A stretch of DNA of 54,963 nt from positions 1 through 54,963 of the forward strand of contig VGBT01000017.1 of the NCBI GenBank assembly GCA_016870395.1, in the 5' to 3' direction. The translations under genes were made by a program, and so were the position numbers. The notes beneath the pieces were generated by a model. That model searched no databases, had not been told where the DNA came from, and was given only the letters and a program-made list of their open reading frames with translations. This stretch comes from Actinomycetota bacterium. GTDB taxonomy: Bacteria > Actinomycetota > Acidimicrobiia > IMCC26256 > JAENVU01. Positions 1 to 54,963 of this stretch are shown in pieces (positions within the stretch are counted from its first letter, which is position 1; every line of letters starts with the position of its first letter).

Positions 1-864
1 CAAGAACTCGTGATGTACCCAGTACTTCACCGAGGGATGGACTCCAAACGCACATTCGGTCTGGGCGATCTCATTGGTGTGGTGGACAGCGATGTGGTCG
101 ACCCCGCCGGTGTGTACCTCGAACTGCTCACCGAGGTACTTGCTTGCCATGGCAGAGCATTCGATGTGCCAGCCAGGAAACCCGACCCCCCATGGTGACG
201 GCCACTCCTGGAGCCGATTGACGCCTGGGGGCGAGAACTTCCAGAGTGCGAAATCGGCCTGGTTTCGCTTGTTGTCGGCGCCGGTCACGCGGCCGGTGGT
301 GCTCTGGTTCGCCATCTCGAGACGAGCAAACTTGGCATACCGCGGCCACCGTGAAGTGTCAAAGTAGATGCCATCCTCGATGCGGTAGGTCACGCCTTTG
401 GCCTCAAGCGCGGCTATGAGTGCTATCTGCTCAGAGATATGGTCCGTCGCCCTACACAGGATCGTCGGATCCAGGCACCCAAGCCGCTTCCGATCACGTT
501 GCCACTGGGCTGTGAACCGGGCCGCGATATCGGATGGCGCGATTCCCTCCGCCGAGGCCGCCAGCTCCACCTTGTCGTCGCCCTCGCTTGCGTCGTCGGT
601 GAGATGGCCCACGTCGGTGATGTTGATGACGTGGGTGACGTCGAATCCGGCGGCCATCAGCATACGACGCAACAGGTCGGCGAACATCTGCGAGCGCATG
701 TTGCCAATGTGCTGTGCGGCGTAGACCGTGGGACCGCACGTATACATGCCGACGGCCGGCGGGCGCCTCGGCACGAACCTCTCGACGCAACGGGTCGCCG
801 TGTTGTGCAGATGCACGACGAAGGGCTCCCGTTGCGTCAACTGCTCGCCGAAAGACGGGACCAT
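1..864 (-). CDS. cysS: Cysteinyl-tRNA synthetase, C-terminus cut by window edge
   Basis: Class I aminoacyl-tRNA synthetase that charges tRNA-Cys in the cytoplasm. The reading frame opens at ATG 864 and runs off the left edge with no stop, giving about 288 residues. Visible motifs are MYTCGPTVY with the first zinc-ligand cysteine, the HIGN signature about ten residues later, [10 protein letters not shown] with the second cysteine, and [18 protein letters not shown] with the histidine ligands. The KMSKS loop and anticodon-binding part lie outside the window. MshC, the mycothiol ligase paralogue, was considered, but HIGNMRS fits CysS. The usual GGGxDLxFPHHENEIAQ segment is replaced by a [16 protein letters not shown] version, so this belongs to a divergent CysS subtype. 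An IS3-type element end lies about 80 bp upstream of the start. Confidence 0.9.
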
Positions 865-945
865 GCTCCCGGATCCTAGAGCGGCTCCCGCTAGTCTGAT
901 CGCTAGAATCGATGGGCTCCGAGGGCTCAAGCAACGTACGCGCTC

Positions 946-1510
946 TGAACCGCCCTGGGTCTGATGGAGGCTCAGGTGTTTGGTTTTCCGACCCCGGTGG
1001 GGGTGTCTCGTTGGGCAGCGTAGAACGCCTGCTCGAATTCGGCTGGGGGGACGTGGCCGCAGTAGTGATGCAGCCGGTCGTGGTTGAACCAGTGGACCCA
1101 GGACAGGGTCGCGAGCTCGAGCTCGTCGACGTCGTCCCAGGGCCTCGGTGCGTCTGGCCCGTACACGCACTCGGTCTTGTAGAGCCCGTTGGTCGTCTCC
1201 GCGAGCGCGTTGTCGAACGAATCGGCGACTGTCCCGATCGACGGGCGGGCGCCGATCTCGTCGAGTCGCTCGGTGAAACGCACGGAGGTGAACTGGCTGC
1301 CGGCATCCGCGTGTGCGACGAGTCCGACCAGGCGCTGGGACCCGCGGGTGCGTCGGGCCATCTCCAAGGCGTCGAGGACCATGTCGGTGCGCATGTGAGA
1401 CGCCACCCGCCAGCCCACGATCCGGCGACTGAACGCGTCGACGATGAAACACACGTACGCCATGCCCAATCTTGTGGGCACGTAGGTGAGGTCGGTCACC
1501 CACACGGTGA
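946..1510 (-). mobile_element. IS3-family insertion sequence, truncated, right end retained
   Basis: The retained end is at 946, where TGAACCGCCCTGGGT followed by a GA-rich stretch to about 975 resembles the terminal inverted repeats of actinobacterial IS3-type elements. The transposase stop codon is about 25 bp inside. Only the integrase-core half of OrfB remains; OrfA, the front of OrfB and the left terminal repeat were not found. The break is near 1505-1510, next to the 3' end of the DUF6308 gene. I could not identify a target-site duplication because the other end is missing. The family is certain from the transposase; the exact repeat boundary is by eye. Confidence 0.8.
972..1505 (-). 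pseudogene. IS3-family transposase OrfB, C-terminal half only
   Basis: A 177-codon remnant of a DDE (rve) transposase. The catalytic aspartate of [16 protein letters not shown] lies near residue 5, the second in [14 protein letters not shown] near 67, and the glutamate in [15 protein letters not shown] near 103. The tail [13 protein letters not shown]...[13 protein letters not shown] is typical of IS3 OrfB. Full OrfB proteins are near 280-300 residues, so the helix-turn-helix and N-terminal part are gone. The frame stays open further upstream by chance, through unrelated sequence up to 2042, but the homology starts at about 1505. It is probably inactive. Confidence 0.85.
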
Positions 1511-1668
1511 GCGCCGTGTAGATCTCCCGCACGAGGGGCCACTGCGTGCCGCAGTCGTCTCGCCCGGGTCGGAGCAGCCAAGCGGGAGTCGGACCGGGTG
1601 CGAGCTCACCGTCGGCTACCTGCGAGAGAAGCGCGATGCAGCGCCGTTGGACCTCCAATGCCACAGGA

Positions 1669-2352
1669 TCACGCCCCCCGTCGGTGTGCCATCCACAGCG
1701 CCACGTCGAGACGTCGGGGCAGGCTGACGTGGGGCGGAGCCGACGACGTGGCATCGAGGATCGCCTGGCGGCGAGTCGGGTCCGACACGACCGCCGAGAA
1801 GGCTGCCCAATGCGAGTCCACCTTGGGGAGCGCTTCACGCACGACCGTGTCGAACACGGGAACCAGGCGGGGACGCTTTGCCGCGAGCAGCTTCGAGATC
1901 TTGGTGGTGCCCATGCCGTTCGCTCGGTCCGGGGCAGGCCAACACGCCTCGCCGAGCACGTACCAGAGTCGCCATAGGTCGCTCTCGGGCGCGAGGAGCT
2001 CCGGGCGTTCCCACATGTCGACGTTCGCCGGGACGTTGACAAGGTGACTCGACACGATGAGTCGTCCCTCTTCGCTGAGCAGCCACACCGCGACCTCTGC
2101 CGGGATGTTCACGCCCAGCATCGAGACTGCGACGACGTCCGATGCAGTGATCTCGTCAGCGCGGTGCCGATCGGCGAGCGCCTCGAACCGCGAGCCGGTG
2201 AACGGCGTGCCGGGATCGAAGTAGGTCGCCACGTCGCTGCGGGCCCTGCTTCCGCCGTCCGCCGTCACCACGGCCATTACTGCCTCGACGAACTCCCCGT
2301 AGTCGTCCTGCATCAGCTCGCTCCCGATCCCCGGCGCCGTCGCCTCGATCAT
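1669..2352 (-). CDS. DUF6308 family protein
   Basis: Predicted 227-residue cytoplasmic protein. I place it in DUF6308 by the block around ISKLLAAKRPRLVPVFDTVV and the ending RLDVALWMAH. No function is established for the family. The ATG at 2352 is preferred; the frame extends to a TTG at 2421, but those extra residues look like low-complexity leader. No good ribosome binding site is visible. It ends 160 bp from the break of the IS3 fragment and sits between that fragment and a tRNA-like remnant. This neighbourhood suggests it arrived with, or survived inside, a mobile segment. Confidence 0.65.
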   Translation of the reverse strand: MIEATAPGIGSELMQDDYGEFVEAVMAVVTADGGSRARSDVATYFDPGTPFTGSRFEALADRHRADEITASDVVAVSMLGVNIPAEVAVWLLSEEGRLIVSSHLVNVPANVDMWERPELLAPESDLWRLWYVLGEACWPAPDRANGMGTTKISKLLAAKRPRLVPVFDTVVREALPKVDSHWAAFSAVVSDPTRRQAILDATSSAPPHVSLPRRLDVALWMAHRRGA

Positions 2353-2650
2353 GTCGCGTGAGCGTGTCGGGCGGGGGAGTGGAGCCCTTCCGCTCGACGC
2401 TTCCAGGGTCCTTGATGACAAGCGTGTGCGTCGGAGTGGAGAGCGAGCGCGAGGCGTGCGACACGTGCCACCGCGCAGTCAGAACTCCGACGCGCGACAC
2501 GCTCGGATCTGTCATCACGATGTCCGCGAAGGCCCAGGAAACGGGGTGGTACGGGCAGGTACGGTGTGGGACACGTTGGCACGACGACCCGACGAAAACG
2601 GCCTCTGACCTGCACGGACGCGCACGCAATGGGTCGCAGCGTCACCGCTG

Positions 2651-2682
2651 AGGGCGGCGTTCAAGTCCCCCCTCCGACACCA
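2651..2682 (+). other. tRNA-like 3' fragment (T-arm, acceptor strand, CCA); possible att scar
   Basis: The T-loop core GTTCAAGTC is followed by CCCC, then CTCCGAC, a discriminator A and CCA, in exactly tRNA spacing (seven acceptor bases, then ACCA). The T-stem has two mismatches, and no matching 5' half with D-arm and anticodon arm is found in the preceding 50-60 bp. It therefore looks like the 3' end of a tRNA gene copied or left behind by an integrative element. The nearby IS fragment and orphan genes fit that idea. A chance match cannot be excluded. Confidence 0.4.
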
Positions 2683-2742
2683 CCATTCGGGCAGCTCAGA
2701 GCACGTATGGGTGGCTCCGTTTGGGTCCGGTGCTCACAGAAT

Positions 2743-2760
2743 GCTCACGAGAAAGTGAGC
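2743..2760. repeat. Short perfect inverted repeat
   Basis: GCTCAC and GTGAGC form a perfect 6-bp stem around the loop GAGAAA. A second GCTCAC copy lies 11 bp to the left, inside GTGCTCACAGAATGCTCAC. There is no T-tract, so it is not a standard terminator. It lies in the 190 bp between the tRNA-like fragment and the 3' end of the leftward lipoprotein gene, where I see no gene. It could be a recombination or protein-binding site. Confidence 0.3.
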
Positions 2761-2876
2761 GAGGTGTCGCGGACGGATCCTCGTCGCTCAGACGCCCGGT
2801 AGGAAGGCGCCGGCGACGAACTCGGACGAGGCCGCCCGGGCGATCCGCTGAGCGGCCCGGCGGGCGACGGGTCGTC

Positions 2877-3533
2877 TCAGCTGCCCTCGCAGGGCGACCC
2901 TTCGAGCACCGACTGCGGGATCTTCAGCGGGTTGCCCGCTGCGCAGGCCTCGCCGGTATTCGCCTTGGCCCACGAGCCGCCCTTGGCCTGCAGCAGGAAC
3001 GCCGCATCGAAGCCCTGCGAGCCGCCCTCCTCTTGGGCACCGGAGGCGAACCCGCCTCCGCACCGGTACGAGAGCAAGGTCGCCGGTGCGATGGCCGGGC
3101 CGATCGCCGCCGCCGTGCACGCCGCGCCGCCGGAGGGCACCGCCGGCGTCGAGGAGTCGCAGACCTTCTTGCCCGCCGACACGGCCTCTCTGAGGGCGGA
3201 CTCCGTCTCGACACCGAACTCGCCGTCGACGGTCAGCCCGGACGCCTTCTGGAACGCCACGATGGCGGCGTCGGTCTCCGGGCCGATGATCCCGTCGTCG
3301 GCCCCCTTGTAGCAGCCGACCTCGGCGAGCTCGGCCTGGATGGTCTTGTCGAAGGCCACGGTCTCCTCAGTGTCGTCGCCGGATGTGGTGGTGGTCGTCT
3401 CCTTCGTGGTGGAGGAGGAGGAGGAGGAGTCCTTGGAGTCGTTTGAGGAGCAGCCCGCCGCGATCACGGCGAGGACGACGACGGACAGGGCGACGAGGGC
3501 GCCGGCACGGCCAGTTCGAGCAGACTGCATCAT
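2877..3533 (-). CDS. Secreted lipoprotein with peptidoglycan-binding-like domain
   Basis: A 218-residue protein starting at the first of two adjacent ATG codons (3533). The frame continues upstream to 3761, but the signal peptide fixes this start. A short charged stretch and a hydrophobic segment lead to a lipobox ending LAVIAAGC, so the mature protein should be lipid-anchored outside the membrane. A Ser/Thr/Asp/Glu-rich linker follows. Then comes a PG_binding_1-like repeat, with EVGCYKGADDGIIGPETDAA and AIVAFQKASGLTVDGEFG (about residues 60-110). The C-terminal 90 residues contain several cysteines and match nothing I know. Role: probable cell-envelope binding protein; substrate unknown. Neighbours offer no functional hint. 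Confidence 0.8.
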   Translation of the reverse strand: MMQSARTGRAGALVALSVVVLAVIAAGCSSNDSKDSSSSSSTTKETTTTTSGDDTEETVAFDKTIQAELAEVGCYKGADDGIIGPETDAAIVAFQKASGLTVDGEFGVETESALREAVSAGKKVCDSSTPAVPSGGAACTAAAIGPAIAPATLLSYRCGGGFASGAQEEGGSQGFDAAFLLQAKGGSWAKANTGEACAAGNPLKIPQSVLEGSPCEGS

Positions 3534-3817
3534 GGCCGAACTTATACCACAAAACGTGGCGGATCCACCAGATGTGGCCTCCGACGCGAATACCAGGCCA
3601 AGTCCGAGGCCGGTCGCCCGCTCCCCGAGGTTGGCGCCTCCCCGCCCGTGCTGCGACCGGGCCTCACAGAGGGACCGTTTCAGCTGGCAAGCCGCCACTC
3701 GGGGTTTGGTCGGGTCGCTCCGCTGACACCCTGTCGTGTCGCGAGACATCGGAGATTGCACCCACCCGGCGCCCTAGTACCGCGTCGATCGGCCGTCGCC
3801 GTGCGCATCGGCCGTAC

Positions 3818-3958
3818 GAGGTGGCGTGCAAGACGCCCGTGCTGTACTCGCCCTACCTCCTCGGACGCGACCCTGCCACGTGGCCCAAGCCGCTCTCGTT
3901 CCGGCCCGAGCGCTGTCTCGACGAGTATTTCGCGGCCGCCGAAGATACCGAGCACTGA
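3818..3958 (+). pseudogene. Cytochrome P450 fragment (region before the heme loop)
   Basis: About 46 codons reading VLYSPYLLGRDPATWPKP then FRPERCLDEYF. This is the conserved P450 segment that precedes the heme-binding loop (GRDPxxWxxPxxFxPER). The stop TGA at 3956-3958 comes before any FGxGxRxCxG motif, and no P450 N-terminus is visible upstream. It is a non-functional relic between the lipoprotein and the GH4 gene. The rest of 3534-3980 holds nothing recognisable. Confidence 0.7.
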
Positions 3959-3982
3959 AGGGCACCACGCCCGCGAGCTTCG

Positions 3983-5335
3983 TCAGAACGGGAGGTGTGC
4001 TCCCTGGAGTTCGCGGAGTTCCTCGAACATCGCGCGGCACGCGGCTTCGTCGGCGGGGGAACAGGGATCCTCGATAACGGCCCGCCGCGCAGGTTCGGCG
4101 TCGCCGCCGACCGCCGCGTCGACGATCAGGTCCTGCATCCGCACCTGCGCCGCGATGCACGAGGCGATGGGCTCGACGACCGGCGGCATGACGTCGGGAT
4201 GAATGCCGTCACCGTCGACGGTCGCGCCGGCTTCGACGATCGCGCCGTCGGCGACGTTGGGGAGATACCCGCGATTGGGGACGTTCACGGCCATGAGCCG
4301 GCGGGGTTCTCCGGTCCACATCGCCGCGATGATCGGAATCACTTCCTCGAGCGAGTGACCCACCCGGTGCAAGGGGAGCGGCACCCTCGTCGCGGCAAGC
4401 CATCGGGCCCAACGTTCGGTACTGCGATCGAGGTGTGCGAAGTGCTCGACCGGGTTCGGATGCCACGAGCCGACATCGAGCGCGAACGGGAGGTACTCCC
4501 CGATGTGGCTGTCGACAGAGCACGGGACGACGCCGTACGTGCGGACCATGTGGACGACCAGCGGTGCGTACAACTGATCGGTCAGCGCGCCGAGCAGCAC
4601 GGAGTGCATCGCCCGTTGCGCGAGCTTGGTGGTACGCGGCGAATAGTCGAACACAGGCTTGGCGAACAGCGCACGGACCTTCGGCAGGAGGTCTTCACCT
4701 GTGCGCCGGTCGCGCATCTCTGTGAAGAACGTGAAGTGGTTGATGCCCGACGCCCGCGCCTCGATGTCGCGCGGCCTCATCCGAAGCAAGCGGGCGATCC
4801 GAGACACGCCGATCGGCATCTCATGGCACATGCCGACGTTGGCGACGGACGTGGCGCGGTTGATCGCCAGGGTCACGCGACTCATCGGGTTCGTGAGGTT
4901 GATCAGGAACGCATCCGGGCAGTGTTGCTCGATGCTGGCGCAGATACCGAGCGTGTTCTTGATGCTGCGCAGCGAATGGAAGACAGCTCCCGGGCCGCCG
5001 TTCTCCCCGTTGATCTGGCGCGCCCCGTGGCGGTTCGGAATCTCGAAGTCCTGGCGCCAGAACTCGAAGCGGCCGAACTCGGCACTGCTGATGCAGAACT
5101 GCGCACCCCCGAAGGCGGCGGCGGGTTCGGTCGAGTAGTCGACGATGATCGGCGATCTCGACGCCGCGTTCAGCTTCGACGCGAGGCGGTACGCCCGTGC
5201 CAGACGAGCCTCGTTCACGTCGTGCAACATCAGCCGGCTGCCGGCCAAGGCCGGCGTGTGGATGACGTCGTTTACCATCGTCGGCCCGAAGGACATCCCC
5301 CCGGCGCCGACCAGCGTGATCTTGAGCTGCTTCAC
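3983..5335 (-). CDS. NAD-dependent glycoside hydrolase family 4
   Basis: GH4 enzymes cleave glycosides by an NAD+- and Mn2+-dependent redox-elimination mechanism in the cytoplasm. The 450-residue product opens with the Rossmann fingerprint KITLVGAGGMSFGPT. It carries the NPM motif in LINLTNPMSRVT and the metal-ligand motif GMCHEMP near residue 170, followed by ASGINHFTFF. In GH4 the CHE version is associated with alpha-glucosidases, CHS with alpha-galactosidases and CD/CN versions with 6-phospho-glycosidases, so an alpha-glucosidase-like specificity is my guess. The GTG at 5335 puts the Rossmann motif at the very N-terminus; an in-frame ATG at 5416 would add 27 unlikely residues. It stands alone, with no sugar transporter beside it. 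Confidence 0.8.
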   Translation of the reverse strand: MKQLKITLVGAGGMSFGPTMVNDVIHTPALAGSRLMLHDVNEARLARAYRLASKLNAASRSPIIVDYSTEPAAAFGGAQFCISSAEFGRFEFWRQDFEIPNRHGARQINGENGGPGAVFHSLRSIKNTLGICASIEQHCPDAFLINLTNPMSRVTLAINRATSVANVGMCHEMPIGVSRIARLLRMRPRDIEARASGINHFTFFTEMRDRRTGEDLLPKVRALFAKPVFDYSPRTTKLAQRAMHSVLLGALTDQLYAPLVVHMVRTYGVVPCSVDSHIGEYLPFALDVGSWHPNPVEHFAHLDRSTERWARWLAATRVPLPLHRVGHSLEEVIPIIAAMWTGEPRRLMAVNVPNRGYLPNVADGAIVEAGATVDGDGIHPDVMPPVVEPIASCIAAQVRMQDLIVDAAVGGDAEPARRAVIEDPCSPADEAACRAMFEELRELQGAHLPF

Positions 5336-5596
5336 GATCTCCGGCGTCCGGTCACAGCAGGGTTCTCCTCGGATCGGGTGACGAAGCCTGCGCTGCCATC
5401 CCGCCGGTAGACGCAAGCGGATCTCTTACCCGAATCTCGGGCAACGGTACCGTCCCATGCGGTCTCAGTGGGAGGCAACAACTGGAGCGCGCGTGCCTGC
5501 GCCAAAGCGCCGATGCTTCATGCGGACTCATCGTCAAGTAGCCACCGGCACATGTCATGACATCACCCGGGCAGTTGGGAGCCAAGCGAGGGACGC

Positions 5597-6683
5597 ATGG
5601 CCACCACGATCACCGGCCGGCTCGACCGCAGCACGAAGCTCGCGCTCGTCGCCATGGCGCTCCGGGTGTCGTTGACCGCGAACGACGTCACCGCGCTGAG
5701 CGTCGCGATTCCCCAGATCGAGAAGGACATCGGCACCGACCTCACCACCGCGCAGCGGGTGATCAACGGATACGCCCTCGTCCTCGGGGTCCTGATCGTC
5801 ACCGGCGAGAAGCTCGCCGACCTGTACGGACGGCGGCGGATCTTCATAATCGGCGCCGCGATCTTCGGCGTGTTCTCCGTGCTCGGCGGGCTCGCGCCCA
5901 GCATCGAGGTGGTGATCGGGTGCCGGATGGTCATGGGCATCGGCGGCGCGATGGTGTGGCCGACCGTGGTCGGCATGACGGACGGGCTGCTGCCCGAGGA
6001 GAAGGCCGGGCTCGCAGGCGGCCTCATCATGGGCGTCGCCGGCTTCGGCAACGCGGTCGGACCGATGCTCGCCGATCTTCTTCTCCGTCTCGCTGTACCT
6101 CCCGCAGTTCATGACGAAGCTCCTCAGCCACTCGGCCCTCGAGGCGGCCGCGGGCCTGTTGCCGATGATGGGCGTGTTCGCGGCGACGTCGTTCATCGCG
6201 GGGTCGCTCTACCAGCGGCTCGGCGCGAAGACGATCGTGTCGGCCGGCGCCGCGGTTCTCGGCGTCGGGATGCTCCTGCTGTCCTTCCTCGACGTCGACA
6301 CCGACTACGCGGGGCTGGTGCCCGAGATGATCGTGCTCGGCATCGGGGTCGGGCTCTTTTCCTCGTCGATTGCGACGTCCGCGGTCACCGCGCTCGACCC
6401 GTCGCAGTCGAGCCTGGCCGGCAGCGTCCTCTACATGTGCCAGATCGCGGGCGGTGCCATCGGGCGCGGGATCAACACCGCGATCGTCGTCGCGTCCGGG
6501 ACGACCGACGCCGATGTGGCCGCCGGGATCAGCAACGCGTTCAAGGTCGACGCCCCGCTCGCGGCGATCGGCCTCGTCGTCGCGCTGCTGTTCGTCGGGG
6601 CTCGGTCGCCCATGAGGCCCACCACCGGCTGCGCTCCCACCGGGCCCACGCCTGACCTGACCGGGCCCGTCGGCCCGAGGTGA
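5597..6683 (+). pseudogene. MFS multidrug transporter (EmrB/QacA type), internal deletion and frameshift
   Basis: The first part (ATG 5597 to about 6070) encodes transmembrane helices 1-5, with the ADLYGRRRIF loop and a segment ending GVAGFGNAVGPMLAD. The second part continues in another frame from about 6070 (FFSVSLYLPQFMTKLL) through TIVSAGAAVLGVG to the end at 6683. Intact DHA2-family pumps have around 110 more residues between these two blocks, so a central piece is missing and the frame is broken at the joint. The separate ORF from 6111 is just the tail of this gene. It is unlikely to make a working pump. The 180 bp before it (5417-5596) show nothing. Confidence 0.8.
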
Positions 6684-7085
6684 TCCGCGGCGGCGGCCGT
6701 GGCCAATGCTTGACGAGCTCGTTGTGCGCTCCGCCGCCGCCAACGACACCGAGGTCCTCACCGTCGTGCGCTTCGTGGCCCACGCGAAGAAAACCGCCGG
6801 GGGGTGGCGGTCGACCTGCACCACCGGTTCTCGATCCGCACGGCCGGATCGCCTACTACCGGGGCACCGGGCGCCCTCGGCTCGAGTACATGGTCACCGA
6901 ACGAACCGACACGCGGTTCCCGAAGGCGTACGGCGACCTCACGAACCAGCTCCTCGGCTACTCGACGGCACCTACCGCTGCGCCTACGAGGTCCACCCGC
7001 TCGCGTGACCCTCGGCCGGGTTCAGGGCGCGCCCGGCGGGTCATGACCCCACGCACGCGCCTCGAAACGCGCCGCGAGAAGCGCG
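6684..7085 (+). other. No intact gene; possible decayed coding sequence
   Basis: This stretch has no ORF with recognisable homology. Two short rightward frames look protein-like: one from 6706 (MLDELVVRSAAANDTEVLTV), and another frame around 6860-6970 (YMVTERTDTRFPKAYGDL). They may be parts of one frameshifted gene of unknown family. I cannot name it. It lies between two clear pseudogenes, so decay is likely. Confidence 0.3.
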
Positions 7086-7226
7086 TGTCAAGCGATGGCG
7101 TCGTAGCAGGCGTTCACAAGCTTGTCGCTGCGCAGGTCGCCGGCGAGGCCAATCCCCATCTTGTTCATCACGTAGCCGAACGCGAGGTCGGCCTCGGGGT
7201 CGGCCCAGCCAACCGAGCCGCCCAGA
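7086..7226 (-). pseudogene. Serine beta-lactamase-family (class C-like) C-terminal remnant
   Basis: Forty-six codons ending at the TGA 7086-7088 read GGSVGWADPEADLAFGYVMN, then KMGIGLAGDLRS. This is the typical C-terminal block of EstB/class C beta-lactamase-fold hydrolases, where GG(S/A)xGWADP... precedes the last helix. The codon immediately upstream in this frame is a stop (TAA), and the SxxK and YxN motifs are absent. Only a scrap is left, joined directly to the remnant at 7229-7326. Confidence 0.75.
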
Positions 7227-7228
7227 AG

Positions 7229-7326
7229 TTACCCGCCTTGCTGACGGCGGCGACCAGCTCGCGGCAGTGAAAGAAGGCGAACAGTGGGAGCTCGATGCCG
7301 ACTCGCTCGGTGATCGATATAGCCGT
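7229..7326 (-). pseudogene. Nitronate monooxygenase-like N-terminal remnant
   Basis: A leftward frame reads ITERVGIELPLFAFFHCREL, then VAAVSKAG. This matches the N-terminus of actinobacterial nitronate monooxygenase/2-nitropropane-dioxygenase-like proteins, whose usual text is LGIE(V/L)PxFAFSHCRDVVAAVSRAGGFG. The homology stops exactly where the beta-lactamase-family remnant begins, so two unrelated genes were joined by a deletion. The segment 7327-7474 contains nothing I can identify. Confidence 0.6.
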
Positions 7327-7474
7327 GAAGGGACGCTACCGAAGGACCTGCGCTCGCGTCCCGCCGGGGCCGCGGCCGTACCGGCACGACGGATCTGGGA
7401 CGCGACTGCTCTGGTCGCCGTGCCAACATGTCGGCCGTGCCGAACCGACGAACCGCTCACGGGAGCGACCGCTG

Positions 7475-8395
7475 ATGCTGCCGCCGCTCGACCCTGCGGT
7501 GGAAGCGATCGTGGCGGCCATGCCCGATCTCACCCTCACGACTGAGACGCTGCCGACGATCCGCGGCCTGCTCACGGGCACCACGGTCGAGGTGCTCGAC
7601 GGCGTCGAGCGCGTCGAACTCGTGATCGACGACGCGACGGATGTCCGCGTCGTCGTGCACCGACCCGCGGTGTCGGTCCGCGGCCGACCGGGGATCGTCT
7701 ACCTGCACGGTGGCGGATACGTGCTCGGCGACTCGACGATGGACGCCGCGCGCCTGGACCGGTGGTGCGCGCAGCTCGGCTGCGTGGCGGTGTCGGTCGA
7801 GTACCGCCTCGCCCCTGAGCACCCCTACCCAGCACCGCTCGAGGATTGCTACGCCGGGCTCGCCTGGACCCGCGCCCACGCCGACGACCTCGGGATCGAC
7901 ACCGAGCGACTGGGGATCGCCGGCCTGAGTGCGGGCGGCGGGCTCGCGGCCGCCCTGACCCTGCTCGCACGTGACCGCGGCGAACACCCGGTCGCCTTCC
8001 AGCTGCTCGACTCGCCGATGCTCGACGATCGGCAGGTCACGCCGTCCAGCCAGGCCGACGGGCTGGTGGTGTGGACCCGCGATTCGAACACCTTCGGCTG
8101 GCGGTCCTATCTCGGTGATCGCTACGGCGCGGCCGACGTCCACTATCACGCAGCGCCGGCCCGGGCCGCGGACCTCACCGGGCTGCCGCCGACGTTCGTG
8201 ATGGTCGGCGGCGTAGACGGGTTCCGCGACGAGGACGTCGAGTACGCAATGCGGCTGAGTCGGGCGGGTGTCTCCACCGAGCTGCACGTGTACCCCGGCG
8301 CGCCCCACGGGTTCGGGTTGTTCCCTGATCTCCACGCCGCCCGCCAGGCCGCGCGCGACGTCGAAGATTGGCTCGCGCGTCAGTTCGGGGCCTGA
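7475..8395 (+). CDS. Alpha/beta hydrolase (HSL-type esterase/lipase)
   Basis: A 306-residue hydrolase of the hormone-sensitive-lipase group. It shows the oxyanion motif YLHGGGYVLG (near residue 72), the nucleophile elbow GLSAGGG (near 150), the acid in MVGGVDGFRDED and the catalytic histidine in PGAPHGFGLF. The ATG at 7475 has GGGAG 8 bp upstream and the right family length; an in-frame start at 7295 would add 60 unlikely residues. It converges on the CoA transferase gene, ending 1 bp from it. Esters or lactones made by the BVMOs in the same island would be logical substrates, but that is inference. Confidence 0.85.
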   Translation: MLPPLDPAVEAIVAAMPDLTLTTETLPTIRGLLTGTTVEVLDGVERVELVIDDATDVRVVVHRPAVSVRGRPGIVYLHGGGYVLGDSTMDAARLDRWCAQLGCVAVSVEYRLAPEHPYPAPLEDCYAGLAWTRAHADDLGIDTERLGIAGLSAGGGLAAALTLLARDRGEHPVAFQLLDSPMLDDRQVTPSSQADGLVVWTRDSNTFGWRSYLGDRYGAADVHYHAAPARAADLTGLPPTFVMVGGVDGFRDEDVEYAMRLSRAGVSTELHVYPGAPHGFGLFPDLHAARQAARDVEDWLARQFGA

Positions 8396-8396
8396 G

Positions 8397-10805
8397 CTAG
8401 GCGGTTCGGGTGCCGATCGCGCCGGCGCGGGTGAGCTCGGCGAGCTCGGCGGCCGACAGCCCGAGGATGCCGCCCAGCACTTCCTCGTTGTGCTGCCCAA
8501 GGGTCGGCGCGGGGGTGCGGAACCAGCGGTCGATGCTTGCGTAACGGAACGGCATCGACGCCATCGGCATCGACCCGACGACCGGGTGCGTCGGCGTCTC
8601 GAAGTAGCCGCGCGCCTGCAGCTGCGGGTTCGTCTGCAGCAGTCGGCAGGGATCGGCCACCGCCGACGCGGGGATGCCTCCGGCCCGGAGCCGGTCGACC
8701 AGCCCGGCGCGTGACTGCGTGCGGGTCCACGAGCGCAAGTGTCCGTCGATCGTGTCGTGCGCGGCGGAGCGGCCGGCGTGGGAGTCCAACGCGGGATCTG
8801 CCGCCCACTCGGGATCGCCGAGGATCGAGCGCAACGCGCGCCAATGTTCGTCGGTGACGACCGAGAGCGCGAGCCACGGTGCCGTGGGGGTGTCCGCGTC
8901 GGCGCACGGGTACAGCCCCTGGGGCGCGGCGTGCGGCGAGCGGTTGCCGGCGCGTTCGATCAGCCGGCCGTAGGCGGTCCACTCGATGACCGGCTCGGCG
9001 GCGATGTTGAGGGCGGCCTCGGCGAGCGTGCTCTCGACGAGATGGCCGCGGCCCGTCCGCTCCCGCTGCTCGAGGGCGGCGAGGATCGCGACCGCGCCGT
9101 GCATCCCCGCGATCGGGTCGCACGGACCGCGGGGGATGCGCGGCTGGTCATCGGGGTGACCCGTGACCCATGCGAGCCCCGAGAACTGCTCGACGGTCTG
9201 GGCGAAGCCCGGCCGGTCACGCCACGGTCCAGAGAGGCCGAAGGCGGGCATGCGCACGTACACGGCGCGCGGGTTCAGCACCCGGACGCGGTCCCAGGTG
9301 AGGCCGAGGTCGTCCATCACTCGCGGTGTGAAGTTCTCGACCACGACGTCGCACCATTCGATCAGGCGCTCCACCAAAGCGAGCCCCGCGGGGTCGTGCA
9401 GGTCGAGGGTCACGTCGCGCTTGTCCGCGTTGCACTGCAGGAAGTGGGGGCTGGCCTCCCAGTGCTGCGGGTAGCTGCCCACCATCATCCCGCCGATCGA
9501 CCGGAGCCCGTCCGGGCGGCGCAGCGACTCGACGTGCACGACGTCCGCGCCCATGCACGCGAGCAAGTGCGTCGCGGCGGGTCCGGCCCACCACGCCGCG
9601 AGATCGAGCACCCGCAAGCCGGCCAGCGGAAGGGCGCCGGGATCGCGATCGCGGCGCGCCGGACGCGGACCCGAGAACGCCGGTCGTGCCTCCGGATCGA
9701 GCCGCGGCGCCGGTCGCGGCGCCGGCAGGTCGGCGTCGTCGATCCGATACGGAGGACGGGGGCGACGGAAACGGTCGCTCGCGTCCGATCCGAAACAGCC
9801 CCGCGCGACGAGGTGCGCGTCTTCGAGCACCGTCCTACCGTTGGCGACCGGTGAGACCGGGATGCGCAGCTCGGACGCGCGCTCGATGACCTCCGCGGTG
9901 GTGCGTGCGCCGCACCACCCGCGCACGATCTCGTTCCACTCGGCGAAGCGCATGATCCGGCCCGCGGGTGCGATCAGCTCGGCGTCGTCGAGGAGGTCGG
10001 GACGTCCCACGAGGCGGAGGAAGTCCTCGAACTGCTTGCGCGCGTTCGTGCAGAAGCCGACGTAGCCGTCCGCGGTCGGTTCGATCGACGGCGTCTCGAT
10101 GCCGGGTGCCAGGAACGCGTGGTCCGGATCGCTCGGCCCGCCGTTCATGAGCCGGTTCATCGTCTCGGAGTTGTTCGTGAAGACGAGGTTCGCGGTCTCG
10201 AGCAGCGACAGGTCGACGTGCTCGCCCCGTCCCGACCGCTGCGCGTGGAGCACCGCGGGGAGCGCGGCGGCCGCACCGTAGGCGCCACCCGCCCACTCGG
10301 TGATCCGGCCACCGGCCTGGAACGGCTCGCCCCCCAAGAGTCCGCGCAGGCCGAGGGATCCGGCCTCGGCCTGGAGCGTGAGATCGGTCGCGGCCCGTTC
10401 CGTCCACGGGCCGGTGCGGCCGTAGGGGGTGATCGAGAGCACGACGAGTGCGGGATGCGCGGCACGGAGCGCGTCCGCGTCGAGCCGCTCACCGGTCTCG
10501 TACGCGAGCCCGTGCGCCTCGATCACGAGGTCTGACTCGGCGATCAGCCTGGCGACGTGCGGGTCGGCGGCGGTGCCGACGACCGACTGCTTGCCGGCAT
10601 GCAGGAAGCAGAACAGCGCGGAGTCGCCGCCGCCGAGGTCGGCGCCGGTGGCCGACCATCGCCGCAGCGGGTCACCGCCCGAGGCCTCGACCTTGACCAC
10701 CTCCGCGCCGGCGTCGGCGAGGAGCTTCGAGCAGTAGGCGCCGGCGATCTGCGTCGAGAAGTCGAGCACGCGGATGCCCGCGAGCGGCGTGAATCCCGCG
10801 GTCAC
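8397..10805 (-). CDS. Class III (CaiB/BaiF) CoA transferase, tandem two-domain fusion
   Basis: Family III CoA transferases move CoA between an acyl-CoA donor and a carboxylic acid. This 802-residue protein contains two complete copies. Copy 1 starts PLAGIRVLDFSTQIAGAYCS with AEVVKVEASGGDPLR (residues 1 to about 390). Copy 2 starts PLAGLRVLDLAAWWAGPAAT with ADVVHVESLRRPDG (about 400-802). Single-domain members are about 400 residues. The position of the catalytic aspartate (SMxDA in formyl-CoA transferase) reads SLLETA in copy 1 and STLAEAA in copy 2, so glutamate may serve or one half may be inactive. Its ATG overlaps the P450 stop by 4 bp, giving a P450-CoA transferase operon that could prime the acid for the neighbouring pathway. 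Confidence 0.9.
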   Translation of the reverse strand: MTAGFTPLAGIRVLDFSTQIAGAYCSKLLADAGAEVVKVEASGGDPLRRWSATGADLGGGDSALFCFLHAGKQSVVGTAADPHVARLIAESDLVIEAHGLAYETGERLDADALRAAHPALVVLSITPYGRTGPWTERAATDLTLQAEAGSLGLRGLLGGEPFQAGGRITEWAGGAYGAAAALPAVLHAQRSGRGEHVDLSLLETANLVFTNNSETMNRLMNGGPSDPDHAFLAPGIETPSIEPTADGYVGFCTNARKQFEDFLRLVGRPDLLDDAELIAPAGRIMRFAEWNEIVRGWCGARTTAEVIERASELRIPVSPVANGRTVLEDAHLVARGCFGSDASDRFRRPRPPYRIDDADLPAPRPAPRLDPEARPAFSGPRPARRDRDPGALPLAGLRVLDLAAWWAGPAATHLLACMGADVVHVESLRRPDGLRSIGGMMVGSYPQHWEASPHFLQCNADKRDVTLDLHDPAGLALVERLIEWCDVVVENFTPRVMDDLGLTWDRVRVLNPRAVYVRMPAFGLSGPWRDRPGFAQTVEQFSGLAWVTGHPDDQPRIPRGPCDPIAGMHGAVAILAALEQRERTGRGHLVESTLAEAALNIAAEPVIEWTAYGRLIERAGNRSPHAAPQGLYPCADADTPTAPWLALSVVTDEHWRALRSILGDPEWAADPALDSHAGRSAAHDTIDGHLRSWTRTQSRAGLVDRLRAGGIPASAVADPCRLLQTNPQLQARGYFETPTHPVVGSMPMASMPFRYASIDRWFRTPAPTLGQHNEEVLGGILGLSAAELAELTRAGAIGTRTA

Positions 10806-12040
10806 GACAGCTCGACGGGGAGCGACGTCAGCGCGACGAGGATGGGGTTCTCGATCGTCAGCGCGCTGTACACCGGCGGACCCGTCTGCTCGATGTGCCG
10901 CACGCGCGCGAAGAGCTCCTCGAAGAGGATCGTGATCTCCCGCCGGGCGAGGTTGGCACCCAGGCAGTAGTGCGGTCCGCCACCACCGAATGCCAGGTGC
11001 AGATTGGGCGAGCGCGTGATGTCGAACCGGAACGGGTCGTCGAACACCTCCTCGTCCCGGTTGCCGGACGGGTACCAGAGCGTGACCCGGTCACCCGCGG
11101 CGATCGGCACGCCACGGATCTCCGTGTCGCGCGTCGCCCGGCGGGCGAAGTAGCCGACCGGCGACGACCAGCGCAGGATCTCCTCGACTGCATCGCGCAT
11201 CGTCGCCGGCTCGCTCCGCATCCGCGCGAGCTGGTCGGGATGCTCCAGGAGGGTCATGAGCCCGATTGAGATCGCGTTGCGAGTCGTCTCGCTCCCGGCG
11301 ACGGTGAGCAGCATGAAGAACAGGTCGAGCTCGAGCTCGTTCAGGGTGGTCGTGGTGCCGTCGTCGGCCTCGACCGCGACGGTGCAGAGGAGGGTCCAGA
11401 CGTCGTCGGACGGGTGGGCGCGCTTCGCGACCCCGAGCTCGTGCGCATACGCGAACATCTCCGCCTGCGCCGCTCCCGGGTCGGCGGGTGGCGTCCCCGA
11501 GCTCGAGTCGCTCGCGAGCAGGAACTGGTTGGTCACGGAGAACACGTGCTCGCGGTCGGCGATCGGGATACCGACGATGTCGGCGATCATGTTCATCGGC
11601 AGTTGGTACGCGATCTCCGAGACGAAGTCGAGCCGCCCGTGCTCGAGCGCACGGTCGACGATCGCGCCCGCCCACGCGCGCGCCTGCTCGTCGAGGGCGC
11701 GCACCATGCGCGGGGTGAACCCGGCGCTGATGAGGCGCCGCAGTCGGCTGTGGTCCGGTCCGTCCATGCTCACGAGCATCGAGCCGGCGATCCCCGGCTG
11801 GTGGCTGAGCTGCGGACCGTCGTGTGCGCTGAACAGCTCCGGGTCGCGGTTGGCGGCCTGGATGTCCTCGTAGCGGCTGAGCACCCAGAAGCCGGGATCG
11901 TGCTCGCCGGGGAAGCCCGTCGGGAACGGCTGCCACCGCACCGGCTCGTCGCGCCGCAGCGTGGTGAACACGGCATGCGGGAAGCCGTCGCGGTACAGGT
12001 CGAGGTCGGTCAGATCGGCGGTGCGTTCGGGGTCCGGCAC
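10802..12040 (-). CDS. Cytochrome P450 (CYP125/CYP142-like)
   Basis: Soluble heme monooxygenase of about 412 residues. Landmarks are the I-helix LLTVAGSETTRNAIS, the ExxR motif in EEILRWSSPVGYFAR, and the heme loop FGGGGPHYCLGANLARREI with the cysteine ligand. The style resembles the CYP125 group, which oxidises sterol side chains in mycobacteria, but the assignment is by eye. I chose the GTG at 12040: upstream in-frame codons give no P450 sequence, and a promoter-like TTGAAC...CAAGAT on this strand would start the mRNA at about this GTG. It is divergent from the TetR operon and co-transcribed with the double CoA transferase. In Mycobacterium cyp125 leads the igr operon; here it sits next door in the opposite direction. 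Confidence 0.88.
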   Translation of the reverse strand: MPDPERTADLTDLDLYRDGFPHAVFTTLRRDEPVRWQPFPTGFPGEHDPGFWVLSRYEDIQAANRDPELFSAHDGPQLSHQPGIAGSMLVSMDGPDHSRLRRLISAGFTPRMVRALDEQARAWAGAIVDRALEHGRLDFVSEIAYQLPMNMIADIVGIPIADREHVFSVTNQFLLASDSSSGTPPADPGAAQAEMFAYAHELGVAKRAHPSDDVWTLLCTVAVEADDGTTTTLNELELDLFFMLLTVAGSETTRNAISIGLMTLLEHPDQLARMRSEPATMRDAVEEILRWSSPVGYFARRATRDTEIRGVPIAAGDRVTLWYPSGNRDEEVFDDPFRFDITRSPNLHLAFGGGGPHYCLGANLARREITILFEELFARVRHIEQTGPPVYSALTIENPILVALTSLPVELS

Positions 12041-12087
12041 GCAGTGATCTTGCCCGAAACTGAAAACACGTTCAATAATCTTCTCCG
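12041..12087. promoter_or_regulatory. Divergent promoter with KstR-like operator
   Basis: The 47 bp between the P450 and TetR starts hold AAAACACGTTCAA (from 12063), centred on AAC-N2-GTT. This resembles the mycobacterial KstR box TNNAACNNGTTNNA with one mismatch at the left T. An overlapping wider palindrome is TGAA-N6-TTCA. Rightward, TTGCCC (12050) and AATAAT (12074) are spaced 18 bp apart. Leftward, TTGAAC and CAAGAT are 17 bp apart. The operator lies inside both promoters, as expected for TetR autorepression. Both transcripts would have very short or no leaders. Confidence 0.45.
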
Positions 12088-12732
12088 ATGGCAACCGATG
12101 CCGCTCCCACGCGCAGCACCCGGCAACGTGCGGGCTACGCGAAGTCGCGTGAGACCAGGGCGCGGATCCTTGCCGCAGCGCTAGCGGAGGCGGTCGAGCG
12201 CGGGCTGCGCGACGCGACCGTCGCGCGCATCGCGGCACGCGCCGACACGGCGGTCGGCAACGTCAACTACCACTTCGGATCACGCGGCGCGCTGTTGCGC
12301 GATCTCATGCGTCTGCTGATGGCCGACCTCTCGGAGCGCCGATCGGTCGCGACTGCAGACGACGGCGACTTCTTTGCTCGCTACCGAGCCGAGCTGCTTG
12401 CCTACGTCGCCTACCTCCGTGCGAACCCGGCCCACGTGCGCCTCGCCGACGAGATCAAGTTCGCCGAGCCGGAGCTCTACCGCGAGGGCGTGCGCACCTG
12501 GGTCGGCCAGCTCGCGTCCCGTCTTCGGGCAGGAATCGCCGAAGGATCGATCCGTCCGATGGACGAGTCCGAGGTCACCGCGCAGGCCCACTTCCTGCTC
12601 GGGGCCCGTCACTTCCTCGAGGACATGATCGGTCACGACGGGCGGACCGGGGACGAAGCGGTCGTCGACGCCTACCTCGGACTCGTGCGCAACGGCCTCG
12701 CACGCGACCGTGCCGATCGGACCCACGGATGA
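12088..12732 (+). CDS. TetR-family transcriptional regulator
   Basis: A 214-residue repressor. The N-terminal helix-turn-helix reads RARILAAALAEAVERG...VARIAARADTAVGNVNYHFG (about residues 25-65), followed by an all-helical ligand-binding domain. It is the first gene of the rightward operon, and its stop overlaps the BVMO start (ATGA). It is divergent from the P450 across a 47-bp gap containing a palindrome, so it most likely represses both transcripts. An acyl-CoA ligand is likely by analogy with KstR-type regulators but cannot be read from sequence. Confidence 0.9.
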   Translation: MATDAAPTRSTRQRAGYAKSRETRARILAAALAEAVERGLRDATVARIAARADTAVGNVNYHFGSRGALLRDLMRLLMADLSERRSVATADDGDFFARYRAELLAYVAYLRANPAHVRLADEIKFAEPELYREGVRTWVGQLASRLRAGIAEGSIRPMDESEVTAQAHFLLGARHFLEDMIGHDGRTGDEAVVDAYLGLVRNGLARDRADRTHG

Positions 12733-14525
12733 GCACCGTCGCCGGCGTAGGCCTCGACCGCGAGGAGCTGCGGGAGCGCTACCGCGTCGAGCGGGAGAAG
12801 CGCCTCCGCGCCGACGGCACCGACCAGTACGTCCGGATCGCCGGCGAGTACGCGCACTTCGAGGACGACCCGTACGTCGCGCCCGGCTTTACTCGGCCAC
12901 CGCGCACCGACGACGTCGAGGTGGCCCTGATCGGCGGCGGGTTCGGCGGGCTGCTCACCGGTGCCCGGCTGCACCAGCTCGGGGTCGAGGACGTGCGCAT
13001 CATCGAGAAGGGCGGTGATGTCGGCGGAACATGGTACTGGAACCGCTACCCGGGGATCGCGTGCGATGTCGAGTCCTACGTGTACATCCCGCTGCTCGAG
13101 GAGCTCGACTACGTCCCGGTCGAGAAGTACAGCCGCGGCGAGGAGATCCAAGCGCACTGCCGGCGCATCGCGGAGCACTTCGACCTGTACCGGAACGCAA
13201 TGCTCCAGTCTCGGGTCACCGAGGTCCGGTGGGACGAGGGCGTTCGACGGTGGATCATTACGACGGACCGCGGCGACGCGATCCGGGCCCGGTTCGTGAC
13301 CCTCGCGAACGGGTTCCTGCAGAAGCCGAAGCTTCCGGGCATCCCCGGCCTCGCCACGTTCCGCGGGCGTGCCTTCCACACGAGCCGCTGGGAGTACTCC
13401 TACACGGGCGGCGACGCGCGCGGGAACCTCACCGGACTCGTAGACAAGCGGGTCGGTATCATCGGCACCGGCGCGACGGCGGTGCAGTGCGTGCCCCACC
13501 TTGGTGCCGCCGCCGCGCACCTTTACGTGTTCCAGCGCACGCCGTCGTCGATCGACGTGCGCGCGAACCGACCGACCGATCCGGATTGGGCCGGGTTGCT
13601 CGAGCCGGGCTGGCAGCAGCGGCGGATCGAGAATTTCCAGGTCCTCACCGCAGGCGGTTGGTCCGAGGAGGACCTCGTCGCCGACGGCTGGACCGACATC
13701 ACCCGCAAGCTCCTGTCGGTGTCGGTTCAGCAAGGCAACCCCGATCTTTCCCCGGAGGCGATCGCCGAGATGCTGGAGACCGCCGACTTCCTGAAGATGG
13801 AGGAGATCCGCGCGCGCGTCGACGAGCTCGTCGCCGACCCCGCAACCGCCGAGGCGCTCAAGCCGTGGTACCGGCAGTTCTGCAAGCGTCCCTGCTTCCA
13901 CGACGAGTACCTCCAGACGTTCAATCGCAAGAACGTGACGCTGGTCGACACGCGCGGCCGGGGCGTCGAGCGGATCACCGAGGACGGCGTCGTGGTCGAC
14001 GGCACGACCTACGAACTCGACTGTCTGATCTTCGCAACCGGCTTCGAGGTCGGCACGAGCTACTCGCGCCGGGCCGGCTTCGAGATTGTCGGCCGCGGTG
14101 GGCGGACACTCACCGAGCACTGGGCCAACGGTGTGCGGACCTTCCACGGCATTCACATTCACGGCTTCCCGAACCTGTTCATGAACAGCACGGCCCAGTC
14201 TGCGTTGACCGTGAACTTCCCGTACCTGATCGATCTCCAGGCGCGTCACGCGGCATGGACCATCGCGGAGGCGCTCGCTCGAGACATCGGCGAGGTTGAG
14301 GCCTCGGCCGAGGCTGAAGCGGGCTGGGTAGACGAGGTCGTGACCCGCGCCGCGCGCAGCGCGCAGTTCTCCGAGGGCTGCACCCCCGGCTACTACAACA
14401 ACGAGGGCACCGCCGACGCGAAGAGCCGCCAGGGCACCTTCTTCTTCGGCGCTCCAACCGAGTACGCAGAGATCCTCGAGACCTGGCGGGCCGAGGGGAC
14501 TATGGAAGGACTGGAGTGCCGATGA
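12729..14525 (+). CDS. Type I Baeyer-Villiger monooxygenase
   Basis: FAD- and NADPH-dependent enzyme that inserts oxygen next to a ketone to give an ester or lactone. The 598-residue size and the roughly 60-residue N-terminal extension fit the phenylacetone/cyclododecanone/steroid monooxygenase branch. Motifs are the first Rossmann GGGFGG (about 70), GGTWYWNRYPGIACDVES, the BVMO fingerprint FRGRAFHTSRW (FxGxxxHxxxW, about 213), and the second Rossmann GTGATA (about 250). It overlaps TetR upstream and the cupin downstream by 4 bp each. Its presence at the head of an aldolytic side-chain operon suggests it acts on the ketone product. Confidence 0.92.
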   Translation: MSTVAGVGLDREELRERYRVEREKRLRADGTDQYVRIAGEYAHFEDDPYVAPGFTRPPRTDDVEVALIGGGFGGLLTGARLHQLGVEDVRIIEKGGDVGGTWYWNRYPGIACDVESYVYIPLLEELDYVPVEKYSRGEEIQAHCRRIAEHFDLYRNAMLQSRVTEVRWDEGVRRWIITTDRGDAIRARFVTLANGFLQKPKLPGIPGLATFRGRAFHTSRWEYSYTGGDARGNLTGLVDKRVGIIGTGATAVQCVPHLGAAAAHLYVFQRTPSSIDVRANRPTDPDWAGLLEPGWQQRRIENFQVLTAGGWSEEDLVADGWTDITRKLLSVSVQQGNPDLSPEAIAEMLETADFLKMEEIRARVDELVADPATAEALKPWYRQFCKRPCFHDEYLQTFNRKNVTLVDTRGRGVERITEDGVVVDGTTYELDCLIFATGFEVGTSYSRRAGFEIVGRGGRTLTEHWANGVRTFHGIHIHGFPNLFMNSTAQSALTVNFPYLIDLQARHAAWTIAEALARDIGEVEASAEAEAGWVDEVVTRAARSAQFSEGCTPGYYNNEGTADAKSRQGTFFFGAPTEYAEILETWRAEGTMEGLECR

Positions 14526-14986
14526 GCCGACCGAGCGCCTTCGATCCGGCCGGCTACCGATGGCGCGAAGTGACCGAGTCGCCGGGGGACTACCTCGTGC
14601 ACCACGGCTACACCATCCTCGGCTACGACCTCGCGGCCGGCACGCTCGACATGCTGGTCCGGTGGGACGGCGACGGCGGCCACTGCCCGATTCACCGCCA
14701 CACGGCGACGACCACGGTGCTCGTGCTCGACGGCCAACAGCACCTCTGGGACGTCGCGCCCGACGGGTCGCGCGGGCCCGAGCGCGTCCGCCGCGCCGGC
14801 GACTACGCGCTCACCCTCGTCGAGGCGGCGCCCCATCTCGAGCGCGGCGGTCCGGCCGGCGGTCTCGTGTTCTTCGGCTCGCACTCCGACGACGGGCGGC
14901 TCTACGACATCGTTGACGACGCCGGGAACGTGATCGTCGAGGTGACGATGGAGACGCTCGTCGCCGACTGGAAGGCGAACACCTGA
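14522..14986 (+). CDS. Cupin-domain protein of unknown function
   Basis: A 154-residue single cupin. The metal-site motif PIHRHTATTTVLVLDGQQHL lies near residue 60, and a second strand pair around HLERGGPAGGLVFFGSH supplies another candidate histidine. The ATG at 14522 overlaps the BVMO stop as ATGA, so the two are translationally coupled; an in-frame ATG at 14516 is less likely. It resembles small dioxygenase-type or ligand-binding cupins, but I cannot give a reaction. No equivalent sits in the mycobacterial igr operon, so it is probably linked to the BVMO step. Confidence 0.75.
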   Translation: MSRPSAFDPAGYRWREVTESPGDYLVHHGYTILGYDLAAGTLDMLVRWDGDGGHCPIHRHTATTTVLVLDGQQHLWDVAPDGSRGPERVRRAGDYALTLVEAAPHLERGGPAGGLVFFGSHSDDGRLYDIVDDAGNVIVEVTMETLVADWKANT

Positions 14987-14987
14987 G

Positions 14988-16163
14988 ATGAACTTCGAGC
15001 TCACGCCCGACCAGGGTGCCTTTCGCGACGAGCTGCGCGCCTACTTCGCCACGATGATGACCGCAGCGCTCACCTCCGAGCTCGCCATCAACCTCGAGGG
15101 CGGGGGCCCGGAGTTCCGCGCGGCCATGCGCCAGATGGGTCGCGACGGTCTGCTCGGGCTGAGCTGGCCGAAGGAGTACGGCGGCCAGGAGCGCTCCGCG
15201 GTCGAGCAGTACCTCTTTGCCGACGAGGTGCAGGGGGTCGGCTTCCCGCTGCCGTTTCTCACGCTGAACACCGTCGGCCCGATGTTGCGCGTGCACGGCA
15301 CCGACGCGCAGCGCGACTTCTTCTGCCCGCGGATCCTTGCCGGTGAGATCTTCTTCGCAATCGGCTACTCGGAGCCTGGAGCCGGCACCGACCTCGCGTC
15401 GCTTACCACCTCGGCCGTGCGCGACGGCGACGAGTGGGTCATCAACGGACAGAAGATGTGGACCAGCCTGGCTCAGTACGCCGACTACGTCTGGCTGGCG
15501 GCACGTACCGACCCCGAGGCACCGAAGCACAAGGGCCTGTCGATCTTCCTGGTGCCGACGACCTCGGCGGGGTTCTCGCGCACGCCCGTGCACACGGTCG
15601 GCGGCGTGATGACCAACGCCACCTATTACGACGACGTGCGGGTCCCGGCGGAGAACCTCATCGGTGGCGAGAACAACGGCTGGAGGCTCATCACAGGCCA
15701 GCTCAACCACGAGCGCGTCTCGCTGGTCACCGTGAGCCGCCTCCTGCGTGATCTGCGGTCGGTCACCGACTGGGCACGCGAGACCGTCGTCGACGACGCT
15801 CCGGTGATCGAGCGCTCGTGGGTGCAGCAAAACCTCGCCCGCGTGTACGCGAAGACACAGGTCGTCCGGCTGATGTGCTGGCGCCAGGCCTGGGCCGCGG
15901 ACTCCGGCCAGCCTCAGCCGGCCGAGTCCTCCGCGATCAAGGTGCTAGGCAGCGAGTTCAACCTAGAGGCCTATCGGGCGATGCTCGAGGTGCTCGGCAC
16001 CGCTGGGGTGCTCCGCGGCGACGCTCCCGGCGCGGTGCTGAAGGGCCGGGTCGAGTCGTCGTACCGCAACGCGCTGATCCTCACCTTCGGGGGTGGCACG
16101 AACGAGATCCAGCGCGACATCATCGCCATGGCCGGCCTCGGCATGCCTCACTACAAGGACTGA
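14988..16163 (+). CDS. Acyl-CoA dehydrogenase, FadE29/ChsE2-like subunit
   Basis: FAD enzyme of 391 residues that introduces an alpha-beta double bond in an acyl-CoA. It begins MNFELTPDQGAFRDELRAYF. The central FAD/substrate block reads GYSEPGAGTDLASLTTSA with WVINGQKMWTS, and the end reads LTFGGGTNEIQRDIIAMAGL. That last motif is typical of the larger subunit of heteromeric steroid dehydrogenases. It lies 1 bp after the cupin and 3 bp before a second, smaller acyl-CoA dehydrogenase. Adjacent pairs of this kind form alpha2beta2 enzymes in Mycobacterium (ChsE1-ChsE2). The steroid-type substrate is inference. Confidence 0.88.
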   Translation: MNFELTPDQGAFRDELRAYFATMMTAALTSELAINLEGGGPEFRAAMRQMGRDGLLGLSWPKEYGGQERSAVEQYLFADEVQGVGFPLPFLTLNTVGPMLRVHGTDAQRDFFCPRILAGEIFFAIGYSEPGAGTDLASLTTSAVRDGDEWVINGQKMWTSLAQYADYVWLAARTDPEAPKHKGLSIFLVPTTSAGFSRTPVHTVGGVMTNATYYDDVRVPAENLIGGENNGWRLITGQLNHERVSLVTVSRLLRDLRSVTDWARETVVDDAPVIERSWVQQNLARVYAKTQVVRLMCWRQAWAADSGQPQPAESSAIKVLGSEFNLEAYRAMLEVLGTAGVLRGDAPGAVLKGRVESSYRNALILTFGGGTNEIQRDIIAMAGLGMPHYKD

Positions 16164-16166
16164 CCC

Positions 16167-17291
16167 GTGGACTTCAGCTTCAGGGAGGACGAGGACGCCG
16201 CCGCCGAGCTCGCGCGGCAGATCCTCGAGGACCACGCGACCAACGAGCGGCTGAAGGAGCTCGAGCGGACCGGCGCGCCCGTCGACGAGCAGCTGTGGCA
16301 CGCTCTCGCCGCGGCCGACCTGCTCGGCATCGCGGTTCCGACCGACGACGGGGGCTCGGGCCAGGGCTTCCTCGCGCTCGGCCGATTGCTCCAGGAGGTC
16401 GGTCGCACGGTCGCGCCGGTCCCGGTCTACGCCGCGCTTGTGCTGGGCGCGTGGCCGATCAGCGAGTTCGGCGATGAGACGACGCGCGCTTGGCTCGGAC
16501 CAATCGCGCGCGGCGAGCTGATCGTCACCGCCGCGCTAGAGGAGCCCGCGTCGAGCGACCTGTACGCACCGACAACCCGCGGAGAAGGAGCCGGCGAGTC
16601 GGTGCGACTCACCGGCACGCGGACGAACGTGCCGCACGCCGAGCAGGCGGGCTACATCCTCGTCCCCGCCCGCTGCGACGACGGGGAGACTGGCCTCTTC
16701 CATGTCGCGACCGATGCGTCGGGCCTCCGCCTGACCCCCCAGCAGACCTCCGACGGGCAGCCGCACGCGCTGCTCGAGCTCGACGCCGCGCCCGCCGCCG
16801 CCCGCCTTGACACGCCGGGCCACGGTGCCGAGACCTTGGTGCGAGTGGTCGAGATCGCAACCGTGGCGCGGTGCCTTGTGCAGCTCGGTGTCACCGAGCG
16901 CGCGCTCGAGATGACTGCCGCCTATAGCCGGGAGCGGATCCAGTTCGACCGACCCATCGGCAGCTTCCAGGCCGTCCACCAACGCGCCGCCGACGCGTTT
17001 ATCCAGGTCGAGGGCATCCGCCTCACCGCGTGGGAGGCCGCGTGGCGCATCGCGAACGGACTCCCCGCGGCCGAGCAGGTGATGGTTGCCAAGTACCTCG
17101 CGGCCGAGGGCGGCCAGTTCGCCGCGTTCGCGTGCCAGCACCTACACGGCGGCGTCGGTATCGACGTCGACTACCCGCTCCACCGCTACTTCATGTGGGC
17201 GATCCAGCTCGAGCACGAGCTCGGCTCCGCCCGGCACCAGCTCGACCACCTCGGCCGGCACCTCGCGGCTGCGGGCATCCCCGCGGCGTGA
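16167..17291 (+). CDS. Acyl-CoA dehydrogenase, FadE28/ChsE1-like subunit
   Basis: A 374-residue partner of the preceding gene, starting at GTG 16167 (MDFSFREDEDAAAELARQIL). The C-terminal domain contains YSRERIQFDRPIGSFQAVHQ and HGGVGIDVDYPLHRYFMWA, the second a hallmark of the FadE28-type subunit. The middle, FAD-contacting part is less conserved than in its partner, as expected if only one FAD site is formed per heterodimer. The likely product is half of an alpha2beta2 dehydrogenase acting on a short branched side chain attached to a ring system. Confidence 0.85.
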   Translation: MDFSFREDEDAAAELARQILEDHATNERLKELERTGAPVDEQLWHALAAADLLGIAVPTDDGGSGQGFLALGRLLQEVGRTVAPVPVYAALVLGAWPISEFGDETTRAWLGPIARGELIVTAALEEPASSDLYAPTTRGEGAGESVRLTGTRTNVPHAEQAGYILVPARCDDGETGLFHVATDASGLRLTPQQTSDGQPHALLELDAAPAAARLDTPGHGAETLVRVVEIATVARCLVQLGVTERALEMTAAYSRERIQFDRPIGSFQAVHQRAADAFIQVEGIRLTAWEAAWRIANGLPAAEQVMVAKYLAAEGGQFAAFACQHLHGGVGIDVDYPLHRYFMWAIQLEHELGSARHQLDHLGRHLAAAGIPAA

Positions 17292-17328
17292 GGACCATGC
17301 CGGCGGTCTACCGAACAGGAAGGACACG

Positions 17329-17880
17329 ATGACCGAAACGACGCTCGACGAGCAGCTCCAGGCGCTGGTCGGCCGACCGATCGGCGAAGGGGGTCCGGCC
17401 CATGCTCCCGATCCGGTGAACCAGCCGATGATCCGGCACTGGGCCGCGGCCTTCGAGGACGCCAATCCCGTCTACACCGATCCCGTCGCCGCGGCCGCGT
17501 CCCGGCACAGCGGGATCGTGGCCCCACCAATGATGCTCCAGACCTGGATCATGGCGACGCCGAAGATCACCGGCATCGCCGAGCGCGGCGGCTCGCCTGT
17601 CGAGGGGGGCCGGGTGAAGGTGCTGGCACTCCTCAGCGACGCGGGCTTCGTCGGCACGCTGGCGTCGAACTCCGAGTTCGAGATCGTCCGGTACCTGCGC
17701 CTCGGCGACGAGGTGTCCGCCGAGACGGTACTCGAGTCTGTGTCACCCGAGAAGCAGACGCGCCTGGGCCCCGGGCACTTCGTCACCTGGGTGACCACCT
17801 ACACCGACGCTTGCGGCGAGGTGCTGGGGCGCCAGCGATTCCGGATCTTGAAGTTCCGTCCGGTCGCAGGCCCGTCGTGA
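17329..17880 (+). CDS. MaoC-like hydratase subunit, matches ChsH2 N-terminal domain
   Basis: A 183-residue hot-dog-fold protein of the FAS1-dehydratase-like MaoC group, with IRHWAAAFEDANPVYTDP near the start and HSGIVAPPMMLQTWIM after it. In Mycobacterium the same domain is the first half of ChsH2 (about 310 residues), which pairs with ChsH1 to hydrate the enoyl-CoA. Here the gene stops at TGA 17878-17880, and the DUF35 half begins at GTG 17877 in a different frame, so ChsH2 is encoded as two proteins. The ATG at 17329 has AGGAAGGAC just upstream. The preceding 37-bp gap is the largest inside the operon. Confidence 0.85.
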   Translation: MTETTLDEQLQALVGRPIGEGGPAHAPDPVNQPMIRHWAAAFEDANPVYTDPVAAAASRHSGIVAPPMMLQTWIMATPKITGIAERGGSPVEGGRVKVLALLSDAGFVGTLASNSEFEIVRYLRLGDEVSAETVLESVSPEKQTRLGPGHFVTWVTTYTDACGEVLGRQRFRILKFRPVAGPS

Positions 17881-18281
17881 GCGCGCGCCTTGCGCCGTCG
17901 ATGACGGCGGACACGCAGTTCTTCTGGGACGGCGTGAAGAAACACCGCCTGCTCATCCAGCGCTGCACCGCGTGCCGCACGCTGCGGCACCCACCACGCC
18001 CGATGTGCCCCACGTGCCACGCGCTCGCCTGGGACACGGTCGAGGCGTCGGGTCGCGGGACCGTGTACAGCTTCGTGATCCCTCGTCACCCGCCACTGCC
18101 TTGGTTCCCCGAGCCCTACGTTGTCGCGCTCGTCGAGCTCGACGAGGGCACGCGGCTCGTGACCAACCTCGTCGGCATCCCGCACGACGCCGTGACGATG
18201 GGCATGAAGGTGCGCGTGCGGTACGAGCACTTCGACGACGACCTCGTCCTGCCCATGTTCACCCCGGAGGACGCGCCATGA
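17877..18281 (+). CDS. DUF35 OB-fold/zinc-ribbon protein, matches ChsH2 C-terminal domain
   Basis: A 134-residue protein with a rubredoxin-like zinc ribbon, CTAC...HPPRPMCPTCHALAW, then an OB-fold (GRGTVYSFVIPRHP, PYVVALVELDEGTRL). DUF35 proteins bind SCP-x-like thiolases and are needed for aldolase activity; in ChsH2 this domain docks on Ltp2. The GTG at 17877 overlaps the MaoC stop by 4 bp (GTGA), and an ATG eight codons later is possible. Together this and the preceding gene encode 183 + 134 residues, close to the length of fused ChsH2. It overlaps the next gene by 4 bp as well, so all four are translationally coupled. Confidence 0.87.
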   Translation: MSARLAPSMTADTQFFWDGVKKHRLLIQRCTACRTLRHPPRPMCPTCHALAWDTVEASGRGTVYSFVIPRHPPLPWFPEPYVVALVELDEGTRLVTNLVGIPHDAVTMGMKVRVRYEHFDDDLVLPMFTPEDAP

Positions 18282-18712
18282 CCGCCGCGACCAGTGTCGA
18301 CTGGAGCTCCTTGACCGTTGGCGACGCGTTGCCCGAGCTCGTCCTCGACGTGACCGCGACGCGGATCGTCGCGGGCGCGATCGCGTCCCGGGACCTCATG
18401 CCGGTGCATCACGACCGCGACTACGCGAACCAGCAGGGCGCGCCGGACATCTTCATGAACATCCTCTCGGACACCGCCTACTGCAGCCGGTTCCTCACGG
18501 ACTGGGCCGGGCCGGACGCGTTTGTGCGGCGGCTCGCGATCCGTCTCGGGGTGCCGGTGTTCCCCGGCCACACCCTGACCTTCACCGGTGAGGTCACCCG
18601 GCTCACCCGGGAGCACGACGAGGGACTTGTCGAGATCGAGTTGCGCGCCGTGAACGACCTCGGGGAGCACGTGAGCGGCACCGCGACGATCAACCTGCCG
18701 ATCGCGCGATGA
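18278..18712 (+). CDS. MaoC-like enoyl-CoA hydratase, ChsH1-like
   Basis: A 144-residue hot-dog-fold hydratase. ASRDLMPVHHDRDYANQQGA carries the aspartate and histidine of the MaoC active site (about residues 36-46), and PVFPGHTLTFTGEV is the usual downstream strand. ChsH1 in Mycobacterium is of similar size and supplies the catalytic residues to the ChsH1-ChsH2 complex. The ATG at 18278 overlaps the DUF35 stop (ATGA), and its own stop overlaps the thiolase start. The predicted reaction is hydration of the enoyl-CoA made by the two dehydrogenases. Confidence 0.87.
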   Translation: MTAATSVDWSSLTVGDALPELVLDVTATRIVAGAIASRDLMPVHHDRDYANQQGAPDIFMNILSDTAYCSRFLTDWAGPDAFVRRLAIRLGVPVFPGHTLTFTGEVTRLTREHDEGLVEIELRAVNDLGEHVSGTATINLPIAR

Positions 18713-19878
18713 GCGACGCGAATCTCTCCGGCCGGGCTGCGATCGCAGGCATCGGCCAGACCGAGTTCTCGAAGGAGTCCGGTCGGACCGAGCTCCAGCT
18801 CGCCTGCGAGTCGGTGCTCGCGGCAGTGCGTGACGCGGGCCTCGAGCCGGGCGATGTCGACGGCCTCGTGACGTTCACGATGGACACGAGCGAGGAGATG
18901 GAGGTGGCGCGCAACCTCGGAATGCGCGAGGTCCGCTTCTTCAGTCGCGTCAGCTACGGCGGTGGAGCGTCGGCGGCTACAATCGCGCACGCGGCGATGG
19001 CGGTCGCGGCGGGAATGGCCGACGTCGTCGTCTCCTACCGCGCGTTCAACGAGCGGTCCGGCAACCGCTTCGGGAACATGAGCGGCCGGGTCGGCGTGCT
19101 GCCGCTCTGGCTGTCGTGGTACGCGCCGTACGGGCTCATGACGCCGGCTGCGTGGGTGGCGCTCTACGCCCGGCCGTACATGGAGCGCTACGGCGTCACC
19201 AACGCCGACTTCGGGCGCATCGCGGTCGTGGACCGCTCGCACGCGGCCACCAATCCCGACGCATGGTTCTACGAGCGGCCGATCACCCTCGAGGACCACC
19301 AATCGTCGCGCTGGATCGTCGAGCCGGTGCTGCGCCTGCTCGACTGCTGCCAGGAGAGCGACGGCGGCGTCGCGATCGTCGTGACGTCGGCCGAGCGCGC
19401 CCGTGACCTGCCCCAACCCCCGGCGATCGTCACTGCGGCCGCGCAGGGCGCGACGTTCGACGGTGAGACGATGACGAGCTACTACAAGGACGATCTGGAC
19501 GGACTGCCCGAGATGGGTGTTGTCGGCCGGACGCTGTGGGAGCAGTCGGCGCTGACGCCCGCGGACGTGTCGACCGCGTTTCTCTACGACCACTTCACCC
19601 CGTTCGTGCTCATGCAGCTCGAGGAGCTGGGCTTCTGCGCGCGCGGAGAGGCGAAGGACTGGGCGACCATCGAGCGGCTGTCAATCGGTGGAGAGCTGCC
19701 GATCAACACCAGCGGCGGGTTGCTCGGCGAGGCGTACATCCACGGGATGAACGGCATTACCGAGGTAGTCCGCCAGATCCGCGGCACCGCGGTCAACCAG
19801 GTGGCCGACGTCGAGCACGCGCTCGTGACCGCCGGTACCGGCGTTCCGACGAGCGGGCTCATCCTGTCGAAGCTGTGA
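18709..19878 (+). CDS. SCP-x-like thiolase-fold aldolase, Ltp2-like
   Basis: A 389-residue thiolase-superfamily protein. It begins AAIAGIGQTEFSKESGRTEL and has SYGGGASAATIAHAAMAVAA where classical thiolases carry the acyl-enzyme cysteine, so that cysteine is absent. The tyrosine-containing motifs TAFLYDHFTPFVLMQLEELG and INTSGGLLGEAYIHGMNG match Ltp2-type retro-aldolases, whose catalysis uses tyrosines. In Mycobacterium Ltp2 with the DUF35 domain cleaves the C17 side-chain beta-hydroxyacyl-CoA to a 17-ketone and propionyl-CoA. Gene order and family make the same retro-aldol chemistry likely here; the ring structure of the substrate is unknown. Confidence 0.87.
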   Translation: MSDANLSGRAAIAGIGQTEFSKESGRTELQLACESVLAAVRDAGLEPGDVDGLVTFTMDTSEEMEVARNLGMREVRFFSRVSYGGGASAATIAHAAMAVAAGMADVVVSYRAFNERSGNRFGNMSGRVGVLPLWLSWYAPYGLMTPAAWVALYARPYMERYGVTNADFGRIAVVDRSHAATNPDAWFYERPITLEDHQSSRWIVEPVLRLLDCCQESDGGVAIVVTSAERARDLPQPPAIVTAAAQGATFDGETMTSYYKDDLDGLPEMGVVGRTLWEQSALTPADVSTAFLYDHFTPFVLMQLEELGFCARGEAKDWATIERLSIGGELPINTSGGLLGEAYIHGMNGITEVVRQIRGTAVNQVADVEHALVTAGTGVPTSGLILSKL

Positions 19879-19903
19879 CGCCCACGGCGAGGAGGTCGAT
19901 GAC

Positions 19904-20929
19904 ATGAAGGCGATCCAACTGGAGGAAGGCGAGCTGCACGTTCGCACCGTCGACGTGCCCGAGCCGGGTCCCGACCAGGCGCGGGTCCACCTCGCCGCGT
20001 CGGGGGTGTGCCACTCCGATCTCCATCTCGCGCGCGGCGATTGGACGGGCGTGCCCCGCAGCATGAGCCTCGGCCACGAGGGCATCGGCGTCGTGGAGGC
20101 GCTCGGCCCCGGCGCGGACCGCTTCGTCGCAGTGGGCGACCGGGTGATCCTCGGCCTCGGGGGAATGGGGGGCGGCTACTGGTGCGGTGCGTGCGAGTAC
20201 TGCCTGAGCGGACGCCCCCGGCTTTGCGCGCAGGCCCAGCCACTCATGGGGACCTTCGCCGAGCAGATCTCCGTGTGGGCACCGGCGCTCGTGAAGGTGC
20301 CCGACGCGCTCGGCGACCAGGAGGCCCCACTCGCGTGCGGCGGGCTCACCGCGTTCAGCGCGGTGCGCAAGCTCGTCGCGCAGAGCATCCCGCCGGGCCG
20401 CACCGTCGCGGTCGTCGGTGCCGCCGGCGGCCTCGGGCACTACGCGGTGCAGATCCTGCACGCGTTCGGCTATCGCGTCGTGGGCGTCGACGTGGGCGAG
20501 GAGCGGCTCGAGTTCGTACGGTCGCTCGGCGCCGAGCACGTCGTGAGCGCAGACGACGCCGCGGGCTTCGCGTTCGGCCTCGGCGGCGTCGACGCGTCGC
20601 TCGTGTTCGCGGCTCGGCTGGCGGGCTTCGAGCTCGGCCTCGGGATGCTCAAGCGCGGTGGCCTGTTCGTCGCGGTCGGGATTCCGCCGTCGAGTGACGG
20701 CAACCTCCAGCTCCACCCCTGGCAGATGTTCCTCACCGACCCGACGATCATGTACTCGGCCGTCGGTACCGTTCAGGAGATGCGCGAGCTCGTCGAGCTG
20801 GCCGCGGCCGGAAAGGTGAAGACCCACGTGTCGAGAGTCGGCACGCTCTCCGACGTCCCGGCCATCTTCGACGAGCTCGAAACAGGCAGCTACCTCGGCC
20901 GGGCCGTCGTCACCGACCTGAGCCGCTGA
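19904..20929 (+). CDS. Zinc-dependent alcohol dehydrogenase (MDR family)
   Basis: A 341-residue NAD(P)-dependent alcohol dehydrogenase. Catalytic zinc ligands are in SGVCHSDLHLARGDW and GHEGIG; the structural zinc loop is WCGACEYCLSGRPRLC; the Rossmann motif is VVGAAGGLGHYAVQ. The ATG at 19904 follows GAGGAGG-like sequence (ggcgaggaggtcgatgac) by a suitable distance. It lies 25 bp after the thiolase and 10 bp before the second monooxygenase, so it belongs to the same operon. Possible jobs are oxidising an alcohol freed by ester hydrolysis or one made by the P450. Confidence 0.9.
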   Translation: MKAIQLEEGELHVRTVDVPEPGPDQARVHLAASGVCHSDLHLARGDWTGVPRSMSLGHEGIGVVEALGPGADRFVAVGDRVILGLGGMGGGYWCGACEYCLSGRPRLCAQAQPLMGTFAEQISVWAPALVKVPDALGDQEAPLACGGLTAFSAVRKLVAQSIPPGRTVAVVGAAGGLGHYAVQILHAFGYRVVGVDVGEERLEFVRSLGAEHVVSADDAAGFAFGLGGVDASLVFAARLAGFELGLGMLKRGGLFVAVGIPPSSDGNLQLHPWQMFLTDPTIMYSAVGTVQEMRELVELAAAGKVKTHVSRVGTLSDVPAIFDELETGSYLGRAVVTDLSR

Positions 20930-20939
20930 GAAGACCACA

Positions 20940-22409
20940 ATGACCGAGCGGCAGCTGCGCATCGCCATCGTCGGCGCCGGTGCAGGCGGGCTATGCGCCG
21001 GCAAGCGCCTGCTCGACGAGGGCTACGACGACTTCGTGATCCTCGAGCGCGCCGACGACGTCGGCGGAACCTGGCGACGCAATACGTACCCGGGCTGCGA
21101 GTGCGACGTGCCCTCGGCGTTGTACTCGTTCACCTGGGCGTTCAAACCCGACTGGTCGAAGCCCTACGGCAGACAGCCCGAGATCCTCGCGTACCTGCGC
21201 GACATCGCGGAGCAATTCGGTCTGCGCCCGCACTGCCGCTTCGGCGACGGGGTCGTCAGCGCCTGCTGGGACGAGGCCTCCGCCGCGTGGACGCTCACTC
21301 AGGAGTCGGGCGCCACCGTCGAAGCCCACGTCGTGGTCAGCGCGATCGGCATGTTCAACGCGCTGTCCTGGCCCGACATCGAAGGATTCGACACGTTCAG
21401 GGGCGCGATGTGGCACTCGGCCGCATGGAACTGGGACCACGACCTCGCCGGCAAGCGGATCGCGGTGATCGGCAGCGCGGCGAGCGCGGTGCAGCTCGTC
21501 CCCGAGATCGTGAAGACGGCGGGCCAGGTGCACCTGTTCCAGCGGACCGCCAACTGGGTCCTGCCGAAGGTGGATGACGAGTTCACCGAGGAGCAGATCG
21601 ACGCGTTCCGCACCGATCCCGCACCGTTGCTCACGTTCCGCGCCGAGACCGAGCAGCACATGAACGCGGGAATGACCTTCGCGATCCCGAGTCAGCTCGT
21701 TGAACGCGAAGCAGTGGGGTTGGCCGCCATCGAGGTCGTGGAGGATCCCGTCGTGCGCGCCAAGCTCCGGCCACAGCACCCGTTCGGCGCCAAGCGCCCG
21801 CTGTTCTCGAATCTCTACTATCCGGCCTTCAACCGGCCGAATCTCGAGCTGGTCACCAACGCAATCGCGCGGATCACCTGCTCCGGCGTGGTGACCGCCG
21901 ACGGTGTGGAGCGAGAGGTCGACGTGATCGTCATCGCCACGGGCTTTGCCACCACGAAGTACCTGTCGGCGATCGAGGTCACCGGCCGCGACGGCCGGCG
22001 GATCGTCGACGCCTGGAACGACGGTCCGCTCGCCTACCTCGGCATCATGACGTCGGGGTTCCCGAACCTGTTCATGCTCTACGGGCCGAACACCAACAAC
22101 GGGTCGATCCTGACGATGATCGAGGCGCAGGTGGACCACGTGTTGCTCCACCTGCGCCGGCTGCGCGACGAGGGTGTCCGATGGGTGGACGTCCGGCCGG
22201 AGGCGATGACCGCGTACAACATCGAGGTGCAGGAGGCGATCGCCAGGGTGCGCGTATGGCAGGCCGACTGCCATGGCTACTACCGCGCCCCGAGCGGGCG
22301 CATCGTGACCCAGTGGCCCTTCTCGATGCTCGAGTATCAGGAACGCGCCGCGACTCTGGACCCCGATGCGTTCCAGGTCGGCGGCTGCACTCCCGGAGAC
22401 GGATCGTGA
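20940..22409 (+). CDS. Flavin-containing monooxygenase, BVMO type (short form)
   Basis: A 489-residue FAD/NADPH monooxygenase without the N-terminal extension of the first BVMO. Motifs are GAGAGGLCAG (FAD Rossmann, residues 11-20), GGTWRRNTYPGCECDVPSAL, FRGAMWHSAAWNWD (BVMO fingerprint FxGxxxHxxxW), and GSAASAVQLVPEI (NADPH Rossmann). It is the last intact gene of the operon. Two BVMO-type enzymes in one operon suggest two ketone steps, or different substrate ranges. Its TGA overlaps a GTG (22406) that opens a short, apparently broken frame. Confidence 0.9.
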   Translation: MTERQLRIAIVGAGAGGLCAGKRLLDEGYDDFVILERADDVGGTWRRNTYPGCECDVPSALYSFTWAFKPDWSKPYGRQPEILAYLRDIAEQFGLRPHCRFGDGVVSACWDEASAAWTLTQESGATVEAHVVVSAIGMFNALSWPDIEGFDTFRGAMWHSAAWNWDHDLAGKRIAVIGSAASAVQLVPEIVKTAGQVHLFQRTANWVLPKVDDEFTEEQIDAFRTDPAPLLTFRAETEQHMNAGMTFAIPSQLVEREAVGLAAIEVVEDPVVRAKLRPQHPFGAKRPLFSNLYYPAFNRPNLELVTNAIARITCSGVVTADGVEREVDVIVIATGFATTKYLSAIEVTGRDGRRIVDAWNDGPLAYLGIMTSGFPNLFMLYGPNTNNGSILTMIEAQVDHVLLHLRRLRDEGVRWVDVRPEAMTAYNIEVQEAIARVRVWQADCHGYYRAPSGRIVTQWPFSMLEYQERAATLDPDAFQVGGCTPGDGS

Positions 22410-22531
22410 CCGACCCGACGGTGTCGAGCTACATCCTCAACGCGACGCCGGCGACTGAGGTGTCCACGTGATCCTCAACAAACCCGTTGCGTGCTTCGCG
22501 TTCAGTGCTGCCGATCCGGTTGTTCCGTGCG
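22406..22531 (+). other. Short broken frame after the operon; no gene recognised
   Basis: A GTG at 22406 overlaps the BVMO stop and opens 21 codons (VTDPTVSSYILNATPATEVS...) before a stop near 22471. The coupling looks like the start of a lost twelfth operon gene. The remaining bases to 22531 show no homology. Two remnants of other families follow directly. Confidence 0.3.
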
Positions 22532-22690
22532 TCAGCCCGTCGGATCCGACAGCGACCAGGCGGTGTGTTCCGCCTCGAGGCCGTAGTCCGCGCACATGGC
22601 GTCGACGTCGGTGGTGTACGTGTTCATCCGCACGACGGTGGAGAGGCTGACGTCGGGCTCCGCGAGCACCGCTTCGAGATTGTCGAGCCC
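22532..22690 (-). pseudogene. RidA/YjgF-family remnant
   Basis: A leftward frame reads GLDNLEAVLAEPDVSLSTVV, then RMNTYTTDVDAMCADYG. This is the conserved central part of RidA enamine/imine deaminases (NLxAVLAEAGxSLxDVVRLNVYTTD). The true N-terminus is missing at about 22690. After CADYG the sequence departs from the family and reaches a stop at 22532. It is a non-functional scrap. Confidence 0.7.
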
Positions 22691-22714
22691 AAGAACGTGA
22701 AGAACCGGCTCTAG

Positions 22715-22882
22715 CTCGGAACGAGGACCGACGACCTGGACACGGGGGTCGAGCGGCTCATCTCGCTCGGGGCCGGCATCGCCTGGGAAGAGACGTTCTC
22801 GAGCGGCTGGCCGTACCGCAACGTGGTGCTGCGGCACCCCGAGGGGAACGAGTTCTGCCTGGGCAACGAGCCGCCGCATTGA
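22715..22882 (+). pseudogene. VOC-family (glyoxalase-like) C-terminal remnant
   Basis: A rightward frame of 55 codons without a start reads DLDTGVERLISLGAGIAWEE and VVLRHPEGNEFCLGNEPPH before TGA 22880-22882. V-x-x-LxxLGA followed by DPEGNEFC(L/V) is the standard C-terminal half of vicinal-oxygen-chelate proteins. The N-terminal beta-alpha-beta unit is absent because the RidA scrap begins on the other side. Confidence 0.7.
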
Positions 22883-22924
22883 CGATGGCGAGCGCCGTCC
22901 TCGCGGAGCGGTCAGACTGGCGTC

Positions 22925-23797
22925 ATGGCTGCAGCACCCAGTGACGTGCCCGAACACCGGTTGGTCGCCGAGGGGAAGGTCGTGGTCGTCCCCGGCGTCT
23001 ACGACGCGCTCTCCGCCAAGCTGGCGCAGCGCGCCGGGTTCCCCGCGGTGGTGCTCACAGGCTACGGCGTGGCCGCCGCCACCCTGGGCGAGCCCGACTT
23101 CGGCCTGCTCACCCAGACCGAGATGCTCGACGTCGCGCGGCGTGTCTGTGCCGCCACCGACCTGGCTGTCATCGTCGACGGCGACACCGGCTACGGGGGT
23201 CCGTTGAACGTCCAGCACCTCGTCCGCGAGCTCGTACGGGTGGGGGCGTTCGGGGTGTTGCTCGAGGATCAGCGCTGGCCGAAACGATGCGGGCACATGC
23301 GCGAGAAGTCGGTCGTCGATGCCGAGGACCACGCAGCCAAGATCCGGGCCGCGGTCGACGCCCGCGGCAGCAACCACCTGACGATCACCGCTCGAACGGA
23401 TGCCCTCGCCACGCACGGGCTCGACGAGGCCGTGCGCCGAGCCCACCTTTATAAGGAGGCCGGCGCCGACGTGCTGTTCGTGGAGGGGCCGCGCAACGTC
23501 GATGAGCTCCGTGCCATCGGCGAGCAACTCCCGCCTCCGCTGGCGGTGAACCTCATCGAGGGTGGCCAGACGCCGCTGTGCTCGCTGGAGGAGCTCTTTG
23601 AGATGGGGTTCTTCTCGGTGGGGTTCGTACTGTCCGGGCTGTATGCCGCGGCCAGGGCGCTCGACCGGACCTACCGGCACCTCCGCCAGTTCGCGGAGAC
23701 GGACTCGATTGCAGACTCGTTGATGGCCTTCGACGCGTTCGGAGAGATGATCGGACTGGAAGAGCGCTACGCGAGCGACGAGCGATACCGGACCTGA
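22925..23797 (+). CDS. Isocitrate lyase/PEP mutase superfamily enzyme
   Basis: A 290-residue TIM-barrel lyase or mutase. It has PGVYDALSAKLAQRAGF near the start, the metal-binding VDGDTGYGGPLNV (about residue 84), LLEDQRWPKRCGHM with the K-R/K-C-G-H gating-loop motif (about 115-125), and TARTDALATHGLDEA. Members cleave C-C bonds of 2-methylisocitrate, dimethylmalate or oxaloacetate, or act on phosphonates; length and motifs fit the PrpB/carboxyvinyl-carboxyphosphonate-mutase-like branch. If it is a methylisocitrate lyase it would handle propionyl-CoA-derived carbon from the upstream aldolytic operon, but no prpC or prpD is present here. Confidence 0.82.
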   Translation: MAAAPSDVPEHRLVAEGKVVVVPGVYDALSAKLAQRAGFPAVVLTGYGVAAATLGEPDFGLLTQTEMLDVARRVCAATDLAVIVDGDTGYGGPLNVQHLVRELVRVGAFGVLLEDQRWPKRCGHMREKSVVDAEDHAAKIRAAVDARGSNHLTITARTDALATHGLDEAVRRAHLYKEAGADVLFVEGPRNVDELRAIGEQLPPPLAVNLIEGGQTPLCSLEELFEMGFFSVGFVLSGLYAAARALDRTYRHLRQFAETDSIADSLMAFDAFGEMIGLEERYASDERYRT

Positions 23798-23859
23798 GCC
23801 GACCTGGGCGGCGGTGGAGGCCATGTCCGCAGGAATCCGGCACCTCGCGGTCGCCGGGA

Positions 23860-24320
23860 GGCACATGACTCGAGCACCCGTTCCCACGCGCCCTTGACGA
23901 GGAAGACCGGCAGATCGTCACCGGCGGGTTGGTGCATCGTCGCCATGTACTGGCGGTCCGAGCTGAACGGAATCGTGTCGAGCCGTGGCCACGACGCTGA
24001 AGCCAGGGCACGGCAAGCTGTCGCGGTCACGGGCCTCTTGTCCTCGGCGATGTCTGCGCTGTCGAGGCCATAGCCCGACCCGGTGACCTCGAAGCGGCCC
24101 TCGGGAGTCCACACGGCGCAAACCGTCATCTCGTGTTCGGTGAGCGAGTCATCGAACTGCTCGCCCGATCACCCCACCGCCAGAAGCAATCCCCGTCAGC
24201 AGCCGTGAAATCGACTGACCCAGTGCAACGTGAGCCTTCCGTTCCTGAACGAAGCCGACGATCGCGTTGGTCTCGTCCATCATCGCCGCCGGTCCTACCG
24301 GAATCGAGAGGCTTTGTCGA
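23860..24320 (-). pseudogene. P-type cation ATPase remnant
   Basis: Pieces of a P-type (P2-like) ATPase survive in order on the minus strand. NAIVGFVQERKAHVAL (24,250-24,320) matches the second transmembrane segment, and SLTEHEMTVCAVWT (about 24,110-24,160) matches TGTLTxNxMTV. LDTIPFSSDRQYMATMHQ and VFLVKGAWERVLESC belong to the nucleotide-binding domain. The phosphorylation motif DKTGT is not intact, the A-domain and all C-terminal helices are missing, and the frame changes between pieces. The stretch 24,320-24,453 may contain more of its N-terminus but nothing certain. Confidence 0.65.
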
Positions 24321-24453
24321 GAGACCCTGTCGAGCCTCGCGCGGCTGAGGGAGCACGGCCTCAATGGGGCGACAAGCGCGAGCACTCGCGACCTCACCCC
24401 GTCGACTCGAAGGCTTCGGCGTGCGCCTATGCCACTGATCCGCGCGTTCGCGG

Positions 24454-25347
24454 TCAGCTCGCGGCCCTTTCTGGGCCCTTCCCGTCATCGTCAGTGATCT
24501 TCGAGCAGGTCGACATCAGATCACTGGCAAACTGGCGAAGCCCCTCGATCGCATCGCGCGAGCGTCGCCAGGGAGCGACGATCAGACGGGTCACGCCAAG
24601 CTCCTCCCATCGCGCGATGTCGTCGCGGGAGCTGACCTCGCCTCCGAGCACGATCTGAAAGCCCTCGCGGTCGCGCCCGTAGTGGGAGAGCAGAGCGTGC
24701 AGCCGCTCGATCGGACCAAGAGCCGACTCGAAGGTGTGATGGATTCCGATCCACCCGTCTCCAGACCGAGCGGCGCGCTTCAGTGCGGCGGCGGATTCGC
24801 CGCCGATGAGAATCGGCGGCCACGGGTGCTGGAAGCACTTGGGCTCGAAGACGACGTGCTCGAACGAGAAGAACTCACCGTGGTACTCGGCGATCGCCTC
24901 GGACCAGAGCTGCTTGCAAACTTCGACGGCTTCGTCAACTCGTCGCCCTCGCGTCTGAAAGTCGAGCTGGGTGGCGATCCATTCCTCTTCGAGCCACGAC
25001 GCACCGATGCCGAACTCGAGCCGACCACCTGAGAGGAGATCGACAGTCTGGACTCCGCGAGCGGTGGTGAACGGATGGCGCAGCCCAATGTTGTAGACGT
25101 GTGTGCCGAGTCGGATCCGTTCGGTCCGGCCCGCGAGATAGGCGAGGTACGCAAAAGCGTCGAAGACCGGGGTCTCGGGTGGAACCGGCGGGTGGGTCTC
25201 GCCCGGATGCGGAGAGCGACTCATCTGCTGCGTGAGCACGAGGTGCTCGGGGAGCCATACCGACTCGTAGCCGAGAAGCTCGGCTTCGAGCGTCACGTCT
25301 ACGAAGAAGCCCGGATGCAAGCGGCCGAGAGCCACGCCGAAGTTCAC
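24454..25347 (-). CDS. LLM-class (F420-type) oxidoreductase
   Basis: A 297-residue luciferase-like TIM-barrel enzyme. MNFGVALGRLHPGFFVDVTL starts the barrel. ESVWLPEHLVLT, RIRLGTHVYNIGLRHPFTTA and VDLLSGGRLEFGIGASWLEEE are standard for F420- or FMN-using members. HPWPPILIGGESAAALKRAA precedes the last strands. The actinobacterial style TIGR03619-like layout favours F420 as cofactor, but this is inferred. It ends with a short charged tail. It lies 50 bp beyond hyuA in the same direction and may be the last gene of the hyuB-hyuA unit. Confidence 0.85.
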   Translation of the reverse strand: MNFGVALGRLHPGFFVDVTLEAELLGYESVWLPEHLVLTQQMSRSPHPGETHPPVPPETPVFDAFAYLAYLAGRTERIRLGTHVYNIGLRHPFTTARGVQTVDLLSGGRLEFGIGASWLEEEWIATQLDFQTRGRRVDEAVEVCKQLWSEAIAEYHGEFFSFEHVVFEPKCFQHPWPPILIGGESAAALKRAARSGDGWIGIHHTFESALGPIERLHALLSHYGRDREGFQIVLGGEVSSRDDIARWEELGVTRLIVAPWRRSRDAIEGLRQFASDLMSTCSKITDDDGKGPERAAS

Positions 25348-25396
25348 CGCGTTTCCCCGAAGGGCCCGCTGTGGTGCGCCAGCACGTTCACGAAGC

Positions 25397-27475
25397 CTAT
25401 TCGCTGCCCGCGATGTCGACGAGCACGTCGCCGGCCGGGGTGGTGCGTGCTACGTCACCAGCACGCAAGAGCAGACTGCTGAAAGGAAGCTCTACGACGG
25501 CCGGTCCCTCGACTTCGATCGAGTCCGCGGCGAGCTCGGCCACGTCGACAACCGCGGCGTCGGTCCAGGCACCGTCCACGTGAACCGCACGGCGTGAACG
25601 TCGGAGCACGGTGTCAGGGGTTGCCGAAGGGTGAAGGTCTGGGTGCTCACTGCGTCCGACGGCGAGAAGGCGCAGCCCGCGCACGAGCGGCTCTTCGGCG
25701 CGTGATTCGATGAGGCGAGCTTCGGAATTGCGGCGGTGGAACTCTTCGACCGCGTCGGTGATCGCAGCCATCGACACCGCATCACGTGCGACGGCGAGCG
25801 GGATCGGTACGTCGAAGGTCTGTCCGGGGAACACGAGGTTCAGGAACCAGCTGCGCGTGATCCGGTCCTCGCCGACCCCCGCCTCGGCGAGCTCGCTTTC
25901 GGCATCGGCGGCGAGCCTACGAGCGAGTGCCGAGAGCACGGCGACGTCGGCATCCCTCCACCGGGCGAGGTACGTGCGTGACTCGTCGACCACGTGATCG
26001 GACAGGAGAAGCCCGAGCGCAGAGAAGCCCGCGGCGGCGAGAGGAACGAGGCAGCGGCGCATTCCCAGGGCGCGGGCCTGCGTCGTCGCGTGCACGGGTC
26101 CCATGCCTCCGAACGCGACGAGCGACAGCTCCCGGGGGTCGGCGCCCGCGAGTGAGAGCACCCGACGAACCGCGTCAGTCATGTAGGCGTCGACGATCGC
26201 GACGACCGCAGCTGCGGCATCGACGGCCTCGAGACCAAGCGGTTCGCCGAGTCGCGTCAGGGCCTTCGTTGCAGCGTCGACGTCGAGCGTCGAGCGCCCG
26301 GCCGCGAAGCGCGCAGGGGCGATGCGTCCGAGCAGGATGTCGGCGTCGGTGACGGTCGGCTCCGTGCCCCCGAGTCCGTACGCGGTCGGGCCTGGGACGG
26401 CGCCTGCCGACTGGGGCCCGACGACGATGCGGTCGCCTGCGACCCGCGCGATCGACCCCCCGCCTGCTCCGATCGCATGAACGTCGACCATGGGGAGCTG
26501 AATGAGGGATCGATGGCGCCAGTTCCACTCGGTCTTGACCTCGGGTCTGCCGTCGCGGACGAGGCACATGTCATACGACGTGCCGCCCATGTCCATGCTC
26601 ACGACGTCGCCGAGGTCAGCGGCACGAGCCGCGGCGGCTGCTGCGATCGCCCCGCCGGTCGGACCGGAGCCGATCGTCGCGACGGCACGCCGCTCGATGG
26701 CGGCCGGCGCGCACACTCCGCCGTTGGAACGCACGATCAGAAGCTCCCCGAGCAGACCGGCTGCGACGAGACGCTGCTCCAAGCGCCGAACATAACGGGC
26801 AATCACCGGACCGACGTACGCGTTCACTACTGTCGTCGACGTCCGCTCGAACTCGGGTGCACGCGGCAGCACCTCGTGTGACAGTGAGATCATCGCGACG
26901 TCGGGGTACTCCTCGCGCACGATCTCCGCAGCGCGTAGCTCGTGATCTGGACGGACGAAGGAGTGCAGAAACGCGATTGCGATCGACGCGACGCCGAAGG
27001 CACGTAACCGGTGGGCCGCGCGGCGGACCGCGTCTTCATCCAGCGGAACGATGACCTTGCCGTCGCAGTCGATACGCTCGGGCACCGGAAGCCGCACACG
27101 ACGCCGCGCGATCGGGGGAGGTGCCGGAAGCGCGGCGTTCCAGATGTCCTCCTTGTAGCCACGCCGCAGGTCCATCTCGTCGCGGAATCCCTCCGAGCAG
27201 ATGAGACCGGTCGGCGTTCCGGTCATCTGAATGAGCGTGTTGTCGCCCGTCGTCGTGCCGTGCACGACCCTCGCGGTGGCTCCCAGCAGCTCGGCGAGCG
27301 TAAGTCCCTCACCTGCAGCGACGAGAGTCAGCGCCTCGAGCACGCCAGCGGACTGGTCGGCCGGCGTGGTCGGCGCTTTCTCGACGCGGAACGTGCCGTC
27401 AGGGCGGGCAAGGACGACGTCGGTGAACGTGCCTCCGACATCGACACCGATCTTGTACGCGTCTGCAGAAGTCAT
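25397..27475 (-). CDS. hyuA: Hydantoinase/oxoprolinase subunit A
   Basis: A 692-residue ATP-dependent ring-opening subunit. YKIGVDVGGTFTDVVLARPD at the N-terminus is the ATP-binding ASKHA motif. VRSNGGVCAPAAIERRAVAT, GGAIAAA and DMGGTSYDMCLVRDG (about residue 290) are the typical mid-region blocks. HyuA/HyuB proteins hydrolyse 5-oxoproline, N-methylhydantoin or related cyclic amides, and related pairs carboxylate acetone or acetophenone; substrate cannot be read here. Its ATG overlaps the hyuB stop by 4 bp. hyuB is transcribed first. Confidence 0.9.
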   Translation of the reverse strand: MTSADAYKIGVDVGGTFTDVVLARPDGTFRVEKAPTTPADQSAGVLEALTLVAAGEGLTLAELLGATARVVHGTTTGDNTLIQMTGTPTGLICSEGFRDEMDLRRGYKEDIWNAALPAPPPIARRRVRLPVPERIDCDGKVIVPLDEDAVRRAAHRLRAFGVASIAIAFLHSFVRPDHELRAAEIVREEYPDVAMISLSHEVLPRAPEFERTSTTVVNAYVGPVIARYVRRLEQRLVAAGLLGELLIVRSNGGVCAPAAIERRAVATIGSGPTGGAIAAAAAARAADLGDVVSMDMGGTSYDMCLVRDGRPEVKTEWNWRHRSLIQLPMVDVHAIGAGGGSIARVAGDRIVVGPQSAGAVPGPTAYGLGGTEPTVTDADILLGRIAPARFAAGRSTLDVDAATKALTRLGEPLGLEAVDAAAAVVAIVDAYMTDAVRRVLSLAGADPRELSLVAFGGMGPVHATTQARALGMRRCLVPLAAAGFSALGLLLSDHVVDESRTYLARWRDADVAVLSALARRLAADAESELAEAGVGEDRITRSWFLNLVFPGQTFDVPIPLAVARDAVSMAAITDAVEEFHRRNSEARLIESRAEEPLVRGLRLLAVGRSEHPDLHPSATPDTVLRRSRRAVHVDGAWTDAAVVDVAELAADSIEVEGPAVVELPFSSLLLRAGDVARTTPAGDVLVDIAGSE

Positions 27476-29265
27476 TGTCCGGACCGCATCTCGGCGCGTC
27501 GGCGGCGCGTCGCGTCCTCGTCGATCTCGAGGTCCATGGCGTCGACAGAACCGGTGATGACGACGCCGTAATCACGCGCTGCCCCTTCCAGCGAGACGAG
27601 CTCGTCCCAGACGTCGTCGAGCACGGCAGCCGGGTCGCGCTGCAGTGGATCGCCCCAGCCGCCGCCCCCGCCGAACTCGTAGACGAGGCACTCGCCAGGC
27701 TCGAGGAGCTCACCCTGGCACGCGACTTGCACGTCGATCACCGCATCGGGGGGTCCGCCGACCTTGAGATAGCAACGATCGCCGGTCCCGGAACGTCCGC
27801 CGTTGATCCCGGGGTGAACGTGCCGGCGGTTCACCATGTACTGACTGACCCGCGTCGGCGCGAGGACCTGCTTGACCAGTCGGCTGCCGGGAAGGCCGCG
27901 CCAGCGGCCTGCACCACCCCCGTCGGTGATGTACTCGCGTCCTCGCAACAGGTACGGGAAGATCGTCTCGTTGATCTCGGCGGTCGCCTTGATGAGATTT
28001 CCGAACGAAGCGTTCTGCGCGCCCCAACCATCGACGCCGCGCACGGCACCGCACCAGCCAGCGTAGAGCTCGCCGCCGTGATCGAAAAACGGCTTGCCGC
28101 TGCGCGGGTTGTGCTCGCCCCACATCTGGCGCGGCGCGCCCATCTTGTAGGTCTGGGGAGTACAGCGGTCCGGGATGATCTGGCTGAGGGCAAGCGCCAC
28201 CGCGTCACCGACCTCGACACCCGGATGGTGGGTGCCGGCCGAGACGGGCTTGCCGGGTCTCGGATTGACGCAGCTGCCTTCCGGTACGACGAGCGTGATC
28301 GCGTAGAAGAAGCCTTCGTTCTTCGGAATAGTCGGGTCGACGAGACTTGCGAGTTGCGCAATCACGTAGCCGCGGGTGTTCCCGAACGTCGACCACGTCT
28401 GCAGCTCGTCGCGCGTGTCGGAACCGGTGAAGTCGACGGTAGCGTGGTCGCCCGCGATCGTCAGCCGCACGTGCACGCGGATGTCGGTGTGGCCGGCGGG
28501 GTCGTTGTCGACCCACGCGTCGGCTTCGTACGTGCCGTCGGGCCACGAGGCGATCTCTTCGCGAACCCGCCGCGCCGTGTCCGCGATGTTGCATTCGACG
28601 CTCGCGCGGACCGTGTCGATCCCATAGCGTGCGACGAGCTCGCTCAGGCGCTCGACACCGAGCCGCGTCGCACCGACTTGGGCTCGCAGGTCGCCGATAA
28701 AACCCGGAAGCCGGTTGTTCACGCGCATCATGTGGATCACGTCGCGGCGCTCGCGTCCCGCGTCGAACACCTTTACCGCCGGGTAGCGGATGCCCTCCGA
28801 CCAGATGTCTGCGGCGTGGTTGTTGTAGCCGCCTGCGACCGCGCCGCCTGTGTCTCCGTGATGGCACTGCATCGACGCGATCAGCACGAGCTCCCCGCCC
28901 ACAAACACGGGCGCGAACACGTTGAAGTCCGGGAGATGGCCACCGCCGTGGTACGGATCGTTGGCCACAATCACATCACCGGGCGCCAGCTCGTCGCCGA
29001 AGAAGTCGAGCGCGAATCGGACCGGGAGAGTCGAGGTGAGCATGAACTGGGGAACGCCCACCGACAGGGCTGCGAGTCGCCCGGTGCCGTCGAGCACGGT
29101 CGCGTTGCGCTCGTTGCTCTGGTTCAGGATCGGGGTTGTCGCCGTGCGCGACACGTAGGTCGCCATCTCGAAGCACACGGTCTCCATCGCGCTGCGCACG
29201 ACTTCTGCGGTGACGGGGTCGGCGAGTGCAGGGCCCTTGGGGGCAGGCGAATCGAGGGTGGGCAC
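27472..29265 (-). CDS. hyuB: Hydantoinase/oxoprolinase subunit B
   Basis: A 597-residue HyuB subunit with EVVRSAMETVCFEMATYVSR near the start and VIVANDPYHGGGHLPDFNVF (about residue 100), the signature block of the family. HPGVEVGDAVALALSQ follows, and the end reads VYEFGGGGGWGDPLQRDP. It forms a complex with HyuA, whose start overlaps its stop. A palindromic operator (29,280-29,299) sits just upstream of the ATG, so the pair is probably repressed by an unlinked regulator shared with two other sites in this window. Confidence 0.92.
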   Translation of the reverse strand: MPTLDSPAPKGPALADPVTAEVVRSAMETVCFEMATYVSRTATTPILNQSNERNATVLDGTGRLAALSVGVPQFMLTSTLPVRFALDFFGDELAPGDVIVANDPYHGGGHLPDFNVFAPVFVGGELVLIASMQCHHGDTGGAVAGGYNNHAADIWSEGIRYPAVKVFDAGRERRDVIHMMRVNNRLPGFIGDLRAQVGATRLGVERLSELVARYGIDTVRASVECNIADTARRVREEIASWPDGTYEADAWVDNDPAGHTDIRVHVRLTIAGDHATVDFTGSDTRDELQTWSTFGNTRGYVIAQLASLVDPTIPKNEGFFYAITLVVPEGSCVNPRPGKPVSAGTHHPGVEVGDAVALALSQIIPDRCTPQTYKMGAPRQMWGEHNPRSGKPFFDHGGELYAGWCGAVRGVDGWGAQNASFGNLIKATAEINETIFPYLLRGREYITDGGGAGRWRGLPGSRLVKQVLAPTRVSQYMVNRRHVHPGINGGRSGTGDRCYLKVGGPPDAVIDVQVACQGELLEPGECLVYEFGGGGGWGDPLQRDPAAVLDDVWDELVSLEGAARDYGVVITGSVDAMDLEIDEDATRRRRAEMRSGQ

Positions 29266-29279
29266 AGCCCCTCCTGTTC

Positions 29280-29299
29280 TGACGTGCGTGTCAGGTTAG
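29280..29299. promoter_or_regulatory. Operator copy 1 upstream of hyuB (TGAC-N6-GTCA)
   Basis: TGACGTGCGTGTCAGGTTAG lies 14 bp before the hyuB start. The palindrome arms TGAC and GTCA are extended by the tail GGTTAG. Near-identical copies occur at 30,767 and 38,708, with differences only in the spacer and one base in the tail. The location next to start codons is what a repressor site would show. Confidence 0.6.
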
Positions 29300-29404
29300 A
29301 CGAAGTCGACCCGGTCGTTCTCGGGGTGGGACGCACGCAACTCGGCGGGCGATCGAGGGTCCTGCCGGCGAGCGGGCCGTTCCGAGGCCTCGTCGCGATC
29401 GGTG

Positions 29405-29981
29405 CTACCGACCGAACACGATGAGGCTTCGCGCGAGCTCTCCGGCCCTCATGGCGTCGAACGCGTCGTCGACGGCACAAACGACATCGGTGACGACCGC
29501 ACAGCCGATCAGGGCGGCGAGATCGCTCGGGAAGGTCGGATCGATCCGGACGGCCGCGGCTTCGGGTACGACCGGCGACTCGGCGAAGCTGCCGATCCCG
29601 AGCGCGCACACGACCGGACCGTCGCCGGTCGTTCCGTACGGCGCGGCGAAGTGGTGGTTCGATCCCGTGTTCGCAGAGCTCGATCTGCCCGCCAAGGCAG
29701 AGACGGCATCGACGGCACGGGGCGATCCAGGACACCACGACGTGGTCGCCGATCTGCAGATGGCGCACTTCGAGACCCAGCGCGGTGACGGACGCCTGCT
29801 TTTTCGTGGCCCAGGATCGCGAACGTCTGCTGGAGAATCGTCCCATTGCGTACCGACAGGGGGGTGCACCAGACCCCGGTCGCCGTCAGCCTCACCTGCA
29901 CCATTCCCGGGGTTAGGGGAGTTAGCTCGAGGTCCTCCACGCGCAGCGGAACCCCAATCTCTCGCAGCACGGCCGGTTTCA
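29405..29981 (-). pseudogene. Zinc alcohol dehydrogenase, frameshifted and truncated
   Basis: The N-terminus MKPAVLREIGVPLRVEDLEL starts at ATG 29981, and TATGVWCTPLSVRNG and ILGHEKAG stand where zinc ligands are expected. The frame then changes. GLEVRHLQIGDHVVVSWIAP and CRRCRLCLGGQIELCEHG (structural zinc loop) read in a second frame. FAAPYGTTGDGPVVCALGIG to AMRAGELARSLIVFGR reads in a third and ends at 29405. The Rossmann domain is missing. In an intact protein these parts would form the catalytic domain of an arylalcohol/Zn-dependent alcohol dehydrogenase. At least two frameshifts plus loss of the 3' half make it non-functional. Confidence 0.75.
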
Positions 29982-30054
29982 TGAGTCTGGCGTCGCCACA
30001 AGGCCCCCGTTCCTGCCGTCTACGCCAGGTTCTCCGGGGTTCTCCCGGTGTGCC

Positions 30055-30714
30055 TTGGGGAAGGGGCGTCCGCTGGGCAATACTCGCCGAATCGCCGCAC
30101 TCGACCTCCCTGACCTCGTCACTCCTGGGCGCAGCGCGCTGGTTACGGTGGAGCTCCAGCGGGTCGTCGTGGGTAAGCGCAGCGTGCTGGCGCCGCTGGC
30201 GGTCGCGGTCGCAGCCGGGAAGGTCCTCGAGCACGTCGCAGAGCTGTGCCGGCGGGCCCGTAGCGTCGGCGTCCCAGTGCTGCACTGCACGGCGGAGACG
30301 CGTCAGGACGGGCTCGGCGGAAACCGGAACGCGCGGCTCTTCGCGGTTACGCGGCGGGCCGGTCCGCCGCAGCCCGGTTCCGGTGCCTTCGACGTGCATC
30401 CCGCGGTAGGCGTGGAACCGTCGGACTTCGTCTTGGCGCGACTGCACGGCTTGTCGCCGATGACTGGTACGTCGCTCGACCCGATCCTTCGCAACCTCGG
30501 CGTCACGACGCTGGTCGTGACGGGTGTCTCGGTGAACGTGGCAGTCCTCGGACTCACCTTCGACGCGGTGAACCTCGGCTACCAGGTCGTGCTGGTCCGC
30601 GACGCCACCGCGGGCATCGACGACGAGTACGTCGATGCTGTGTACGAGAACACGCTCTCGCTGCTCGCGACCGTGACGACGACCGAGGCCGTCCTCGCAG
30701 CCTGGACGCCGTGA
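30055..30714 (+). CDS. Isochorismatase-fold protein lacking the catalytic cysteine
   Basis: A 219-residue protein of the cysteine-hydrolase (isochorismatase) fold. In active members the triad is Asp (LLVIDxQ), Lys and Cys (TGVxTxxCVxxT). Here the first motif reads ALVTVELQR, with Glu for Asp. The cysteine block reads VVTGVSVNVAVLGLTFDAVN, with Ala at the cysteine position. The cis-peptide-like GVS and the following GYQVVLVRDATAGIDDEYVD are preserved, so the fold is intact but the classical chemistry is not. The start is uncertain: TTG 30055 is the only in-frame start that keeps the N-terminal strand, with weak translation signals. It runs towards the next operator and SDR gene. Confidence 0.72.
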   Translation: MGKGRPLGNTRRIAALDLPDLVTPGRSALVTVELQRVVVGKRSVLAPLAVAVAAGKVLEHVAELCRRARSVGVPVLHCTAETRQDGLGGNRNARLFAVTRRAGPPQPGSGAFDVHPAVGVEPSDFVLARLHGLSPMTGTSLDPILRNLGVTTLVVTGVSVNVAVLGLTFDAVNLGYQVVLVRDATAGIDDEYVDAVYENTLSLLATVTTTEAVLAAWTP

Positions 30715-30766
30715 AGCGTCGGGCGTCCTGCGGGTCGCCGGGGCTCGGCGCGCGGCCAGCAAACCC

Positions 30767-30785
30767 TGACGCGCGTGTCAGTTAG
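30767..30785. promoter_or_regulatory. Operator copy 2 upstream of SDR (TGAC-N6-GTCA)
   Basis: TGACGCGCGTGTCAGTTAG lies 9 bp before the ATG of the SDR at 30795. It is the same palindrome as at 29,280 and 38,708, with one G fewer in the tail. A protein bound here would block the start region directly. Confidence 0.6.
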
Positions 30786-30794
30786 GATGGCGCG

Positions 30795-31697
30795 ATGGCT
30801 GACTACCTAAGGGGCAAGAACGTCGTGGTCACCGGGGCCGGGCGGGGCATCGGAAGGGCGGTGGCGATGGCGTGCGCGGCCGAGGGCGGGAACGTCGTGG
30901 TCGCGGACTACGGGGTGGGGACCGCCGGTGAGGATCCCTCGAGCGCCGTCGCCGACGCAGTCGTCGAGGAGATCGAGGACGCAGGTGGTACCGCCGTCGC
31001 CGTCGCCGACACGGTCACGACGATGGAGGGCGGTCACCGGATCGTGCATGCCGCGCTGGAGCGCTGGGGCAGCATCGACGGCGTGGTGTGCGTGGCCGGG
31101 ATCCTGCGAGAGCGGATGCTGTTCAAGATGGCTGAGCAGGAGTGGGATCCCGTCATCGAAACCCATCTCAAGGGGACGTTCACCGTCTTTCGTGCCGCAG
31201 CCGAGCTGATGCGGGAACAGCGGGCCGGAACGCTCATCGGCTTCACGTCGGGTGCGTTTGCCGGGAGCGTTGCGCAGGCCAACTACAGCGCGGCGAAGGG
31301 CGGGATCGTTTCGCTCGTCCGAAGCGCAGCGGCCGGCATGTATCGCTACGGCGTCACTGCCAACTGCATCGCGCCGGTCGCGAGGACTCGAATGTCCGCG
31401 AGCGTCCCCACCGAGCTCGACATGGGCGAGCCGGAAGATGTTGCGCCGCTCGTGGTCTACTTGCTTTCGGACGCGGCGCGCCATGTCACCGGCCAGGTCT
31501 ACACCGCCAACGGCGGACGCATCGCGCTGTGGAACCAGCCCGTCGAAGTACGGGAGATGGTCACGGACGGGCGCTGGACCCCGGAACAGATCGAAGCTCG
31601 CTTCGACGCGGATCTCGGTCAGGAGCCGATGGGTCTGATCGCGCGGCTCGAGGAGATGCGCCGAGCTGCTGCGGCGGGCGACACGCCGAACCCCTGA
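30795..31697 (+). CDS. Short-chain dehydrogenase/reductase
   Basis: A 300-residue SDR. The cofactor motif is VVVTGAGRGIGRAVAMACAA (residues 11-30). The NNAG position reads CVAGIL, the catalytic serine lies around GFTSGAFAGS and the YxxxK motif is YSAAKGG (about 167). The C-terminal 60 residues form an extra helical tail (EVREMVTDGRWTPEQIEARF), longer than in classical 250-residue SDRs. This resembles the SDRs that oxidise beta-hydroxyacyl-CoAs or hydroxysteroids in actinobacterial catabolic clusters. It is transcribed alone, away from the hyu genes and towards the six-gene acyl-CoA operon, and carries operator copy 2. Confidence 0.85.
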   Translation: MADYLRGKNVVVTGAGRGIGRAVAMACAAEGGNVVVADYGVGTAGEDPSSAVADAVVEEIEDAGGTAVAVADTVTTMEGGHRIVHAALERWGSIDGVVCVAGILRERMLFKMAEQEWDPVIETHLKGTFTVFRAAAELMREQRAGTLIGFTSGAFAGSVAQANYSAAKGGIVSLVRSAAAGMYRYGVTANCIAPVARTRMSASVPTELDMGEPEDVAPLVVYLLSDAARHVTGQVYTANGGRIALWNQPVEVREMVTDGRWTPEQIEARFDADLGQEPMGLIARLEEMRRAAAAGDTPNP

Positions 31698-31740
31698 CCG
31701 CCGGGATTCGTCTGCGCTCAGGTGGGGCCCGACGACGGGG

Positions 31741-32925
31741 TCACTCGACGGCACCGGCGTGGCGCAGCTCTTCGATCCGGGTCGCGTCGTACCCGAGGAC
31801 GTCCCGCAGGATCGCGTCGGTGTCGGCACCGACGCGCGGCGCCGGACCGAGATCGGGGTGCGGCTCGCGCGCGTGAATCGGCGTGCGAGTCAGGCGCGGA
31901 CCATCGACGACCGGGCCGGTCGTGTGGAACCGGGCGCGGAACTGCGGATCATCGAGCAGCTCCGATGCCCGGTTGACCGGCGCGCCGGGCACGTCATGGT
32001 CGATGAAGAAGCGCACCCAGTCGGCTTGTGAGCGCGTCGCGAAGATTGCTGCGAGCTCGCGCCGCAAGACCACGTCGTCACGGGCGTGCTCGCCGAACTC
32101 GGCACCAGAGTCGTCGGTCAAGAGATCGTCGCGGCCCAGTGCACGGCAGAATCGTTCGAAGAAGTGCCGCTCCGAGGCTTGAAACAAGATCGTCCGTCCG
32201 TCCGCCGTGTCGTAGTACTGATACCGGACCGCGGCCGTCATGCCTCCGCGATGTTCGGGAACGTCTGCCCCCGCGAGCAGCTCGTCGACGCGACCGGCGT
32301 TGAACGCGACGGCGGCATCGGCCTGTGCGACATCGAGCCAGGTTCCCTGGCCAGTGGCCCGCGCGCGGAGCAAGGCCGCGAGCACCCCGACAGCCCCGTA
32401 GAGCGCGCCGGCCTTCGTCCCGATGTCGTGGTAGCGCCGGGGGATCGCGGGGAAGTCGTCCTCGGTCCGCTCGGGGCGGGCGAGGCCGGCGTACGCGTCG
32501 TAAGCGACGCCATGAGTCGCGAGGTCACGGTAGGGGCCGGTCTGGCCGAATCCAGACAGGCTTGCGAACACCAGCGACGGGTTCACCGAGCGGAGGGCCT
32601 CGTAGCCGAGCCCACGGCGATCGAGTGCGCCCGCGCGCAGGCCCTCGATCACGACTTCGCTTGCTGCGACGAGCTCGCGGAAGACGTCTGCGCCGTCGGG
32701 CCGGCGCAGATCGATCGCGATACTGCGCTTGCCGCGGTTCCAGCGCACGTGGAGCATCGAGACGCCATCCAGACGGGAGCCACCGACTGCGCGCGTGTAG
32801 TCGCCCCGTCCGGGCTGCTCGACCTTGAGCACGTCGGCACCGAGGTCCGCGAGGTGCATGCCGAGCATGTTGGGAGCCAAGAGCGCGACTTCCACGACTC
32901 GCAGTCCGTCGAGCAACGCCATCAC
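31741..32925 (-). CDS. Class III (CaiB/BaiF) CoA transferase
   Basis: A 394-residue single-domain family III CoA transferase. LLDGLRVVEVALLAPNMLGM opens the Rossmann-like domain, then ADVLKVEQPGRGDYTR binds CoA, and GQGTWLDVAQADAAVAFNA carries the region of the catalytic aspartate. The end has FFIDHDVPGAPVNRASELLD. It is the last gene of the leftward operon, 7 bp after the enoyl-CoA hydratase. It could recycle CoA from a product thioester to the incoming acid, in parallel with the ligase of the same operon. Confidence 0.9.
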   Translation of the reverse strand: MMALLDGLRVVEVALLAPNMLGMHLADLGADVLKVEQPGRGDYTRAVGGSRLDGVSMLHVRWNRGKRSIAIDLRRPDGADVFRELVAASEVVIEGLRAGALDRRGLGYEALRSVNPSLVFASLSGFGQTGPYRDLATHGVAYDAYAGLARPERTEDDFPAIPRRYHDIGTKAGALYGAVGVLAALLRARATGQGTWLDVAQADAAVAFNAGRVDELLAGADVPEHRGGMTAAVRYQYYDTADGRTILFQASERHFFERFCRALGRDDLLTDDSGAEFGEHARDDVVLRRELAAIFATRSQADWVRFFIDHDVPGAPVNRASELLDDPQFRARFHTTGPVVDGPRLTRTPIHAREPHPDLGPAPRVGADTDAILRDVLGYDATRIEELRHAGAVE

Positions 32926-32932
32926 CTGGTCC

Positions 32933-33739
32933 TCAGGTTCCGGTGAAGTCAGGGCGACGTCCCTCGAGGAGCGAACGGACGCCCTCGAGTCGGTCGGCGG
33001 TCTGAGAGATCAACGCGGTTGCCGTTGCCTCCTCGCCGAAGGCGGTGGCCATGTCGCTCACCAGCGACCGACGGTAGAGCCGCTTGGTGAGTCCGAGGCT
33101 TCTGGTCGGACCCTCGGCAAGACGGTGGGCGAGCTCCGCGGCGGTCGCTTCCACCTCAGCGGCAGGCACGAGCCGGTTCACAGCACCCCACGCGTGGATG
33201 GTCTCGGAGGTGAGCGTCTCTCCGAGCAACGCGGCTTCGTTCAGCCGATGGAAGGGAAGCAGCCGCGGCAGGAAGAAGGGGTCGCCGGCGTGGGGAACCA
33301 TGCCGCGGCGTGCGAAGACGTGGATCCAGCGGGCGCCCGCTGCCGCGACCACGAGGTCGGCAAGCAGCGCAAGCATCCAGCCGGCGCCGGCCGTCGTGCC
33401 GTTGACCGCGCTCACGACAGGTGTCTCCAGCTCCCAGTACGTCCGGAAAAGCTCCTGGTAGGGAACCACCGCGCGCCGGTAGTCGAGCACGCTCACCGGA
33501 CGTTGAGATGCGGCGTCGCCTCCACCCGCGGGTGTGAGGTCTGCACCGGTGCAGAAGTCGGTGCCGCTGCCGGTGATGACGACAGATCGCACAGTCGGGT
33601 CGGCGTCGATCTCGGCGAGCAGCGAGCGGAGCTCGCCGCGCATCGTCGGGTCGATCGCGTTGCGCGCTTCCGGACGCGCCAGTCGGATCCACAGGACCGC
33701 GTCGTCACGCTCCAGACGCAGGGTTTCTGGCTCAGGCAT
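32933..33739 (-). CDS. Enoyl-CoA hydratase/isomerase (crotonase family)
   Basis: A 268-residue crotonase-fold enzyme. The oxyanion-hole motifs are TGSGTDFCTGADLTPAG (about 50-66) and NGTTAGAGWMLALLADLVVA (about 108-127). The position of the second catalytic glutamate is replaced by the ARRGMVPHAGDPFFLPRL region, so hydratase versus isomerase activity is open. I chose the ATG at 33739; the frame extends further upstream into the 3' end of the ligase gene. It lies 10 bp after the ligase and supplies the hydration step of the operon. Confidence 0.88.
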   Translation of the reverse strand: MPEPETLRLERDDAVLWIRLARPEARNAIDPTMRGELRSLLAEIDADPTVRSVVITGSGTDFCTGADLTPAGGGDAASQRPVSVLDYRRAVVPYQELFRTYWELETPVVSAVNGTTAGAGWMLALLADLVVAAAGARWIHVFARRGMVPHAGDPFFLPRLLPFHRLNEAALLGETLTSETIHAWGAVNRLVPAAEVEATAAELAHRLAEGPTRSLGLTKRLYRRSLVSDMATAFGEEATATALISQTADRLEGVRSLLEGRRPDFTGT

Positions 33740-33749
33740 CGGGTGCACG

Positions 33750-35174
33750 CTATCCGGCCGGGTAGCTGCGGATCGCGGTCCTGAGCGCTTGCTTGTCGGT
33801 CTTGCCGGCCGGGGTGACGGGGAGCACGTCGAGGACGGCGATCTGTTCGGGGAGCTTGCGGTGAGACAGTCCACGGGCCACGAGGAAGCGGGTGAGGTCG
33901 CTGAGCCGGGGCGGTTCGTCGGGGTCGGTGGGGACGACGCACGCACAGGCGCGCTCGCCCGTACGGTCGTCCGGCAGTGCGATCACGGCAACGCCGCTCA
34001 CCGCCGGGTGCTCGTCGAGGAGCGCCTCGACCTCCCGGGAGCTGATCTTCTCGCCGAGCCGTATGATGATGTCCTTGCGACGCCCGGTGACCGTGAGGTA
34101 GCCGTCGGCATCGATCCGGCCGTGATCGCCGGTGCGGAACCACCCGTCGTCGGTGAACGCCTCGGTGTCGAGGCGCGGATCGGTGTAGCCACAGAACAGC
34201 TCGGGGCCGCGTGCTTCGATCTCGCCGTCTCGGATGCGGATCTCGTTGGCGCCAATCGGGCGACCGTCCGTCGTGGCCCGCAGCTCGTCGGGCGTCCCGG
34301 GCCCGGCACCGCTCGTGATGCTCGGGAACTCGGTCGAGCCGTACCCGCGGCCACTGCGCACCCCGAGTCTCCGGGCGGCATCGTGCACGAGATCGGGTGG
34401 CACGTCCGCGCCGCCGACGGGAAACACGCGCAGCGACGAGACATCCCGACGTGCGAGGTCGGGATGGCCGACCGCTCCCTGTAAGAACACCGGCGCGCCA
34501 CCGCAAAACGTGGCTCGTTCGGTCTCGACGAGCGCGAGGAACGCGCCAGGGTCCCAACGACTCATCAGCACTGTGGTCGCGCCGAGGAACACCGGCAGGA
34601 GAATCCCGTAGATCATGCCTGACACGTGGGCCACCGACGACGGCACGACGAACACCTCATTGGTGTCGAGGCGATGGTAGATCGCCTGAGCCGCGCACTC
34701 GGCGAGCAACGTGCGGTCAGAGTGCAGCACTCCCTTCGGCCGGGCAGTCGACCCCGAGGTGTGCAAGAGGAACCGCACCGCATCGGGGGAGAAAGCGCGT
34801 AAGGGCGGCACTGCGCGCGGTGTGCGCGTGAAGACGTCGTCATCCGGTCCCTCGATCAGGAGCGCACTGTGCGCATCGGCGCAGATCTCACGTAGCTCGT
34901 GGTCGCGATGGGTCGCGACCACCGGGTTGTGGATCGCGCCGACGCGGCCCGCTGCCAGGCACAGCACGGTCGTCTCGATGCCGTTCGCCAGGCGCGAGGT
35001 AATCACGTCCCCCGCGGCGACACCTGCTTCGGCAAGCGCGCCGGCCGTGCGATCGACCCTCGCTCGTAGGTCGCGGTAGGTCACTCGGCGACGGCCGTCG
35101 ACGAGTGCAAGCTTGTCGGGATGCGCCGTGGTCGCAGCGTCGAGCGCGTTGGCGAACGTCGCGACTGAGCTCAC
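33750..35174 (-). CDS. AMP-dependent acyl-CoA synthetase (ligase)
   Basis: A 474-residue ANL-superfamily ligase that activates a carboxylic acid to its CoA thioester through an acyl-adenylate. The P-loop-like motif is FLLHTSGSTARPKGVLHSDR (about 160-180), then GYGSTEFPSI, DGWFRTGDHGRIDADGYLTV and VTGRRKDIIIRLGEKISSRE. The hinge and catalytic lysine region PVTPAGKTDKQALR is complete. The GTG at 35174 overlaps the stop of the upstream dehydrogenase (GTGA), which fixes the start better than the in-frame ATG at 35435. It is rather short for the family (usually 500-550). Substrate class: probably a cyclic or branched acid, judging from the paired dehydrogenases. Confidence 0.9.
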   Translation of the reverse strand: MSSVATFANALDAATTAHPDKLALVDGRRRVTYRDLRARVDRTAGALAEAGVAAGDVITSRLANGIETTVLCLAAGRVGAIHNPVVATHRDHELREICADAHSALLIEGPDDDVFTRTPRAVPPLRAFSPDAVRFLLHTSGSTARPKGVLHSDRTLLAECAAQAIYHRLDTNEVFVVPSSVAHVSGMIYGILLPVFLGATTVLMSRWDPGAFLALVETERATFCGGAPVFLQGAVGHPDLARRDVSSLRVFPVGGADVPPDLVHDAARRLGVRSGRGYGSTEFPSITSGAGPGTPDELRATTDGRPIGANEIRIRDGEIEARGPELFCGYTDPRLDTEAFTDDGWFRTGDHGRIDADGYLTVTGRRKDIIIRLGEKISSREVEALLDEHPAVSGVAVIALPDDRTGERACACVVPTDPDEPPRLSDLTRFLVARGLSHRKLPEQIAVLDVLPVTPAGKTDKQALRTAIRSYPAG

Positions 35175-36262
35175 GAGAGACCCATCGCGGTCGCGAGGAG
35201 GTCCGGATGGCGCCGGGAGCTGGCGAAAGTGATCTCGAACTCGGTCAGCCGGCGGGTGAACAGGTGTAGGTCGGACTCGGTCGAGAAGCCGGACGCACCG
35301 TGGACCTGGTGCGCGTCGAGGAAGACGCGGCGCAGCGCGCCGCGCGCGTAGGTAAGTGCGGCGGTGACCTCGAGAGGCGCGGCGCGATCCTCGCGTTCGA
35401 GCGACCAGGCCGCCTGGAATGCGAGATAGCGGCACGCGTCGATCTCCACACGCATGTCGACGCAGCGGTGGGCGACGGCTTGAAACGTGCCGATCGGGCG
35501 GCCGAACTGGACGCGCTGGGACGCATGGCGGACTGCGAGGTCGAGGCAGGCCTCGGCCGCACCGACTGCGTACGCCAGCCTGACGACGGCGGCGGTGTCG
35601 AGGACGCGATGGGTCGTCTCGGGCCCGGCCGGCCGTTCTGGTGACCCGAGCGGTTCGGTGCAGGCGTCGAGCAGCGTAACCGCGAAGAGCGGCTCACCTG
35701 CGAAGGCGTCGTGCGAGACCGAGTCCCACGCGGTGCGCGCGGCCTCGAGGAGGTAAAGCCCACTGGAGCTCGCGACGAGGAGTACGTCGGCAACATGAGC
35801 CCAGGGAACGAGCAGCTTCTGGCCGGAGATGCGAGTACCGCCGGGCACCGAGACGTCCCCCCACGCGTCGGTCATGCCCGGCTCGAGCACCGCGAGGGTG
35901 CCGATCGAACGGCCCGCGGCGAGGGCTGGGAGCAACCGTGCCCGCTGTGCGTCGCTGCCGGCCCACGCGATCGGTAGTGCCGCCAGGGCCGTCGAGTCGA
36001 GAAGGGGCGAGGGAACTGCCCCCCGACCCAGCTGCTCTGCGAGAACGGTCACCTCCAGCACGCCGCGGCCGCTGCCACCGTGCTCGACGGGCAAAGCGAG
36101 CCCGCACCAACCGAGCTCGGCCATCGCGTCCCACAACGGCTGGTCGTGCCCGCCGTCGCTGGCCTCGATCGCCCGGACCCGCTCGGGTGGGCACTCGCGC
36201 CGGACGAAGGCCGCCGCGGCATCGGCCAGCATCTCCTGTTCGTCGCTCCATGTGAGGTCCAC
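35171..36262 (-). CDS. Acyl-CoA dehydrogenase, small partner subunit
   Basis: A 363-residue acyl-CoA dehydrogenase starting MDLTWSDEQEMLADAAAAFV. VEHGGSGRGVLEVTVLAEQL lies in the N-terminal helical domain, and HASQRVQFGRPIGTFQAVAH and DAHQVHGASGFSTESDLHLF in the C-terminal domain. The mid-domain FAD contacts are weak, as in FadE28-type subunits. It follows a 388-residue partner by 2 bp, the same long/short pairing seen at 14,988-17,291, which suggests another alpha2beta2 heteromer. Translational coupling to the ligase (GTGA) puts activation and dehydrogenation in one unit. Confidence 0.85.
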   Translation of the reverse strand: MDLTWSDEQEMLADAAAAFVRRECPPERVRAIEASDGGHDQPLWDAMAELGWCGLALPVEHGGSGRGVLEVTVLAEQLGRGAVPSPLLDSTALAALPIAWAGSDAQRARLLPALAAGRSIGTLAVLEPGMTDAWGDVSVPGGTRISGQKLLVPWAHVADVLLVASSSGLYLLEAARTAWDSVSHDAFAGEPLFAVTLLDACTEPLGSPERPAGPETTHRVLDTAAVVRLAYAVGAAEACLDLAVRHASQRVQFGRPIGTFQAVAHRCVDMRVEIDACRYLAFQAAWSLEREDRAAPLEVTAALTYARGALRRVFLDAHQVHGASGFSTESDLHLFTRRLTEFEITFASSRRHPDLLATAMGLS

Positions 36263-36264
36263 CG

Positions 36265-37431
36265 TCAGGTCTCCCGGGGAAGGCCGAGACCACGGCGCGC
36301 CACGATGTTCTTCTGGATCTCGAGAGTGCCCGCGGCCACGGTCGTGGGGATGTTGCGCACGAAGTGGCGCTGTACCTCGCCGGCAAGCGGTGCCACGGGG
36401 TCGCCGGAGCGCAGGAGCCCGAGCGGACCGAGCAGCTCGAGCCCGGCATGGCCTACTTCCTGCTCGAGGCGTGTGGCATGGATACGGGCAATCGACGCTT
36501 CGACCGTCGGCACCACGCCGCGGGCCTGAAGCGAGACGGCCCGGTAGGCGAGGAGGCGCGCGGCCTCACAGGAAGCGCGTAGCTCGGCGAGCCGGGCCCG
36601 AACGCGTGGATCGCGCGACTGGCCCGACTCGTTCGCGTGCGTGACGAGATGCTCGAGGACTCGCGCCGCGCGGGCATAGCGGGCAATCCCGACGCGCTCG
36701 AAGGTGAGCCCGGCAGCGACCAGCTCCCACCCACGGCCCGCTTCACCGAGCAAGCAATCACGTGGCACCGCCACGGACTCAAACGTCACCTCGTTGAACT
36801 CGTGGGGACCGGCCATCGTGTCGATCGGTCGAACCGAGATCCCGGGCGTTGTCATGTCGACGAGGAACACGGAGATGCCGTCATGGCGGTCGGCCGCGAG
36901 CTCGGAGCGTGCCAGCAGCAGACACCAGTCGGCCGGCGCATCCGCATAGCTGGTCCAGATCTTCGTGCCGTCGACGAGGAAGTGGTCTTCGACCAGACGC
37001 GCGCGCGTCCGCAGGGACGCGAGGTCGGATCCGGCGTCGGGTTCGGAGAAGCCTTGGCACCAGATGACCTCACCGCGAGCCATGGGCGGGAGAAACCGTG
37101 CCCGCTGGGTGGGCGTGCCGTAGCGCATGAGCAAGGGGCCGATGTAGTTGAGGTTCATGTACTGCGGCCCGCGCGGCTCCTCGGCCGCCCACATCTCCTC
37201 GCGCAGCACGGCCTGGGTCCACGCGCTGGCTCCGGCCCCACCATGCTCCGCAGGCCAGGCCAGGGTGAGCCACTCGCGTGCCGCCAGCGCGCGGCAGAAC
37301 TCACGCGTGAACGGGATTGCCCGCGGATCGTCGACGAACATGCCGCGCCACCAGTCGGGGAGGGTGCCGTCCAGCAAGGCGCGCAGGTCGTCGCGGAAGC
37401 GGGCGTCGGCGGGGTCGACGGCGAAGTCCAC
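36265..37431 (-). CDS. Acyl-CoA dehydrogenase, large partner subunit
   Basis: A 388-residue acyl-CoA dehydrogenase. WPAEHGGAGASAWTQAVLRE, then WCQGFSEPDAGSDLASLRTR (FAD/substrate loop), FLVDGTKIWTSYADA, and the C-terminal TVAAGTLEIQKNIVARRGLG. It is the FAD-rich member of a pair with the gene at 35,171. Such pairs are abundant in actinobacterial steroid and terpenoid pathways. It starts 3 bp after the SDR and ends 2 bp before its partner. Confidence 0.88.
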   Translation of the reverse strand: MDFAVDPADARFRDDLRALLDGTLPDWWRGMFVDDPRAIPFTREFCRALAAREWLTLAWPAEHGGAGASAWTQAVLREEMWAAEEPRGPQYMNLNYIGPLLMRYGTPTQRARFLPPMARGEVIWCQGFSEPDAGSDLASLRTRARLVEDHFLVDGTKIWTSYADAPADWCLLLARSELAADRHDGISVFLVDMTTPGISVRPIDTMAGPHEFNEVTFESVAVPRDCLLGEAGRGWELVAAGLTFERVGIARYARAARVLEHLVTHANESGQSRDPRVRARLAELRASCEAARLLAYRAVSLQARGVVPTVEASIARIHATRLEQEVGHAGLELLGPLGLLRSGDPVAPLAGEVQRHFVRNIPTTVAAGTLEIQKNIVARRGLGLPRET

Positions 37432-37434
37432 GGC

Positions 37435-38229
37435 TCAACGATCGGTACGCACGATGCCGCCGTCGACGTCGAAGCACGCCCCCGTGATCCAAGCGGCATG
37501 ATCGGAGGCGAGGAACGCGGCCAGCCCGGCGACGTCGCGCGGCTCGCCCATCCGTCCGACGGGGATCGGCCGCTTGCGAAGCGTCGCCGCGTACACCTCC
37601 TGGACCGTCTTGCCGGTCGCGGCCGCACTTCGTTGCGCGGCCTCCTCGACGGCCTCACCCCGGATCAGGCCCGGCACGATGCAGTTGGTGAGCACCCCGT
37701 CACCCGAATACGCGTTGGCGAGGCTCTTCGAGAAGTTGATCAGCGCCGACTTGGCCGCGGCGTACGCCGCGAAGTACGGGTCGGGCTCGCGTCCGACCCG
37801 AGACGCGATGTTGACGATGCGTCCCCACCCTTGATCGCACATCCCGGGGACGCACTCCCGTGAGAACCGCACCGCGCTCATGAGGTTGAGCTCGAGGCTC
37901 GCGTGCCAGTCGTCGTCGCTCAACTCGGCGATGAACCTCGAGTGGCCCTTGCCGGCGTTGTTGACGAGGATGTCGACACCACCGAGGCTTTCGGTTACGG
38001 CGGCGATGACCGTGGCCGGCCCGTCAACAGTTGTGACGTCGGCCGGCACCGCTACGACGCGACGCCCGAGTGCCGCGATCTCGGCCGCGACCTGCTGCAG
38101 CCGATCGGCCCTGCGCGCGCAGATGCCGACATCGGCACCTTCGGCGGCGAGGACGAGCGCGATCTCACGACCGATTCCCTGGCTGCCACCGGTTACCAGT
38201 GCGACCCGCCCGGCTAGGTCGAGATCCAT
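37435..38229 (-). CDS. Short-chain dehydrogenase/reductase (SDR)
   Basis: A 264-residue classical SDR. The cofactor site is VALVTGGSQGIGREIALVLA, with NAG in ILVNNAGKGHSRF; the catalytic tyrosine and lysine lie near YFAAYAAAKSALINFSKSLA. The end ACFDVDGGIVRTDR is typical. ARRADRLQQ after the second strand suggests NADP(H). It is the first intact gene of the six-gene operon; the amidohydrolase relic and operator copy 3 lie upstream. The likely role is oxidation of the hydroxyacyl intermediate. Confidence 0.9.
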   Translation of the reverse strand: MDLDLAGRVALVTGGSQGIGREIALVLAAEGADVGICARRADRLQQVAAEIAALGRRVVAVPADVTTVDGPATVIAAVTESLGGVDILVNNAGKGHSRFIAELSDDDWHASLELNLMSAVRFSRECVPGMCDQGWGRIVNIASRVGREPDPYFAAYAAAKSALINFSKSLANAYSGDGVLTNCIVPGLIRGEAVEEAAQRSAAATGKTVQEVYAATLRKRPIPVGRMGEPRDVAGLAAFLASDHAAWITGACFDVDGGIVRTDR

Positions 38230-38242
38230 GCTGGTGGTCTCG

Positions 38243-38663
38243 TCACGCCGGGCCGTCGAGGCGCCAGATGCGCGCCGCGTTCGCGCCGGTGATCTTCATG
38301 CGCTCCGCGGCCGGCAGGGCTCCCATGGCCTCGCCGATGACCTTGGGCGAGGAGGGCCAGTCGTTTCCATTGTGCGGATGCTCACTCGACCACATCATGT
38401 TGTGCACACCTCTTCGGTTGCGAAGCTCGATTCAGAAGGGATCGAGGATGAACGAAGCCGAGTTGTTGCGGTGCCAGTGGAACGACGGCGGTTCCGGGAT
38501 CGGCAACCGGCCCCAACCTCGGTTCCGCCAGTACCGATCGTCGAGTGCATCGATGAAGTGGGGGATCCAGCCGCCGCCCGCCTCGGGACGGGAGCCACTG
38601 CGCCCCGATGTCGGGTGGATCGAGCGCGTGCGCATCGGCATCGGCGATCCGGTGATGGGTCAC
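38243..38663 (-). pseudogene. Amidohydrolase (amidohydrolase_2 family) relic with internal deletion
   Basis: The N-terminal scrap HHRIADADAHALDPPDI (from 38663) matches the metal-binding start of amidohydrolase_2 proteins. A second frame gives GGGWIPHFIDALDDRYWRNR and FHWHRNNSASFILDPF, then a stop. The last scrap reads NMMWSSEHPHNGNDWPSSPK to ANAARIWRLDGPA at 38243. Most of the TIM barrel between them is missing, and the frame changes twice. It lies just upstream of the SDR and was probably the first gene of this operon; its loss may have left the promoter region in place. Confidence 0.75.
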
Positions 38664-38707
38664 TGGCTGCCTCCTGGCTCGCGGGGCCGCGGTCGGCTCG
38701 GCAAATA

Positions 38708-38727
38708 TGACGCCCGTGTCAGGTTAG
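38708..38727. promoter_or_regulatory. Operator copy 3 at head of the leftward acyl-CoA operon
   Basis: TGACGCCCGTGTCAGGTTAG lies 45 bp upstream of the amidohydrolase relic start and about 480 bp upstream of the first intact gene of the operon. It matches copies at 29,280 and 30,767. No gene starts rightward from it, so it most likely governs the leftward operon. The flanking 38,664-38,832 contains nothing else I recognise. Confidence 0.55.
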
Positions 38728-38832
38728 CTCGCCGCCACGACGGACGCAGGGTGCCAGCGCATCGGTCGGCAGATCGTCGCTCCGCGACGCTGAGCCATCC
38801 GCGCAGGCTCGCGAACAGGTGTTCGCGTCGCC

Positions 38833-39243
38833 TCACTGAAGGTGCCGTGCGGACCGATTCGACCTGCTCGGAAGGCGAGGACTTCGTCCCCCTCGCCCGA
38901 TACCGCCGCCCAACGAGTGGCCGACGAGGGTCGCCGGGGCGTCGCCCACGACGGCGTCGAGGAAGGCGGGGAGCCACTGCGCGAAGTCCTCGAGCTCCCC
39001 GTGACCCTCGGGGAGTGGGGCGGTCCCGTCGAACCCGGGAACAGCAGGCGCGATGACGTGCATGCCTCGCGCCGCCAGCAGCCGCTTGAGCGCCGCCTTG
39101 TAGGTGCGGTTCGTCACCGCGCAACCGTGCACGAACACGAGGACCGGAGCGCGCCCGGCCTCGCCGTAGGCCGCGCGGCGCTCCTGGACCTCGGTGCCGG
39201 TCCAGCGCAGCAGGCCGTCGGCATCGGGGGCAACGTTGCCCAT
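38833..39243 (-). pseudogene. Alpha/beta hydrolase, truncated after the nucleophile elbow
   Basis: The frame from ATG 39243 encodes VLVFVHGCAVTNRTYKAALK (HG oxyanion region), HVIAPAVPGFDGTAPLPEGH and ATLVGHSLGGGI with the nucleophile serine. After GHSLGG the homology ends and about 18 unrelated residues lead to a stop. The lid, acid and histidine parts are missing. Intact relatives are about 280-300 residues. This is a 3'-truncated relic. Confidence 0.72.
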
Positions 39244-39319
39244 CCCACCAGTCGACCGTGGGGGATCGCGGACCACCAGGGCCGAATGGCACGGACCGCA
39301 GGGCCGGGCGACCCAGAGG

Positions 39320-40060
39320 TCAGGAAGACTCGATCCTGACGTAGTCGAGCTCGCCGACGAAGTAGTCGCAGGTGATACGGATCTGGTCGCAGTTCAGCTT
39401 GCCGCCGATGGTGATCGGGCGCGTGTTCGAGATGTTGTGTGGTTGCGCGTTGCGTTGGGACACCACCACACCGTCGATGGTGAGCGTGAGGCGGTGGGCC
39501 TCGCGTTCGCATCGGATCACGTGCCACTGCCCGTCGTTGGTCGAGATCGGCGACTTCACGGTTGCACTGGTGCTGGCGTCGCGGAAGAGGCAGGTCATGA
39601 AGCCAAGGGGCTGCTCGAACTTCCAGTAGCCGCCGGTGTTCACCGAGCCGGCCTGACCCTTCTGCACCACGTTTCCGAAGTTCTGCGTCGACCGGTACCG
39701 GAAGATGACGGCGTAGTCACGCGTGCCCGGGTTGAGGCCGGTGCTGCTGGGCACCTGGTCGAGGCGGCTCGGGTCGGCCGGCGCCTGGTTGGGCAGCACC
39801 CACGTGAACTTGTGCCCGGTGGCCCCCGCGTACTCCACGCCGCTCAGGACGCTGGAGCCGATCGTGCCGTGTTGGCTGTTCCCGCTGCCGTCGACGAGCG
39901 CGCGAGTGCCGTTGCCTGAGGGCTCGTTCATGTCCCACTGCGCGATCGTCTGGTCGGTGGCCGCGTCGAGCGGTTGTGGGATGAACGCCAGCGCCATCAC
40001 CACGCCGACGGCGAGTGTCACCAGCGCCCACTTCGTCTCGTGCCTGCCCCGCGTGTCCAT
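39320..40060 (-). CDS. Secreted LamG/concanavalin-like domain protein
   Basis: A 246-residue exported protein. An N-terminal signal peptide (ALVTLAVGVVMALAFIPQPL, with cleavage after DAA) is followed by a single LamG-like jelly-roll: AQWDMNEPSGNGTRALVDGS, then DYAVIFRYRSTQNFGNVVQK, DGQWHVIRCEREAHRLTLTI and the ending FVGELDYVRIESS. This resembles the lectin-like modules of actinobacterial surface proteins. I use the ATG at 40060, directly ahead of the signal peptide; the frame extends ten codons further. No catalytic domain is attached, so binding to carbohydrate or cell surface is the likely role. Confidence 0.82.
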   Translation of the reverse strand: MDTRGRHETKWALVTLAVGVVMALAFIPQPLDAATDQTIAQWDMNEPSGNGTRALVDGSGNSQHGTIGSSVLSGVEYAGATGHKFTWVLPNQAPADPSRLDQVPSSTGLNPGTRDYAVIFRYRSTQNFGNVVQKGQAGSVNTGGYWKFEQPLGFMTCLFRDASTSATVKSPISTNDGQWHVIRCEREAHRLTLTIDGVVVSQRNAQPHNISNTRPITIGGKLNCDQIRITCDYFVGELDYVRIESS

Positions 40061-40135
40061 ATGCCCCGAACCTCCGTCGCCCGACCCCACGGGCAGCGCC
40101 CACCGAGTGCAAGGGTACTTGGCGAGGCGGCAGCG

Positions 40136-40705
40136 TCAAGCGACGACCTCGGCGACGAGGACCGCGGCGAAGACGAAGAACGCGACGGCGGCGCCGATCC
40201 GGATAGCGCGCTCGGGCAGCCGTATCCCGAGCTGGCGTCCGAGCACGATCGCCATGGCGTCGGCTGCGACCATTCCGAGCGTGGAGCCGACCCAGGTTCC
40301 GAACAGGCCCTCCTTCGTCGCGAGGGTCATCGTGGCGAGCATAGTCTTGTCTCCCAGCTCCGCGAGGAAGAACACCGCGCCGACGGCGAGGACGACGTGG
40401 TGCGTCGGTCGGGCCACGCGGACCTCGTCGGCCGTGCTGAGGCGGTCTCCGTGGAGGGTCCAGATCCCGAAGCCGACGAAGGCGAGCGCGGCCAACAAGG
40501 TGATGGGCTCGGTCGGGATCGCGGCGCCGAGGGCAGCGCCCACCAGCACCGAGATCGCGTGTACCAGCGCGGTGGCGACGGTGATGCCGACCAGCACGGG
40601 GAGCGCGGGGTAGCGAGTCGCGAAGGCGAGTGCCATCAGCTGGCTCTTGTCCCCGAGCTCCGCCACGAAGATCACCGCGAAGCTCACGACGAAGGCGGTC
40701 GGCAT
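40136..40705 (-). CDS. TMEM165/GDT1 family membrane protein (UPF0016)
   Basis: A 189-residue membrane protein with six predicted helices. It carries both family signatures: VAELGDKSQLMALAFA (about 15-30) and LAELGDKTMLATMTLA (about 119-134), each with the E-x-G-D-K-(S/T) motif. GDT1 proteins export Mn2+ or Ca2+ across the membrane. The two halves are related, as expected for the family. No Mn-sensing yybP-ykoY riboswitch is seen in the 67 bp upstream. Confidence 0.9.
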   Translation of the reverse strand: MPTAFVVSFAVIFVAELGDKSQLMALAFATRYPALPVLVGITVATALVHAISVLVGAALGAAIPTEPITLLAALAFVGFGIWTLHGDRLSTADEVRVARPTHHVVLAVGAVFFLAELGDKTMLATMTLATKEGLFGTWVGSTLGMVAADAMAIVLGRQLGIRLPERAIRIGAAVAFFVFAAVLVAEVVA

Positions 40706-40772
40706 GAGCTTCCCTTCGTACGTCGGCCCTAGCGAGCGGTCGCCGGGATCGGAGGACGTCGGGCCGGAGCGA

Positions 40773-41321
40773 TCAGCACTTGGTGATCGCGTCGCCGCGC
40801 CGGACGGTTCCGGACTGCACGACGCGCGCGTTCAGACCGCGGAGGCGCAGCGCTCGGCCTTCGGGTGAGTTCACGAACCGCAAGGCATCGGGCCCGAAGC
40901 GCTGCGAGAACTTCGCGCACCCGGTGTGAGGTTCTGCGGTCACCTCGATGATCGCTGATCCGAGTGCGAGCCGCGACCCCTCGGGCAGGTTCTGCTCGCT
41001 CAGGTCGAGGTCGACATGGAGCTGGTCGCCCGCGAGCGCGCGGCGCTCCGGATCGGGTGCAAGGACCGCGACGAGGCGGGCGTTGATCACGTTGAGCTGC
41101 ATGTCGGGATGAGGGCCCCCGTCGACGCTCCGCCGACTCGACCGCACGTTCCAGGTGTCGCCGACCAGGCCCTGCGCGACGTCGAGCTCACCCACCTCGA
41201 GCACCTCCCGGGCGTCGACCGCGGGGCGACGCACGATGAGCTCGAGCGCACCGGCGTCGGTCGGGCACGTCCGGAGTCGCGGCAACGCGGCCTGGAGCTC
41301 GGCGGCACTCCGGTGGTTCAC
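40773..41321 (-). CDS. MOSC-domain protein
   Basis: A 182-residue MOSC protein related to the molybdenum-cofactor sulfurase C-terminal domain. QGLVGDTWNVRSSRRSVDGG carries the G-D-x-H/N block. DMQLNVINARLVAVLA and TAEPHTGCAKFSQRFG contain the conserved cysteine (about residue 134), and the end is LRGLNARVVQSGTVRRGDAI. MOSC proteins carry sulfur to metallocofactors or reduce N-hydroxylated compounds with Moco. No molybdenum genes are nearby. Leftward and alone; probably monocistronic. Confidence 0.85.
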   Translation of the reverse strand: MNHRSAAELQAALPRLRTCPTDAGALELIVRRPAVDAREVLEVGELDVAQGLVGDTWNVRSSRRSVDGGPHPDMQLNVINARLVAVLAPDPERRALAGDQLHVDLDLSEQNLPEGSRLALGSAIIEVTAEPHTGCAKFSQRFGPDALRFVNSPEGRALRLRGLNARVVQSGTVRRGDAITKC

Positions 41322-41359
41322 GCCCGTAGTCTGCTCGACGCAACATAGGTGCTGGCAGC

Positions 41360-41986
41360 CGGGCGGAGATCAAGGAGCGGGTGAAGGTTGCCTGGCTGTG
41401 GGCCCCGCACCTCCCGAGGGAGTACGAGGGGGGCCTCGACTTCCTCGCGCATGCGTGGAAGCGAGGTGCTGGCCTACGCGATCGGGGCCGCCGCGCTCTT
41501 CGGCGTCGTCGGGCAGAACTCCGGCAACCGGTCGATCCTCGTCAAGTACGGCACCGGGGACCAGAAAGAGCGGTGGCTCGGGCCGCGGATCGACGGAACC
41601 ATGGAGTCCGGTCTCTCGATGACCCAGCCCCACAACCGCGGATTCGACCCGCGCTCGCTCGACACGATGGCGGTGCGCGACGGCGACCACTGGGTGATCA
41701 ACGGGCACAGGTGGTTGATGTCCAACGGCGTTGACGCGGACTTCTCCATCGTCATGTGCCCGGTCGTCGAGCCCCCGCGACGTACCGCAAGCAGGGCCCG
41801 ATGGTGCAGATCATCGTGCCCACGGCCACCGCCGGGGTGTCGAACGACCTCCCGCTCGCCGGCATGTACCTCGGGGCGCGCACGCTGCGGCTCGCCGACG
41901 GTCCGGACGAGGTGCACCGCATTCTGATCGCCCAAAAGCGTCCTCGGCTGCTACGCCCAGGGCACTCGTGGGACTTCGCCAACTGA
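41360..41986 (+). pseudogene. Acyl-CoA dehydrogenase with internal deletion and frameshifts
   Basis: Starting near 41360 (AEIKERVKVAWLWAPHLPRE), the sequence shifts frame. EVLAYAIGAAALFGVVGQNS, then MESGLSMTQPHNRGFDPRSL, and [20 protein letters not shown] follow. Another frame gives [20 protein letters not shown], then [20 protein letters not shown] before the stop at 41986. In intact relatives about 170 residues separate the IIVPT strand from the SxDLPLA helix, so the central and helical domains were deleted. The following 41,987-42,207 contains no gene. Confidence 0.8.
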
Positions 41987-42207
41987 ACCTTGACAACGAG
42001 GCTGGCCGCTCGATCACCTCGGGTCGGTGCTCAGTCGCGACGGGTCCCGCCCAGGACCCGGCCAGGAATCCGCAAAGCCCGCGCCGTCGCGCACATGCCC
42101 AACCCGGTCTGAATGACGGTCTATCTGCGTCGCGCTTCGACGCGGCGATCGCGCGGGTCTGAGGTGTGCAACCATCCGCGTTCTCGTGCTCGAAAGGGAT
42201 GGTCGAG

Positions 42208-42597
42208 ATGGGTGTGACCGGGATGGCGAACCTCGCGGTGAAGGTGCCCGACGTCGGCGCCGCGGCCCGCTGGTACGCGGACCATGGCTTCGAGGTCCGC
42301 GGGCCGCGCGTCTGGCGCGACGCCGAGATGGCGGAGGTGTCTCTCGGGCCGGTCCAGCTGACCTTGTTCTCGCGGGCGCTGTACGAGGAGCAGGCCGACC
42401 TCGCCGACGAGGCGTTTCTGCACGCCGCGCTGTTCGTGGACGACCTCGAGGAGCAGGTCGCCGGGCACGAGGTGGTCTGGGGCCCGGAGGTGGTCACCGG
42501 CCCGTTCGGTACCCGCCGGATCGTGTTCGTCAACGCACCGGGAGCGATCCGCCTCGAATTCAAAGAACAGCTCGCACCGCCCGCCGACGAGCGCTAG
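42208..42597 (+). CDS. VOC-family (glyoxalase/dioxygenase-like) protein
   Basis: A 129-residue protein of the vicinal-oxygen-chelate fold. ANLAVKVPDVGAAARWYADH opens the first beta-alpha-beta unit, and the last strand reads RRIVFVNAPGAIRLEFKEQL. The ligand glutamate near the end (LEF) is present; a first histidine ligand is not evident, so metal binding is unsure. ATG 42208 follows AAAGGG at a usable distance; ATG 42199 is an alternative. It precedes the flavin reductase gene by 7 bp, so the two probably form an operon. Confidence 0.75.
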   Translation: MGVTGMANLAVKVPDVGAAARWYADHGFEVRGPRVWRDAEMAEVSLGPVQLTLFSRALYEEQADLADEAFLHAALFVDDLEEQVAGHEVVWGPEVVTGPFGTRRIVFVNAPGAIRLEFKEQLAPPADER

Positions 42598-42604
42598 CAG
42601 CCCG

Positions 42605-44644
42605 GTGGCTGCGCCTACGCTCCCCGCCGTGTCCGACGCATTTCCACACTTGCTCGCGCCCGGCCGGATCGGGCCGATGGAGCTGCGCAACCGGATCCTC
42701 ATGGCTCCGATGGGAGACTGCCTCGGCGGTGCCGATGGCGCCGTGAGCGAGACGCAGGCCGCCTACTTCGAGGCGCGGGCCCGCGGGGGAGCGGCATTGC
42801 TGCTCGTCGGCTCGGTCGCGGTGACCTTCCCACAGGGACGCTACGACGCCCGTCAGACCACGGCGGGCGACGATGCGTTCGTGCCCGGCCTCGCGATGCT
42901 GGCCGATCGGGTGCACGGGCACGGCGCCCGGATCGCCGCGCAGCTCGTCCACAACGGGATGATGGCGCTCCACGACGTGGAGGCGGGCCGACCGATGCTG
43001 GTGCCCGCGATCCCGAAGCGGCCGCGGCCCGATCGCCTCTCCGCGATGGTGACCGAGGCCGAGATGAACGCCTCGATGGGTCCGTACCTTCGGCCGACTT
43101 CGAAGGTCGACTACCGGGTCGCGGCCGAGGCCGATCTCGCCGAGGTGGTCGAGTGGTTCGCGGCCGCGGCCGAACGGTGCGTGCGCGCCGGCTTCGACGG
43201 CGTCGAGCTGCACGCCGGGCACGGCTACCTGATCGACGAGTTCCTGTCGCCCGCCGTCAACACGCGCAGCGACGGATGGGGAGGCTCGGTCGGGGGGCGG
43301 GCGCGCTTGCTCTGTGAGGTCCTGGGCGCCATCCGCGCCCGGGTCGGCTCCGATCTCGCATTGTGGATCCGGATCAACGCGCTCGAGCATCACAAGTCAA
43401 ACGGCGAGCGCTTCGAGGAGCAGCTGGAAGTCATCGATCGCGCGCTCGCGGCCGGGATCGACGCCGTGCACGTCACCGCGTACGCGAGCACCGACGTCGC
43501 GACGGGTCCCACGGATTCCTATGCCCCTCACGTCGTCGGTGACCTCGCCGAGTATGCGGCCGTGGTGCGGGCCCGCGTCGACGTGCCGGTCATCACCTTC
43601 GGCCGCTTCGAGCCCGACGAGGCCGAGCAGGTGTTGGCCGCGGGCGGGGCGGACTTCGTGGCCATGGGCCGCAAGCTGCTGGCCGATCCCGACCTCCCCG
43701 CGAAGCTCGCCGCTGGACGGGTCGACGAGATCCGGCCCTGCATCTACCAGTATCGCTGCATCGGCAACATCTTCGTGCGGGACTCGCTGCGCTGCGTCGC
43801 CAACGCCGCGACCGGTCGCGAGGACGAGGCCCGACTCCCGCGCACCGACGACCCACGACGGGTGCTCGTGATCGGCGCCGGTCCCGGCGGGCTCGAGACC
43901 GCCCGACTGCTCGCGGGCCGCGGTCACCACGTCGAGCTGCGCGAAGCGAGCGAGCGCCTCGGGGGCGTCCTCGCGCTCGCGGGACGCGCGGATCCTGTGC
44001 TCGACCGCTACCTCGCCTGGCTGATCGGCGCGGTGGAGCGTGCCGGGGTCGAGATCCGTCTCGACACGTCCGTATCCGTCGACACCCTCGACACCCTCGA
44101 CGTCGAGCTGGTCGTCGTCGCTACCGGCGGCGAGTGGCGTCGGCCCGGCATCCCGGGAGACCAGATGCCACACGTCCACACGGTGCCGGAGCTGGGTCCG
44201 TGGCTCCATGGCGACGCACCTCTTGGATCGCAGGTCGTGGTGCTCGGCGGCGGCAAGCCCGGCCTCTCGCTGGCCGCACACGCGCGCGCCGAGGGTGCCT
44301 CGGTCACCGTCGTGGAGCCGAGCGCGGTCTTCGGCACCACACTGGGCCTGCCGGGCCGATGGCGCCTGGTCGCCGACCTGGAGACCGCAGGCGTCGCGAT
44401 GCTCACGAACGCGGTCGCGACTGCCATCACCGCGGACGCGGTCAGGGTGCGCACGGCCGACGAGGTCCACGCGCTGCCGGCCGACGCCGTGATCGTCGCC
44501 GCGGGCCCGAGCCCGGCGAGGGGTCTCCTCGACGCGTTCGGCGCGACCGGCGCGCGCACCGTCGCAGTGGGGGACTGCATCGGCCCGTCGCTGGTGGAAG
44601 GCGCCAACCTCCAGGCGCTCGAGCTTGCTCGCGCCTTCGGTTGA
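42605..44644 (+). CDS. 2,4-dienoyl-CoA reductase-like flavoenzyme (OYE-like plus FAD domain)
   Basis: A 679-residue NADH:flavin oxidoreductase. It has an N-terminal old-yellow-enzyme barrel (FPHLLAPGRIGPMELRNRIL, then GFDGVELHAGHGYLIDEFLS, and VPVITFGRFEPDEAEQVLAA). An Fe-S linker near residue 380 and a C-terminal FAD/NAD(P) domain (VLVIGAGPGGLETARLLAGR) follow. FadH-type enzymes remove double bonds at even positions during beta-oxidation. The linker reads RPCIYQYRCIG...SLRC, with three cysteines where the family has four (Cx2Cx3Cx11C), so the 4Fe-4S cluster may be altered. GTG 42605 is used; GTG 42629 is equally possible. Confidence 0.87.
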   Translation: MAAPTLPAVSDAFPHLLAPGRIGPMELRNRILMAPMGDCLGGADGAVSETQAAYFEARARGGAALLLVGSVAVTFPQGRYDARQTTAGDDAFVPGLAMLADRVHGHGARIAAQLVHNGMMALHDVEAGRPMLVPAIPKRPRPDRLSAMVTEAEMNASMGPYLRPTSKVDYRVAAEADLAEVVEWFAAAAERCVRAGFDGVELHAGHGYLIDEFLSPAVNTRSDGWGGSVGGRARLLCEVLGAIRARVGSDLALWIRINALEHHKSNGERFEEQLEVIDRALAAGIDAVHVTAYASTDVATGPTDSYAPHVVGDLAEYAAVVRARVDVPVITFGRFEPDEAEQVLAAGGADFVAMGRKLLADPDLPAKLAAGRVDEIRPCIYQYRCIGNIFVRDSLRCVANAATGREDEARLPRTDDPRRVLVIGAGPGGLETARLLAGRGHHVELREASERLGGVLALAGRADPVLDRYLAWLIGAVERAGVEIRLDTSVSVDTLDTLDVELVVVATGGEWRRPGIPGDQMPHVHTVPELGPWLHGDAPLGSQVVVLGGGKPGLSLAAHARAEGASVTVVEPSAVFGTTLGLPGRWRLVADLETAGVAMLTNAVATAITADAVRVRTADEVHALPADAVIVAAGPSPARGLLDAFGATGARTVAVGDCIGPSLVEGANLQALELARAFG

Positions 44645-44699
44645 ACCCGGGGGACCTCGGACCCTGGCCCGTGCCGGACCCGCGGTGCACACTCGGCGC

Positions 44700-45200
44700 G
44701 TGACGACGACGGATCGTGGTCTCGAGCCGCTCGACGAGAGCGAATGCCCTCAGCTCGTCCAGCGCTGCTGCGTCGGACGCCTCGCATCCACGCTTGCCGG
44801 CGCACCGGTCGTGCTCCCGGCGAACTACGCGTTGAGCGGTTCGTCGGTCGTGTTCCGCACCGCGAACGGCGCCAAGCTCCGGGCGGCGCGTGAGCACCAG
44901 GTCGCCGCGTTCGAGATCGACCACATCGATCCCGTATTCCACCGGGATTGGAGCGTGCTGGGGCTCGGGGCGCTGACAGAGGTGACCGACCCGCTCGAGC
45001 TCGCCGCCCATGGCCGCAGTGCCGGTACGACCATGGGCCAAGGGCACGCGCGACCACTGGCTCCGCCTCCAGGTCCGGGCCTGATGGAACCGGCGGATCT
45101 CCGACGACTCGTCCTGAGTCCTCCTGAGCTAGCGGCGCGGACTGGTCCACCATCGAGTGAGGGCACGCACGTAGCCTTTTCGCGTTCCGCCTGGATATAG
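44700..45200 (+). CDS. Pyridoxamine 5'-phosphate oxidase-like FMN-binding protein, 3' end doubtful
   Basis: The frame from GTG 44700 encodes a split-barrel flavin-binding fold, with ECPQLVQRCCVGRLASTLAG and VVLPANYALSGSSVVFRTAN, then AREHQVAAFEIDHIDP. From about residue 102 the frame loses the family pattern. In a neighbouring frame PWAKGTRDHWLRLQVRA continues the expected PWAxGxxDxWxRI block and then meets a stop. So either a single-base indel has broken the gene, or the assembly has an error there. Known members bind FMN or F420 and reduce or sense small molecules; substrate unknown. Confidence 0.6.
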   Translation: MTTTDRGLEPLDESECPQLVQRCCVGRLASTLAGAPVVLPANYALSGSSVVFRTANGAKLRAAREHQVAAFEIDHIDPVFHRDWSVLGLGALTEVTDPLELAAHGRSAGTTMGQGHARPLAPPPGPGLMEPADLRRLVLSPPELAARTGPPSSEGTHVAFSRSAWI

Positions 45201-45209
45201 GAGCCCGCC

Positions 45210-45956
45210 ATGAACGACAACGCACGCATCGCGATCGCCGAAGGTATCGGGACGATGATCCTCGTGGTGGGCGGTCCCGGAACCGCCATCCTCGCCACTG
45301 GGGCCTTCGCGGGGAAGGACTCGAGCGTGCTCGTGCTCGGCGTGGCGCTGGCCTTCGGGTTGAGCCTGCTGTGCGCGGCGTACGCGATCGGGTCCATCTC
45401 GGGCTGTCACATCAACCCGGCCGTCACGGTGGGGCTCTGGGCGATCGGCAAGACCGAGGGCCGAAGGGTCCCGTGGTACGTCGTGGGCCAGGTGGTCGGG
45501 GGGATCGTCGGGGCGCTCGTGATCTGGGTGATCGCCAACAGCGTCGACGGCTTCAGCGCCGAGGCCTCGGGCTTCGCGTCGAACGGCTACGGGTCGCACT
45601 CGCCGAGCGCGTTGCTCGACGGCGGCAACGTGATCGGCGGCTTCGGGCTCGCGCCGGTGGCCCTCACCGAGATCGTGTTCACGGCGCTCTTCGTGTTCGT
45701 GATCGCGAGCACCAGCCGACGGTCGATGTCGGTGGCTTCCACCGGGCTCGCGGTCGGCCTGATGCTCACCCTCGTGCACCTCGTGACCATCCCGATCGAC
45801 AACACGTCGGTCAACCCCGCGCGCAGCATCGCGACCGCGGTGTTCCAGGGCGGCTGGGCCCTCGAGCAGCTGTGGGTCTTCCTCGTGTTCCCGACCATCG
45901 GCGGGCTGGTGGGTGCCCTGGTGTGGAAGGTGCTCGTCCCGGCCGCCGACGCGTAG
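45210..45956 (+). CDS. Aquaporin (MIP family, AqpZ-like)
   Basis: A 248-residue membrane channel with six helices and two half-helix NPA motifs: SGCHINPAVTVGLWAIGK (about residue 71) and NTSVNPARSIATAVFQGG (about 200). The preceding SGCH and the arginine after the second NPA (NPAR) are selectivity-filter positions. The histidine in loop 5 (LTLVHLVTIPI) matches the narrow water-selective AqpZ-type constriction. The GAGCC-AUG leader is short. It lies 9 bp after the PPOX-like gene but the two are probably functionally unrelated. Confidence 0.9.
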   Translation: MNDNARIAIAEGIGTMILVVGGPGTAILATGAFAGKDSSVLVLGVALAFGLSLLCAAYAIGSISGCHINPAVTVGLWAIGKTEGRRVPWYVVGQVVGGIVGALVIWVIANSVDGFSAEASGFASNGYGSHSPSALLDGGNVIGGFGLAPVALTEIVFTALFVFVIASTSRRSMSVASTGLAVGLMLTLVHLVTIPIDNTSVNPARSIATAVFQGGWALEQLWVFLVFPTIGGLVGALVWKVLVPAADA

Positions 45957-45991
45957 ACGACCGCGCTCCGTCCGACCACCAGGAAGGACCC

Positions 45992-46708
45992 GTGGAGAAG
46001 CTCCAGTACCTGTGTTGGACCTCGCCCGCGCTGGCGCCCGCCGATCGCCGGCGGGTCGCGCTCGGCGACGTGGTCCCGTCGCTTCTCGCGCTCGGACCAC
46101 GGGGGCTGTCGGTCCAGGTCGACGACGACGAGTCGGACGTGCCCGTCCCCCTCCCGCCACCGGCCGACGAGCCGCAACCCACGATGCTCGTGTCGATCTG
46201 GCTCGACCGTTACGACGACCGCGAGCCCTATGAGGCCGTGCTGACCGCGGCGAGCGATCGCATTGCCGGGTACCTGGTGACGGAGTCGCTCTACACCGAC
46301 TACGGCGGCAATTGCTGGAGCGGTCCACGCGACTGGCCCGACGGCGAGCGCTCACCGGGGGTCGTGATGGTGACGCTGCTGCGAAAGCCGGAGCGCATGA
46401 CCGACGAGGACTGGTTCGCGCACTGGCACGGTGTCCAGTCGCCGGTCTCCGAGGCCATGCAGCCGCGCACCCGCTACGTCCGCAACTCGGTGGCGCGCGC
46501 GATCACCCCCGATGCCCCGCCGTTGCGGGGAATCGTCGAGGAGGCCTGGCCGTCGGCCGAGACCGTTACCGACTTGATGCGGTTCTACGACGCGGCCGAC
46601 GCCGCGGAGCTGAAGGCGAACATCGACGAGATGCTGGCCAGCGTCACCGCGTTCCTGAACCTCGACGAGCTGCGCAGCTTCACGACGAGCGAATACCTGC
46701 TGCGGTAG
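45992..46708 (+). CDS. EthD-domain protein
   Basis: A 238-residue protein with two ferredoxin-like (dimeric alpha-beta barrel) halves. The second half has GVVMVTLLRKPERMTDEDWF, then AHWHGVQSPVSEAMQPRTRY, the EthD signature with HWHG. The end is SVTAFLNLDELRSFTTSEYL. GTG 45992 has AGGAAGG at good spacing. EthD proteins accompany P450 or CoA pathways for ethers and aromatics and may act as small lyases or monooxygenases; no P450 is adjacent here. Function unknown. Confidence 0.8.
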   Translation: MEKLQYLCWTSPALAPADRRRVALGDVVPSLLALGPRGLSVQVDDDESDVPVPLPPPADEPQPTMLVSIWLDRYDDREPYEAVLTAASDRIAGYLVTESLYTDYGGNCWSGPRDWPDGERSPGVVMVTLLRKPERMTDEDWFAHWHGVQSPVSEAMQPRTRYVRNSVARAITPDAPPLRGIVEEAWPSAETVTDLMRFYDAADAAELKANIDEMLASVTAFLNLDELRSFTTSEYLLR

Positions 46709-46711
46709 CCG

Positions 46712-47272
46712 TCAAGCCGCGGCGGGACGGGTCTCGCTCGTGATGCGTCGGCGGGCCGCCTGCGAGACCCGCAGCACGAGCAGGAACCCCACCAGCCCGA
46801 CCGCGCCCAGCGCGAACGCGACCATCACCGGCTCGTCGGCGTCGGTTCCGGCCATCAACCCGTGCGCCGTGACCGCGCCGAAGACGACGAAGCCGAGCAG
46901 GTGGATCGCGTGCCAGAGCGCTCGGGAGATCCACCGAATCATGAGCGAGGTGACCTCGACCGCGACCAAGAGGTACATCGCGATGATTCCCCACACCACG
47001 GCGGCCGGCCGCCACGCAGACGCGTACGGCACGAGCAGGTCGTCCCAGTCGAAGCCGATCCATTCGTCGAACGCGATCGCGACGACGTGCAGCGCGGTGA
47101 GGACGATCGCGAGGACGCCCAGGTAGCGGTGCAAGTCGAGTGCCCATGCGGCCCGCGACGGACGCAGCGTTCGCGCGGACAGGAGAAGTCCCCAGACGAC
47201 GGACGCGGTTACCACCACCCAGGCGACCAGGCCCGACGCGCGGGCCGTGTACCACCACAGCTCCTGGGTCAC
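46712..47272 (-). CDS. Ferric-reductase-like transmembrane domain protein
   Basis: A 186-residue membrane protein with about five hydrophobic helices. ALDLHRYLGVLAIVLTALHV and LWHAIHLLGFVVFGAVTAHG hold the paired histidines (HxxLG-like) that bind two b hemes in ferric-reductase and NADPH-oxidase membrane domains. GTG 47272 overlaps the ApbE stop (GTGA), so it is translated right after ApbE. It lacks a flavodoxin-reductase domain, so it needs another electron partner. With ApbE upstream it fits a membrane flavin-dependent electron-transfer module. Confidence 0.82.
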   Translation of the reverse strand: MTQELWWYTARASGLVAWVVVTASVVWGLLLSARTLRPSRAAWALDLHRYLGVLAIVLTALHVVAIAFDEWIGFDWDDLLVPYASAWRPAAVVWGIIAMYLLVAVEVTSLMIRWISRALWHAIHLLGFVVFGAVTAHGLMAGTDADEPVMVAFALGAVGLVGFLLVLRVSQAARRRITSETRPAAA

Positions 47273-48222
47273 GCGTCTGGACCCGAGCCGACGTCGGGTA
47301 GCAGGAAGCGGTCGAGGCCCGCGAGGCGCTGCACGTCGCCGCTGTCGCGGATCACGAGGCCGGTGGCGCCGTGGCCGATCACCAGCGACGGGCCGTGCTC
47401 GGCGCCGGCCACGAACGCAGCCTTCGCCAACACCTCGGCCCACCAGGTCTCACCCGAGAGCACGGTGACCGCGACGAGTCCGCCCGAGACCGGGGCACCG
47501 GTCGCGGGATCGACCAGGTGGTGCACGGGACCCGACGCGTCGCTCCAGGTCCGCTTCGACCGCGTGCTCGTGGCGATCCCACCCTCGGCGAGCCGAAGCG
47601 GGGCGATCGGCACGCTCGCTCCCAGGCCCTCCACGTCGACGCGCCAGGCACCGCCGTCGGGACCGATCCCCGCGACGCGCACGTCACCGCCGAGGTCCAC
47701 GCAGACCCCGTCGGCACCGGCGGCGCGCGCTTCGTGCACCACGAGGTCGGCCGTGTAGCCCTTGCCGATCCCACCCAGATCGAGCTGCACGCCGCGCGGC
47801 AGCTGGACGGCGCGCACCAGTCGGTCGAGGCGGATCGCGGCGCACCCCGGCGCCGGGCGGTACGCGACCCGCTCCTGGTGGGTGCGGTCGCGCACCGCGT
47901 CGAAGTCGCGGTCGTAGCCGATGCGCATCATCGCGTCGTGCACGGTCGGGTCGAAGCGGCCACCGGTTCGCTGCCATGCGTCCACCGCGAGCTCGATCAG
48001 CGCGTAGGTGTCGGACGATACGACGACCGGCGCTCCGGCTGCGGCATTGAGCCGGCACAGCTCGCTGTCGGCCCGGAAGCGGGTCCAACGTGCCTCGAGC
48101 CCCAGCACACGCTCCCGCAGCGCCTCCGCGAGGCTCGCTGGACCACCGAGCACGAGGAGGCGCGCTCGGGTCCCCATCGCGGGAAACCCGAGGTCCACCC
48201 ACTGGGCGAGGCCGAGGCTCAT
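47269..48222 (-). CDS. apbE: FAD:protein FMN transferase (ApbE)
   Basis: A 317-residue flavin transferase that attaches FMN to threonine in [ST]GA[ST]-type motifs of extracytoplasmic or membrane flavoproteins. It has FPAMGTRARLLVLGGPASLA at the start and VQLDLGGIGKGYTADLVVHE plus GVCVDLGGDVRVAGIG (about 145-180), the FAD/Mg sites. SVRFDPTV-like GGRFDPTVHDAMMRIGY and HHLVDPATGAPVSGGLVAVT precede the catalytic end. No obvious signal peptide is seen, so it may act in the cytoplasm or be poorly exported. It lies between a proline-rich membrane protein and the heme protein, with overlaps on both sides. Confidence 0.88.
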   Translation of the reverse strand: MSLGLAQWVDLGFPAMGTRARLLVLGGPASLAEALRERVLGLEARWTRFRADSELCRLNAAAGAPVVVSSDTYALIELAVDAWQRTGGRFDPTVHDAMMRIGYDRDFDAVRDRTHQERVAYRPAPGCAAIRLDRLVRAVQLPRGVQLDLGGIGKGYTADLVVHEARAAGADGVCVDLGGDVRVAGIGPDGGAWRVDVEGLGASVPIAPLRLAEGGIATSTRSKRTWSDASGPVHHLVDPATGAPVSGGLVAVTVLSGETWWAEVLAKAAFVAGAEHGPSLVIGHGATGLVIRDSGDVQRLAGLDRFLLPDVGSGPDA

Positions 48223-48740
48223 CAGCTACCCCCGGTGACGGGAGGCTCCGGCGGAGTGGTCGGCGGAGGCGTCGTCGCCGGAGGGCTCGTGGCAGGCGGG
48301 CTCGCCACCGGAGGCGCGCTCGGCGCCGCGACGGGTGGAGGTGCCGCGAAGGAGGGAGGGGCAGCCGACGCGGACGCCCCCGGCGCGGGTGCGGCGCTCG
48401 TCGGCGCATCGAGGGCCGCCGGGATCACAAAGCGGTCGACGGGGGACCCGGGTTCTGGTGGAGGCGGAGCGCCGGTGGCCGGCTGCGCGGCGGTGGGAGC
48501 GGTGGTTTCGGTGCCGAACGACAAGGCCGGGCTGCCCTGGGAGACGAGCAGTGCCGGCGCGACGGGCGTGGGCGCGCCCGCGGTGGCTCCGGCATGCGCC
48601 AGGGCCACGAGCGCGATCGTCGCCGCGGCGGCGGCGATGCCCGTGAGGGCACGGGCCGACGCAGCCGGGTGGCGACGCCGGGCGCGACGCCGTGATCCGT
48701 GGCTCAGCCGCGCGGCTCGCTCGGCCAGGTCGTCGGTCAT
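48222..48740 (-). CDS. Proline/alanine-rich single-pass membrane protein
   Basis: A 172-residue protein. A basic cytoplasmic N-terminus (SRRRARRRHPAASARALTG) leads to a hydrophobic segment GIAAAAATIALVALAHAGAT (about 40-58), followed by an extended Pro/Ala/Thr tail (PPPPEPG, PPATSPPATTPPPTTPPEPP). Only the patch DRFVIPAALDAP breaks the low complexity. It overlaps ApbE by one base (TGATG). It would span the membrane once with the tail outside. I looked for an FMN_bind domain or an [ST]GA[ST] flavinylation motif and found none. The function is unknown; coupling to ApbE and the heme protein suggests a scaffold or stalk. Confidence 0.7.
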   Translation of the reverse strand: MTDDLAERAARLSHGSRRRARRRHPAASARALTGIAAAAATIALVALAHAGATAGAPTPVAPALLVSQGSPALSFGTETTAPTAAQPATGAPPPPEPGSPVDRFVIPAALDAPTSAAPAPGASASAAPPSFAAPPPVAAPSAPPVASPPATSPPATTPPPTTPPEPPVTGGS

Positions 48741-48871
48741 CGGGCCCTCCCGTCCGGTCGCTGTCGGGGACGCCGGACACTCCGGGTGGTATCGGCATCG
48801 GATCGGCCAGGCTTCAGCGCGGCGGGCCCTCGAATCCCGCGCCCGCTTGAGTGGGCTGCGAGACTGACCCT

Positions 48872-49528
48872 ATGCAGCCCACCGAGCGCACCCGCGTCCT
48901 CCGGAACACGGAGCAGGCGGCCTACGACCCGGAGACCGTCGGCAGCATCCTCGACGCCGGCCTCGTTGCGCACGTCGGCATCGTCCACGACGGCGCACCC
49001 GTGGTGATCCCCATGGTGTACGCGCGCGTCGCCGGCACCCTGTACCTGCACGGCTCCGTAGCCAGCCGCCTGATGCGGACCCTGCGGTCGGGGGCACCGG
49101 CGTGTGTCACCGTGACCGTCGTCGACGGGATCGTGCTGGCCCGTTCGGCCTTCAACATGACCCTCAATTACCGATCGGTCGTGGTCCACGGATCGGCCCG
49201 TCTGGTCGACGACGAGGCCGAGCGGGACCGGGCGTTTCGCGCGGTGCTCGACCACCTGGTGCCGGGCCACTACGACACGGTACGGCCGCCCAACGCGGCC
49301 GAAGCGCGCCAGACGATGGTCCTTGCCATCTCTTTGCTCGAGGCGAGCGCCAAGCTGCGCAGCGGTCCGCCGGCCGACGAACCCGAGGACCTCGTGTCGG
49401 GCGTGTGGGCAGGCGAGATCCCGCTCCACACCGTGGCGGGGGCGGCGGTCCCGGATCCCGCAGTGGTCGCCGGCACGCCGTTGCCACCGTCGGTGCGCAA
49501 CCTGGCACGCTTCGCGCCTTTGGGCTGA
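48872..49528 (+). CDS. Pyridoxamine 5'-phosphate oxidase-related (NimA-like) flavoprotein
   Basis: A 218-residue split-barrel FMN-binding protein of the Nim/PPOX-related group. MQPTERTRVLRNTEQAAYDP is the N-terminal marker. VAHVGIVHDGAPVVIPMVYA and LYLHGSVASRLMRTLRSGAP hold the FMN-contacting strands, and NMTLNYRSVVVHGSARLVDD follows. I use the ATG at 48872; an in-frame GTG at 48851 adds seven residues. The family includes nitroimidazole reductases and antioxidant enzymes with various substrates. It faces away from the ApbE module, 130 bp off. Confidence 0.85.
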   Translation: MQPTERTRVLRNTEQAAYDPETVGSILDAGLVAHVGIVHDGAPVVIPMVYARVAGTLYLHGSVASRLMRTLRSGAPACVTVTVVDGIVLARSAFNMTLNYRSVVVHGSARLVDDEAERDRAFRAVLDHLVPGHYDTVRPPNAAEARQTMVLAISLLEASAKLRSGPPADEPEDLVSGVWAGEIPLHTVAGAAVPDPAVVAGTPLPPSVRNLARFAPLG

Positions 49529-49564
49529 GCCGCGCCGCGCCGCCAAACGCTCGGCCGCGCCCTC

Positions 49565-50962
49565 TCAGTCGCCGGTGAGCCGTGCGAGCAGGCGTGCGCC
49601 GCGCACTGCTGGACGGCCCGTGCGGGCCTCCCACCGGTCGAGCGCGCCGGTGAGGCCGATCGCCAGATTTACCCCCGCCCACCGCAGCGGCTCCGGCTCC
49701 CAGCGCGGCGAGCGGTGCCCCACCCAGGGGAGGCGGGTGAGCTCGGTGTCGAGCCCCAGGATCAGGTCGGCCAGGGTGCGTCCGGCGAGGTTCGCGGTGG
49801 CCACGCCGTCGCCGACGTACCCACCGGCGCGACCCAGGCCGGTCGCCGGGTCGAACGCGACCGACGAGTACCAGTCGCGCGCCACGCCGAGCGGCCCACC
49901 CCAAACGTGGGTGATCCGTGCCGTGCCGAGTGCGGGGAACAGCGACCGGAGCACCTGCAGGAGGTCTGCGAACACGCGGTCGTCGCGATCGAAGGCGTCG
50001 CGCACTTGAGACCCGAAGTGATACGGCGCCCCCCGGCCACCGAAGGCGATGCGGTCGTCGGCGGTGCGCTGGCCGTAGACGAGGAGATGCCGGCCGTCGC
50101 TGAACGTCTCGCAGTCGTCCCAACCCACCTCGGCGAAAAAGTCGGCGGGCAACGGCTCCGTCGCGATCATCAGTGAGTAGACGGGGATCAGGTCGCGGTG
50201 GTGGTCGTGCAGACGCGCCGTGTAGCCCTCGGTCGCCCGCACCACCGCCTCGGCCCGGACGGTGCCTCCCGAGGTGCGCACGCGACGGGGCGTGATCTCG
50301 GTGACGGTCGTCCCCTCGTAGATCGTCGCCCCCCGGCGCTCCACCGCCTCGGCCAGACCCCGAGCCAGGCGAGCTGGGTGCACGCGCGCGCAGTGCGGGG
50401 TGTACGCGGCGCCGAGGCAGCTCGCGACACGAAGCCGCGCCGCCGCCTCCGCGGGCTCGAGCCAGCGCATGTCGTCGTCACCGAAGCCCCATGCCCGCTC
50501 GTGCGCGACTCGGGCGCGGATGCGTTCGACGTGCGCGGGGGAGGTCGCGACCTGGAGTGTGCCCCCACGGTGGTAGTGCGCGTCGATGCCCTCGGCCGCG
50601 CACAGCGCGCCCACCTCCTCGACCGTGTCGAACATCGCGCGCTGAAGGGCAATCGCCGCCTCGCGGCCGTGACGGGCCGCCGTCGCCTCGCGGCTCCCGG
50701 CAAACAACGCCGAGCACCACCCACCGTTGCGCCCCGAAGCCCCGAACCCCGCGATCTCGGCTTCGAGGATCGCGACCCGGAGCGTGGGATCGCGCCGCAC
50801 GAGCTCGTAGGTGGTCCAGAGTCCGGTGTAACCGGCACCCACGACTGCGACGTCGACGTCGAGATCACGGTCGAGCGCCGGTCGAGGCATCAGCGGCCCG
50901 GGCAGCGCGTCGAGCCAGAGGCTCCGCGATCGGTACCGCTCCTCGTCGTTGCCGGTCACCAC
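49565..50962 (-). CDS. FAD-dependent oxidoreductase (DadA/DAO family)
   Basis: A 465-residue amine/D-amino-acid oxidase-type flavoprotein. DVAVVGAGYTGLWTTYELVR is the FAD-binding Rossmann motif, then EAEIAGFGASGRNGGWCSAL. GCARVHPARLARGLAEAVER-like text (HCARVHPARLARGLAEAV) and GRAGGYVGDGVATANLAGRT close the FAD site. The group oxidises C-N bonds of amines or amino acids. GTG 50962 is used, preceded by 7 bp after the HD gene stop; upstream in-frame codons look unlike protein. It is the third gene of a hydrolase-HD-FAD operon whose direction is leftward. Confidence 0.85.
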   Translation of the reverse strand: MVTGNDEERYRSRSLWLDALPGPLMPRPALDRDLDVDVAVVGAGYTGLWTTYELVRRDPTLRVAILEAEIAGFGASGRNGGWCSALFAGSREATAARHGREAAIALQRAMFDTVEEVGALCAAEGIDAHYHRGGTLQVATSPAHVERIRARVAHERAWGFGDDDMRWLEPAEAAARLRVASCLGAAYTPHCARVHPARLARGLAEAVERRGATIYEGTTVTEITPRRVRTSGGTVRAEAVVRATEGYTARLHDHHRDLIPVYSLMIATEPLPADFFAEVGWDDCETFSDGRHLLVYGQRTADDRIAFGGRGAPYHFGSQVRDAFDRDDRVFADLLQVLRSLFPALGTARITHVWGGPLGVARDWYSSVAFDPATGLGRAGGYVGDGVATANLAGRTLADLILGLDTELTRLPWVGHRSPRWEPEPLRWAGVNLAIGLTGALDRWEARTGRPAVRGARLLARLTGD

Positions 50963-50969
50963 CGCCGGG

Positions 50970-51527
50970 TCAGAACCGAGGCCGCGCGAACACCTCGCGC
51001 AGCCTCGGTTCGAAGTGCTCGAGCGGAAGCGTCTCGTACTCGGGGTCGAACGCCATCTGGTCCCACTCGTCGGCGAAGCGCTCGGCAAGGGCGTACTGGT
51101 CGGGGGTCAACTCGGCCCGGTGCTTCTCGCGCGCGTTCGGGTCCATCTCGAAGTACGCGTAGTAGTGGCGGCCCTGGAAGTCCTGGTGCACGCGGATCAT
51201 CTCGTACACATCGGTCCGTACGTAGGGTCGCAGCATCTCCGCCGCGATGGCCGGATGGTTCGCGACGGAGACGGCCTTGCCGACGTCGTGGCAGAGCGCC
51301 GCGATCACGATCTCGTCGTCCGCACCGGTGCGCTCGGCCAGCGTCGCGGTCTGCAGGCAGTGCGTGAGCTGGTCGGTCGCGAACCCGTCGGTGATCGCCG
51401 ACAGCGAACGCAACATGGTCAGCACCGACTCGGCGACGCGCGGCTGGTTGCGGTAGATCTCGTCGCCGATCACGGCCCACTGCTCGGGAGTTGACGCGTC
51501 CATGCGGGTGAAGGTGCTCGCGGTCAT
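50970..51527 (-). CDS. HD-domain protein, possible di-iron oxygenase
   Basis: A 185-residue HD-fold protein. Metal ligands appear as His in DQLTHCLQTA (56), HD in ALCHDVGKAVS (80-81), His in VANHPAIAAE (91) and His in RVHQDFQGRH (114). HYYAYFEMDPNAREKH follows. This spacing resembles PhnZ-like HD oxygenases of phosphonate and amine catabolism as much as phosphohydrolases; the sequence alone does not decide. Its ATG overlaps the alpha/beta hydrolase stop (ATGA) and it precedes a DadA-type FAD oxidoreductase by 7 bp, which supports a joint role in oxidative C-N or C-P/C-C breakdown. Confidence 0.8.
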   Translation of the reverse strand: MTASTFTRMDASTPEQWAVIGDEIYRNQPRVAESVLTMLRSLSAITDGFATDQLTHCLQTATLAERTGADDEIVIAALCHDVGKAVSVANHPAIAAEMLRPYVRTDVYEMIRVHQDFQGRHYYAYFEMDPNAREKHRAELTPDQYALAERFADEWDQMAFDPEYETLPLEHFEPRLREVFARPRF

Positions 51528-52423
51528 GAGGCTCCTCTCAGGTGGTCCTCGATCAGCCGGGCCAACTCGACGGGCTGGTCACCCTGGACGCTGTGACCGG
51601 CCCCGGCGACGACCTCGACTCGGGCCTCCGGTCGGCGACGCTTCAGCTCAACGACGTCGACGTCGTCGACGACCGGTGAGTCGGCGCCTCGCACGAGCAT
51701 GAGCGGCACACCCAGCGCGTCGAAGTGGTCCCACAGCGCCCCGAAGTCGGGCACCGTCGTGCCCTCCGGGAGGTCGAAGCGGTCGTAGCGCCACGCCCAC
51801 GTGCCGTCGGGTCGCTCGGAGGCGTTGTGCCGGATCCCGCGCCGCAAGGAGGACACCGAACGTGTCGGGTTGAACGCGACGGTCCGGTCGAGGATCTCGT
51901 CGAAGCTCGCGAACGACTCGGGGCCGGCGATGAACGCGGTGACCGCCGACGCCTTCTCCCGGTTCACCCCGGGCGTCACGTCGACGAGGACCAGGCGGCG
52001 CACGAGCTCCGGCGCGTGCCTGCTCAGCGCGAGCGCGGTGAGCCCACCGAGTGACATGCCGACGACCATCGACGCGTTCGGGGCCAGCTCCCGCACGGTG
52101 GTAGCCACGGCGAGCGCGTTCTCGGTAGGCCAGTAGGCCTTGTCGTCACGCCAGTCGGAGTGACCGTGCCCGGGCAGGTCGATCGCGACGAGCGGTCGCC
52201 CGAGGGCGAGCGCCACCGTGTCCCAGGTGTGCGCGTTCTGGGCGCCGCCGTGCAGGAGCACGAGCTCGGGGTCGCTGGTGCCCCAGCGCAGCGCGCTCAG
52301 CCGGCGCCCCGGCGCGACCTCCACCCATACCCGCTCGACCGTCGGGGGGCCCGGATACGTGAGGCCCGCCTCCTCGGCGTTCTCGCGGAAGAGCGCCATC
52401 TCGTCGTACTCGATCGGCGGCAC
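51524..52423 (-). CDS. Alpha/beta hydrolase
   Basis: A 299-residue alpha/beta hydrolase. ELVLLHGGAQNAHTWDTVAL carries the HG oxyanion motif, VVGMSLGGLTALALSRHAPE the nucleophile serine, and VEVVAGAGHSVQGDQPVELA the catalytic histidine. LMLVRGADSPVVDDVDV probably gives the acid. GTG 52423 (VPPIEYDEMALF) is used because starts further upstream would run into the divergent gene at 52446; ATG 52399 is possible. It leads an operon with the HD protein and the FAD oxidoreductase. Confidence 0.85.
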   Translation of the reverse strand: MPPIEYDEMALFRENAEEAGLTYPGPPTVERVWVEVAPGRRLSALRWGTSDPELVLLHGGAQNAHTWDTVALALGRPLVAIDLPGHGHSDWRDDKAYWPTENALAVATTVRELAPNASMVVGMSLGGLTALALSRHAPELVRRLVLVDVTPGVNREKASAVTAFIAGPESFASFDEILDRTVAFNPTRSVSSLRRGIRHNASERPDGTWAWRYDRFDLPEGTTVPDFGALWDHFDALGVPLMLVRGADSPVVDDVDVVELKRRRPEARVEVVAGAGHSVQGDQPVELARLIEDHLRGAS

Positions 52424-52445
52424 GTCAGCACCGTACGCTGCGCCG

Positions 52446-53024
52446 ATGGCCCCACGCATCCCACCGGTCTCCCTGGACGGAGCCGACGACCGCGCCCGCG
52501 AGCAGCTCGAGCGAGTCTCGGAGTTCCGCGGCGACGACGTCACGGTCCTCAACATCTTCGGCACCCTGGGCCACCATCCCGACCTCATGCGACGCTGGCT
52601 GGTGTTCGGCAACCACGTGCTGTCGAAGTCGACCCTCTCCGGGCGCGACCGGGAGCTGGCGATCCTACGGGCCGGCTGGCGGTGCCGGGCACCCTACGAG
52701 TGGGGCCAGCACGTGGTGATCGCCCGCCGTGAGGGCATCACCGACGAGGAGATCGCACAAATCGCCGAGGGCCCGGATGCTGCCGGTTGGTCCCCCCACG
52801 AGGCCGCGATCCTGCGGACCGTCGACGAGCTCCACGACACGTCGACCGTCTCGGACGCCACCTGGTCCACGCTGGTCGAGACCTTCAGCCCCCAGCAGTG
52901 CATGGACCTCGTCTTCGCCATCGGCCAGTACCACCTGGTCTCGTACGCGCTCAACGCGTTCAGGGTCGAGCGCGACGACGGGGTGGACACCTCGGCGGTC
53001 CCGTTCCCGGAACCGGCCGGCTGA
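52446..53024 (+). CDS. Carboxymuconolactone decarboxylase-family protein
   Basis: A 192-residue CMD/AhpD-like helical protein. NIFGTLGHHPDLMRRWLVFG, then LSGRDRELAILRAGWRCRAP and YEWGQHVVIARREGITDEEI. The usual AhpD CxxC motif is not present (here WRCRAPYEWGQH, with one cysteine and a conserved E...H), so the group resembles gamma-carboxymuconolactone decarboxylase-like proteins rather than peroxidase partners. ATG 52446 is only 22 bp from the divergent hydrolase start, so the promoters must overlap. Its role in the cell is unclear. Confidence 0.85.
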   Translation: MAPRIPPVSLDGADDRAREQLERVSEFRGDDVTVLNIFGTLGHHPDLMRRWLVFGNHVLSKSTLSGRDRELAILRAGWRCRAPYEWGQHVVIARREGITDEEIAQIAEGPDAAGWSPHEAAILRTVDELHDTSTVSDATWSTLVETFSPQQCMDLVFAIGQYHLVSYALNAFRVERDDGVDTSAVPFPEPAG

Positions 53025-53063
53025 CCCGTAGACTGAGAGATCCTTTTCCCTCGGAAGGCCTTC

Positions 53064-54905
53064 ATGTCCGCGCGCGCCCAACGTGCCGACCTGCGCAACG
53101 TCGCCATCGTCGCCCACGTCGACCACGGCAAGACCACCCTCGTCGACGCCATGCTGTGGCAGACGGGCGCGTTCCGCGCCAACCAGGAGGTCGCCGAGCG
53201 GGTGCTCGACTCGAACGACCTCGAACGCGAGAAGGGGATCACGATCCTCGCCAAGAACACCGCGGTTCGTTACGGCGGCGTGAAGGTCAACATCATCGAC
53301 ACGCCCGGCCACGCGGACTTCGGCGGGGAGGTGGAGCGCGGGCTCACGATGGTGGACGGCGTGCTCCTGCTCGTCGACGCCAGCGAGGGTCCGCTGCCCC
53401 AGACCCGCTTCGTGCTGCGCAAGGCGCTCGAGGCGCGATTGCCGGTCATCCTGGTGGTCAACAAGGTCGACCGGCCCGACGCCCGGATCGCCGAAGTCGT
53501 CGACGAGGTCTACGAGCTGTTCCTCGACCTCGACGCGACGGAGGAGCAGATCGACTTCCCGATCGTCTACGCCAACGCGCGTGCGGGCTGGGCGAGCCTC
53601 GATTCCGACGTGGAGGGCAGCGACCTCAAGCCGCTCTTCGAGCTGCTGCTCAACCGCATCCCCGCGCCGACCTACGAGGAGGGCCGTGTGCTCCAGGCGC
53701 TCGTCACCAACCTGGACGCGTCGCCATACGTCGGGCGGCTTGCGATCTGTCGCGTGCACCACGGAACGATCGCGAAGGGCGCGTCGGTGTCGTGGTGCCG
53801 GCTCGACGGGTCGACCGAGCGGGTGCGTGTCACCGAGCTGTACGTCACCGAAGCACTCGAGCGGGTCGACGCGGAGCGCGCCGGCCCCGGGGAGATCATC
53901 GCGATCGCGGGCCTGCCGGAGGTCACGATCGGCGAGACCCTCGCCGACCCGGACGACCCGACACCGCTGCCGGCGATTACGGTCGACGAGCCGAGCCTCG
54001 CGATGACGATCGGGATCAACACCTCGCCGCTCGCGGGGAAGGACGGGACCAGGCTCACCGCACGCCAGGTGCTCGCACGCCTCGAGTCCGAGCTCGTGGG
54101 CAACGTGTCGCTCCGGGTGCACCCGACCGGCCGACCCGACTGCTGGGAGGTGCAGGGCCGCGGTGAGCTCCAGCTCGCGGTGCTCGTGGAGACGATGCGC
54201 CGTGAGGGCTTCGAGCTCACCGTGGGCAAGCCCCAGGTCGTGACCCGCGAGATCGACGGGAAGCTGCACGAGCCCTTCGAGCGGGTCGCGATCGACGTCC
54301 CAGAAGACTACCTCGGCGTGGTGACGCAGCTCCTCGCGCTGCGCAAGGGGCGGCTCGCGCAGATGGTGAACCACGGTACGGGCTGGGTGCGGATGGACTA
54401 TGTCGTGCCGGCGCGCGGCCTGATCGGCTTCCGCACCGAGTTCCTCACCGAGACGCGGGGGACCGGTGTGCTGCACCACGTGTTCGACGGCTACCAGCCG
54501 TGGTCCGGCGAGCTGCGCACCCGACGCAACGGCTCGCTGGTGGCCGACCGTCAGGGCGACACTACGACCTTCGCGCTGATGAACCTGGGCGAGCGCGGCC
54601 AGATGCTCGTCGGGCCCGGGGTCGAGGTGTACGAGGGGATGGTCGTCGGGGAGAACTCCCGGTCCGAGGAGATGGATGTCAACCCGACGAAGGAGAAGAA
54701 GCTCACCAACATGCGTTCTTCGTCGTCGGACGACACCGTCCGCCTCACGCCGCACCGGGTGCTCTCGCTCGAGCAGGCGCTCGAGTTCATCGCGGAGGAC
54801 GAGTGTGTCGAGGTGACGCCAACCAACGTCCGGCTGCGCAAGGTGGAGCTGGCCGCGTCGGTGCGAGGCCGCCAGCGCAACACCAACAAGCCCCGCCCCA
54901 CCTGA
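53064..54905 (+). CDS. typA: Translational GTPase TypA/BipA
   Basis: A 613-residue ribosome-binding GTPase, close to the usual 605-635. GTPase motifs are [20 protein letters not shown] (G1), GITI (G2), [20 protein letters not shown] (G3) and [18 protein letters not shown] (G4). Domain II follows at about 200-300. EF-G-like domain V contains [20 protein letters not shown], and the BipA-specific C-terminal domain runs through [20 protein letters not shown] to the basic tail. It acts in 50S assembly and stress translation. ATG 53064 is preceded by GGAAGG. It is a housekeeping gene and marks a chromosomal, not plasmid, setting. Confidence 0.95.
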
Positions 54906-54963
54906 CCCACCCCCAGACCTTCTTCGGGTTTGTGCGTTGAGGAGCGCATAGCGAGTGACGCGG

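Follow-up and report, generated by a model that had tools for sequence, protein, structure and literature searches.

Is a ChsH2 protein that is encoded in two overlapping genes, one for its MaoC half and one for its DUF35 half, a natural arrangement or a sequencing error, and do the hydratase and the aldolase served by these halves need a covalent link? The question is raised by a 54,963-nucleotide contig of an Acidimicrobiia bacterium (the whole stretch is called here the window), in which six genes on the positive strand, overlapping or shortly spaced, fill positions 14988-19878. The first two encode acyl-CoA dehydrogenases: ACAD1, a ChsE/CasL-type subunit (14988-16163), and its partner subunit ACAD2 (16167-17291). 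A search of PDB sequences matched each of them to a different subunit of the steroid alpha2-beta2 dehydrogenases 4x28 and 6wy8 (ACAD1: 4x28 chain A, 5.4e-143, and 6wy8 chain B, 1.2e-122; ACAD2: 6wy8 chain A, 3.9e-73, and 4x28 chain D, 1.6e-60). The third gene (17329-17880) codes for a MaoC protein of 183 aa, predicted to be inert, that corresponds to the N-terminal half of ChsH2 (4w78/4wnb, 1.6e-30). It is followed by a stand-alone DUF35 gene with a GTG start (17877-18281, 134 aa), a ChsH1-type MaoC hydratase gene (18278-18712, 144 aa; 4wnb chain B, 2e-32) and the gene of an Ltp2-type retro-aldolase (18709-19878, 389 aa; 6ok1 chain A, 4.6e-172), whose product scored 652.8 bits against the curated cut-off of 469 for NCBIfam PRK07855. 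The last two junctions, DUF35/ChsH1 at 18278-18281 and ChsH1/Ltp2 at 18709-18712, are ATGA overlaps.

The initial annotation had proposed, from motifs and gene order, an igr-like aldolytic operon, and the family and PDB matches of all six genes bear this out; in the profile searches, the MaoC, DUF35 and thiolase genes each fell in the family named. The DUF35 gene was correctly taken as the C-terminal half of ChsH2, since it matches 6ok1 chain B (2e-44) and the Pfam families zf-ChsH2 and OB_ChsH2_C, i.e., a zinc ribbon plus an OB fold. The description of ChsH2 as two overlapping genes (183 and 134 codons) that share a GTGA stop/start at 17877-17880 holds to the base: the MaoC stop codon lies at 17878-17880, and MaoC and DUF35 are not part of one polypeptide.

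The catalytic and metal-binding residues of these proteins are intact. The window MaoC carries the motif D44-x-N-P-x-Y49, with Tyr in the position of the hydratase His, as in the inert ChsH2, and ChsH1 keeps the catalytic Asp39/His44, a dyad present in 75 of 75 sequences of the split group (see below). The window thus shows the combination of one Asp/His MaoC with one Tyr-for-His MaoC that marks the heteromeric ChsH1-ChsH2 steroid hydratase. The DUF35 zinc ribbon is C30-C33-C44-C47 (C-x2-C-x10-C-x2-C), and all 75 split-group rows have the four Cys. Ltp2 has Tyr293/His295 (in YDHF) and Tyr343, the Tyr residues being counterparts of Tyr294 and Tyr344 of TcLtp2; this Tyr/His/Tyr set is intact in all split-group rows that cover those positions. 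At the usually inert catalytic position, His replaces Tyr in 6 of 75 split-group MaoC sequences, e.g., L030 and L031. A single-chain AlphaFold model of MaoC, made with 9 sequences, had a pLDDT of 61.8 and was too poor for use.

About 85,000 species genomes were scanned, which gave 305 loci with relatives of the MaoC half, and the best 80 were retained. Among these 80 best named loci, 64 were split, 16 had no DUF35 gene nearby and none was fused. The carriers include Mycobacterium isolates, Acidimicrobiia and Binatia-type MAGs. Named isolates are, among others, Mycobacterium asiaticum, M. fragae, M. simulans, M. shimoidei, M. colombiense, M. bohemicum, M. gordonae, M. szulgai, M. angelicum and M. 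interjectum, and likewise Mycolicibacterium vulneris and Mycolicibacterium moriokaense. Genes of this clade also occur in three MAG records (L117, L121 and L138) that bear the names Bifidobacterium breve, Ferrithrix thermotolerans and Klebsiella pneumoniae, respectively, names that look like nearest-reference labels rather than the true identity. All 64 split loci have a start codon at most a few bases away from the MaoC stop, comparable to the window's junction: 39 are TGATG, 24 are NTGA (16 ATGA, 7 GTGA and 1 TTGA) and in one the start is just past the stop. Most fused forms have a longer interdomain linker rich in P, A and G, often containing RPRP; in the split form this linker is gone, the MaoC ending 5 aa past LKFRP and the DUF35 protein starting about 6 aa ahead of its fold.

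An assembly or sequencing frameshift within an ordinary fused chsH2 could mimic such a junction, given that the MaoC and DUF35 frames are one step apart with a 4-base overlap, as a one-base deletion could leave them, and one locus (L223, in genome G015), with its linker still present, does resemble a frameshift break. For the window's clade, however, comparative conservation rules an artefact out. The same layout recurs in 64 of the 80 loci, many of them Mycobacterium isolates, so that a missing base in one assembly is excluded; its junctions are mainly of two types (ATGA/GTGA and TGATG), the linker is missing and the clade has 100/100 support, and we give the artefact practically no credence. 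The claim of a natural arrangement is upheld. Programmed frameshifting over GTGA, by which part of the MaoC and DUF35 would be made as a fusion, appears very improbable: the genes do overlap, and the frame of one relative to the other is constant in almost every split locus, but inspection by eye of 17865-17885 noticed no slippery sequence, the mycobacterial junction is of another type (TGATG), and the stop/start overlap is consistent with coupled re-initiation.

A concatenated Ltp2 and DUF35 tree, rooted with own-genome paralog pairs, placed the window in a split clade with 100/100 support that comprises Acidimicrobiia, mycobacteria and Binatia-type MAGs. The L223 split sat among fused rows, and a single clade of all splits including L223 was rejected by the AU test (p 1e-6); with its linker retained, this locus could have arisen by a recent break or reflect a faulty assembly. 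The ChsH2 split is conserved as a character of a single clade. It is a real, old variant of a known system and apparently undescribed; a search of the open-access literature found no description of a native split ChsH2 or of a second mycobacterial igr operon.

The word split, as used in the initial annotation, implies a fused ancestor, and here the rooted trees fit fission and a never-fused history alike: AU tests accepted both the fused forms as one clade (p 0.44) and the split forms nested within the fused ones (p 0.50). That separate MaoC and DUF35 proteins are the older state, the Mycobacterium-type ChsH2 being a derived fusion, is to us almost an even proposition. Two loci of the window's genome (L199 and L203) have a separate DUF35 gene beside a thiolase-like partner, DUF35 is separate in the known BbsAB, PhlBC and ChsH4-Atf1 pairs, and the single fused clade is not rejected; on the other side, the nesting of split within fused is equally acceptable, and the mycobacterial split operons retain the gene order of the fused operon, ACAD1-H2-ACAD2-H1-Ltp2.

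An own-genome paralog search found a single copy of the ChsH2-N MaoC gene in the window's genome. In the mycobacterial genomes G152, G432 and G440 the split form is accompanied by further ChsH2-type MaoC genes, whose long open frames are of the kind seen for fused ChsH2, and in G339 a DUF35-less hydratase is divergent from a fused operon. In the mycobacterial genomes examined, the split operon is paralogous and comes in addition to, not in place of, the canonical fused form, which is also present there. The split ChsH2 of the initial annotation is thus real but not unique, being the trait of a paralogous clade that co-occurs with the fused form. Relatives that lack neighbouring DUF35 and Ltp2 genes fall inside the split group of the MaoC tree. 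Five such loci, L090, L092, L094, L095 and L096 (9313-10319, negative strand), have a ChsH2-N/ChsH1-type pair with no DUF35 or Ltp2 beside it and fall in the window's MaoC clade; they retain the hydratase half with no aldolase half next to it. An Ltp2 of the split-clade level (74-81% identity) was absent from five examined genomes that have the DUF35-less form (G026, G027, G039, G042 and G339), where the best Ltp2 had 61-69% identity, the level of fused operons. Other domain layouts were also seen. L100, L101, L102, L103 and L105 have a fusion of ChsH2-N MaoC to ChsH1 of about 320-350 aa, lacking DUF35, that forms a separate group (support 100/99), and L047/L229 (G057:C95) presents an apparent triple fusion MaoC-DUF35-ChsH1 in one open frame of 611 aa.

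The operon is flanked by genes that could serve the same pathway. On the negative strand lie a two-domain CaiB/BaiF-type CoA-transferase (8397-10805; NCBIfam CaiB-type models, below cut-off) and a CYP125/126/124-like cytochrome P450 (10802-12040; CYP125 ancestor, PDB 8vxi, 3.2e-122). The positive strand has a TetR-type regulator, assigned from its ORF (12088-12732), a Baeyer-Villiger monooxygenase of the PtlE/polycyclic-ketone type, BVMO1 (12729-14525; PDB 5mq6, 2.8e-134; 817.7 bits with the NCBIfam PtlE profile, under the cut-off of 1100), and a small protein, cupin-like by eye and with no Pfam match, that is paired with it (14516-14986). The two genes occur together again in L092 (74/75% identity) and L105 (56/51%). 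Beyond Ltp2 follow a zinc alcohol dehydrogenase (19904-20929, positive strand), which has a close homolog next to the core in L088/L091, whereas the mycobacterial clusters have a distant alcohol dehydrogenase, and a second BVMO-like flavin monooxygenase, BVMO2 (20940-22409, positive strand), of which homologs at 64% adjoin the core in L140 and L141. The split cluster of mycobacteria is composed of a CaiB-type CoA-transferase, homologous to the window's and next to the operon, a CYP125/124/142-like P450, ACAD1, MaoC, DUF35, ACAD2, ChsH1, Ltp2 and an alcohol dehydrogenase; the window contains genes of these kinds and, in addition, two BVMO-like enzymes and the small partner protein. Downstream, the gene at 22946-23797 belongs to the isocitrate-lyase/PEP-mutase family, with methylisocitrate lyase as its nearest model (248.5 bits, short of the 354 cut-off), and a link to propionyl-CoA use is possible. 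A second cluster on the negative strand (31741-38229) has, by eye, CaiB-like, crotonase-like, AMP-ligase-like, two ACAD-like and SDR-like genes, of which the ACAD at 36265-37431 was confirmed by profile; it is probably another acyl-CoA degradation unit.

Taken from the sequences, we consider it very probable that this is an igr/cas-type operon that removes a three-carbon (alpha-methyl) CoA side chain from a polycyclic, probably steroid-like substrate, with MaoC and DUF35 as separate proteins and the hydratase and the aldolase as two complexes. A side-chain carbon would be oxidised and then activated with CoA, the ACAD pair would form the enoyl-CoA, and a MaoC/ChsH1 heteromer would hydrate it, with substrate binding by the inert MaoC and Asp/His from ChsH1. 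Ltp2, with DUF35 on its dimer, would carry out the retro-aldol cleavage to a ring ketone and propionyl-CoA, and a Baeyer-Villiger step on the ketone may be guessed from the gene neighbourhood. Because MaoC and DUF35 would be made as separate, translationally coupled proteins, we infer that hydratase and aldolase are two complexes, in non-covalent contact at most. The covalent link between MaoC and DUF35 appears dispensable, because dozens of related bacteria make two separate proteins.

The enzyme families favour a steroid-like substrate. The initial annotation compared the operon with that of mycobacterial cholesterol side-chain removal; the igr-like aldolytic type stands, but cholesterol is at most a putative substrate: homologous enzymes act on bile acids in C. 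testosteroni and R. jostii, and no convincing HsaC-type dioxygenase was found in the window's genome (best match partial, 47.7 bits). The same genome has one KshA_C match, a 319-aa Rieske-type protein of uncertain identity, and classical steroid ring cleavage by the 9,10-seco pathway is not evident in it. HsaC is missing in most fused-ChsH2 genomes of the order too, so its absence cannot tell the split from the fused form and was discarded as a non-specific mark of split genomes. The IpdE2 profile, another steroid-ring marker, gave no match above cut-off in any genome searched and was uninformative.

A role in breaking down a non-sterol compound, polycyclic or terpenoid, whose ketone the neighbouring Baeyer-Villiger enzymes would open in a pathway not of the cholesterol type, would account for the resemblance of BVMO1 to PtlE and polycyclic-ketone monooxygenase and for the recurrence of BVMO homologs near this hydratase clade (L091, L092, L105, L129, L140 and L141). 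It would also agree with the lack of a strong HsaC in the window's genome and of any KshA_C match in the split-operon genomes G044, G046 and G047 (95-100% complete). We nevertheless regard it as unlikely: the P450 is CYP125-like, the ACADs, hydratase and aldolase are nearest, among known structures, to steroid enzymes, the HsaC deficit extends to most fused-ChsH2 genomes of the order, and no BVMO homolog was found at distances up to 7 kb from the mycobacterial cores. As a less than even possibility, we suggest that the split-ChsH2 clade could represent an unrecognised second side-chain pathway for a non-cholesterol substrate (CYP125-like P450, CaiB-type CoA-transferase, ACAD pair and uncoupled hydratase and aldolase, with BVMO ring opening in Acidimicrobiia), common to Acidimicrobiia, many mycobacteria and Binatia-type bacteria, including the relatives with the hydratase but no neighbouring DUF35-Ltp2. 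That many non-tuberculous mycobacteria amenable to culture have a further igr-like operon is relevant to the annotation of sterol catabolism and to steroid biotechnology.

Coupling of hydratase to aldolase is believed to drive a hydration that is unfavourable by itself, and the reason why the proteobacterial Shy-Sal assembles into one complex was called unclear in 2025 (PMC12329534). A widespread, natural untethered lineage whose mycobacterial members share the cell with fused paralogs offers a matched native pair for measuring the benefit of tethering. The initial annotation saw in the window a natural test of the need for covalent linkage; such a native pair is apparently undescribed, but it would not be the first test. 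The question is partly answered, because in C. testosteroni TA441 the separately expressed halves of ChsH2 kept hydratase and aldolase activity, although complementation by DUF35 alone was weaker than by whole ChsH2 (PMC12502768). In TA441 (ORF40-44) the native ORF40 is fused and the separation was engineered, whereas in the window it is natural (PMC12502768).

The M. tuberculosis igr operon (chsE1-chsE2, chsH2, chsH1, ltp2; 4W78/4WNB) has the same families, catalytic residues and dehydrogenase-hydratase-aldolase logic as the window; its ChsH2 is one protein, whereas the window has two, with no linker, and P450, CoA-transferase and BVMO neighbours. The Ltp2-ChsH2(DUF35) pair of Thermomonospora curvata (6OK1) likewise shares families and catalytic residues. 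The casL-casP genes of Rhodococcus jostii RHA1, for the C3 side chain of bile acids, resemble the mycobacterial split operons by their gene order, ACAD-H2-ACAD-H1-aldolase (PMC8399759); in the window, unlike in cas, the two ACADs stand together in front. A stand-alone DUF35 of 138 aa, ChsH4, works with the steroid aldolase Atf1 in Mycolicibacterium neoaurum (PMC10398937), a pair similar to the window's in its separate DUF35 and different in acting at C22-C23, from an operon that has no dedicated MaoC pair (PMC10398937). In Shy-Sal of Proteobacteria (9MYR), DUF35 docks the hydratase to the aldolase; Shy is a homomeric MaoC fused to a DUF35 with a C3H1 zinc site, whereas the window has a C4 site and a predicted heteromeric hydratase.
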